Below are positions 1-28,063 of a stretch of DNA of 28,063 bases, one piece after another (positions within the stretch are counted from its first letter, which is position 1; every line of letters starts with the position of its first letter). Source of the stretch: a virus. Below the pieces are notes generated by a model that saw only the letters and a program-made list of their open reading frames with translations, made no database searches and was not told the origin of the DNA. The stretch lies in IMG/VR virus record IMGVR_UViG_3300026184_000052, positions 1 through 28,063 of that record. The stretch is one strand, 5' to 3'. Position numbers and translations under genes: made by a program.

Positions 1-1245
1 GATCTCGCTGTCCGAGGCATGCAACAGATTGAGGTCCAGCAGCGCAGCCTCGTTCTTGGTGAGGTCCATCTCGCGCTGCTGCTGCTTGAGCTTGTCGATG
101 ACCTTGTCGACCTCGCTCTGCTGCGGGTTGGGTTTGGCGGCATTGTCATTACCCTGGCCTGCCTTGTCGGCGTTTTCCTGCGCCTTGAGCGCGGCCTTAT
201 TCAGGCGGATGATCTTCGCATCCACTTCATCGATTTGCTGCAGCAGCGCCTGGATGCGCACGTTGTTCTCGAGTTTCATCGCGGCATTAGCTCGATTGAA
301 GCTGCCCTCGATCTGGGTGCGCAGCTGGTTATACTTCGTCACCAGTTTGGCCTTTTCGCGGGTGGCGGCCTCGAGCTCCGACTCGCCGATATAATCGCCC
401 CAGTTCTCCAGCGACTTGGTGATGAGCTGCATTACCTTGGCCAGGGTGCCGGTCCCGCTGGCGGCCTGGTCCAGCTTCCCGAGGAAACGATCGAAGGCAT
501 TACTGAGTGAGGTGCCCTGGCGCGCCACCGAGGTGTCGATATTTTGAAATTCCTCGTTGATATCCCCCGCCTGCTTGAGCAGCGCGTCGAATACATCCTT
601 GGACAACACCTTGCCGTTGATCACCGCGCGGCGCAGCTGCCCCACCGTCGTGCCCATGCCCTTGGCGATACGGCTGGCGACCTCCGGCAGGTTTTCGACG
701 ATCGAGTTGAACTCCTCCGCGCGAAAGATGCCGCCGGCCAGGCCCTGACTGAATTGCAGCAGACCCGCCGCCAGTTGCGTTTGTGTCGCCCCGCTGATCA
801 CGCCCAGCTGCTGCACCAGGTTGGTCAGCGTCAACACCTGGTCATTGGTGGCGTTGAGTTCGGGCGCCGTGCGCGCCAGGTTCTGGAACAGCGAGACCGT
901 ATTCTCCAGCGCGACACCGTTGGCCTGCGATATATCGAAAAGCTCTTTCGATACCTGGGAATAATCGCCGGTTTCCTTGGTGGCGGTTTTGATGCGTTGC
1001 TGCAGTACGTTGAAGGCATCCGCCTGGCGGATGACATACGTCGCCGTTTTTAAGGTGAGATAGGCCGCCGCCGCGCGAGTGAGAAAATCGAACGTACTGC
1101 CCAGGCCTTTGACGCCGCGCGAGGCCTGCGAGGCGGCCTTGCCGGTGCGCTGGGTTTCGTTGGATACATTGTGAAGCTGGCGAACCGCTTCGCGGATATC
1201 GGCCCGAACGCGGATTAAAAATTCTTTTTCCGACTTTGTAGCCAC
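1..1245 (-). CDS. Tape measure protein, N-terminal 415 residues (runs off left edge)
   Basis: The frame is open without a stop from a GTG at 1245-1243 to the window edge. An in-frame TAA lies seven codons upstream, so GTG is the only sensible start; AGGCGGA lies about 12 nt before it. The N-terminal 250 residues match the conserved tape-measure N-terminal domain of siphophages and Mu-like phages: FRAEEFNSIVENLPEVASRI and GTTVGQLRRAVINGKV are its hallmark stretches, followed by LSNAFDRFLGKLDQA. After that comes a long Gln/Lys/Glu-rich coiled coil. In the family this protein sets tail length and is packed in the tail tube lumen. The start overlaps the end of the frameshifted chaperone frame by 31 nt, the normal position directly after the tail chaperones. 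The C-terminal part is outside the window. Confidence 0.93.
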   Translation of the reverse strand, partial: MATKSEKEFLIRVRADIREAVRQLHNVSNETQRTGKAASQASRGVKGLGSTFDFLTRAAAAYLTLKTATYVIRQADAFNVLQQRIKTATKETGDYSQVSKELFDISQANGVALENTVSLFQNLARTAPELNATNDQVLTLTNLVQQLGVISGATQTQLAAGLLQFSQGLAGGIFRAEEFNSIVENLPEVASRIAKGMGTTVGQLRRAVINGKVLSKDVFDALLKQAGDINEEFQNIDTSVARQGTSLSNAFDRFLGKLDQAASGTGTLAKVMQLITKSLENWGDYIGESELEAATREKAKLVTKYNQLRTQIEGSFNRANAAMKLENNVRIQALLQQIDEVDAKIIRLNKAALKAQENADKAGQGNDNAAKPNPQQSEVDKVIDKLKQQQREMDLTKNEAALLDLNLLHASDSEI

Positions 1246-1849
1246 GCTCTGAGTTGTTCCGCCTGTTTATGTGCCTCGCCGCTCAGCATGAGCGATATCT
1301 CGTCGAACCGATCCGCCCGCTGTTCCAGCTCGCGCTCCTCGGCGTAAAAATAAAAGAGGGCAAGCTGCCGCCGCGTGTAATGGATTAACTCGCTTTTTCG
1401 GTGTCCGTGGTCGATGAGGGTGGTAAAGAGCTTTCCGATACTGAGGCGATCGTGTTCAGATCCCCGATCCGCTGCAGCTGCTCGCTTACCACCCGATCCA
1501 CAAAAAAATGCGAATTAACACTCCAAAACGTCAGATAGAGCAGATATCCCTCGCGCCCCGGGAGTGCTTCGATCCATTTGGTGTCTTTGCCGGTGCTGAT
1601 GCTCAGCAGCTCGAACAAGGCCTCCGCGTGCTCGGCGAAGATGCGCTCGATAGCCGAGAAGGGCGGCTCGTCGCTTTCGCTATAAAGCGCGCTCAGTGCA
1701 TGGATGACGCCCTCGCCGATCTGCAGGGCCCGCAGCTCCTGGGCAAAGGTGAACTCGCGCACCTCGACGGTCTCGCCGGCAATCCTCAGTTCACGCAAGC
1801 CGGCGACGATATCGGCCTCGGTCTGGTTGCTGTCCTGCTCCTCAGCCAT
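1215..1849 (-). CDS. Tail assembly chaperone G-T fusion made by -1 frameshift
   Basis: A -1 frame opens at 1514, two codons before the heptamer T TTT TTT (1508-1502), and runs to a TAA at 1217-1215. It has no ATG, GTG or TTG start in the part that overlaps the upstream gene. Slippage would join residues 1-116 of the chaperone to 95 new residues, a 211-aa product. The new part contains KSELIHYTRRQLALFYFYAE and a charged helical tail, and protein-like sequence (LFTTLIDHGHRKSELIHY) already appears before the zero-frame stop, so both frames are coding there. This is the arrangement of lambda G and G-T, which chaperone the tape measure protein and recruit tube subunits. The T part overlaps the tape measure start by 31 nt. 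The frameshift is inferred from sequence only. Confidence 0.82.
1385..1849 (-). CDS. Tail assembly chaperone (G-like, zero-frame product)
   Basis: A 154-aa acidic, mainly helical protein. It has a short beta segment near the N-terminus (LRIAGETVEVREFTFAQEL), then helices (FSAIERIFAEHAEALFELLS) and a WIEALPGREGYLLYLTFW region, followed by a Ser/Thr-rich low-complexity tail. The gene lies between the tail tube and tape measure genes and carries the slippery heptamer, as expected for the shorter chaperone of the pair. It resembles the DUF6631-type chaperones of gammaproteobacterial phages; that family assignment is from memory. The start overlaps the previous stop by 8 nt, with only a weak ribosome binding site, which suggests translational coupling. 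Confidence 0.82.
   Translation of the reverse strand: MAEEQDSNQTEADIVAGLRELRIAGETVEVREFTFAQELRALQIGEGVIHALSALYSESDEPPFSAIERIFAEHAEALFELLSISTGKDTKWIEALPGREGYLLYLTFWSVNSHFFVDRVVSEQLQRIGDLNTIASVSESSLPPSSTTDTEKAS
1502..1508 (-). promoter_or_regulatory. Slippery heptamer for -1 ribosomal frameshift
   Basis: The mRNA reads CAT TTT TTT GTG in the zero frame, giving the canonical X XXY YYZ heptamer T TTT TTT. A TAA closes the -1 frame only two codons upstream, so the -1 frame becomes usable exactly at this site. I did not evaluate a downstream pseudoknot; GC-rich self-complementary sequence such as GCAGCTGC follows within about 35 nt. Confidence 0.8.
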
Positions 1850-2036
1850 TGACGATCTTGCCCACTTCCTGATCCTGCAACCGCTGCGCCTGGTTCTTGC
1901 GCAGGGTAATCACCGGCGCCTTCTTCAGCTCGGCGGGGTCGTAAAAGATGCCGCGATGCGTGTGCGGCTTGTGCAGCTCGAAGCTGACCTCCTTCAGGTC
2001 GTCGGCGCTGGGCTGGTCGTTCTTGGTCTCGGCCAT
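1842..2036 (-). CDS. Small DUF7210-like phage protein
   Basis: A 64-aa protein with a good ribosome binding site (AGGAG, 6 nt before ATG). The core FELHKPHTHRGIFYDPAEL fits the small DUF7210-like family seen in phage structural operons (a strand, KPHTH.G..Y.PG, then a helix that ends in a short loop). Its role is unknown; position between the tail tube gene and the chaperone suggests a tail assembly or connector accessory. Its end overlaps the chaperone start by 8 nt. Confidence 0.7.
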   Translation of the reverse strand: MAETKNDQPSADDLKEVSFELHKPHTHRGIFYDPAELKKAPVITLRKNQAQRLQDQEVGKIVNG

Positions 2037-2055
2037 GTCTGTCTCCTGGGGTTGT

Positions 2056-2078
2056 TACTAATTTGGCAATAATTAGTA
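2056..2078. other. Perfect 8-bp stem-loop in the tail tube to chaperone gap
   Basis: TACTAATT and AATTAGTA flank a 7-nt loop in the only noncoding gap (53 nt) between the tail tube gene and the next gene. It is AT-rich with no clear T-tract, so it is more likely an mRNA stability or attenuation element after the abundantly needed tube gene than a full terminator. Confidence 0.4.
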
Positions 2079-2089
2079 GCTAGTTAGGA

Positions 2090-2842
2090 TCAATCCTCGG
2101 TTTTCCACTGGAACAGCTGATCGCCGGCAGCGCGCAGCGTGTCCTGCTGCACCTTGCCGCTGAGCGGCAGGTCGCTGCGGCCCTCGGTGATCATGTCGAT
2201 GGAGCTGGGATCCAGCCGGACCTTGTACATCTCGCACCGGGTCTGCTTGTCGCTGTCGGCGCTGTTGATGCCGGCAAACACCAGGTAATAGTCCGTATTG
2301 CCCGGGCTGGTGGTGATGTGATGCTGATCGGCATAGTCGTAGTCGATCTCGGTGGCGGTATCCTCGGTAATGGTGCCGCCGCTCAGCCACTCGATCATGC
2401 CCATGTCCGCGTGCACCTTGTAATCGGTGCCGGCCACATAGGTCGGCGTGCCGCCGGTACCGGTGACCACCACGCTGCTGACCTTGTTGAATTGCAGCAC
2501 GCTGAACTTGCCCAGCTTGGCGGTGTGGGTCTCGGTGGTCACGCTGGCCGCCGCCTGCGCGGTGCTCGCCCCCTGCAGGGCATAGGCCAGGTGGGTGGGT
2601 TTGATGGAGCGCATGGCAATGCTTAGCGAATAGTCCACGCTCTGGATCAGGCTCACCGCCAGCGCATTGCCGCCGGAGCTGTTCTCGAAGGTATCCTCGC
2701 GTTGCACGTTGGGCTGCAGCTGCACGCTGGTCATGTCGCCCAGGTACTCCAGCCCCACGGGTTTACCGGTGGTTGCATCGCGGCCGCCGATGAACACTTT
2801 GCCCTGGCCGCGGAAATATCGACTATCGAATTGTTCAGGCAT
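2090..2842 (-). CDS. Major tail (tube) protein
   Basis: A 250-aa protein with an AGGAG ribosome binding site 6 nt before ATG. The N-terminus (RGQGKVFIGGRDATTGKPVG, then an EYLGDMTSVQLQP strand) and the rest are beta-rich, with a loop of Gly/Thr-rich hairpins in the middle and a late GRSDLPLSGKV segment. This matches siphophage tail tube proteins that stack as hexameric rings. Position supports it: it follows the tail terminator and precedes the chaperone pair and the tape measure gene. No Ig-like C-terminal extension is apparent. Confidence 0.85.
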   Translation of the reverse strand: MPEQFDSRYFRGQGKVFIGGRDATTGKPVGLEYLGDMTSVQLQPNVQREDTFENSSGGNALAVSLIQSVDYSLSIAMRSIKPTHLAYALQGASTAQAAASVTTETHTAKLGKFSVLQFNKVSSVVVTGTGGTPTYVAGTDYKVHADMGMIEWLSGGTITEDTATEIDYDYADQHHITTSPGNTDYYLVFAGINSADSDKQTRCEMYKVRLDPSSIDMITEGRSDLPLSGKVQQDTLRAAGDQLFQWKTED

Positions 2843-2857
2843 CGTTATCTCCTTTGA

Positions 2858-3301
2858 TTAAAAGTCATTCTGGCCTGGCGGCCTGGCTTCGATATCGGCA
2901 ACCACGAACCCGTAAGGGTACGAAAGCTGCCGCGATTGTTGCGCCCGCCGGAGCACCAGCGTCATGCCGTCCACGCCGGCGCGCACAAAACTCTTGATCT
3001 CCTCGATGAGCTTTTGCTCCGCGCGCTGCACGTCGCGCGGGGCCTTGGGGTTTTTCTCGGTCACCTGCAGGTGACAGATCAGCTTGAGCTGCTGGGTGCC
3101 CTCGGTGGCAATCATGCCCAGGTCGTCGCTGTAGTCCTGCTCGGCATCGCTCACCACCGCAATGACGCCCTTTTGCAGATCCGCGGCGGGGTGCTCGCTG
3201 TAATGCTGCAGCAGATCCTCGCTGACCACCCGGCTCGTAAAGTGCGCCTGGGCGGCGGCGATGATGGCGTCGGTGCGCTGCTCGATGTTGTCGATCTTCA
3301 C
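2858..3301 (-). CDS. Tail terminator / minor tail protein U-like
   Basis: A 147-aa protein that starts at GTG (3301-3299), overlapping the upstream TGA as GTGA. The pattern is an N-terminal helix (IEQRTDAIIAAAQ), a central strand region (LKLICHLQVTEK) and a long helix (DVQRAEQKLIEEIKSFVRAG), ending in YPYGFVVADIEARPP. This alpha/beta layout, the length and the site just before the tail tube gene match the gpU-like tail terminator that caps the tube and joins it to the neck. Sequence similarity to lambda U is not obvious by eye, so function rests on layout and fold impression. Confidence 0.65.
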   Translation of the reverse strand: MKIDNIEQRTDAIIAAAQAHFTSRVVSEDLLQHYSEHPAADLQKGVIAVVSDAEQDYSDDLGMIATEGTQQLKLICHLQVTEKNPKAPRDVQRAEQKLIEEIKSFVRAGVDGMTLVLRRAQQSRQLSYPYGFVVADIEARPPGQNDF

Positions 3302-3777
3302 TGCAGGCTCCGGTTGATGGCGTCATTAATCAGCGACTCGGCCCGGGCCCGGTTGTGCTCGAACGCCGGGCGCATGTAGGGCTGGGCCGGCGTGCCGCCC
3401 TCGGCGATGGACTTGGCGATAGCCCAGGCCAGATCGCGCTCGTCCATGCTCGGGTCGTTGGGTTGAATATGGCGCACGCGGATCCAGTCCTCGATGGCAT
3501 CCACCGGCGGCAGTGTGCCGGGGTCGGTGCCCTCCTCCACCGCGCGCCCATAGACCACCGACGGCCCCACGGTCCCCTCAAGCGGGCCCTGGCGGTCCAC
3601 GCCGATGGAATTGGCCAGGATGCTGAAGGCCTTGGGGGCCTCGGCCCGGGCGTCACGCGAAAAAGTGAACAGCACCCGATCCAGGGCGCGGTCCAGCTCG
3701 CGGGTGAGCTTCTCCGGCTGCTGGCGAATCGCCTGCAGCAGCTGGTCCTCGTCGATGATGATCTGCAAGTCGTTCAT
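3298..3777 (-). CDS. HK97 gp10-like neck / minor tail protein
   Basis: A 159-aa protein with ATGA overlap to the gene upstream. It opens with a helical segment (LLQAIRQQPEKLTRELDRAL), then a region typical for gp10-like and Mu G-like morphogenesis proteins: SRDARAEAPKAFSILANSI, a VVYGRAVEEGTDPG loop and, near the end, GGTPAQPYMRPAFEHNRARA. The P-(A/Q)-P-(F/Y)-(L/M)-RPA motif near the C-terminus is the usual family signature. Such proteins lie between head connector and tail terminator in many phages. Confidence 0.75.
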   Translation of the reverse strand: MNDLQIIIDEDQLLQAIRQQPEKLTRELDRALDRVLFTFSRDARAEAPKAFSILANSIGVDRQGPLEGTVGPSVVYGRAVEEGTDPGTLPPVDAIEDWIRVRHIQPNDPSMDERDLAWAIAKSIAEGGTPAQPYMRPAFEHNRARAESLINDAINRSLQ

Positions 3778-4403
3778 GCCGCCATCACCTCCACCTGCTG
3801 CATGGCCATCTCGGCCAGGGCCGCCGGGCTGCCGTTCTTGGGCATGGAACCGACGCCGGTACCCAGCTGCACCGGTTTGCTAATGCCGTTGGCCGCCAGC
3901 TCGAACAATGCCGCCGCCAGCGCGCGCATCAGCAGGATGTGGCGATCGCCCGCCGGCACCGTGGTGTTGGCCGCCTCGGGCGCCACGGTATAGGTGCCCC
4001 GATAGGTGTAGTAGTAGGTCGCCCCCAGGTCAGTGATCTGCGCCTGCGTCGGCGGCGGGTCCAGCACCAACTCCCGCGCCCCGCCGGCCTCCACCAGGCC
4101 CAGGCGCGGCAGCGGGGCCGGCCAGTTTGCATCCCAGGGCTTGCGCCGGCTGCGCTCGGTGTGGCCCCAGCGCGAGCTAAGCGGCGCGATCAGATCCGAC
4201 GGCGCCGGGTAATTGGTTTGATCGGCCACCAGGGTCAGCGAGTCCTGCACCACCCGCGGGCGGATCCGCGCCAGGTCCTGGGCCGCCAGGGTGAGGTGGC
4301 GATAAAAATCCTCGTTGGCGTTGCCGGTGAACTTGTTCGCGGCGTCCTTGAGCATACCCTTGAGGTCGGCCGCCAGGTCGGCTTGTGACATGGTGCCGGG
4401 CAT
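3774..4403 (-). CDS. Head-tail connector / adaptor-like protein
   Basis: A 209-aa protein. I choose the ATG at 4403, which makes a TGATG overlap with the gene upstream; GGGGA lies 7 nt before it. A second ATG four codons later is possible. N-terminal helices (LAADLKGMLKDAANKF, FYRHLTLAAQDLARIRP) are followed by beta segments with VADQTNYPAPSDLIAPLSS, a DPPPTQ turn and YYYTYRGTYTVAPEAA, then a helix (HILLMRALAAALFELAANGI). The YPAP-DL--PLSSRWG wording is typical for phage adaptor/neck proteins that bind the portal ring. Function is inferred from fold pattern and position. Confidence 0.6.
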   Translation of the reverse strand: MPGTMSQADLAADLKGMLKDAANKFTGNANEDFYRHLTLAAQDLARIRPRVVQDSLTLVADQTNYPAPSDLIAPLSSRWGHTERSRRKPWDANWPAPLPRLGLVEAGGARELVLDPPPTQAQITDLGATYYYTYRGTYTVAPEAANTTVPAGDRHILLMRALAAALFELAANGISKPVQLGTGVGSMPKNGSPAALAEMAMQQVEVMAA

Positions 4404-4801
4404 CAAGCGATCCCCGAGGCGAAGGCCGCCACGACGATACCGGAGGCGATCGCGCTCACCATCGACCAGATCAGGATCGCGCGCTTGGCGCTTGAGGTCA
4501 GGCGGGTGGCGTTTTCGATAGAGGTCTGCTCGAGTGCTCGCATGCGTAACTCGTTATCGTCGATCTGCTTTCCAATCCGGGCGACCGTCTCGCGCAGCGA
4601 CTTGATATCGCCATCGAGGCGGATCAGGTCCCGCAGCGCCTGGGTCAAGCCCCTTAAATCCTTTTTAATGTCACCGACATCGCCGCGCAGATCGCCTATC
4701 TTGGTGTCCAGTGCCTTAAATTCCGCGCTTTCCATCACCGACTGGGCCTTTGTTTTGTCAACCGATAACTGCTTGCGCTCACTTGCTGGCAGCCCTGTCA
4801 T
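4403..4801 (-). CDS. Coiled-coil protein with C-terminal membrane anchor (XhlA-like lysis accessory)
   Basis: A 132-aa protein starting at ATG 4801 by an ATGA overlap with the holin stop; longer forms of this frame read across the holin gene and are not real. After a short basic start it forms a long heptad coiled coil (DTKIGDLRGDVGDIKKDLRG to RIGKQIDDNELRMRALEQ). It ends in one hydrophobic segment (AILIWSMVSAIASGIVVAAF). Coiled coil plus C-terminal membrane anchor, right after holin and endolysin, resembles haemolysin XhlA-type accessory lysis proteins. A spanin role is less likely because no signal peptide or lipobox is seen. Confidence 0.6.
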   Translation of the reverse strand: MTGLPASERKQLSVDKTKAQSVMESAEFKALDTKIGDLRGDVGDIKKDLRGLTQALRDLIRLDGDIKSLRETVARIGKQIDDNELRMRALEQTSIENATRLTSSAKRAILIWSMVSAIASGIVVAAFASGIA

Positions 4802-5364
4802 ATCCCGACTTTTTTGCCGAACACCTTGTCCGTGGTGCGCATTGTGAAGTACCACACGCAAGGCGAATAGAGCGCCCCGGCGATGCCCATGTCCGGCCCT
4901 GCGAACACGGCGGCGGGCTCGCCTGGCGAGGCGCCGAGAAAGCTGTGCACGATCGCGATCGTGGTGGTAATGAACACGTAGATCGTGCCTGCCCAAAAGC
5001 TGCGCCGCGCCAGCATTGGGCGCGTGTGCTTCACATAATCATCGCCATGCGCGTACTCCGAGCGGATCGTCTCCATCGAGTCGGCGTGCATCTGCACACC
5101 GGCCTGCAGCTCGGCCTGCTTTTGTTCGGACTTAATGCGCGCGGCCTCGTTGGCGAGCTTTTCCAGCTCGGCCTGCTGCTCCGCCGGCATAGCCTTGACC
5201 ATCTGGTCGACGTGTTTTTGCGCCTGGTCGCCCGGCAGGTTGCGGACCTGCTCGACGATGTCCGCGGTCTTGTTGGCCACCTCTTTGGTGTTGCCGCCGA
5301 ACCAGGAGCCGGCCATCCGCAAAAGCGAAGGGCCGGCAGTCATTAATGCAGTCACAAGTCCCAT
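4798..5364 (-). CDS. Holin of the 3TM (gene-transfer-agent) type
   Basis: A 188-aa protein starting 4 nt after the endolysin stop. It has an amphipathic hydrophobic N-terminus (LVTALMTAGPSLLRMAGSWF), a long charged helical middle, and then the conserved RPMLARRSFWAGTIYVF entry into a membrane helix followed by a second hydrophobic segment (MGIAGALYSPCVWYF). The R-P-x-x-x-R-x-x-W transition is the hallmark of the 3TM holin family first named for gene transfer agents. It would permeabilise the inner membrane to release or activate the endolysin encoded next door. Confidence 0.75.
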   Translation of the reverse strand: MGLVTALMTAGPSLLRMAGSWFGGNTKEVANKTADIVEQVRNLPGDQAQKHVDQMVKAMPAEQQAELEKLANEAARIKSEQKQAELQAGVQMHADSMETIRSEYAHGDDYVKHTRPMLARRSFWAGTIYVFITTTIAIVHSFLGASPGEPAAVFAGPDMGIAGALYSPCVWYFTMRTTDKVFGKKVGI

Positions 5365-5368
5365 AGCG

Positions 5369-5896
5369 TTACCCGTTATGGATCAAATCCTTCCAATGCA
5401 CGCCCGGCTCCTGGATGTGCGGGTATTCCCGCTTGGCCGGCGACCACTCACCGGCCCAGTCAAAGCCGGCCAGCTGCGCGAGCTCGCCATAACCCACCCA
5501 CAATGAGGCCTCGTTCACGTCCTCGGTGCCGGGGTCGTCCAGCGTGCGCCACACCGGCTTGCCATCGCGCATCGGCACGCCGTCGATGGCATAGCCATAG
5601 TTATGCATCGATTGCCCGGGCCCGGCCCAGGTCACGATATGCCGGCCATACTGCGGGCCGACATCCATCAACAGCTCCGCCAGGTCCGGCCGGTGGTAAA
5701 CCTTGCGCAGCTCCAGGGCCTTGTGCTCGATCTCCTGCAGGCTGCGCCCATTGCGAAACAGCCGCGCCTGCTCCTCCTCCGAGCGGTGCATGCAATAGAA
5801 CAGCACATCGAGCCCCCGCTGAGTGAGCAGGTGCTGCAGGTGCTGCAACCGCTCGCGGGTGCGTTCCTTCAGGGAGTTGGGATCGCGGCTTGGCAT
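5369..5896 (-). CDS. Endolysin, M15-family D-Ala-D-Ala / L-Ala-D-Glu peptidase
   Basis: A 175-aa zinc peptidase. Metal-binding motif SMHNYGYAID gives H98 and D105, and REYPHIQ gives H160; the FDWAGEW segment places the likely catalytic acid near residue 150. This is the layout of VanY/T5-endolysin peptidases. No signal peptide is seen, so export would depend on the holin encoded immediately downstream. GGAG lies 6 nt before ATG inside the end of the upstream gene. The length is normal for a single-domain endolysin with no cell wall binding module. Confidence 0.9.
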   Translation of the reverse strand: MPSRDPNSLKERTRERLQHLQHLLTQRGLDVLFYCMHRSEEEQARLFRNGRSLQEIEHKALELRKVYHRPDLAELLMDVGPQYGRHIVTWAGPGQSMHNYGYAIDGVPMRDGKPVWRTLDDPGTEDVNEASLWVGYGELAQLAGFDWAGEWSPAKREYPHIQEPGVHWKDLIHNG

Positions 5897-5899
5897 GCG

Positions 5900-6424
5900 C
5901 TACTCCGCGGCGTTGACGGCCTGCTCGTGGCGGCGCTCGATCTCCGCGTTGACCAGCGCGATCTTGCCCTCGTCGCCCTGGAACACATCGAGCTGCGCGA
6001 TGAGCTCCTCGTCGCCCATCGTCTGCAACAGCGCCACCAGCTCGTCGGTCTCGGTGGCCTCCTGGGCGCGGTTCAAACGATCCTCGGCGAAGGCCTCCAT
6101 CAGGTTCTTGCGCGGTTTAGCCTTGGCGCCCTCGGCCGCCTCGAGCTTCTCCAGCTGCGCCACGGTAAGGCCTGGCAGCTTGCCCTTGATGTCGTTAATG
6201 CTGTTGTCCAGCAGGCTCAACAGCTGGGTGTCGTCGTCCTGTTGTGGTGGCGCCACCAAGGTCGGGGCCTTGGGTTTGCCATCCGGTCGAGGGGAACACT
6301 TATCATAGTGCTTGAAGGGCACCAGGTCGGAGTCGACCTCCCGGGTATCACCGGGGCGGATCATCTTGTTGCCGATATGGATCGCCTTCGCGGTGTCGTT
6401 ATAAAGCGCGACAATCTTGCCCAT
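5900..6424 (-). CDS. Hypothetical structural-operon protein with LEM/HeH-like segment
   Basis: A 174-aa protein with a strong ribosome binding site (GGAGG, 7 nt before ATG). The N-terminus (ALYNDTAKAIHIGNKMIRPG) resembles the small beta domain of DUF7210-like proteins. A Pro/Gln-rich linker follows, then a helix-turn-helix-like segment (LPGLTVAQLEKLEAAEG) that looks like HeH/LEM helices found in phage head-completion proteins, and an acidic helical tail. It lies just after the capsid gene behind a strong terminator. A role in head decoration or completion is possible but not shown. Confidence 0.6.
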   Translation of the reverse strand: MGKIVALYNDTAKAIHIGNKMIRPGDTREVDSDLVPFKHYDKCSPRPDGKPKAPTLVAPPQQDDDTQLLSLLDNSINDIKGKLPGLTVAQLEKLEAAEGAKAKPRKNLMEAFAEDRLNRAQEATETDELVALLQTMGDEELIAQLDVFQGDEGKIALVNAEIERRHEQAVNAAE

Positions 6425-6450
6425 GAGATAACCTCCAATATTTGAATGAA

Positions 6451-6486
6451 TAAAACCCGCCGGCCATCGATGACGCGGCCGGCGGG
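6451..6486 (-). terminator. Strong intrinsic terminator after the capsid gene
   Basis: On the minus strand CCCGCCGGCC and GGCCGGCGGG form a perfect 10-bp stem around an 11-nt loop, followed directly by TTTTATT. It lies between the capsid stop (6497) and the ribosome binding site of the next gene, so genes to the left need readthrough, antitermination or their own promoter. Confidence 0.85.
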
Positions 6487-6496
6487 ATTACAGCCT

Positions 6497-9082
6497 TTAG
6501 CGATTGCTCGCGCTGTAGGCAATGACGGAGGTGAAGCGATTGCGGATCGGATCGGGCACCTTGATGGCGCTGTATTCCTCACCATAGGCCTGCTTTTGCC
6601 CCGTGGGCTTGCCGGTGCTTGAGTCCACCGCCTCAAACGGCTGCCCCGTCATAAAGGGCTTGGCGATGGTGTAGGCGCAGGTCCCGCGCTGACCCAGGAG
6701 GATCCGCTCGTCGCCCAGGTCGGATCCCGGGACATCCGAGCTAAACGCCGGGATGCCCTTCACCATCTGCAGGTTCCCCATGCTCGTGGTGTCGGTGCCG
6801 TTCTTCTTGCTCTGCGCCTCGAACTGCCGGGCATTGGTGCAGGTGTCGTTGAGTGTGGCGCTCATCAACTGGAAATCCGGCTCAACGAAACGATCCGACA
6901 TCATCGTCGCCTTGCGGCCACCGATGGCGCGTAGCAGGCCATTGAGGTGCAGATCCAGATCGGTGCTGCCGTTGTCGGTGTCGAATTTGACGATGTTGGT
7001 CGCATAGTCATAGCTGATGGTATCGGCGCTGGCGGTGGAGCTCGGGGTCACCGGAGAGCCGGTTTGATCCACGAACTGCACATAACCCAGGTTGTAACTG
7101 GTCACCCGGTAATAGGTGCCCGCTGACTGGGTGCCGGTGCCGTCGTACTCGCTGATCGCCGAACCGTTGAGCTTGACCGTGATCGGGTTCGACTCCGAAC
7201 CGATGGCGTTGCCCTCCAGGTCGCGATTCTGATGCGGCCGCACGATGGGGAACTGGGCGGTCTTGATGGTGCTGGTGGCGCCATCCAGCTGCGCGTCCAG
7301 GTCCTCGTCGGTAATGGAGGCCGCCAGGTAGGAGTCCGCGGCCCGCTGCATCGTGTTGAGGATGGCGATGGTCAGCAGCTCGCGCATATAGCGGGAGTTG
7401 GTGGCCACGTTGCGGGCCAGGGCATCCCAGTCGATGCGGCTGGCGCGCGAGAAGTGGATCACCTCGTTGCTCAACAGATAGGCCAGCTTGCGGGCCACGA
7501 TGTAGGCGGTGTCCATCTTCTGCTGCACGCTGGCGCGGTGGATGGGTTGGCCTTCATACACGACGCCCTGGTTATACACGGCCGATACGTCGCGCAGCTC
7601 ATAGGGGATCTGTGTGGTCGCCTGCGCCTGCGGGTCGGTCATGGTATTGACCAGCTGCAACACGTCGAGATTGGCCAGCACCTCGCGAATCACCGCACGT
7701 TGCACGCCCACCGGCAGGTTGGTGTCGCCCACGCCGGTGGTGCCGCCCGCCAGCATCTTGTGCTCGTTGACCAGGCGCGGGGCGTTGAGCTTGTCGAACT
7801 CGGCCAGCACCTTGGTGATGAAGGGGGAGTCCTTCTCGGGCACCGCGATCTCGCCGGAATGAAAAGCGGAGGTCTCGCGCAGGTGCTTCTGGTAGGTCTC
7901 CGCCAGCGACTTGATCTCGTTTTGATGGCTGACCTCGATATGAACATGACCGCCCGGGCCCTGGCCCTCGAAGGCCATGTCGGCGAGTTTCTTCTGCGCC
8001 ACCATGGCGTTGCCGATATCGATCTGATGCTGGGCCAGCTTGGTGACCTGCTCCTCGGTCATCTCGGCGGTAATGAGATCGGAGGAGTCGAGCTTCTTGC
8101 GTTGATCCTCGCTCAGATCACCGAGGCCCTCGGCCTCGTCGAGCAGTTTCTTGAACTTATCGACATTGGCCTGGCGATTCTCCTCGAGCTTCTTGCGCTC
8201 CTCGGCCTCCTGGGTGCGCATGTCGGCCATCAGTTTCTTGACCTGCTCCTCGCTCATGCCGCCCTGGGCGGGGTTAACCGAAAGGTTAATCACGGGATCC
8301 TTGCCTTCGTTGCCGTCCTCGGCGAGTTGTTTGGCCAGGTTCTCGCCCGACTCGATAAAACTCTCCATCAGGGCTTTCTGTTGATCCTCATCCGCCAGGG
8401 TCTTGCCGGTCTTTTCAAAGCCGGCCACCAGCTGATCGATGATGCCCTGGCTGAGCTTTTTCTCTGCCAGGCGCTTGCGCAACGTGGTAATAAACTTTTC
8501 CATCGTTTTCTCCAATTCGTTTTTGATCTGGTTCGTGACGCGGTCGCTCAGATAGGTGGGGGCATCGCCGAGGCCATCCTCGGACAGTTGCACCGGGTCC
8601 AGGCGCTTGATAACGGGGCGCGTCGTCAGGGCCGCCCCCAGCAGGGTGGGGCCGTGAATTTTGCGATCCTCATTGTCCTGCCAGTTCTCGTGAAACTCTG
8701 CGGACAGGTAAATAAATCCCTTTTGTGTGATGGATTCGATCCCATAGTCCGTGAGCTCCACCTCCCCCCGTAACTTGTTCCCATCCAGGAAAAGCCGGGT
8801 AAAGTAACCGGCGGCGCCATTGCCAGGATTGTGCGCGACATCCAGCGCGACCCGTTGGCCGAACACGCCGGCCTCAAAGTTGCGCACCATCGACAGCAGC
8901 ATCGGGCGCGTGATGTCGAACTCGCCATACCGCGGATCGTAGAAAGTCCCCGTCCGGGTCACCGTCACCACCGCGGTGCGTTTGCCTTGCGCCAGCGTCC
9001 GCGCGTCCACGTGGTCGCTGTAAAAGCGCCTCACCCCATCCAGGGTGTTGCTGTCGAGTTTAAAATGTCGCGCTGCTTGCAT
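6497..9082 (-). CDS. Fused prohead protease, scaffold and major capsid protein
   Basis: An 861-aa polyprotein. I start it at ATG 9082 because GGGAG lies 6 nt upstream; a 19-codon longer form would begin inside a terminator hairpin. Residues 1-165 are a Mu gpI-like phage protease: H84 in ALDVAHNPG, S127 in FIYLSAEFHENW, and the GPTLLGAALTTRPVI signature. Residues about 195-375 are a charged coiled-coil scaffold. Residues about 385-861 are an HK97-like capsid domain, from HQNEIKSLAETYQKH through NLPVGVQRAVIREVLANLDV to the C-terminal RNRFTSVIAYSAS. These parts are usually separate genes. A good internal ribosome binding site precedes Met194, so a shorter scaffold-capsid product without the protease is likely, as with nested lambda C/Nu3. 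A terminator follows. Confidence 0.88.
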   Translation of the reverse strand: MQAARHFKLDSNTLDGVRRFYSDHVDARTLAQGKRTAVVTVTRTGTFYDPRYGEFDITRPMLLSMVRNFEAGVFGQRVALDVAHNPGNGAAGYFTRLFLDGNKLRGEVELTDYGIESITQKGFIYLSAEFHENWQDNEDRKIHGPTLLGAALTTRPVIKRLDPVQLSEDGLGDAPTYLSDRVTNQIKNELEKTMEKFITTLRKRLAEKKLSQGIIDQLVAGFEKTGKTLADEDQQKALMESFIESGENLAKQLAEDGNEGKDPVINLSVNPAQGGMSEEQVKKLMADMRTQEAEERKKLEENRQANVDKFKKLLDEAEGLGDLSEDQRKKLDSSDLITAEMTEEQVTKLAQHQIDIGNAMVAQKKLADMAFEGQGPGGHVHIEVSHQNEIKSLAETYQKHLRETSAFHSGEIAVPEKDSPFITKVLAEFDKLNAPRLVNEHKMLAGGTTGVGDTNLPVGVQRAVIREVLANLDVLQLVNTMTDPQAQATTQIPYELRDVSAVYNQGVVYEGQPIHRASVQQKMDTAYIVARKLAYLLSNEVIHFSRASRIDWDALARNVATNSRYMRELLTIAILNTMQRAADSYLAASITDEDLDAQLDGATSTIKTAQFPIVRPHQNRDLEGNAIGSESNPITVKLNGSAISEYDGTGTQSAGTYYRVTSYNLGYVQFVDQTGSPVTPSSTASADTISYDYATNIVKFDTDNGSTDLDLHLNGLLRAIGGRKATMMSDRFVEPDFQLMSATLNDTCTNARQFEAQSKKNGTDTTSMGNLQMVKGIPAFSSDVPGSDLGDERILLGQRGTCAYTIAKPFMTGQPFEAVDSSTGKPTGQKQAYGEEYSAIKVPDPIRNRFTSVIAYSASNR
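8501..8513 (-). promoter_or_regulatory. Internal ribosome binding site and start (Met194) in the capsid fusion gene
   Basis: GGAG at 8513-8510 lies 6 nt before an in-frame ATG (8503-8501), exactly at the boundary between the protease and the scaffold. Starting here would give a 668-aa scaffold-capsid protein. This is the position where a separate capsid gene would normally begin. Confidence 0.6.
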
Positions 9083-9096
9083 GTATCGCTCCCAAC

Positions 9097-9130
9097 AAAA
9101 AAGCCGGCGGCGCTTTCGCGCGGCCGGCTT
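9097..9130 (-). terminator. Intrinsic terminator just before the capsid fusion gene
   Basis: On the minus strand AAGCCGGC pairs with GCCGGCTT around an inner GCGC-GAAA-GCGC stem-loop with a single mismatch, followed by six T. It is the last part of the 104-bp repeat, and only about 14 nt remain between its T-tract and the capsid start, too little for a promoter. Confidence 0.85.
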
Positions 9131-9200
9131 GGTCACCATTTGCTCGCTCAGTCTGAACTCTAGCCCCCCACTAGAGACATAAACAGGGCCGGGGCTGTCA
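9097..9200 (-). repeat. 104-bp direct repeat, copy 1 (left border of accessory cassette)
   Basis: Nearly identical to 14424-14527 in the same orientation. Differences are one A/G change, a 3-nt indel with a neighbouring change, and three bases in the loop of a small CTCTAG/CTAGAG hairpin. It begins on the minus strand with the stop codon of the 106-aa gene (TGACAGCCCCGGCCCTG), continues through the hairpin and a GCGAGCAAATGG stretch, and ends in the terminator. Confidence 0.9.
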
Positions 9201-9518
9201 CTCTCCGACCACCATCAGCTGGATCGGGCTCTTGAGTAACTGATTCGCGCCAAACTGGGCGGACAGCTGCAGCGAATAGTCCCCGGCCTGATCGATATCA
9301 CCGGCGGCGGTGGTGTATGTGGCATATTGATTCGCGTTATAGGTCACCCCATCGACCACCAGGTCCTGGCCGCCGACCTGCAGGCCGTCGCTGGTTGTTT
9401 TTTGTATGCTCGACCCATCCGGCCGGCTAATGGTCAGGGTCAGGGCGGTAGCTAACGACAGGTCGTATGCCAGATCAATCACCACGATCTTGCCGTATTC
9501 GCCTTTCTGATAGGCCAT
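9198..9518 (-). CDS. Hypothetical beta-rich virion-type protein
   Basis: A 106-aa protein with GGGAG 6 nt before ATG. Alternating strands (KIVVIDLAYDLSLATALTLT, YSLQLSAQFGANQLLKSPIQ) and an AAGDIDQAGDYSLQ turn resemble the small beta-sandwich found at the N-terminus of BppU-like baseplate/fibre proteins. I cannot name a family. It is the last gene of the repeat-flanked cassette, and its TGA stop is the first base triplet of repeat copy 1. Confidence 0.65.
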   Translation of the reverse strand: MAYQKGEYGKIVVIDLAYDLSLATALTLTISRPDGSSIQKTTSDGLQVGGQDLVVDGVTYNANQYATYTTAAGDIDQAGDYSLQLSAQFGANQLLKSPIQLMVVGE

Positions 9519-9519
9519 C

Positions 9520-10806
9520 TCAGACTCCCGTAATGTTGGTCATCGGCGCGGTTAGGATCTCGTAGGCAACCACCGTTTGCACGCTGGAGGCGGTGACGGC
9601 CGAGACCGTAAGATTTATTCCGACATCCCCCGCGATGCTGTATTGACCGGCCACGCCGTATTGCATCGAGGCGGCTGGCGTCAACGACATGAGCGCGCTG
9701 CCTAGGAGGCTCTGATGCGTCGCATAATTCACCGAGCCGTTCACGCCCAGCGAGATAAGAGAGCCGCCGCTAATCGAGTGCTGCCCGGCCTGGCTCGCCT
9801 GCATTGTCGCGTTGACCGACATCTGCATGATGACGTCGGTCTGCATGTAATAATGGGATGCCTTGACCATCGTCGCCCCGGCGCCCAGCGTCAGGGATAC
9901 GGCCCCGGAAAAGGTGTTAATCACATTATATTGCAGCGTCGCCGACACATTGATTGTCGCCGAAACAGCGGCGGATATACTATGGTGCGATGATTTTGAT
10001 AACGTCCCGGAAGGGGTGACAGATAAATTTACATTGCCCGCGATACTATGCGCCCCGGGGGTTTGGAATAGCGCACCAAACCAGTCATTGTGCAGGGATT
10101 GATACTCAGTATCGGACAGCGGGCGGTTGAAGATCGCAATAAGATGATGCTTGCCGGGGAGGTTGCCGCTGCCGCTCAACCCGCCGATATATTGATAATC
10201 GCTGAAGCTGAAGGACCCGCCCGCCGCCGATCCCACGTTCGCCAATGAGCCGGACTCCAAACCGAACAGCACGTCCGAAGTGCCGCCATTTATCCAGTTG
10301 CCGGCGAACGAGAACTTGGTCGACAGATCAGAAGGCAGCGTCTGCGTCGAGCTCGACATCCGGTAGCCCGACCCGACGTACCACGTAATATAGTCGGTGT
10401 CATTCTTGCCGAAGAACGCGTTAGACCCCCCGTTGGCGATCAGGCCGTTGTACGCCCCACCCGCATCCATGCCGGCGCAGGCCGCGAACACACCGAAACC
10501 ACCTTGGCTTGTGCCGCCGGGCACCGTTTGCGCGGCTGAATGTCGGATGCCGTAAAAATTGTAAGTGCCGTTGGCTAATGTTTGAAAGTAATTAAAACTG
10601 GTTCCTTTCCAGGTTGCCTGCCCCACCACGACAGGATTATCAACGCTCATGTCGGCATTGCCGGCGTCGTCAGCCCAGGTATCAACACCGTTCCACGTTG
10701 AAAATTGACCAGACACCCACTCGCGCAGCGTCACGCCATCATCGTCGACCATGTAACAGGCGATCAGATCGGCGGCCAGCCCGGTGCTTTTTAACGTATA
10801 ACCCAT
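9520..10806 (-). CDS. LamG-like domain protein with seven tandem 22-residue repeats
   Basis: A 428-aa protein. Residues about 10-245 look like a concanavalin/LamG jelly roll: DLIACYMVDDDG opening, a WKGTSFNYFQ strand, and the typical closing LIAIFNRPLSDTEYQSLHND. Residues 252-408 are seven tandem units of 21-25 residues, each like (H/Q)HSI-G-(V)-L-V---. Such domains bind glycans, and repeats of this kind form shafts in phage fibres, so a receptor-binding or decoration protein is likely. GGAGG lies 10 nt before ATG. It sits 3 nt after the 886-aa gene, whose N-terminus carries one more copy of the repeat. Confidence 0.75.
   Translation of the reverse strand: MGYTLKSTGLAADLIACYMVDDDGVTLREWVSGQFSTWNGVDTWADDAGNADMSVDNPVVVGQATWKGTSFNYFQTLANGTYNFYGIRHSAAQTVPGGTSQGGFGVFAACAGMDAGGAYNGLIANGGSNAFFGKNDTDYITWYVGSGYRMSSSTQTLPSDLSTKFSFAGNWINGGTSDVLFGLESGSLANVGSAAGGSFSFSDYQYIGGLSGSGNLPGKHHLIAIFNRPLSDTEYQSLHNDWFGALFQTPGAHSIAGNVNLSVTPSGTLSKSSHHSISAAVSATINVSATLQYNVINTFSGAVSLTLGAGATMVKASHYYMQTDVIMQMSVNATMQASQAGQHSISGGSLISLGVNGSVNYATHQSLLGSALMSLTPAASMQYGVAGQYSIAGDVGINLTVSAVTASSVQTVVAYEILTAPMTNITGV
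9583..10053 (-). repeat. Tandem protein-coding repeats in the LamG gene
   Basis: Seven units start near residues 253, 275, 297, 318, 343, 364 and 389 (HSIAGNVNLSV, HSISAAVSATINV, NTFSGAVSLTLGA, HYYMQTDVIMQMSV, HSISGGSLISLGV, HQSLLGSALMSLTP, YSIAGDVGINLTV). Period is 21-25 residues with alternating hydrophobic residues. DNA-level identity is low, so the array is old or diversified. Confidence 0.75.
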
Positions 10807-10809
10807 TTT

Positions 10810-13470
10810 TTAAAGACCTCCGGCCGGCACCCTGTAGACCCAAACATTTTGATCGGTTGGGTTATTAATAACGGCAAAGGCCTTGATGCTGCTGATATAA
10901 CGGAAGCGGCCATAGGTCCCTCGCGCGCCCACGGCGCTCGGCGTTGCCCCGCCGGCGCCGTTCGTGACCTCGACCCACGTCCATGACGCATTGGCGTTCA
11001 GCGATCCATCCGGATTGCGGTAGTCGGCTGGCGGGTCCAGTTTGTAAATCGCAGACCCACCGTTATAGCCCACCAGGGTCTTGCCAACCGGCTCGTATTC
11101 AAATCCGATATTTGTCGCTGTCTTTAGCGGCCCGGTATAGTTCGTCGTGATCTCCACCAGATCCCCGGCGCGGCCGTTGTCGGTATCGATGTCCCATACC
11201 ACGAGGCGATCAGACCCAACATCATGCACCAGCATGATACGGCGCCCAGGGTCGAGCGTTATCCCGTCCGTGTTGTAATCGGTTCCGGAGCTTGATGTGT
11301 TGTATGGCCCGGACCATGTATTTGTCTGCGGATTGAAGCTCCAGAGCGTGTCCGCCTGGCGCAGCTTCACACACCAAACCAGTCCGGTATACGGGTCATA
11401 TTCACAGCCACCTGCCGGCGCGGCGATATCCGGAAAATTCGGGTGCGTCCCTTCGGCGAGATAGCTGCCGCCGACATCGGCCTCAGAGTTGAACTTAAAC
11501 GCCGCGACTTCGCTGGAGCTGACCACGCCGCTATCGGTGACCCTCCACACGTAGGCGCGTCTCGGGGCAAATAGCTCCCTACCCACACCGCCGCCCAGGT
11601 CAGGGATGTAACACATGTTGTCATACATGTGCGCCGATGAAGGCTTGCCGTCCGAGTAGTAATGCTTGTTGAACTCGTTCTGCCAGTTGGTGATGACGGT
11701 CTCTCCGGCCAACGCCGTACCTTTATGTGATGGCGGATCGTATTTACTACCTCCCTGACCGTCGCTAGCATTACCGAACCAGTTCCACTTAGGATTCTCA
11801 GACGTGAAGGGGCCAAACTCGAATATCGTATTCTGTTGGCTACCATGGTGGCCGCCGCAAAAACCAATCACCAAATAATTATCGCGCGCAACCGCGCCAT
11901 TCCAATTTTCTATCACCCCGTCGTGATAGGTCGCCGTCTCTGTCGAGAAGTCCCAATCGCCGGGATTGGCGAAGGCCGTCCAAGCCGTGTTGGATTCAGG
12001 GTCGACATCGCTCCACGGGTTGCCTACGGCAACCCAGGTGCCTTCGTTGGCGCTGGTCAGCCAGGAGGGGTCGTTCGCATTGTATTCAATGGCCGGGTCG
12101 TTGGCACCGTTCTCGAACAGCCGCCACACGTACTGCAACTCTCCCCGATTACGCTTTAGCCATATCTGATTGCTCAGCCACTCGGTATCCATAAAGTGGT
12201 GAATTTCGTTACTCTGCGCAAGGGTCGATCCGTCATAGTCAAACTTGACCGCCTTAAAATGCTCAATGGCGGAAGTAATGAACGATGTATCGCCTGTCCA
12301 CTTAAACGCCACCATCAAAATGCCGATCAAATCGAGGGTGTATACGGGATCGATGCTGGCGTCGTTGCAGCTAAATCCATGAATAGGGTTCAGGTTAACG
12401 TCATGGCCGAACCATATCCCGGTGAAATTACATGGCGATAGCAGACCAAATTCCTGTATATAGCGGCCCATTTTTACCGCTTGATCTCGGATGGTCGCCC
12501 GCTTCGCGGTATCCGTAATCGTATGGTGCGCGTAATAGTAGGCATCCCCCAGCAGGCCGATGTGCAGCGGAATGATCACGCGGGAACCTGAGGCATACGC
12601 ATTGGCGCCTGCCCGGCTGTCCGTCTCCGAGGCGTTCAGGAAGTGCATCCCCGCGGCGCCGGCCGTGACGGTCATCTCCTCCCAGCCGGGCGACTGCAGC
12701 CACAAATCTAATACGGTGTCACGAAACGCGATATCGTTAACGTCGCCGGTTGCCTGGGCCAGTCGGGTCGCCGCGTACAACAATCGCACCGCGCGCCTCG
12801 GCTGTATCCCCGACATCGAATAACTGCCGGCAACAGGCATGTTTGTGCCGTCGCCCTTGTTGTAAACCCACCAGGCCTTGGCGTCTGCGACGATAGCCCG
12901 CGCGGCTGTGATCGCCGCGGAATTGCCGCCCGGGGTTTGCTCGTGGAGCGTGACCAGATCCCACGCCCACATGTGATCGAGCCCCCAGGATCCGTTGATA
13001 TCCGACTCGGCCTGATACCCGGTGCTGGTCTGGCGCTGATTGATCCAGTAATCGGCCCATGCGTCCGCGAAGCACTGATATTCAGCGTCGCCATAGCGGT
13101 CATACTGGTGCAGATACGTCCACAGGTCCGGCCCCTCTGAATCGTAATGCACATCGGGGTCGCCGATGGTAAACGGATTACCGCCACCCGGGCAGGTCTT
13201 TTGATAATAGGGCGTAAAATTCAGATCGATGGGGTCGCCGGGGGTCACGCCAAATTGCGCCGAATTGGCGGACCAGTTGACCCACCCCTGCGCGACGTAG
13301 AAGTCCAATTCATCTTGAAGCGAGGGAAAGGCCGCCTCGGTCCCTATTGGCGAGTAAGTCTCAGCGAAGGCGAGGTTTGATGCGCTGACAGTAAAGGAAA
13401 GGGAGGCCGCGCCGGCAATAGCGTAAGATGCCGGCGCGATCGCTTGGCTACCCTGGACCTTGACTCCCAT
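10810..13470 (-). CDS. Large virion-type protein: helical toroid domain plus kelch beta-propeller
   Basis: An 886-aa protein. Residues 15-40 (YAIAGAASLSFTVSAS) match the repeat unit of the neighbouring LamG protein. Residues about 60-480 contain paired helices (RRAVRLLYAATRLAQATGD, LHIGLLGDAYYYAHH, LDLIGILMVAFKWTGD) and many Trp, Asp and His residues, the look of an (alpha/alpha)6 carbohydrate-active toroid. From about residue 530 kelch-type blades appear (DNYLVIGFCGGHHGSQQNTI, CEYDPYTGLVWCVKL, LWSFNPQTNTWSGPYN). No signal peptide is needed for a virion protein. A polysaccharide-binding or -degrading surface protein is the best guess; I cannot assign catalytic residues or a glycoside hydrolase family. 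It has no collagen-like or beta-helix spike signature. Confidence 0.7.
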   Translation of the reverse strand: MGVKVQGSQAIAPASYAIAGAASLSFTVSASNLAFAETYSPIGTEAAFPSLQDELDFYVAQGWVNWSANSAQFGVTPGDPIDLNFTPYYQKTCPGGGNPFTIGDPDVHYDSEGPDLWTYLHQYDRYGDAEYQCFADAWADYWINQRQTSTGYQAESDINGSWGLDHMWAWDLVTLHEQTPGGNSAAITAARAIVADAKAWWVYNKGDGTNMPVAGSYSMSGIQPRRAVRLLYAATRLAQATGDVNDIAFRDTVLDLWLQSPGWEEMTVTAGAAGMHFLNASETDSRAGANAYASGSRVIIPLHIGLLGDAYYYAHHTITDTAKRATIRDQAVKMGRYIQEFGLLSPCNFTGIWFGHDVNLNPIHGFSCNDASIDPVYTLDLIGILMVAFKWTGDTSFITSAIEHFKAVKFDYDGSTLAQSNEIHHFMDTEWLSNQIWLKRNRGELQYVWRLFENGANDPAIEYNANDPSWLTSANEGTWVAVGNPWSDVDPESNTAWTAFANPGDWDFSTETATYHDGVIENWNGAVARDNYLVIGFCGGHHGSQQNTIFEFGPFTSENPKWNWFGNASDGQGGSKYDPPSHKGTALAGETVITNWQNEFNKHYYSDGKPSSAHMYDNMCYIPDLGGGVGRELFAPRRAYVWRVTDSGVVSSSEVAAFKFNSEADVGGSYLAEGTHPNFPDIAAPAGGCEYDPYTGLVWCVKLRQADTLWSFNPQTNTWSGPYNTSSSGTDYNTDGITLDPGRRIMLVHDVGSDRLVVWDIDTDNGRAGDLVEITTNYTGPLKTATNIGFEYEPVGKTLVGYNGGSAIYKLDPPADYRNPDGSLNANASWTWVEVTNGAGGATPSAVGARGTYGRFRYISSIKAFAVINNPTDQNVWVYRVPAGGL

Positions 13471-13479
13471 TGCCCGCCA

Positions 13480-14121
13480 TTAGGCGACGGTGTTCGATAG
13501 GTCAATATCGTAGGTGTCGTTCTCGGCAATGGTATAAGGGCCGTTGCTGTCCACCTCGATGACCGCAATGCGCGCCGTGGTGCCGGTCGTGTTCACGAAG
13601 TACCCCTGCACCGACCCGGTCCAGCCGCCGACACCGCCGGTAAAGGTCTGCTGGGCATAGGTCCAGGTGTCCGAGGGGCTGTTTGTCCAGCTGCCGTCGG
13701 TCAGTGTTTTTCGTGCATACCCGGTGCCGCTCGGCTCGGTGATGGCCGCCTCGGTGATCGTCTCGTCCGGGGCCACATTTGTGAAAAGGCCCAGCTGCAG
13801 ATCTGTGCCGCGGTCGGTGGTGACATTGTTAAACAACCATTGCCCGACAAGGGTCTCGCCCTCGTCAGGCACAAAGCCGGCCATCGCATAGATCTCCAGC
13901 CTCAACCGCTCCAGCACGCGATCCGGGGTTGGTTCCTCGATGGCGCGCTGCAATGCCATGCGCAGCATCCCGCGCATCGCGATGGACAAGGCCGCCCCCG
14001 CATCGAGACCGGCCAGGCGCAACGTCCAGTAAAACGAGAAGATCGCGAACATCCGCAAGGCATTGAACAAGGCGACGGGGGATGCTTTCCGGGTTGTAAA
14101 ATTCATGGCGATGGTGTTCAT
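13480..14121 (-). CDS. Hypothetical virion-type protein with C-terminal phage fibre-like domain
   Basis: A 213-aa protein. I choose ATG 14121, with GGAG 6 nt upstream; the frame is open 15 codons further. The N-terminal 95 residues are helical and rather hydrophobic (FNALRMFAIFSFYWTLRLAG), possibly an attachment segment. The C-terminal part (LVGQWLFNNV, LQLGLFTNVAPDETITEAAI, TGYARKTLTDGSW) matches a module common in phage and cyanophage structural proteins (GLFTN...P....T...TGYAR). It belongs to the repeat-flanked cassette. Confidence 0.65.
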   Translation of the reverse strand: MNTIAMNFTTRKASPVALFNALRMFAIFSFYWTLRLAGLDAGAALSIAMRGMLRMALQRAIEEPTPDRVLERLRLEIYAMAGFVPDEGETLVGQWLFNNVTTDRGTDLQLGLFTNVAPDETITEAAITEPSGTGYARKTLTDGSWTNSPSDTWTYAQQTFTGGVGGWTGSVQGYFVNTTGTTARIAVIEVDSNGPYTIAENDTYDIDLSNTVA

Positions 14122-14162
14122 GGGCTGCTCCGTTTTTGTAGCGATCCAGGAATCCCCGCGGA

Positions 14163-14411
14163 TCACTGCAGGGTGTACTCGATATGTCCGGTCGCTGGGT
14201 TTTTCTTTCCGACGATCTCGTCGAGTATTTCAACCGCGTGGCCGCGCTGCGTCATCATGCGTTTATACCCTTCGGGGTTGTCGCCGGCCTTTGCCTCGCC
14301 GCGATAGCGCATGGTGAGAGTCGCCGCCCCTGTTTTTGGGTTGATCAAGGCGTTGGGGTTGTTTTTATCGCGACCGCGCTGGCCGACGGATAGATATATA
14401 TGCTGTGCCAT
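14163..14411 (-). CDS. Hypothetical 82-aa protein, first gene of the accessory cassette
   Basis: Start ATG 14411 has GAGGA 5 nt upstream and lies just after the terminator of repeat copy 2; a 19-codon longer form would begin before that terminator. The protein is basic (GRDKNNPNALINPKTG, RYRGEAKAGDNPEGYKRMMT). No family recognised. Its neighbours suggest an accessory virion or assembly role. Confidence 0.6.
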   Translation of the reverse strand: MAQHIYLSVGQRGRDKNNPNALINPKTGAATLTMRYRGEAKAGDNPEGYKRMMTQRGHAVEILDEIVGKKNPATGHIEYTLQ

Positions 14412-14423
14412 TTTTATCCTCGT

Positions 14424-14459
14424 AAAAAAAAGCCGGCGGCGCTTTCGCGCGGCCGGCTT
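14424..14459 (-). terminator. Intrinsic terminator before the accessory cassette
   Basis: Same hairpin as at 9097-9130 (AAGCCGGC...GCCGGCTT with inner GCGC-GAAA-GCGC) followed on the minus strand by eight T. It would stop transcription coming from the portal/MuF genes before the cassette. Confidence 0.85.
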
Positions 14460-14527
14460 GGTCGCCATTTGCTCGCAGTATGAACTCTAGCCCCCTGGTA
14501 GAGACATAAACAGGGCCGGGGCTGTCA
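14424..14527 (-). repeat. 104-bp direct repeat, copy 2 (right border of accessory cassette)
   Basis: Copy of 9097-9200 in the same orientation. It starts with the TGA stop codon of the 62-aa zinc-ribbon gene and ends in the terminator ahead of the 82-aa gene, so both copies occupy a complete intergenic space. Confidence 0.9.
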
Positions 14528-14713
14528 GGTGGCGTAGCTGATCGGCACCCTGACCCATGCCTTGCATTTACACTTGGCCAGCCCGGTGGCCACGTTCACG
14601 CAGCGCGCCGTGATCACCGAGCCGTTGAACACCTGCCGGGTGCAGTGCGGGCAATAGACCGGCAGGTGCACCGAGGCGTTGATGGGGGTGGCGTTATTGC
14701 TTCTGCTTATCAT
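14525..14713 (-). CDS. Small zinc-ribbon protein (Com-like)
   Basis: A 62-aa protein starting at ATG 14713 inside the end of the 47-aa gene (20-nt overlap). Cysteine pairs CPHC and CKCK with an extra Cys between them (ARCVN) form a likely zinc ribbon, as in the small Com-type proteins of Mu-like phages. Whether it regulates translation or helps assembly is unknown. Its stop codon opens repeat copy 2. Confidence 0.6.
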   Translation of the reverse strand: MISRSNNATPINASVHLPVYCPHCTRQVFNGSVITARCVNVATGLAKCKCKAWVRVPISYAT

Positions 14714-14837
14714 CCATTTCCTTTCGCAGATCCTCGGTCTCTTTCTCCGGACCATAAAAAGATTCGATCGCCGGCGGCTTGGGCGGCGGCGGCAGGTCTT
14801 TCGGCGGCTTGTCCAGCTGTTTGTGTTTGTCGGTCAT
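14694..14837 (-). CDS. Small proline- and lysine-rich protein, 47 aa
   Basis: Starts with an ATGA overlap at the MuF stop (14837) and ends at a TAA (14694). The sequence is highly charged and proline-rich (KPPKDLPPPPKPPAIE) with an acidic/basic helix behind it. No family recognised. The tight coupling on both sides and the absence of conflicting frames support it as a real small gene. Confidence 0.6.
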   Translation of the reverse strand: MTDKHKQLDKPPKDLPPPPKPPAIESFYGPEKETEDLRKEMDDKQKQ

Positions 14838-16720
14838 TTGACGAACTTCGCCTCGTATTGCTGTTGAATGTAATCGCCGACCTTTTTGGCCAGCGGCCGC
14901 GGCGTCGGGTTGTTGCGGTATTCGCTCCAGGCCTCGGCGATAAACTCGGCGGCATTGGTGCGTGCGTAACGGCTAAGCTCGAGGCCATCCGGATCCCGCC
15001 GCAGCCAGTCCCGGAATAATCGCGTGATCTCCGGATCGCCGCGCGCCCCGACCAGCTTGTCGAGCTCGTGGCCGAGCTCATGATCAATTATAGACTTCAC
15101 GGAGTCCGCGCCCACCGGGTGGAAGCGCGTCTCCGTGGCCCGGCTGAGGGATTTTTTCAGTTTCGCCAGGTCGCTGCCCCATTTTTTGTTGATGGTCACC
15201 CCGGCGATCGGTGCCTCCGACATCGAATAGGCCCAGACATTACCGGGCACCCGCGGCTTGCTGACGAAACGCCGCGCCCATTTGCGCAGCTCATCGAGGG
15301 GGCGATCGGGGTAGCGCGCGCTCAATGCGGAGAGGTATTCGCCGACCTTTACATCATACCAGTGCCGGAAGGCGTTCTGGCTGGTGCCAATAAACTGCAG
15401 GCCGCGGCGCAGCTCCGGGAACTCGTTCAGGTGTTCAAATATAGCCTGATTCCATTGGTTGGCTGCCTCGACCTCGATGCCGGAATAATCCGCCACGTCG
15501 GCCAGGTCGTTGTCGGTTGCCCACTTGGAGGCCTCGCTGGTGGTCTTTGCGGGCTTGAACCCCGCCGAGGAAGGCAGCCGGGTGCGGTGCTTGGTGATAG
15601 GCGTCACCTGGTCGGTGCCCTCGTTACTGCCCCAGCTGGCGGGATCGAGGCCGCGTTTTTCATACTTCTGTCGCAGCACCTTCCAGGGGGTGGCGATCTC
15701 GTTTTCCTTGAGGATCCCCTGCTCGAGCGCGAAGCGTTTTTTACGCGAGCCGAGCACCTGCTCCTGCACCCCGGGCGGTTGCTTGTTCAGCCAGCCGATG
15801 CGGTCCTCCTTGCCGTCCTTGTCCGCCTGGGTGATCTCGTCTTTGAACACGATCTCGATATAGCTCAGCGTGTTGGGGTGCGCCGGCCAGGGGGTGCGGT
15901 TGCGGTCGGGGTACACGCCCGGGCCCAGGCCGTAGCGGTTCACATGGGCGTGCATGTCGCAGATATCCGGCTCCGGATGGCGCGGGCTGAGCAGGAATTT
16001 CCAGCCGCCGAAGTCGTCGATCGCCTGGCCGGCCATCATGTAGGCCTCGCCGTGGGCGCGGTTGAGCTCGGTGCGCATCAGCCGCAGGGCGTTGTCGCGC
16101 GGGTTGCGATCGCCGCGAAACAGCCCGCCCACCTGGCTGGCGATGGCGTCGGCATTGGCGGCGTTCATCTTCGATTGCAGATCCCGGCCCACCGTCTCGC
16201 CGCGGGCCATCAGATCGCTGGCGGCCTGGCTGGCGCCGTGGCCCTGGATGACCGAGCGTTGAATCGTTTCGCTGACCAGCCGCTTGGTGTGGTTGTCGAT
16301 GTTCCAGACCCGATCGGAGAGCTGCAGGCCGTCGGCGGCGACAAAGTTATTCACGAACCGCACCGCATCCTCCGCCGCGCGAGTGACGAAGCCGGGCGCA
16401 TCACTGAACGGCTGCGCCCCGATCTGCGCCGACTCCTGGAGGCCGCTTTGCAGCAGGTCGTCCCGCGACTGGCTGAGCTGATCGAGCCGGTTCTGCACCT
16501 GCCCCAGCAGTTGCTGCATCACCTCCAGGCGCACGCTGCCGTCGCTGCCCGCGTAGTGGCGGATCTGCGCCTGGATGTCGTCGATGGCCTGATTGTAAAT
16601 GCCGCTCAGCGCATCCAGCTGGCGCCGGTCCAGCCGATTGCCCGCCGTGCGCGCCGCCGCCGAGGCGCGCTTGATGCGGGCCTTGATCGCGGTGCGCAGG
16701 TTTTCGGCTGGGACGGCCAT
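14834..16720 (-). CDS. MuF-type head morphogenesis protein with C-terminal HExxH zincin domain
   Basis: A 628-aa protein directly abutting the portal stop. Residues about 1-200 are helical. Residues about 215-292 carry the SPP1 gp7/Mu F signature (LRLMRTELNRAHGEAYMMAG, then WKFLLSPRHPEPDICDMH and PWPAHPNTLSYIE); the usual closing CRC is lost. Residues about 400-628 form an added domain with HELGH at 547-551 and AAEFIAEAWSEY at about 590-600, a gluzincin-like HExxH plus downstream Glu. MuF proteins enter capsids in few copies and in some phages carry C-terminal effector domains injected with DNA. A host-acting or processing peptidase is inferred. ATGA overlap joins it to the 47-aa gene. Confidence 0.83.
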   Translation of the reverse strand: MAVPAENLRTAIKARIKRASAAARTAGNRLDRRQLDALSGIYNQAIDDIQAQIRHYAGSDGSVRLEVMQQLLGQVQNRLDQLSQSRDDLLQSGLQESAQIGAQPFSDAPGFVTRAAEDAVRFVNNFVAADGLQLSDRVWNIDNHTKRLVSETIQRSVIQGHGASQAASDLMARGETVGRDLQSKMNAANADAIASQVGGLFRGDRNPRDNALRLMRTELNRAHGEAYMMAGQAIDDFGGWKFLLSPRHPEPDICDMHAHVNRYGLGPGVYPDRNRTPWPAHPNTLSYIEIVFKDEITQADKDGKEDRIGWLNKQPPGVQEQVLGSRKKRFALEQGILKENEIATPWKVLRQKYEKRGLDPASWGSNEGTDQVTPITKHRTRLPSSAGFKPAKTTSEASKWATDNDLADVADYSGIEVEAANQWNQAIFEHLNEFPELRRGLQFIGTSQNAFRHWYDVKVGEYLSALSARYPDRPLDELRKWARRFVSKPRVPGNVWAYSMSEAPIAGVTINKKWGSDLAKLKKSLSRATETRFHPVGADSVKSIIDHELGHELDKLVGARGDPEITRLFRDWLRRDPDGLELSRYARTNAAEFIAEAWSEYRNNPTPRPLAKKVGDYIQQQYEAKFVK

Positions 16721-18118
16721 CTAGTTGCGGGTGCTGATCGTCGTCGCGCTGTCCCCTTTCGGCGCATTGCTTGGCGTGATGCTCACGCTCGGGTTGTTGG
16801 CGCTGCTCTCGGGCAGGCCGATGGCGTTGGGGTCGGGATAGGGATCATTCATCTGCCCATCGAGGCGCTCGCGCTCCTTGGCGGCATCAATGCCGGCGGT
16901 CTCGAACACGGTCTCGGTGCTCATGCCCATGGCCTGGTATTTCAGCGCGCGGTCGGCGGCCTGGTTGGCGGTCTCGGTGCGCCGTTCGCGGAAGGCCACC
17001 ACGCCGTCGGAGTTGTCGGGGTTGATGCCGGCGAGCAGCTGGTCGAGCCGCCACGCCAGGTTATACAGCCCGGCGATCTCGTCCTGGATGCTGTCGAGAT
17101 CTTCATAATAAATCCGGGTCAGGTCCTCGAGGATGTCGCGGCTGAGGCCCTTGGTGTAACCGAAGATCGCCTTGTTGCCCATGGTGCTGAAAAAGGTATC
17201 CATCAGGTGCACCACGTCCTCGATCTGGCCGAGGTTCTCGTCGCCCGAGATCGCCTTTACATCCCCGTCCCCGCGGACTATGTAGTCCGAGTTCTGGTCG
17301 TACATATCGGCATTGATCTTCGCCTCGTAGGCATCGGCAAACTCCGGTGTTGCGTTTTTGAGTAAGTGCACCTTGCGCTGCTGCGCGCGGGTCTTGCGCC
17401 GGATCACCATGTCCTCCTCGGTCGTGGTGAGCTTTTTCCACGCCCCGCGCGCCGCATCGAGCAGCGGCATGCCCAGGCTGCCGGCGTCGTCCCAGTTGAG
17501 CGGATCCAGGCGCACCCAGCTCATTTGCCAAAGTGCAAAAGAGGCCACCATCTGGCCGGTGAGCAGATCCCGCTGCACAAAGGCCTGGCGCGGATCCTTG
17601 AAGGTGCCGGTCGGCGTGACCTGGGGGCTCAGCGTCTCGGTGGGCATGCGGATCCCGGCATGCAGCCGGCGGTCCTCGCCGAGCACCCACTGCATCGGCA
17701 CGTTACCCTCCATCACCATGCCCAGCGCGTCGGACTCGAGCTTGCCGCGCTTCTCGAAATTCATGCGCCGCACAAAGTCGTTAAATCGCCGCTGCAGGCG
17801 AGTGGACATTTCATTTTTAAGAAAGATACCGCCCTTCACCGCGTCGCGTTTTATCTTGTTATGGATCCGCTTCACCCGGCCATCGGCGCCGTGCATGTGG
17901 CGAATATCGAGGATCCGCGCCCGCAGGCTAAAGTCGACCTGGAACATGCTCTGCAGATATCGGGCCGAGGCCTCCGGCGTGCTGCGAGAGCCGCGCTCGG
18001 TCGTCATCCGGTCCAATGTCCCATCGCGATAAAGCGCCGCCGCCAGCGCATCCGCCGGCAGCTGTCCCACGCCCATGGTGTTGAATTTTTGCTGAATCTC
18101 TGCGAGTGATTTTGCCAT
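16721..18118 (-). CDS. Portal protein
   Basis: A 465-aa protein of Mu/SPP1-like portal type (DUF935-like look): N-terminal region with RYLQSMFQVDFSLRARILDI, central QMSWVRLDPLNWDDAGSLGM, a clip/stem part with IRRKTRAQQRKVHLLKNA, and a helical C-terminus with a DSIQDEIAGLYNLAWRLDQL coiled segment and a Pro/Asn/Ser tail. It sits between large terminase and MuF, which is the standard site. The dodecameric portal forms the DNA entry channel and binds terminase. The stop codon directly touches the MuF start. Confidence 0.85.
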   Translation of the reverse strand: MAKSLAEIQQKFNTMGVGQLPADALAAALYRDGTLDRMTTERGSRSTPEASARYLQSMFQVDFSLRARILDIRHMHGADGRVKRIHNKIKRDAVKGGIFLKNEMSTRLQRRFNDFVRRMNFEKRGKLESDALGMVMEGNVPMQWVLGEDRRLHAGIRMPTETLSPQVTPTGTFKDPRQAFVQRDLLTGQMVASFALWQMSWVRLDPLNWDDAGSLGMPLLDAARGAWKKLTTTEEDMVIRRKTRAQQRKVHLLKNATPEFADAYEAKINADMYDQNSDYIVRGDGDVKAISGDENLGQIEDVVHLMDTFFSTMGNKAIFGYTKGLSRDILEDLTRIYYEDLDSIQDEIAGLYNLAWRLDQLLAGINPDNSDGVVAFRERRTETANQAADRALKYQAMGMSTETVFETAGIDAAKERERLDGQMNDPYPDPNAIGLPESSANNPSVSITPSNAPKGDSATTISTRN

Positions 18119-18165
18119 TAGTCTGCCTTCAAGTCTGGTTATGTTTTGCCGGTCTCCTCATGCGA

Positions 18166-19872
18166 CTACATCGCCACCGGATCACTCGGCAAACGCGCCG
18201 GCGCGTCGCCCAGCAGCTGCTCGCGCGTATGCGTGCGGGTGGTGATCACCGTATCCATTGCCATCGCGCCGCGCGTGACCAGCGCCCACACGCCCGCCAT
18301 GCCGGCATCAAATAAATCGTCGCCGATCTTGGGATTGGCCATCTTGTAAGTGGAATAACTCGCCTTGCCCTCCACCGGCACGATGTTGATCAGTTGGCTG
18401 TAAAACAGGCGCAGATCGCGGGTGTCCGGATCGTCGCGATCGCGATCGTCGATATAGGGGCAGGCGGCATGGCCGTCATGGAACACACTGCGGGTCGCCT
18501 GGGCCATGGAATGCTTGGTCATCCCCTCGAAGCGCAGTGGACAAAAGGCCCACTCTTTCCAGGAGGTCGCCGTGCTCTCGCCGTCGCTGATGGTACGCCG
18601 ATCGATGGTCGTCAGGCCCTCGGCGAATAAATTGTCGTTGAGCTCGGTCAGCAGACCGATGCCGTAGGCGTCGCCGATAGCCGCATCGGGGCGGAAGTAA
18701 CGCCAGTAGCTCAGCAGATCCAGGCGCACGATCTTCTCGTCGGTACCGGGCCCCCAGGTGCGGCAAAAGATCGGCACCAAAAAGCTGCCGACCTGCTCCC
18801 ATACCACCAGCGCATATTTAGAGCTTTGTGGTGTCTCGCCGTGGCCGCTGTGGTCATAGCCGAACGAGATCAGCCCGCGCTTTTTGTACACCTCGCCCGG
18901 GAGCGGCTCCGCCGGCTGCAGGTTGGCCTTGAGCCCGACCATCATCGCCTGGCGCAGGTATTTCTCCCACACCAGGTTGCGGCTGGCGGTGTTGATGCAC
19001 AACAACTGACGCACGAACTCGTCGCGGCTGAGCTCGTCCTTCATCATCATGATGAACTCGCGATTGAGCAGGCCCAGCTCCATGCCGTTGACCGCGTGCA
19101 TGATCGGCACCGGGTGGGCATAGGACTCGAGCTCCACCTCCTCGGGCTCGAGCCAACCCTGGTCGATCAGCCGGCGGATCTCGGCCAGGGCCCGGTCGCC
19201 ATAAAACGCGCCGGGCACATAATAATGCCCCTCCTCGAGGAGGTCCGAGAGCGTGTCGGCGCCTTTGTATACGCCGGTAATGCGGATCTGCGGATCGTTG
19301 ACGCTTTTCTTGCTCGCGCCCAGCCGACGGGTGGCGCCCAGCATTAACAGGAACCGGCTATACAGCCGATCCTTGGGCATGTCGTCCACCTCCTCCAGCG
19401 AGGCGATGGTCAGGTCGCCGCCGTCCACGTCGGCCATGATGCCCTCGGCCCAGGCCTTTGACCGGTTGGCCAGCTCGAACTTGGTGTCGGACATTTGCCG
19501 GCGTCCGGACTTGTAGGCGAGATATCGCTCCAGGATGGGCGAGCGGCGGATCGCCTCGAGCATATAACTCAGGTTGGCGGTGCTTTGCTTTTGTCGTGGT
19601 GCAACGATACCCAGCTCCTGGTCGGCGTGTGTGGCGAGAAACTTCAAATTATAGAGTTCTTTGCCGACCGTCTTACCGGTGCGGCGCGAGCTGAAGTCGA
19701 TGGTGTTTTTCTGCTGGTCCATCTGTTGCATCTTCAGTATTTGCACCGAGTCAAGCTCCACATTGTGGACATGCTTATGCCACATTGCATGATCGTCGGC
19801 ATACTTCATCACCTCGCGCTCGGCCACGTTCTGCAGCTCGACACGCTTGGCGGCTGAAAGGCGCTCGCTCAT
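18166..19872 (-). CDS. terL: Terminase large subunit
   Basis: A 568-aa packaging ATPase-nuclease. The ATG at 19872 overlaps the upstream stop as ATGA; longer reading frames run into that gene and are not used. Walker A is SSRRTGKT (61-68). Walker B with catalytic glutamate is LTIASLEEVDD (154-164). Nuclease acidic residues are likely D340 in ISFGYDHSGHG, D401 in AAIGDAYGIG and the DDLFDAGMAG aspartates near residue 520. Between them lies a VRLDLLSYW helix typical of the RNase H-like domain. A 47-nt gap separates it from the portal gene. Confidence 0.92.
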   Translation of the reverse strand: MSERLSAAKRVELQNVAEREVMKYADDHAMWHKHVHNVELDSVQILKMQQMDQQKNTIDFSSRRTGKTVGKELYNLKFLATHADQELGIVAPRQKQSTANLSYMLEAIRRSPILERYLAYKSGRRQMSDTKFELANRSKAWAEGIMADVDGGDLTIASLEEVDDMPKDRLYSRFLLMLGATRRLGASKKSVNDPQIRITGVYKGADTLSDLLEEGHYYVPGAFYGDRALAEIRRLIDQGWLEPEEVELESYAHPVPIMHAVNGMELGLLNREFIMMMKDELSRDEFVRQLLCINTASRNLVWEKYLRQAMMVGLKANLQPAEPLPGEVYKKRGLISFGYDHSGHGETPQSSKYALVVWEQVGSFLVPIFCRTWGPGTDEKIVRLDLLSYWRYFRPDAAIGDAYGIGLLTELNDNLFAEGLTTIDRRTISDGESTATSWKEWAFCPLRFEGMTKHSMAQATRSVFHDGHAACPYIDDRDRDDPDTRDLRLFYSQLINIVPVEGKASYSTYKMANPKIGDDLFDAGMAGVWALVTRGAMAMDTVITTRTHTREQLLGDAPARLPSDPVAM

Positions 19873-20159
19873 ACCGACTCGAAGCGCCCGTTGCGCAGCC
19901 AACCATGCCAGTGGCCCGGCCAGTGAAGCGAAGGGCTGAGGGTGGGCTTGTCCCGATCGCCGTTCCAATACCAGTACGGATCTGCCTTGGCGTCGCCGAT
20001 GTTAAAACTGCATAGGGTGGGGGTGCCGTTTTTATCCGGCATCATTGCCAGCAGGTGCCACTCCCGCGAGTCAAAACAAAACGCGCCGAGCCCGACTTGG
20101 TGCGCCTCATCCATATTGAGCACCCGCTTGCCGTCGAAGCTGGTGCGATTCTCAGCCAT
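19869..20159 (-). CDS. DUF6527-like small protein between terminase subunits
   Basis: A 96-aa protein with WYWNGDRDKPTLSPSLHWPG followed by HGWLRNGRFE, the core of the DUF6527 family (W-WNG-...KPTLSPS...H-F---G). Function is unknown. Its start overlaps the upstream stop by 8 nt and its stop overlaps terL as ATGA, so it is translationally coupled to the terminase genes and may assist packaging. Confidence 0.7.
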   Translation of the reverse strand: MAENRTSFDGKRVLNMDEAHQVGLGAFCFDSREWHLLAMMPDKNGTPTLCSFNIGDAKADPYWYWNGDRDKPTLSPSLHWPGHWHGWLRNGRFESV

Positions 20160-21120
20160 CGATATAATTCCCCTCGCCGTCGATGGTTCGGGATGGCCGC
20201 GCCGGGCTCGGGTGGCTCTCGTGGCTGTCGTTGATCAGCTCCAGCAGCTGGCGCTGGCCTTGCTCCAGCTTCTGCCGGTAGGCCTGCTCCTCCTCCGCCT
20301 CCTGGTTCTTTTGATCGATATAGCCCTGCATGATCTCCTGCTCGTTCTGCACCTTGGGCGTCATCTCCAGGTCGCTGAGGTTCATCGCCAGCTTTTGCAC
20401 GTAATCGATCAGGGTCTTGAGCAGCGGATTAGCTTCATATTTGTATATCTGCTGCAATTCGCCGGTATGTTCGTCGCACCATTGAGCCAGGTGGAACGTG
20501 CCCTCCTTATCGTAGTACCACTCCGGCGATTTAAGCGTGACCCCGAGCTTGGCCACCTCCATAATCATCCAGTCGATCAGCGAGGCCAGCGCCGCGTGCT
20601 TCTCGGCAAATAGGTCCATCAGCAGGTTCGGATCCTTGCGCTCAAAAGCCGCTTGATGGCGCAGCATCACCTCCGCCCGTTTGATGCAGGCCTTGTATTC
20701 CAGGCAATCCTTGTCTGCCAGGTGCTCGCAGCTGTCACATTGAGGGTAGTGGCCCGGCCGGGCAGGGAAGTATTTCAGGGTTTTGGCGGCCCCCATGTGC
20801 TTGACCGCGTTCATCCGCGTGATCAGCGCCTCCTCCGGGGTGGGGTGGCCCTCCAGGTTTGCCGCGCTCGCAGCCTTCCCCTCCGGCGTTTTCGGCCCTG
20901 TCGCCTGGGTCCAGGCCTTGAATAAACCCCTCTCCCACGCCGCCTGTGGCGCCTCAGCGCCACATTCCGGGCACTCGGCGTAGTAATTCCACGGATGCCA
21001 GTCCTGCTCCTGCGCCTCCTCCGTCCGCCCCGGAGGCGATTTGAACTTGTGCCCGCAGGACCTGCAGGCGAAAGAAATCTCAGCCCTCGGCTGAGTATTG
21101 TCCGGGCGCTCCTGTGCCAT
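20152..21120 (-). CDS. Probable terminase small subunit with two zinc-binding modules
   Basis: A 322-aa protein from ATG 21120 (a TTG six codons upstream is possible; neither has a strong ribosome binding site). A zinc ribbon is formed by C19/C22 (CRSCGHKF) and C50/C53 (CPECGAE). A second Cys cluster is C128/C131/C139/C145 (QCDSCEHLADKDC, YKAC). In between is GPKTPEGKAASAANLEGHPT, similar to the GPKTPEGKxRSAANALKHG wording of DNA-binding small-terminase-like proteins. The C-terminus is a long coiled coil (EAEEEQAYRQKLEQGQRQLL). Position just before terL supports recognition of phage DNA for packaging. Confidence 0.62.
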   Translation of the reverse strand: MAQERPDNTQPRAEISFACRSCGHKFKSPPGRTEEAQEQDWHPWNYYAECPECGAEAPQAAWERGLFKAWTQATGPKTPEGKAASAANLEGHPTPEEALITRMNAVKHMGAAKTLKYFPARPGHYPQCDSCEHLADKDCLEYKACIKRAEVMLRHQAAFERKDPNLLMDLFAEKHAALASLIDWMIMEVAKLGVTLKSPEWYYDKEGTFHLAQWCDEHTGELQQIYKYEANPLLKTLIDYVQKLAMNLSDLEMTPKVQNEQEIMQGYIDQKNQEAEEEQAYRQKLEQGQRQLLELINDSHESHPSPARPSRTIDGEGNYIDG

Positions 21121-21146
21121 CGTCCAGATAATGGCCAATGAGCCGC

Positions 21147-21171
21147 GACATAAACAGGGCCGGGGCCGTCA
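21147..21171 (-). repeat. Third, partial copy of the repeat motif
   Basis: A 25-bp stretch matches the stop-codon end of the 104-bp repeats with a single mismatch (minus strand TGACGGCCCCGGCCCTG then TTTATGTC). It lies just upstream of the small terminase gene. Here the related terminator is placed before, not after, the motif. Confidence 0.75.
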
Positions 21172-21189
21172 TCCTCAACCACCAGACAC

Positions 21190-21214
21190 AAAAAAGCCGG
21201 CACAAGGCCGGCTT
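21190..21214 (-). terminator. Intrinsic terminator after the serine recombinase
   Basis: Minus-strand AAGCCGGC-CTTGT-GCCGGCTT hairpin (8-bp perfect stem) followed by TTTTTTGTG. It separates the recombinase operon from the packaging and head operon and shares its outer stem with the terminators of the 104-bp repeats. Confidence 0.85.
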
Positions 21215-21292
21215 GAATAAGGGGGAGGTCGGTACGTCTACATCACTGCCTGGTCAGGTTTGAATATACAAAAATATACATGGAAACGCGAA
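21215..21292. other. Noncoding gap after serine recombinase; possible attachment site
   Basis: An AT-richer 78-bp gap with an 8-bp direct repeat AATATACA spaced by 10 (21263-21270, 21273-21280) and a short dyad CCTG-GT-CAGG at 21249-21258. Serine integrases usually have attP next to their gene, so this is the natural place to look, but no convincing long imperfect palindrome is visible. Confidence 0.2.
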
Positions 21293-22909
21293 TCATGCCG
21301 CCCGGTGAAACCGCTCAGGCATCACCACCTCGAGCCGAGCGGTTCCCAGCAGGACGCGCCCGGGGAGCCATTCTGCCCTGCTATGAACCGCCCCGCCCCC
21401 GACAGCCCGCAGCACCTGGTCGGGTTGGTAGAAGATATCCACGGCATGATCCCCGACTTCGATTTTTTCAATAAACGACGACAAGAATGTCCTCACTTCC
21501 CGCGGGCGCGAGGTGTCCTGCAGCATCTGCTGGCAAATTGACTGCATCAGCTCCACATCCTCGTCTGATACAGGGATCTGCGGCGGGGTCTCCTGCTCGA
21601 GCTGGGCCAGGGAGGCCTCGAGTTCGCGAATACGGCCGTTATGTTCCTGCAGTCGCGGCTTGATGTCGGCCAGGTTTAGCTCGTCCGGGGTTGAGCTTTC
21701 CAGCAGGTCATAAAGTCGAGCGCGTTTCCGCCGGGCGACCTCGAGGGCCTGCTCGGTATCCTGGATCTTTCGCCGTTGCTGTTGCTGCCAGTCGCCAGCG
21801 ATGGCTCGCATCTCTGCAACAATCGATTGCAGCAGATCCGGGGTAAATATTCGCGATGCAATCTCCCCGAGCAGCCACTCGTCGAGCGCATCGGCAGGGA
21901 CCCGGCGGTTGCTGCACTCGCCATGCTTTTGTGCCGCCCTGCAGTTGTAATAGCTGTATCGTTTGTTGCGCCCTTTGGCGGTTTCGATCTGCAGGCTCGC
22001 GCCACATCGTCCGCATTTCAGCATGCCGGTGAACAGGTGCTCGCTGTTATGTGCTCCATGAGCGGCCGCGTCGGCGTCGGTATCCATCAGGCGCTGAATC
22101 GCGTCCCATTTTTCGGTGGCGATGATCGGCTCGTGGCTATCGACGATGATCCAGTCCTCAAAGCTGCGCCGGCGGGATAGCTTGCGATCTTTTTTGTTAA
22201 ATACGGTTTGCCCTATCACCGCCCTATTGCGTAACAGGTAGGTGATGGTCGACTTGTTCCATTTCTTGCCGCGGTTCGTTACGCCCTCGCGGTTGATGAT
22301 GGTCGCGATTGTTTTGGCGCCGTGGCCTTGCAGCCGCAGGGCGAAGATGCGCTCCACCACCACCGCCTCCGAAGGCTCTATCTGCAGTCGTTTGCGCTTA
22401 TTGTCATCCGCCGCCGGCACGGCTTTATAACCAAACGGCGCGCGCCCTCCGTTGAAATATCCCGCCTTTGCATTTTTGATCATGCTGCGCTTGGTGTCCG
22501 CTGAGGTCTTTCGGCTCTTGAGTTCATCGGTGAGCTGGTAAACCGTCTCGAGAATAAAACCGCTGTCGGTCTCCGGGTCGATGTCCACCGTGAGATATTC
22601 GATCCTGGTGCCGGCATTGCGCAGCCGGAACCTGTTAAGTGGCCCATTGATATGGTCGCGGCTAAATCTAGCTGTATCCCACGTTATGAAATAATCGATC
22701 TCGTTTACTTCGCAATAGGTGATGGCCTCCTCGAACTCCGGCCTGTTGCCATACCACGCGGAGCGGCCAGGCTCGACAAATTCCCTCACCACTTTGGCCT
22801 CGAGCTGCGCCGCCTTTTCGCGGGAGGCCTCCAGCTGGGCCGGAATTGATAGATCCTTCTCGGCCTGCTTTTTATCGCTGACCCGGGCGTAAATAACAGC
22901 GGTTTTCAT
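21293..22909 (-). CDS. Large serine recombinase (integrase/resolvase family)
   Basis: A 538-aa protein. The catalytic domain has nucleophile S11 in YARVSDKKQ with R9, and the FITWDTARFSRD motif (R81, R84). The recombinase domain follows (RAPFGYKAVP, GHGAKTIATIINREGVTNRG). A zinc ribbon has C299, C302, C323 and C332 (LKCGRCGASL, YYNCRAA, GECSNRR). A long coiled coil runs about 370-460 (EVARRKRARLYDLLESS, RIRELEASLAQLEQE). This is the full layout of phage large serine integrases, and nothing looks broken. Its start overlaps the Mor-like regulator stop as ATGA, so the two are cotranslated. It carries out site-specific attP/attB recombination or, less likely, inversion or resolution. Confidence 0.92.
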   Translation of the reverse strand: MKTAVIYARVSDKKQAEKDLSIPAQLEASREKAAQLEAKVVREFVEPGRSAWYGNRPEFEEAITYCEVNEIDYFITWDTARFSRDHINGPLNRFRLRNAGTRIEYLTVDIDPETDSGFILETVYQLTDELKSRKTSADTKRSMIKNAKAGYFNGGRAPFGYKAVPAADDNKRKRLQIEPSEAVVVERIFALRLQGHGAKTIATIINREGVTNRGKKWNKSTITYLLRNRAVIGQTVFNKKDRKLSRRRSFEDWIIVDSHEPIIATEKWDAIQRLMDTDADAAAHGAHNSEHLFTGMLKCGRCGASLQIETAKGRNKRYSYYNCRAAQKHGECSNRRVPADALDEWLLGEIASRIFTPDLLQSIVAEMRAIAGDWQQQQRRKIQDTEQALEVARRKRARLYDLLESSTPDELNLADIKPRLQEHNGRIRELEASLAQLEQETPPQIPVSDEDVELMQSICQQMLQDTSRPREVRTFLSSFIEKIEVGDHAVDIFYQPDQVLRAVGGGAVHSRAEWLPGRVLLGTARLEVVMPERFHRAA

Positions 22910-23403
22910 AGTTCAATATTATGTTTTTTCAATACGCGGTCGATGTGGCGCACGCTGATATCCTCACATAGAACCTCTTTTAATTTTTGCCTAATCTCGG
23001 GGCCCGAGAGCTTTTTCTCCTCTCGCAATGTGACGATAAAGCGATCCCTTTGCAGCTTGAAAAATCGATATAGATTGGGCACCCGAACCCTGGGATCTGA
23101 TGACTCCATGTAACGTGTCATCACCTCCCACATGCCGAGGAACTGGTCGACGCCAAAGGTGTCGGCAATCTCCAGCCACATATCGTTGAGCCCGATGGCC
23201 TGCAGGTCGTCGAGGCGCGGGTCGCGCGTCATCGCGCCGTAAGCGGCGCGCGATTTTTTAGTGCAGACATCCAGGTACCTACCCCCCCATCCGGCAGTGC
23301 GGTCCCTGGGTTGCCGAGCCCCCACCCCCTCTGTGCGTGTGTCTGTGTCGTGCTCGCTGGTAGTGATTCCGTCAGTTGAGTTGCCGCTCTGTGCTGAGGT
23401 CAT
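22906..23403 (-). CDS. Mor-like DNA-binding regulator
   Basis: A 165-aa protein from ATG 23403 with AGGAG 8 nt upstream; the longer frame lacks a better start. After a disordered Ser/Thr/Gly-rich N-terminus comes a helical part (LNDMWLEIADTFGVDQFLGM), a short RVRVPNLY strand, and a C-terminal helix-turn-helix-like segment (IRQKLKEVLCEDISVRHIDR). This order (helical dimer domain, V/I-P strand, HTH) resembles the Mor/C activator family of Mu-like phages, though identity is too low to be certain. It could alternatively be a recombination directionality factor because of its ATGA coupling to the serine recombinase. Confidence 0.55.
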   Translation of the reverse strand: MTSAQSGNSTDGITTSEHDTDTRTEGVGARQPRDRTAGWGGRYLDVCTKKSRAAYGAMTRDPRLDDLQAIGLNDMWLEIADTFGVDQFLGMWEVMTRYMESSDPRVRVPNLYRFFKLQRDRFIVTLREEKKLSGPEIRQKLKEVLCEDISVRHIDRVLKKHNIEL

Positions 23404-23499
23404 CGTATTAACTCCTTGATTCCACGATCTGCTGGCCTGCATGAGTTGCCGGATAGTGAAGAACCGGCAAGTGAGAAGTGGGGTAAGCGCCTGGAGGAT

Positions 23500-23640
23500 T
23501 TAGGCCGTTCTAACGTCAATTTCGCGACACCTCCACCGCCGTGCTGCAGCGCCCGCAAACATTGAAGGCCGTGCAGGTAGCAGGCGGGGGCTATGTGACT
23601 TCTAAGCGCCAAACGGAGGCGCGGAAAGGCCTGCGAGGCC
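23500..23640 (-). ncRNA. C4-like antisense RNA element
   Basis: The minus strand carries a series of compact hairpins: GGCC-TCGCA-GGCC, GCGCC-TCCGTTT-GGCGC (23606-23622), and CCGCC...GGCGG enclosing CTGCACGGCCTTCAATG and GCGCTGCAGCA, followed by GTTAGAACGGCCTAAATCC. This wording and spacing match what I recall of the C4 antisense RNA family of P1/P7-like phages and many proteobacterial prophages, which silences immunity-linked genes. An ORF here merely translates the RNA. It lies between the tyrosine recombinase and the regulator. I cannot run a covariance search, so the family name is tentative. Confidence 0.5.
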
Positions 23641-23661
23641 TGTGCTGTGAGGTTTTGAGGG

Positions 23662-24669
23662 TTATTTGCCACGGCTTGCGAGCTCCTTGGCGATGTCGCT
23701 GGTCGGAGTCTTGATGCTGCTCAAGGGGTTGGCCCGGGCGATCTCCTTGGTCAGCTTGCGCATGGCCAGGTGGGTATAGATGGCCGAGGTGTTGGCGTCG
23801 GCATGGCCCAGCAGCATCTGCTTAATGGCGTCCTGTACGTCATGCTCTGCCAGCTCGGTGCCGTACAGGTGGCGCAGGGCATGGGGGTGGGCCTTGTTCC
23901 TCGGGAGTCCGGCCTGTTTGGCATATTTAACAAACATGTCGCGGATGCTGGTCTCCGACAGGCGGCGGGCCTCGCCATGGTATTCGTGCTCTTTCACATT
24001 ACGGTTGCGGGTCGAGACAAACAGCACCTTCTCGCCATTAGGGAGCGTGCGGTCTATTTGCTTAAGCTCAGGGTGAGCCAGGTAGGCCCGAAGGATCAGG
24101 CGGGCCTCATGGGGAACCGGTAGCAGCCGCTCCTTTCCGCCCTTCTCCAGCACTCGAATAATAAGCCACTCCTGGCCCTCCACCTTCGTGAACACCAGAT
24201 TGCCCTCGTTCAGGGCGCTGAGGCCACCGATGCGCATGCCAGTACCGGCGAACAGCATCAGGATGCAGGTGTCACGCAGCCCGGCGAGTGTCTCCAGCCC
24301 TGGCGCCATGATCAGCTTGCCGGCCTCCTGCAGCTCCAGCGGCACCGGCAGCTTTTGCCCCACCTTGGGATAGGGCAGCTCCTCGGCCGGGTTGGTTTTG
24401 ACCAGCTTCTCCTTGGCTGCAAATTGGAAAAAGCCGCGTAATGCAGCCACCAGGGGGATCCTGGCTCGAGGCGTAAGGCCCTGTTCGTGGGCAACCATGC
24501 CCGAGAACTGCTCCAGCTGCTCCCTGGTGACATCGAGCAGGTCCGCGCCCTGCTCTTTCGCCCAGGCCTCGAGGCGATTCAGGAACCCTCGATACTTGTG
24601 GATCGTCCTGGGGCTGCGGCCCTTGTTGTATTGCAGATTGTTTAAAAATTGCTCTATTTCGGGGCGCAT
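23662..24669 (-). CDS. Tyrosine recombinase (XerC/D-like integrase)
   Basis: A 335-aa protein with GGAGAG just before ATG. The N-terminal SAM-like DNA-binding domain spans about 1-95 (RSPRTIHKYRGFLNRLEAWA). The catalytic domain has R146 (GTGMRIGGLSAL), a beta-hairpin lysine near 176-179 (EKGGKERLLPV), H263 and R266 (HPHALRHLYGT), H289 (LLGHADANTSAIYTHL) and nucleophile Y298. All are intact. Length and lack of an arm-binding zinc domain are like XerC/D and XerC-like phage recombinases used for integration or for dimer resolution of a plasmid-like genome. It is flanked upstream by an iteron cluster. Confidence 0.92.
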   Translation of the reverse strand: MRPEIEQFLNNLQYNKGRSPRTIHKYRGFLNRLEAWAKEQGADLLDVTREQLEQFSGMVAHEQGLTPRARIPLVAALRGFFQFAAKEKLVKTNPAEELPYPKVGQKLPVPLELQEAGKLIMAPGLETLAGLRDTCILMLFAGTGMRIGGLSALNEGNLVFTKVEGQEWLIIRVLEKGGKERLLPVPHEARLILRAYLAHPELKQIDRTLPNGEKVLFVSTRNRNVKEHEYHGEARRLSETSIRDMFVKYAKQAGLPRNKAHPHALRHLYGTELAEHDVQDAIKQMLLGHADANTSAIYTHLAMRKLTKEIARANPLSSIKTPTSDIAKELASRGK

Positions 24670-24692
24670 CTAACTCTCCAGGGAGACCAGGG

Positions 24693-24704
24693 GGAAAATT
24701 TTCC
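24693..24704. promoter_or_regulatory. Perfect 12-bp palindrome upstream of the tyrosine recombinase
   Basis: GGAAAATTTTCC lies about 25 bp upstream of the recombinase start. It is a plausible operator for a dimeric regulator; no protein can be assigned from the sequence. Confidence 0.35.
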
Positions 24705-24711
24705 GTGGATT

Positions 24712-24993
24712 GTGGCAAACGGCTGTTTTTTGAGTTAAGTGCCTGATTTTACTCAACCACCCATGCCACAAAATGCCACGAAAAACCCGTGGCAGGGGGT
24801 AAAAATCCGTGGCCCATTTTTTAACCAGGGGGGTTAAAACCGTGGCATAAGTATTCCCTAATATTGCCCCTTTTCAGGCCTTTATTCTTCTTTCTTTTTA
24901 ATAAGTTAGAGAAAGAGAGAGAGAGAAAAGCGCGAATATTAGCGAGTGGGAATATACGACGAAACCGTGGCAAAACGAGCGCAAAACGTGGCA
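24712..24993. repeat. CGTGGCA iteron cluster (candidate origin or partition site)
   Basis: The region 24670-25172 (503 bp) holds no credible gene. Core GTGGCA occurs at 24712, 24789, 24842, 24967 and 24988, with GTGGCC at 24809, and inverted as TGCCAC at 24764 and 24774. Most copies extend to AAA(A/C)CGTGGCA. Between the copies are an 8-bp hairpin (24819-24839) and a strand-biased pyrimidine tract followed by a (GA)n purine tract (about 24887-24930), a likely easily melted stretch. The cluster directly follows the primase-helicase gene, which suits a replication origin; binding sites for a partition or repressor protein are alternatives. Confidence 0.6.
24819..24839. other. Perfect 8-bp hairpin inside the iteron region
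   Basis: TTTTAACC and GGTTAAAA flank a 5-nt AGGGG loop. The stem is perfect and AT-rich and lies between iterons, so it may extrude or act as a single-strand initiation site for primase; on RNA it could also be a weak terminator. Confidence 0.4.
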
Positions 24994-25071
24994 TTTCGAC
25001 CCTAACCTGACACGAAAACCTCTCGGACTTCAGACACTTAGTATAAAAACACCTTATATCCCACAGGTTTG

Positions 25072-25098
25072 AAAAATGCCCCCGCCAAGGTTTTGGCG
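25072..25098 (-). terminator. Possible weak terminator after primase-helicase
   Basis: On the minus strand CGCCAA-AACC-TTGGCG forms a 6-bp stem; GGGGGCA then TTTTT follows seven bases later. The gap to the T-tract is longer than ideal, so termination may be partial. Confidence 0.35.
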
Positions 25099-25172
25099 CC
25101 CACCCCGCCCATTTCCCGGCCGGGTTTTCCCTTCGCGGCGGCGTTTTCTCTTGGGGGGTACGGGGGGAAACG

Positions 25173-27914
25173 CTAAATAGTCGGCTGTGGGTCATTATCG
25201 AACACCTCCGGCGGGGTCGCCTGCAGTCCATACTCCTCGGCCCTGGCCAGGCTGATGGCCACCATGTGCGCCACTCGCTTGCCGCTGATGCGCCGCTCCA
25301 GGTCCTGGTCGGCCAGCACGCCCGCCTTTATCAGTTGTTGCTTGAATACCCGGTCGGTTTTCACCGGCAGGCTGTCCCAGGTGGCGCGGAGGCGGTTTTC
25401 GGTCTTGATGTGGTGCATCACCTGCCCGGTGCGCAGCGCCAGGCAGTCCTCCTCTGTGCCGTCCTCGTGGCGCACCGTGGTCCAGGTGTAGGGCATGCGG
25501 TAATGGCCCGCGGCGATCTCGTGCATGATGGTCTCCAGGATCCACACCCAGGGCTCGCGATCGCCGCAGCTGTCGGCGATGTGGCGGTTCATTTCAGCCA
25601 CCAGGTCGTTGATAAAGCCGCCCTGGTGCTTGTCGATGCCGGCGAACTCGCACAACAGGCCCCAGGCGGCGAGCATGGCGGCGTAATTCTCCACCATGCG
25701 GCTGGCGCCGCTGTCACGGTTCCGGGTCCGCGAGTGCTCCCAGCAGTACGCCACGGCCCGCTGATGGCGCTGCATCACCTCCTCGCGGCTCTGCTTGGTG
25801 AGGAACTGCAGCCACTGGCGCACCGGGAACTTGGGCAAGTCCCAGGGCAGCATCGGCCCCTTGGTGGCCAGGTCGGTGCGAATGATCTTCCCGGTCAGCG
25901 AGCGCACCGGCACGTCCTCGCCGGCCAGCAGCACCGGGGCGGAGATCAGGAAATCGGTCATATCCGATCCCCGCTTGGTCGGCGTGTACTGATAGGCCTG
26001 CTGCAGCATCGACACCGCCTCGTCGATCACCTTCTGCCCGCTGGCCGAGAGCTCCTCCCAGCCCACCGGGTGGCTGGTATAGCTGACGGTGGTCAGGATA
26101 CGGAAGGCCGTTTTTAGCGATTCGTTGGAGAACAGCGTATAGCCGATCGTCCCTTCCATGCGCTTGAGCAGGGTCGTTTTGCCGGCGCCCTTTTCGGACT
26201 GCACCATCATGTGGGGCCAGAAACCCAGCAGGGCCTTGAGGTGACCGCCCAGGCCCCACACCAGCGGCAGCGCGGCGGCATTGTTGCCAAAGGTCTGCTG
26301 ATAGGCCTCGATCACGCGCCGGGCATTGCCCACCGGGCCCGAGGGAAATACCAGATTGTGATAAGTGCACTGCTTGAGCGGCTCGGTGAAATAGCAGTCG
26401 GCCCCCTCGTTGACGATCAGCTTGCCGTCGCGCCAGGCCAGGCCCACAAAGTTGACCGCGTCCCGGGCGCCCAGGTCGGCACTGCGCTCGAGGATGTTTA
26501 CCATGCGCAGGAACACCGTTTGCGAATAAACCGGCCCGAACTTGCGCCACTGGTCCACGTTGTGCAGGCGGTCGTCATCGAACACCTTGCGGATCAGTTT
26601 GTTTCCATGGCGCGGTACCTGCACCGAGCAGGCAAACAGCACCCGCGGCTGGGCATCCGCCTCGCCGGTCAGCGTCGAGGTGGCGCTGGCGATGGAAACG
26701 CGCTGAATGGCTGCAATGCGAAAGCCACACACGTCCTTGAAACTCTCCTTCTGGTCGCCGCTCTCCTCGTCCCGGTCCCACTTCTCCACGTAGGTGACAA
26801 AGTCCTCCTTCGCCCGGTAGCGCCAATACTGGGCATAGTCGTGGGACGGCAGGTAAACCCGCGTGCGGCCCTTCTGGTGGTCGCGATTGCCGTGCACGCC
26901 GGGGATGATGTACGGGTTCAGGCGCTTGAGCGCCACCGCCAGCTCCTCGCGCCCGGCGTCGCGCAGGATGTCGTTCAGGTCGTTGTGCTCCCACTCGGTC
27001 TGATCCACCAGGTGGGCGGCAATGTTGAGGCTGGTCATTTGCTCCAGCAGCCCCCAGGCAGCCTTTTCGCCCGGGCAATAGCCGGTTTGTTCGTTGGGCT
27101 CGTCGTTGTCCATGGCCACGATCACCCGCTTGCCCTGCAGGAAGTGCCAGTCCACATTGCTGATGTTGCCGGTGCCGCGGGTGGCCACCGCGGCCGCATT
27201 GGCGTGCACGGCCGACTCGACCGACAGCGCATTGATGGGGGATTCGACCAGGTACACATCCCGGGCCCGCTGCAGGCGGCGCAGATCCGAGGTCCACACG
27301 TAGCCGTATTTTTCACCCTGGCATTGGGTCTTGGTGCCACCGTTGAGCGCCGGATCCAGATAGCGCATGTCCACGGCGGCCACGTGGCCGGGGTTGAGGG
27401 TTTTCACGATAAAAGCTACCGCAGGACCACCATGTCCATGGTGGCCCGGGTCGACCTTCGGGGAGGTGTAATCATTATACCCCACCGCGCGGCGCTCGAT
27501 AGCCGCTTGCACCACCTCCGGCGTGATGCCCCGCTCCTGGGTCAGGTAATCGGCCGCCCGGCGCAATCCTTCAGCATCGAAACACTTGTCGGCGATATGC
27601 TCGGCCAGGGTCTTGTCGCGCGCATCCTTTTTCTGTTGGGGGGTGCGGGGGAGATTGTAAAGATCGTGCAGCCGCTTGAGCGCGCCGGCGGTATCGCAGC
27701 CCTCGATATACATCACCAGGTCGATGCAATCCCCGCCCTGCTCCGTGCTCCAGTCCTTCCAGCTTTTGCCGTCATTATAGATGGACAGCGAGGGATTCTT
27801 GTCCTTGTGCTTGGGGCTGCGATAGTTGCCCTTCTCGTCGGGGCGCTCCAGTCCCAGCCGGTTCGCCAGGTCGTGCAGATCTATCCGGCTTTTGAGTTCA
27901 TCGATCGTTGCCAT
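25173..27914 (-). CDS. Primase-helicase (TOPRIM primase plus P-loop ATPase)
   Basis: A 913-aa replication protein. Residues about 10-70 match the CHC2-type primase N-terminus (NYRSPKHKDKNPSLSIYNDG, GGDCIDLVMYI), but the zinc-binding cysteines are replaced (S33, W52/W55 region). The TOPRIM domain has E224 (VYLVESPINAL) and D269/D271 (VIVAMDNDEPN). The C-terminal ATPase has Walker A SEKGAGKTT (573-581), with GWEELSASGQ and LLAGEDVPVRS in the following motifs, as in DUF927-type helicases. It would prime and unwind phage or satellite DNA. The neighbouring iteron cluster is the likely place of action. AGGG precedes ATG. Confidence 0.88.
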   Translation of the reverse strand: MATIDELKSRIDLHDLANRLGLERPDEKGNYRSPKHKDKNPSLSIYNDGKSWKDWSTEQGGDCIDLVMYIEGCDTAGALKRLHDLYNLPRTPQQKKDARDKTLAEHIADKCFDAEGLRRAADYLTQERGITPEVVQAAIERRAVGYNDYTSPKVDPGHHGHGGPAVAFIVKTLNPGHVAAVDMRYLDPALNGGTKTQCQGEKYGYVWTSDLRRLQRARDVYLVESPINALSVESAVHANAAAVATRGTGNISNVDWHFLQGKRVIVAMDNDEPNEQTGYCPGEKAAWGLLEQMTSLNIAAHLVDQTEWEHNDLNDILRDAGREELAVALKRLNPYIIPGVHGNRDHQKGRTRVYLPSHDYAQYWRYRAKEDFVTYVEKWDRDEESGDQKESFKDVCGFRIAAIQRVSIASATSTLTGEADAQPRVLFACSVQVPRHGNKLIRKVFDDDRLHNVDQWRKFGPVYSQTVFLRMVNILERSADLGARDAVNFVGLAWRDGKLIVNEGADCYFTEPLKQCTYHNLVFPSGPVGNARRVIEAYQQTFGNNAAALPLVWGLGGHLKALLGFWPHMMVQSEKGAGKTTLLKRMEGTIGYTLFSNESLKTAFRILTTVSYTSHPVGWEELSASGQKVIDEAVSMLQQAYQYTPTKRGSDMTDFLISAPVLLAGEDVPVRSLTGKIIRTDLATKGPMLPWDLPKFPVRQWLQFLTKQSREEVMQRHQRAVAYCWEHSRTRNRDSGASRMVENYAAMLAAWGLLCEFAGIDKHQGGFINDLVAEMNRHIADSCGDREPWVWILETIMHEIAAGHYRMPYTWTTVRHEDGTEEDCLALRTGQVMHHIKTENRLRATWDSLPVKTDRVFKQQLIKAGVLADQDLERRISGKRVAHMVAISLARAEEYGLQATPPEVFDNDPQPTI

Positions 27915-27999
27915 TGTTGGCCCTGTTGTTTTTTACGGCTTGGGCGCCTTGGGGGTTAAAAGTCGAAACTGAGGCGGATATTCGGGCGCGAGGCCTTGG

Positions 28000-28063
28000 T
28001 CAGTCCTCCACCTGCGCGTCGCGAAACGGGCATACAAAATCGCAATGCTCGGTGCCGAGACTG
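28000..28063 (-). CDS. C-terminal end of an unknown gene (partial)
   Basis: The last 21 codons of a minus-strand frame end in TGA at 28000. The visible end reads GTEHCDFVCPFRDAQVED, with two cysteines. Too short to identify. An 85-bp gap without a recognisable promoter separates it from the primase gene. Confidence 0.45.
   Translation of the reverse strand, partial: SLGTEHCDFVCPFRDAQVED

Follow-up and report, generated by a model that had tools for sequence, protein, structure and literature searches.

How one gene can supply few copies of a head maturation protease and many copies of a shell protein is the question raised by a locus in the stretch of DNA analysed here (28,063 nucleotides, hereafter the window), a metagenome-derived 28-kb virus record from IMG/VR. 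The window harbors a fused protease-scaffold-capsid gene at positions 6497 to 9082 on the minus strand.

The fused gene and its surroundings

The fused gene (ATG 9082-9080, stop 6499-6497) is an unbroken frame of 861 codons with zero internal stops, and the coordinates of the single frame without a separating stop that had been read from the sequence are correct. The mechanical open frame opens upstream of this ATG, at 9139. The full-length start is preceded by a Shine-Dalgarno sequence (SD, GGGAG, 9089 to 9093, minus strand) with a pairing energy of -6.5 kcal/mol. Tail, neck and lysis genes are located on one side of the gene, and candidates for portal, head-morphogenesis and terminase genes on the other, all on the same strand.

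Several gene products encoded nearby are not assigned to any Pfam family. Three genes of 886, 428 and 106 codons (9198-13470), between the head-morphogenesis region and the fused gene, gave no Pfam match. The same applies to the extra C-terminal part of the MuF-like head-morphogenesis protein (14834-16720), which contains an HELGH motif as in zinc metallopeptidases. A large serine recombinase (21293-22909) and what is, by its sequence, a tyrosine recombinase (23662-24669) are encoded close together on the same strand.

Protease, scaffold and capsid parts

The protease domain (residues 34-166; 8585 to 8983, minus strand) is, judged by sequence comparison, a Mu gpI-type protease. The PHROGs family of head maturation proteases, phrog_328, matched residues 63-355 of the window protein (4.1e-13), while capsid-type families matched further on and more weakly. 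Pfam gave nothing convincing and no PF10123 match (Mu-like prophage I protein) for the window protein alone; PF10123 was found above the cut-off in four relatives with 40-56% identity to the window protein over the whole length. Searches of NCBIfam and of PDB sequences with the window protein returned nothing relevant. Residues H84 (codon 8833-8831) and S127 (codon 8704-8702), both on the minus strand, do not vary in any of the 81 aligned unbroken sequences, which include the window, and both are also aligned in Mu gpI.

In a structure model of the whole protein built from 39 aligned homologues (mean pLDDT 78), the protease (about 34-166) is followed by long helices (180-368), a low-confidence linker (370-384, pLDDT <50) and a large last part (386-861). 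Modelled alone (pLDDT 92), the protease was closest to the VZV protease (Z 10.3, 110 aligned, 2.7 A) and to T4 gp21 (Z 9.0), with the next unrelated fold at Z 4.8, and Foldseek likewise assigned the domain to the herpesvirus/T4 gp21 protease fold (E 1.3e-3). The scaffold-like helical region (residues 194-368; 7979 to 8503, minus strand) takes the position of Mu Z. Downstream of the linker (residues 369-384; 7931 to 7978, minus strand), the C-terminal part (residues 385-861; 6500 to 7930, minus strand) is, according to the model, an HK97-fold major capsid protein: residues from about 457 to 858 matched the HRP29 procapsid (Z 17.5) and HK97 prohead II (Z 14.2), and Foldseek retrieved HK97-fold capsids (E 2.2e-8), all of these fold searches being lists of neighbours that exclude no family. 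The sequence-only reading had described three head functions in one frame with intact protease residues, and it is backed by the homologues, the folds, the comparison with Mu I/Z and the invariance of both residues.

The capsid part contains an insertion at about residues 612-705 (7249-6968, minus strand), which has a weak similarity (E 7e-4) to a domain in the tail tube protein of the same phage (2090-2842). In the more distant relative Virus Rctr41k, the capsid insertion scores above the curated cut-off for tail tube families.

Distribution of the fusion

In viral contigs, phage records and bacterial genomes, 81 homologous frames with this organization were found, which share about 36-59% identity with the window protein. 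Nearly all of them are unbroken, a few being cut by contig ends; the homologues in L086, L088 and L098 are interrupted. The homologue in L042 is collinear except for an in-frame TAG (5682-5684) in its scaffold region, past the nested start described below. Named hosts of the fused gene are mostly Burkholderiales, besides other Proteobacteria, and the fusion is present in cultured bacteria, e.g. Pseudacidovorax intermedius DSM 21352, as well as in the isolate Microcystis phage yong1. The fused gene of phage yong1 (L005, 7983-10529) is annotated as hypothetical and a neighbouring ORF of 78 codons is called major head protein; the capsid of this phage is probably mislabelled in its annotation.

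Two further arrangements were encountered. In the Mu-I-type relatives L048-L057, protease and scaffold share a gene of their own (335-471 codons). An ORF of about 125-140 aa comes next, and in nine of the ten an ORF of about 304-352 aa occupies the position of a putative capsid gene. An interpretation of these loci as broken fusions was rejected, the arrangement being separate and Mu-like. The gene in L120 (the same gene as L123 10322-11923, in reverse complement numbering) is a capsid-only relative; its start corresponds to about residue 383 of the window protein and is preceded by AGGAGG. No protease or scaffold gene is found nearby, the region lacks head genes recognisable as partners, and it may represent a decayed prophage.

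A nested start at Met194

Directly after the protease domain, the frame contains Met194 (ATG 8503-8501), and GGAG (8510 to 8513, minus strand), an SD kept in the family, stands 6 nt before this codon. The nested frame opening here (6497 to 8503, minus strand) comprises 668 codons and encodes scaffold and capsid without the protease. Conservation of this start was counted in 70 non-redundant members (<85% identity, window included), which share ancestry, so that the counts are not independent trials. A start codon was found at most four codons from the Met194 site in all 70 (ATG in 65, GTG in 5); for comparison, 16.5% of 9-codon windows elsewhere hold an ATG. Among cultured strains, Acidovorax sp. 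sif1233 (L081) has ATG at the site and Pseudacidovorax intermedius DSM 21352 (L085) has GTG. The mean SD pairing energy was -6.3 kcal/mol for the ATG sites at 194, compared to -1.8 kcal/mol for 1118 other internal ATGs. When the preceding codons were shuffled synonymously according to each gene's own codon usage, the mean SD energy was -4.6 (sd of the mean 0.3), meaning that part of the signal stems from the amino acids, and none of 200 shuffles was as strong as the real sequences. A few members have a weak nested SD.

In a scan of all positions, a start codon together with an SD was present at residue 194 in 63 of 70 members; the next best place reached 18 of 70 and the background mean was 2.3. 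The peak at 194 was also seen in a previous scan of 45 sequences with stricter criteria. The base profile among the family members shows (A)GGAG at -14 to -10 before the nested start. A conserved capsid-only start was sought near residues 370-470, where the best place (452) was found in 18/70, far below the value at 194. Of 64 members, 43 have a nested SD that is stronger than the best SD of the main start. The window shows no such difference: the SD energies of its full-length and nested starts are equal (-6.5 and -6.4), and an excess of the shorter form is therefore not evident there.

A reference point is provided by phage Mu. Its scaffold gene Z has an annotated RBS and begins at codon 179 of gene I, and 4 bases at the end of I overlap the capsid gene T. 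When Mu gpI is aligned with the family, the start of Z falls at Met194; the nested start thus corresponds to that of Mu Z. The sequence-only reading had singled out the internal GGAG-ATG as the place where a separate gene would begin, and a genuine nested start is supported by the start codon in all 70 members, by an SD that beats the shuffles and by the alignment with Z. Judged by these sequence comparisons, Met194 has the properties of a nested gene's start codon and very probably gives extra protease-free scaffold-capsid subunits.

The most serious alternative is that only the full-length fusion is made, with the protease of each subunit cutting itself and the scaffold away, and that the signal at 194 simply follows from the protein sequence. 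The capsid could be freed by self-cleavage alone, and a Glu-rich stretch before Met194 favours GAG codons, as reflected in the average of the synonymous shuffles. We nevertheless regard this explanation as unlikely, since the start codon is retained throughout the 70 members despite register shifts, the real SD is stronger than every synonymous shuffle, and Mu has a distinct, annotated scaffold gene that begins at this position. The start codon moves by a few codons and alternates between ATG and GTG while the signal stays, a behaviour to be expected of a start signal rather than of a residue needed by the protein. As a second alternative, the internal SD-like sequence could delay translation between the protease and scaffold parts to help folding, with no initiation taking place. 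The location of the sequence at a domain boundary would suit such a pause, but a start codon is unnecessary for pausing, yet ATG or GTG is found in every member, and we consider this explanation very improbable. An assembly or sequencing artefact hiding a stop, conceivable for a metagenome-derived virus record, is refuted for the family by the recurrence of the same unbroken frame in many unrelated records, the cultured strain DSM 21352 and phage yong1 included, and has a negligible probability.

Hairpins upstream of the gene starts

A terminator-like hairpin with a T-run (9097 to 9130, minus strand) ends 4 nt before the SD of the fused gene (z -3.7 for 9083-9139). Of 67 fused-gene members, 20 have a similar hairpin immediately upstream of the start, where 1.1 would be expected. 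Within the window, nearly identical terminator-like hairpins with a T-run are located at 9097-9142 and 14424-14471 (minus strand), each directly before the SD of a gene, and a third hairpin, at about 6447-6487, precedes the gene at 6424. Hairpin and start are too close together to accommodate a promoter between them. The hairpin might act in leader protection, antitermination or attenuation.

Proposed products and their processing

Initiation at Met1 would yield the protease-scaffold-capsid chain of 861 aa, and initiation at Met194 a scaffold-capsid chain of 668 aa with a common C-terminus. Both chains could join the procapsid via their capsid part, so that the protease would be covalently built in and its share set by the ratio of initiation at the two starts. 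The protease would then separate scaffold from capsid, with the linker around residues 370-385 as the most likely site of the cut. We infer that both products are made, and likewise which of them is in excess and where the chain is cut. The sequence-only reading had suggested that the mature capsid starts near residue 385, a position which fits the low-confidence linker of the model. The capsid-only gene of L120, whose region may be a decayed prophage, has its start at about this position behind a strong SD. A cleavage motif was sought near the linker, but none could be set; L366 and G378 are invariant there. Altogether, the two-start explanation, with full-length chains bringing the protease, Met194 chains serving as protease-free scaffold-capsid and a cut near the linker, is likely to be correct.

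Two start codons on one message would be a simple answer to the question of how few proteases and many shell proteins are obtained from one gene. This points to a second gene product missed by annotation in dozens of phages and prophages, and makes a single-codon test of whether the protease dose controls head maturation possible.

Comparison with known systems

Named families of protease-capsid fusions already exist, and Mu-like phages are known to have nested scaffold starts. A fusion combined with a nested start, so conserved, seems to be undescribed; no description of protease-capsid fusions with an internal start was found in the open-access literature searched. The families NF045540 and NF045541 of NCBIfam (prohead protease/major capsid protein fusions, a name which appears in PMC13306010) combine protease and capsid in one frame like the fused gene described here, and in the few examples examined the protease boundary carries start signals. 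Their best-scoring examples, unlike the fused gene, carry a ClpP-like protease, and neither model matched the window.

More distant relatives with a common capsid end are Brevibacillus phage Emery (gp6), Virus Rctr41k ("putative phage capsid protein and protease") and proteins encoded on plasmids of Aneurinibacillus (pAT1) and Brevibacillus. The proteins of Emery, Rctr41k and Aneurinibacillus are encoded in a single frame with an SD and ATG or GTG after the protease, like the fused gene, whereas the protease detected in them is of the T4 gp21 type (S77) instead of the Mu type. In a small sample analysed without controls, an SD and a start codon were found close to the junction of protease and scaffold in fusions with other proteases: ClpP-like (L142, L143 and L144), by appearance S78-like (L107 and L129), by appearance gp21-like (L106 and L131, more weakly L132), and furthermore Emery, Rctr41k, Aneurinibacillus and Brevibacillus. 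Several of these genes hold further SD-start pairs besides the one at the boundary, so that the controls applied to the main family are needed before generality is claimed. It is a tentative possibility that fusions with unrelated or distantly related proteases (Mu gpI, T4 gp21/S77, ClpP-like and S78-like) all keep a nested boundary start, and that internal initiation dosing an attached protease is a general, unrecognised rule of head assembly.

Parts of this organization are found in better-known viruses. The herpesvirus protease-scaffold genes encode a protease with the fold modelled for the fused gene; a shorter scaffold form with the same C-terminus has a transcript of its own, and the capsid is a distinct protein. 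The capsid of HK97 has the fold modelled for the capsid part described here; its N-terminal delta domain is a scaffold joined to the capsid chain, while the protease is encoded by a separate gene. A close counterpart is the I/Z/T region of Mu, which has a related protease, an in-frame scaffold start with an RBS after the protease, and the same order of protease, scaffold and capsid. Burkholderia phage KS10 has a Mu-like protease with a nested scaffold as well (gp28/gp29; PMC2628397). The difference is that the Mu capsid is encoded by a separate gene, whereas the frame of the fused gene runs on into the HK97-fold capsid, so that its nested product would be a scaffold-capsid protein.

Follow-up and report, generated by a model that had tools for sequence, protein, structure and literature searches.

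How phages come to acquire accessory genes at fixed places in their genomes is an old open question. It is posed by a stretch of viral DNA of 28,063 nucleotides (IMG/VR record IMGVR_UViG_3300026184_000052, positions 1 to 28,063; hereafter the window), in which five genes stand in the midst of the head genes, between a zinc-ribbon gene and the gene for a fused head protease and major capsid protein, with a repeat of about 104 bp at either end. If the border of such a block is a recognisable, repeated regulatory element, then the junction and the product of its loss are predictable and the question becomes testable; expression of the incoming genes would come from the border itself. The answer that we consider probable is that each repeat is a regulated late-promoter module, and that the cassette is an extra late unit at a hotspot bordered by these promoters.

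Five genes between two copies of a repeat

A preliminary description of this DNA had placed genes of 82, 213, 886, 428 and 106 aa between the zinc-ribbon and protease-capsid genes, and had in its title called the repeats at their two ends exact. The gene order was confirmed: on the minus strand the zinc-ribbon gene is followed by genes for 82, 213-216, 886, 428 and 106 aa and then by the protease-capsid gene, and the gap from zinc ribbon to capsid gene measures 5443 bp (Table 1). The repeats are real and nearly identical but not exact, matching at 93% over 104 columns (BLAST, E 1.9e-40) in two ungapped blocks, 51 bp at 98% and 52 bp at 92%, that are offset by a 2-nt indel. On the coding strand each copy, as had been described, begins with the TGA stop of the preceding gene, passes through a GC-rich hairpin with a T-run and ends shortly ahead of the start codon that follows; the computed folds of both copies show the hairpin as well. 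The stems carry one internal mismatch, and the hairpins are absent from a generic terminator scan and listed when one mismatch is allowed. A third, partial copy, missed earlier, matches over 25 bp (21147-21171, 96%, E 7.7e-7) directly upstream of terS, a gene named from its place and a match to phrog_361 (E 0.006) only; terL shares 57% identity with a CDS that MT855965 lists as DNA packaging protein Gp17, and it matches phrog_5989 (E 0.001).

Table 1. Positions of the repeat copies and of the genes discussed, in window coordinates
Feature	Position	Strand	Remarks
Repeat copy A, between zinc-ribbon gene and first cassette gene	14426-14527 (module 14424-14527)	-	Promoter-like element and hairpin leader
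Parts of copy A	Dyad arms GACA 14523-14526, TGTC 14503-14506; -10-like TAGAGT 14484-14489; hairpin/T-run 14424-14459	-
Repeat copy B, between last cassette gene and protease-capsid gene	9097-9200	-	Same module as copy A
Parts of copy B	Dyad arms GACA 9196-9199, TGTC 9176-9179; -10-like TAGAGT 9157-9162; hairpin/T-run 9097-9130	-
Third copy, core only, upstream of terS	21118-21171	-	Dyad GACG 21167-21170 / TGTC 21147-21150
Parts of third copy	-10-like CATTAT 21128-21133; terS ATG 21118-21120	-	ATG at predicted +1
Zinc-ribbon protein, upstream ("left") boundary gene	14525-14713	-	CxxC ... CxC motif by eye
Cassette gene 1, 82 aa	14163-14411	-	Without family match (Pfam, PHROGs)
Cassette gene 2 (c216), 216 aa; 213 aa from next ATG	13480-14130	-	Weak C-terminal fibre likeness
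Cassette gene 3 (c886), 886 aa	10810-13470	-	Without relatives found
Cassette gene 4 (c428), 428 aa	9520-10806	-	Without family match
Cassette gene 5 (c106), 106 aa	9198-9518	-	Conserved last gene before capsid leader
Fused head protease and major capsid protein, downstream ("right") boundary gene	6497-9082	-
Candidate late regulator, 178 aa	22906-23442	-	Predicted C-terminal helix-turn-helix

The cassette has a GC content of 57.9%, as against 61.0-64.0% in the neighbouring gene blocks, with c216 alone at 61.1%. A search of the cassettes for fibre and carbohydrate domains gave sub-threshold matches only: the gp80 fiber in window gene 2 (E 0.008), Disaggr_repeat in L004 (E 1e-5) and Polysacc_deac_1 in L032 (E 0.003). 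The first of these concerns the C-terminal part of c216, which shows a weak resemblance to fiber I gp80 of podophage GP4 (PF23140, E 0.0076, below the cut-off) and to phrog_17792 (E 0.001, unknown function). No relatives of c886 were found in phage records, PDB sequences or viral contigs, the contigs being scanned with six peptide patterns, and its single-sequence structure model is too poor for use (pLDDT 34). By eye, c428 has a lectin-like head followed by short repeats. The best matches of c106, to MG2 (E 0.02) and TcaA (E 0.004), lie below their cut-offs, and one PDB chain was matched at E 3.9; a c106 gene closes the cassette in eight loci (the window among seven of them, plus L204). The cassettes look like variable fibre or spike genes, probably surface-binding, and the five proteins are probably receptor-binding or fibre-type virion proteins of a variable kind; that they sit on the capsid surface is a guess, and so is glycan binding. 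For the zinc-ribbon protein a Com-like identity, suspected by eye, found no support in Pfam.

The element in related phages

A portal scan of viral contigs contributed the best 80 of 173 relatives, so that the set is capped. From 189 loci with any profile match, 111 with both a MuF match and a downstream capsid match were retained after removal of those identical over the pre-capsid 600 nt; near-duplicates remain (L040/L042 at terS; L072/L082/L085), so that the counts given here are not of independent events. For G001, made up of L004 and L010, the cassette was followed from one end of a contig classed as linear to the other, on the assumption that these ends join.

An element model was seeded with 25 copies from leaders and with none from terS; it recovered six copies at terS (E <= 0.007) and, with weak scores, tail copies (E 0.19, 0.47). 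Such matches were added over three iterations, after which it gave 95 unique matches at E <= 5 on the coding strand vs 3 on the other. In relatives the element occurs next to terS, downstream of the zinc-ribbon gene, ahead of the capsid gene and among the tail genes, and similar elements are thereby found at several late operons, that of the head protease included. The repeats are therefore more than the cassette ends that the first account had seen in them. Among the prophages of the family with the element are those of Dasania sp. GY-MA-18 (L144), Nitrosovibrio sp. Nv6 (L146) and Methylobacillus caricis (L182). An exact pattern of the window's own element had 0 matches in viral contigs, and a general promoter scan of the window did not call these sites. 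A later exact-pattern scan returned ten stretches, five on contigs already in the set and five new; two of the latter belong clearly to the family (L203, with the element at terS and the ATG at 31, and L204, with c106, a capsid gene and two element copies), one precedes a DNA_circ_N tail gene, and two have no family gene.

The geometry of the element was examined in 75 anchored copies, defined as coding-strand matches at E <= 0.5 after removal of L001-L003, which duplicate the window. The element is a 24-bp dyad, G(A/C)CA-N16-TG(T/G)C, with a -10-like hexamer at a fixed distance. The 4-bp arms are fully complementary at spacing 16 in 31 copies, as compared with 0-2 at spacings 12-15, 17 and 18, the commonest pairs being GACA/TGTC (21), GCCA/TGGC (6) and GCCG/TGGC (6). 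GCCG or GCCA is paired with TGTC in 4 + 4 of the 75, with one or two arm pairs broken. A -10-like hexamer lies at offset 17 in a third of the set (25 of 75; background 1.2% per position), and the terS ATG falls at offset 29-31, the predicted +1, in 22 of 23 terS copies. Element, positions, strand bias and fixed geometry can all be read directly from the DNA. The element is nonetheless detected in a minority of loci and missed in many: at this sensitivity the stretch from MuF/zinc ribbon to capsid shows it in 11 of 41 loci with a short gap and in 25 of 62 with a long one, and a terS copy is detected in 29 of 105. A hairpin with a T-run follows it in 15 of 33 pre-capsid, 4 of 11 internal and 3 of 23 terS copies, against 30 of 375 random windows; the pre-capsid copy of L204 has, by eye, a short leader without such a hairpin.

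The layout suggested by these features is that of a promoter module, in which the dyad would overlap a weak -35 and be followed by the -10-like hexamer, a leader that carries a terminator-like hairpin in the two long copies, and the start codon; at terS the core would stand alone. Late transcription would then start from the element, a phage protein would act on the dyad, and the hairpin might attenuate or stabilise the transcript. Since the core is found also at terS, capsid and tail, the five genes may be read as an extra late transcription unit between two head units. Several observations go against a promoter: a hairpin just after it would need read-through or antitermination, and the element is missed in many loci, with some arm pairs broken and a candidate regulator that does not track it.

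That candidate, an unproven late regulator, is the 178-aa protein. In its structure model (pLDDT 82) the C-terminus is a helix-turn-helix that matches a DeoR DNA-binding domain over 44 residues (rmsd 1.3, Z 6.6), where a value below 8 may reflect no more than a frequent arrangement; Foldseek gave no match at E 0.001, and Mor was not among the structures listed, an absence that carries no weight. A Mor-like name goes back solely to a homologue annotated 'middle operon regulator' in MT855965. Identity with Mor or C was borne out neither by a comparison of profiles against those two Mu proteins (probability 0.7%) nor by Pfam (no hit for 16 members) nor by PHROGs. The protein is found in 6 of 14 loci with the element and in 18 of 38 that lack it. 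The window seems to be a portion of a longer genome, and the activator may thus be encoded elsewhere.

Cassette gain and loss before the capsid gene

The gap from MuF/zinc ribbon to capsid gene is under 500 bp in 41 of the 111 loci and 0.9-7.4 kb in 62. Thirteen zinc-ribbon loci have gaps under 500 bp; nine of these gaps measure 153-198 bp, and in three of the nine loci (L014, L041, L144) the model detects one element copy. The preliminary description's proposal of a discrete unit of gain and loss in an otherwise conserved head order is supported at the level of the family, in that some loci are empty and others hold unrelated genes, rather than the same genes in all relatives. The cassette is thus inserted between genes that in relatives stand side by side, the portal tree requires 16 changes between filled and empty, and the gap is a family-wide accessory hotspot. 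Hotspot and cassette-free relatives alike are evident in the sequences compared, among which an allele of this phage itself without the cassette was not found.

Contents vary between phages and the borders stay. For the close pairs L098/L102, L105/L120 and L170/L193, homology ends 12-16 nt past the zinc-ribbon stop and resumes at the capsid leader, and L098/L099 and L100/L128 have part of their cassette content in common; a conserved sequence is present at the exact module border. Repeats shared by the pre-capsid leader and another part of the gap were kept for 12 loci (21-143 columns) and for L204 (51 columns), 13 in all, with L084, L137 and L145 left out of 15 repeat-bearing loci as having short or local matches only; the match of L050 lies in the leader, not in the element core. 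Recombination between copies could exchange cassettes or delete them, and precise deletion fits the geometry, with a predicted remnant of about 118 bp from the zinc-ribbon stop codon to the capsid gene.

Competing explanations and known systems

Since both repeats represent a promoter-like element that is conserved, finding one at each end is by itself no proof of a recombination origin. The repeats might still be primarily recombination scars or boundaries, the cassette having entered by homologous exchange or tandem leader duplication and being lost between the copies, with the promoter-like core incidental. Copies A and B are near-identical even in hairpin loop and spacer, unlike the two terminators of L032 and of L093, which differ; this suggests recent duplication or gene conversion. 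Elements are also more alike within a genome (mean identity 0.60, 38 pairs) than between genomes (0.44, 2737 pairs), and in 24 of the 38 pairs no same-class copy from another genome is as close as the partner. Such likeness is, however, also expected from coevolution with one regulator; moreover, the core stands at terS and in tail regions, where it bounds no cassette, and 47 of 62 long-gap loci lack a gap repeat (E 1e-3). We regard scars as an unlikely primary role.

A little less likely again is that the element is not a promoter but an operator (repressor site) or an RNA element, such as a hairpin or termination signal after a stop codon. The dyad is long and, in the manner of an operator, overlaps the -35; of 44 pre-capsid and internal copies, 18 have an upstream stop codon that reaches into or abuts the left arm; and many leader copies are followed by terminator-like hairpins, the leader of L004 folding far better than shuffles (z -5.0) and that of L006 somewhat better (z -2.1). 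Against this, the two window copies fold little better than shuffles (z about -1.1), and no match in Rfam attained gathering score, so that a known structured RNA is disfavoured; few terS copies have a hairpin, and the fixed -10 hexamer, together with the ATG of terS copies at the predicted +1, is promoter geometry. Insertion of a transposon-like or integrase-driven cassette, with the repeats as ends or att sites, is disfavoured as very improbable: direct repeats at both ends and the serine recombinase gene (21293-22909) that adjoins the third copy would suit it, but no recombinase or transposase was recognised in the five genes (Pfam, PHROGs), the repeats belong to an element conserved elsewhere in the same genome and in relatives, and cassette contents change within constant borders.

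The putative late-promoter module has a close parallel in phage Mu. The Mu late promoters activated by protein C (lys, I, P and mom) are spread over the late genes, with gene I in the head and P in the tail, and have an activator site above or overlapping a -35 that, like the -10, is non-consensus (PMC4461284). The element appears similar in its several copies over late genes, its dyad at or above a poor -35 and its -10 at a set distance; it was derived from the present loci and is likened to the Mu promoters by layout, not base by base. Mu head order is much the same (terminase, portal, minor head protein, G, I as head protease, T as capsid). Unlike in Mu, the terS start codon is fused to one of the copies, a terminator-like hairpin is common among leader copies, and no relationship to C or Mor was detected for the candidate regulator. 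In lambda, the late genes are preceded by the promoter PR' with the intrinsic terminator tR' within tens of bases, which is overcome through Q antitermination; the hairpin-bearing leader copies resemble this arrangement, whereas 20 of 23 terS copies have no hairpin within reach.

In Mu-like Pseudomonas phages, accessory genes of the kind called morons or regions of genomic plasticity lie between conserved neighbours, differ from these in base composition and carry a promoter and a terminator of their own; the study recognised no common flanking recombinase target and called the mechanism of acquisition mysterious (PMC4378225). The cassette is like these morons in its insertion between conserved neighbours and its deviating GC content. 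At both its ends the sequence shows a promoter-like core and a terminator-like hairpin. It is unlike them in that five genes stand under what appears to be a late promoter of the phage itself, of which each border has a copy. This seemingly shared late-type promoter argues against moron-type expression from a repressed prophage. Boundary sequences proposed for phage mosaicism are short, conserved, located at module borders and potentially able to guide homologous recombination (PMC3029335); the border here is similarly conserved but is promoter-like too. Titles and abstract openings in the literature searched contained no description of this element or hotspot.

The element opens a way into the control of late genes in this family and leads one to expect terS transcripts without a leader. 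A broader picture can be put forward tentatively: one dyad-controlled late promoter may serve terS, capsid and tail, with a leaderless terS mRNA, and the promoter-leader may act as a homology handle for swapping receptor-binding units, in a family of proteobacterial phages that is widespread. If so, receptor-binding units would be swapped or dropped under the phage's own late control, leaving the head genes untouched.

The cassette and its flanking repeats

On the minus strand of the window, the tyrosine integrase is followed by a 178-aa protein, serine recombinase, terS (so named from gene position and a weak PHROG match), terL (57% identical to an MT855965 CDS annotated packaging protein), portal, MuF and zinc ribbon; then come the five cassette genes, the fused protease-capsid gene, more genes, endolysin, a weakly holin-like gene and the major tail protein (phrog_807, E 6e-57). 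Two recombinases in one phage are seen here, the large serine recombinase (21293-22909) lying directly before terS and the tyrosine integrase at 23662-24669. Head protease and major capsid protein form a single 861-aa frame (6497-9082), as they do in three aligned relatives; its N-terminal part matches phrog_328, and later parts match phrog_22848 and the major head protein family phrog_10 (E 2e-5). The C-terminal parts of MuF vary among relatives (window 14834-16720; L010 1427-3157; L006 4500-8966): the window's stretch shows, by eye, a HELGH motif, with an ATLF match no better than E 0.056 and phrog_324 at E 2e-28, the sequence is different in G001 (contig ends L004 and L010, joining assumed), and L006 has a 1488-aa frame. 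This variation resembles MuF effector-domain swapping.

The cassette had been described as bounded by exact direct repeats. Repeats are indeed present at both ends, but they are near-identical rather than exact, with 93% identity across 104 columns (E 1.9e-40); one block of 51 bp is 98% identical and another of 52 bp is 92% identical, with a 2-nt indel between them. Because the copies are alike even in the hairpin, the pair is likely to stem from a recent duplication or conversion. The window's repeat sites did not appear in a generic scan for promoters and terminators.

Repeat copies in the window
Feature	Position	Strand	Remarks
Repeat copy A	14426-14527	minus	Upstream edge of cassette; starts at TGA stop codon of preceding gene
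Repeat copy B	9097-9200	minus	Downstream edge of cassette; starts at TGA stop codon of preceding gene
Third, partial copy	21147-21171	minus	Before terS; 25 bp, 96%

In both copies an ATG within the leader opens a frame that crosses the hairpin in register with the next gene (9083-9139, 14412-14468); this is probably coincidence, since a comparable frame seen by eye in the L123 leader lacks a start codon. Unlike the window copies, the capsid leader of L004 (2459-2630), the closest relative, folds far better than its shuffles (z -5.0).

The slot between MuF or zinc ribbon and capsid

A capsid protein search yielded three relatives; profile scans then gave at least 80 viral loci (out of 173) for the portal and 51 for the capsid, as well as 59 loci in bacterial genomes. 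After loci identical before the capsid gene were dropped, MuF and a downstream capsid gene were both present in 111. The gap from the MuF/zinc-ribbon stop codon to the capsid gene ranges from 82 to 7419 bp, being below 500 bp in 41 loci, 500-900 bp in 8 and at least 900 bp in 62. Nine of the 13 zinc-ribbon loci with gaps below 500 bp fall at 153-198 bp; the predicted remnant after deletion between the window's two copies is about 118 bp. In a portal tree covering 108 loci (100 labelled), the two gap states need 16 changes versus a mean of 31 when shuffled, and therefore the gap state is inherited yet has changed repeatedly.

Close pairs define the borders. In L098/L102 (capsid 99%), L105/L120 and L170/L193 (Vibrio prophages), homology ends 12-16 nt past the zinc-ribbon stop codon and restarts roughly 130 nt ahead of the capsid gene, and what lies between is unrelated; in L098/L099 and L100/L128 the content is partly in common. 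Judged by such comparisons, the gap is a sharply bordered hotspot for accessory genes. The preliminary description of a discrete gain/loss unit is borne out at the level of the family; precise deletion in this phage is a prediction. In Microcystis phage vB_MaeS-yong1 (MT855965, L194), the slot lies between a MuF-like CDS and 'Mu-like prophage I protein' (3926-6149), and includes a CDS annotated DDE transposase and opposite-strand neighbours.

The cassette ends with the gene for the 106-aa protein, and homologues of it directly precede the capsid leader, again as the final gene, in seven further loci, the six aligned being 37-45% identical to the window's; at E 1e-3 the other four window cassette genes had zero matches among 274 cassette proteins. 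Long genes vary from phage to phage in those relatives that were read, and by eye have lectin-like heads and repeat stalks or are beta-helix-like. Matches below curated cut-offs were to Disaggr_repeat (E 1e-5, L004), a polysaccharide deacetylase stretch (E 0.003, L032) and, for the window's second cassette gene, a gp80 fibre (E 0.008). The contents would best fit a receptor-binding set that varies, accompanied by a small conserved partner.

The repeat across the family

Within-genome repeats of 21-143 columns occur in 12 of the 111 loci, with L204 adding one, and pair the pre-capsid leader with a site after the zinc-ribbon gene or an internal cassette gene. A profile built from 25 leader copies, with no terS copy among them, picked up six further copies at E <= 0.007 lying about 1 kb above terL, which places them at terS, and two weak ones in the tail region; terS copies joined during iterations, after which unique matches at E <= 5 numbered 95 on the coding strand versus 3 on the other.

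When 75 copies were anchored on the right arm of the dyad G(A/C)CA-N16-TG(T/G)C, the arms were fully complementary in 31, versus 0-2 at other spacings. Changes in the arms are partly coupled, GACA/TGTC (21), GCCA/TGGC (6) and GCCG/TGGC (6) co-varying and GCCG/TGTC (4) and GCCA/TGTC (4) not. In 25 of the 75 copies a -10-like hexamer starts at offset 17 from the anchored arm, against a per-position background of 1.2%; A at offset 18 and T at offset 22 are each present in 78% of copies. A hairpin and T-run follow in 15/33 pre-capsid, 4/11 internal and 3/23 terS copies, and in 30/375 random windows. By these sequence signatures the repeat is a conserved element. At the sensitivity used, it was detected in a minority of loci: 11 of 41 short gaps, 25 of 62 long gaps (10 with at least two copies) and 29 of 105 terS regions. 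Mean identity is 0.60 within genomes (38 pairs) versus 0.44 between them (2737 pairs), which fits gene conversion and also coevolution with a regulator.

When the viral collection was later scanned with an exact pattern taken from the alignment, 10 stretches matched, of which five lie on contigs that the set had included before (L015, and those of L038, L076, L080 and L081). Of the five new matches, L203 is located at terS and has the ATG at offset 31; L204 lies 1.2 kb above a homologue of the 106-aa gene and carries another copy directly ahead of the capsid gene; and L202 precedes a tail gene of the DNA_circ_N type (E 9e-30). The other two, L196 and L201, had no family gene.

Candidate late promoters

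The terS ATG (312-328-codon frame) lies at offset 29-31, the predicted transcription start, in 22 of 23 copies, some of them near-duplicates; L168 is the lone exception. The start codon coincides with the predicted start at 21118-21120 in the window and in terS copies of 21 other loci. The terS mRNA may therefore be leaderless in this phage family.

One candidate for a regulator is the 178-aa protein encoded upstream of terS, with a predicted helix-turn-helix at its C-terminus. A homologue at 33% identity is annotated 'middle operon regulator', but no relationship to Mor/C was detected, and presence of the protein does not track the element (6/14 loci with the element, 18/38 without).

The closest model is Mu: its late promoters that depend on C are found at lys, I (head), P (tail) and mom, and the activator site lies above the -35 or overlaps it (PMC4461284). 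Element copies here mark terS and the cassette as well as capsid and tail. The repeats are probably late promoters with leaders, and the leader hairpin, close behind the putative promoter, may terminate, attenuate or protect.
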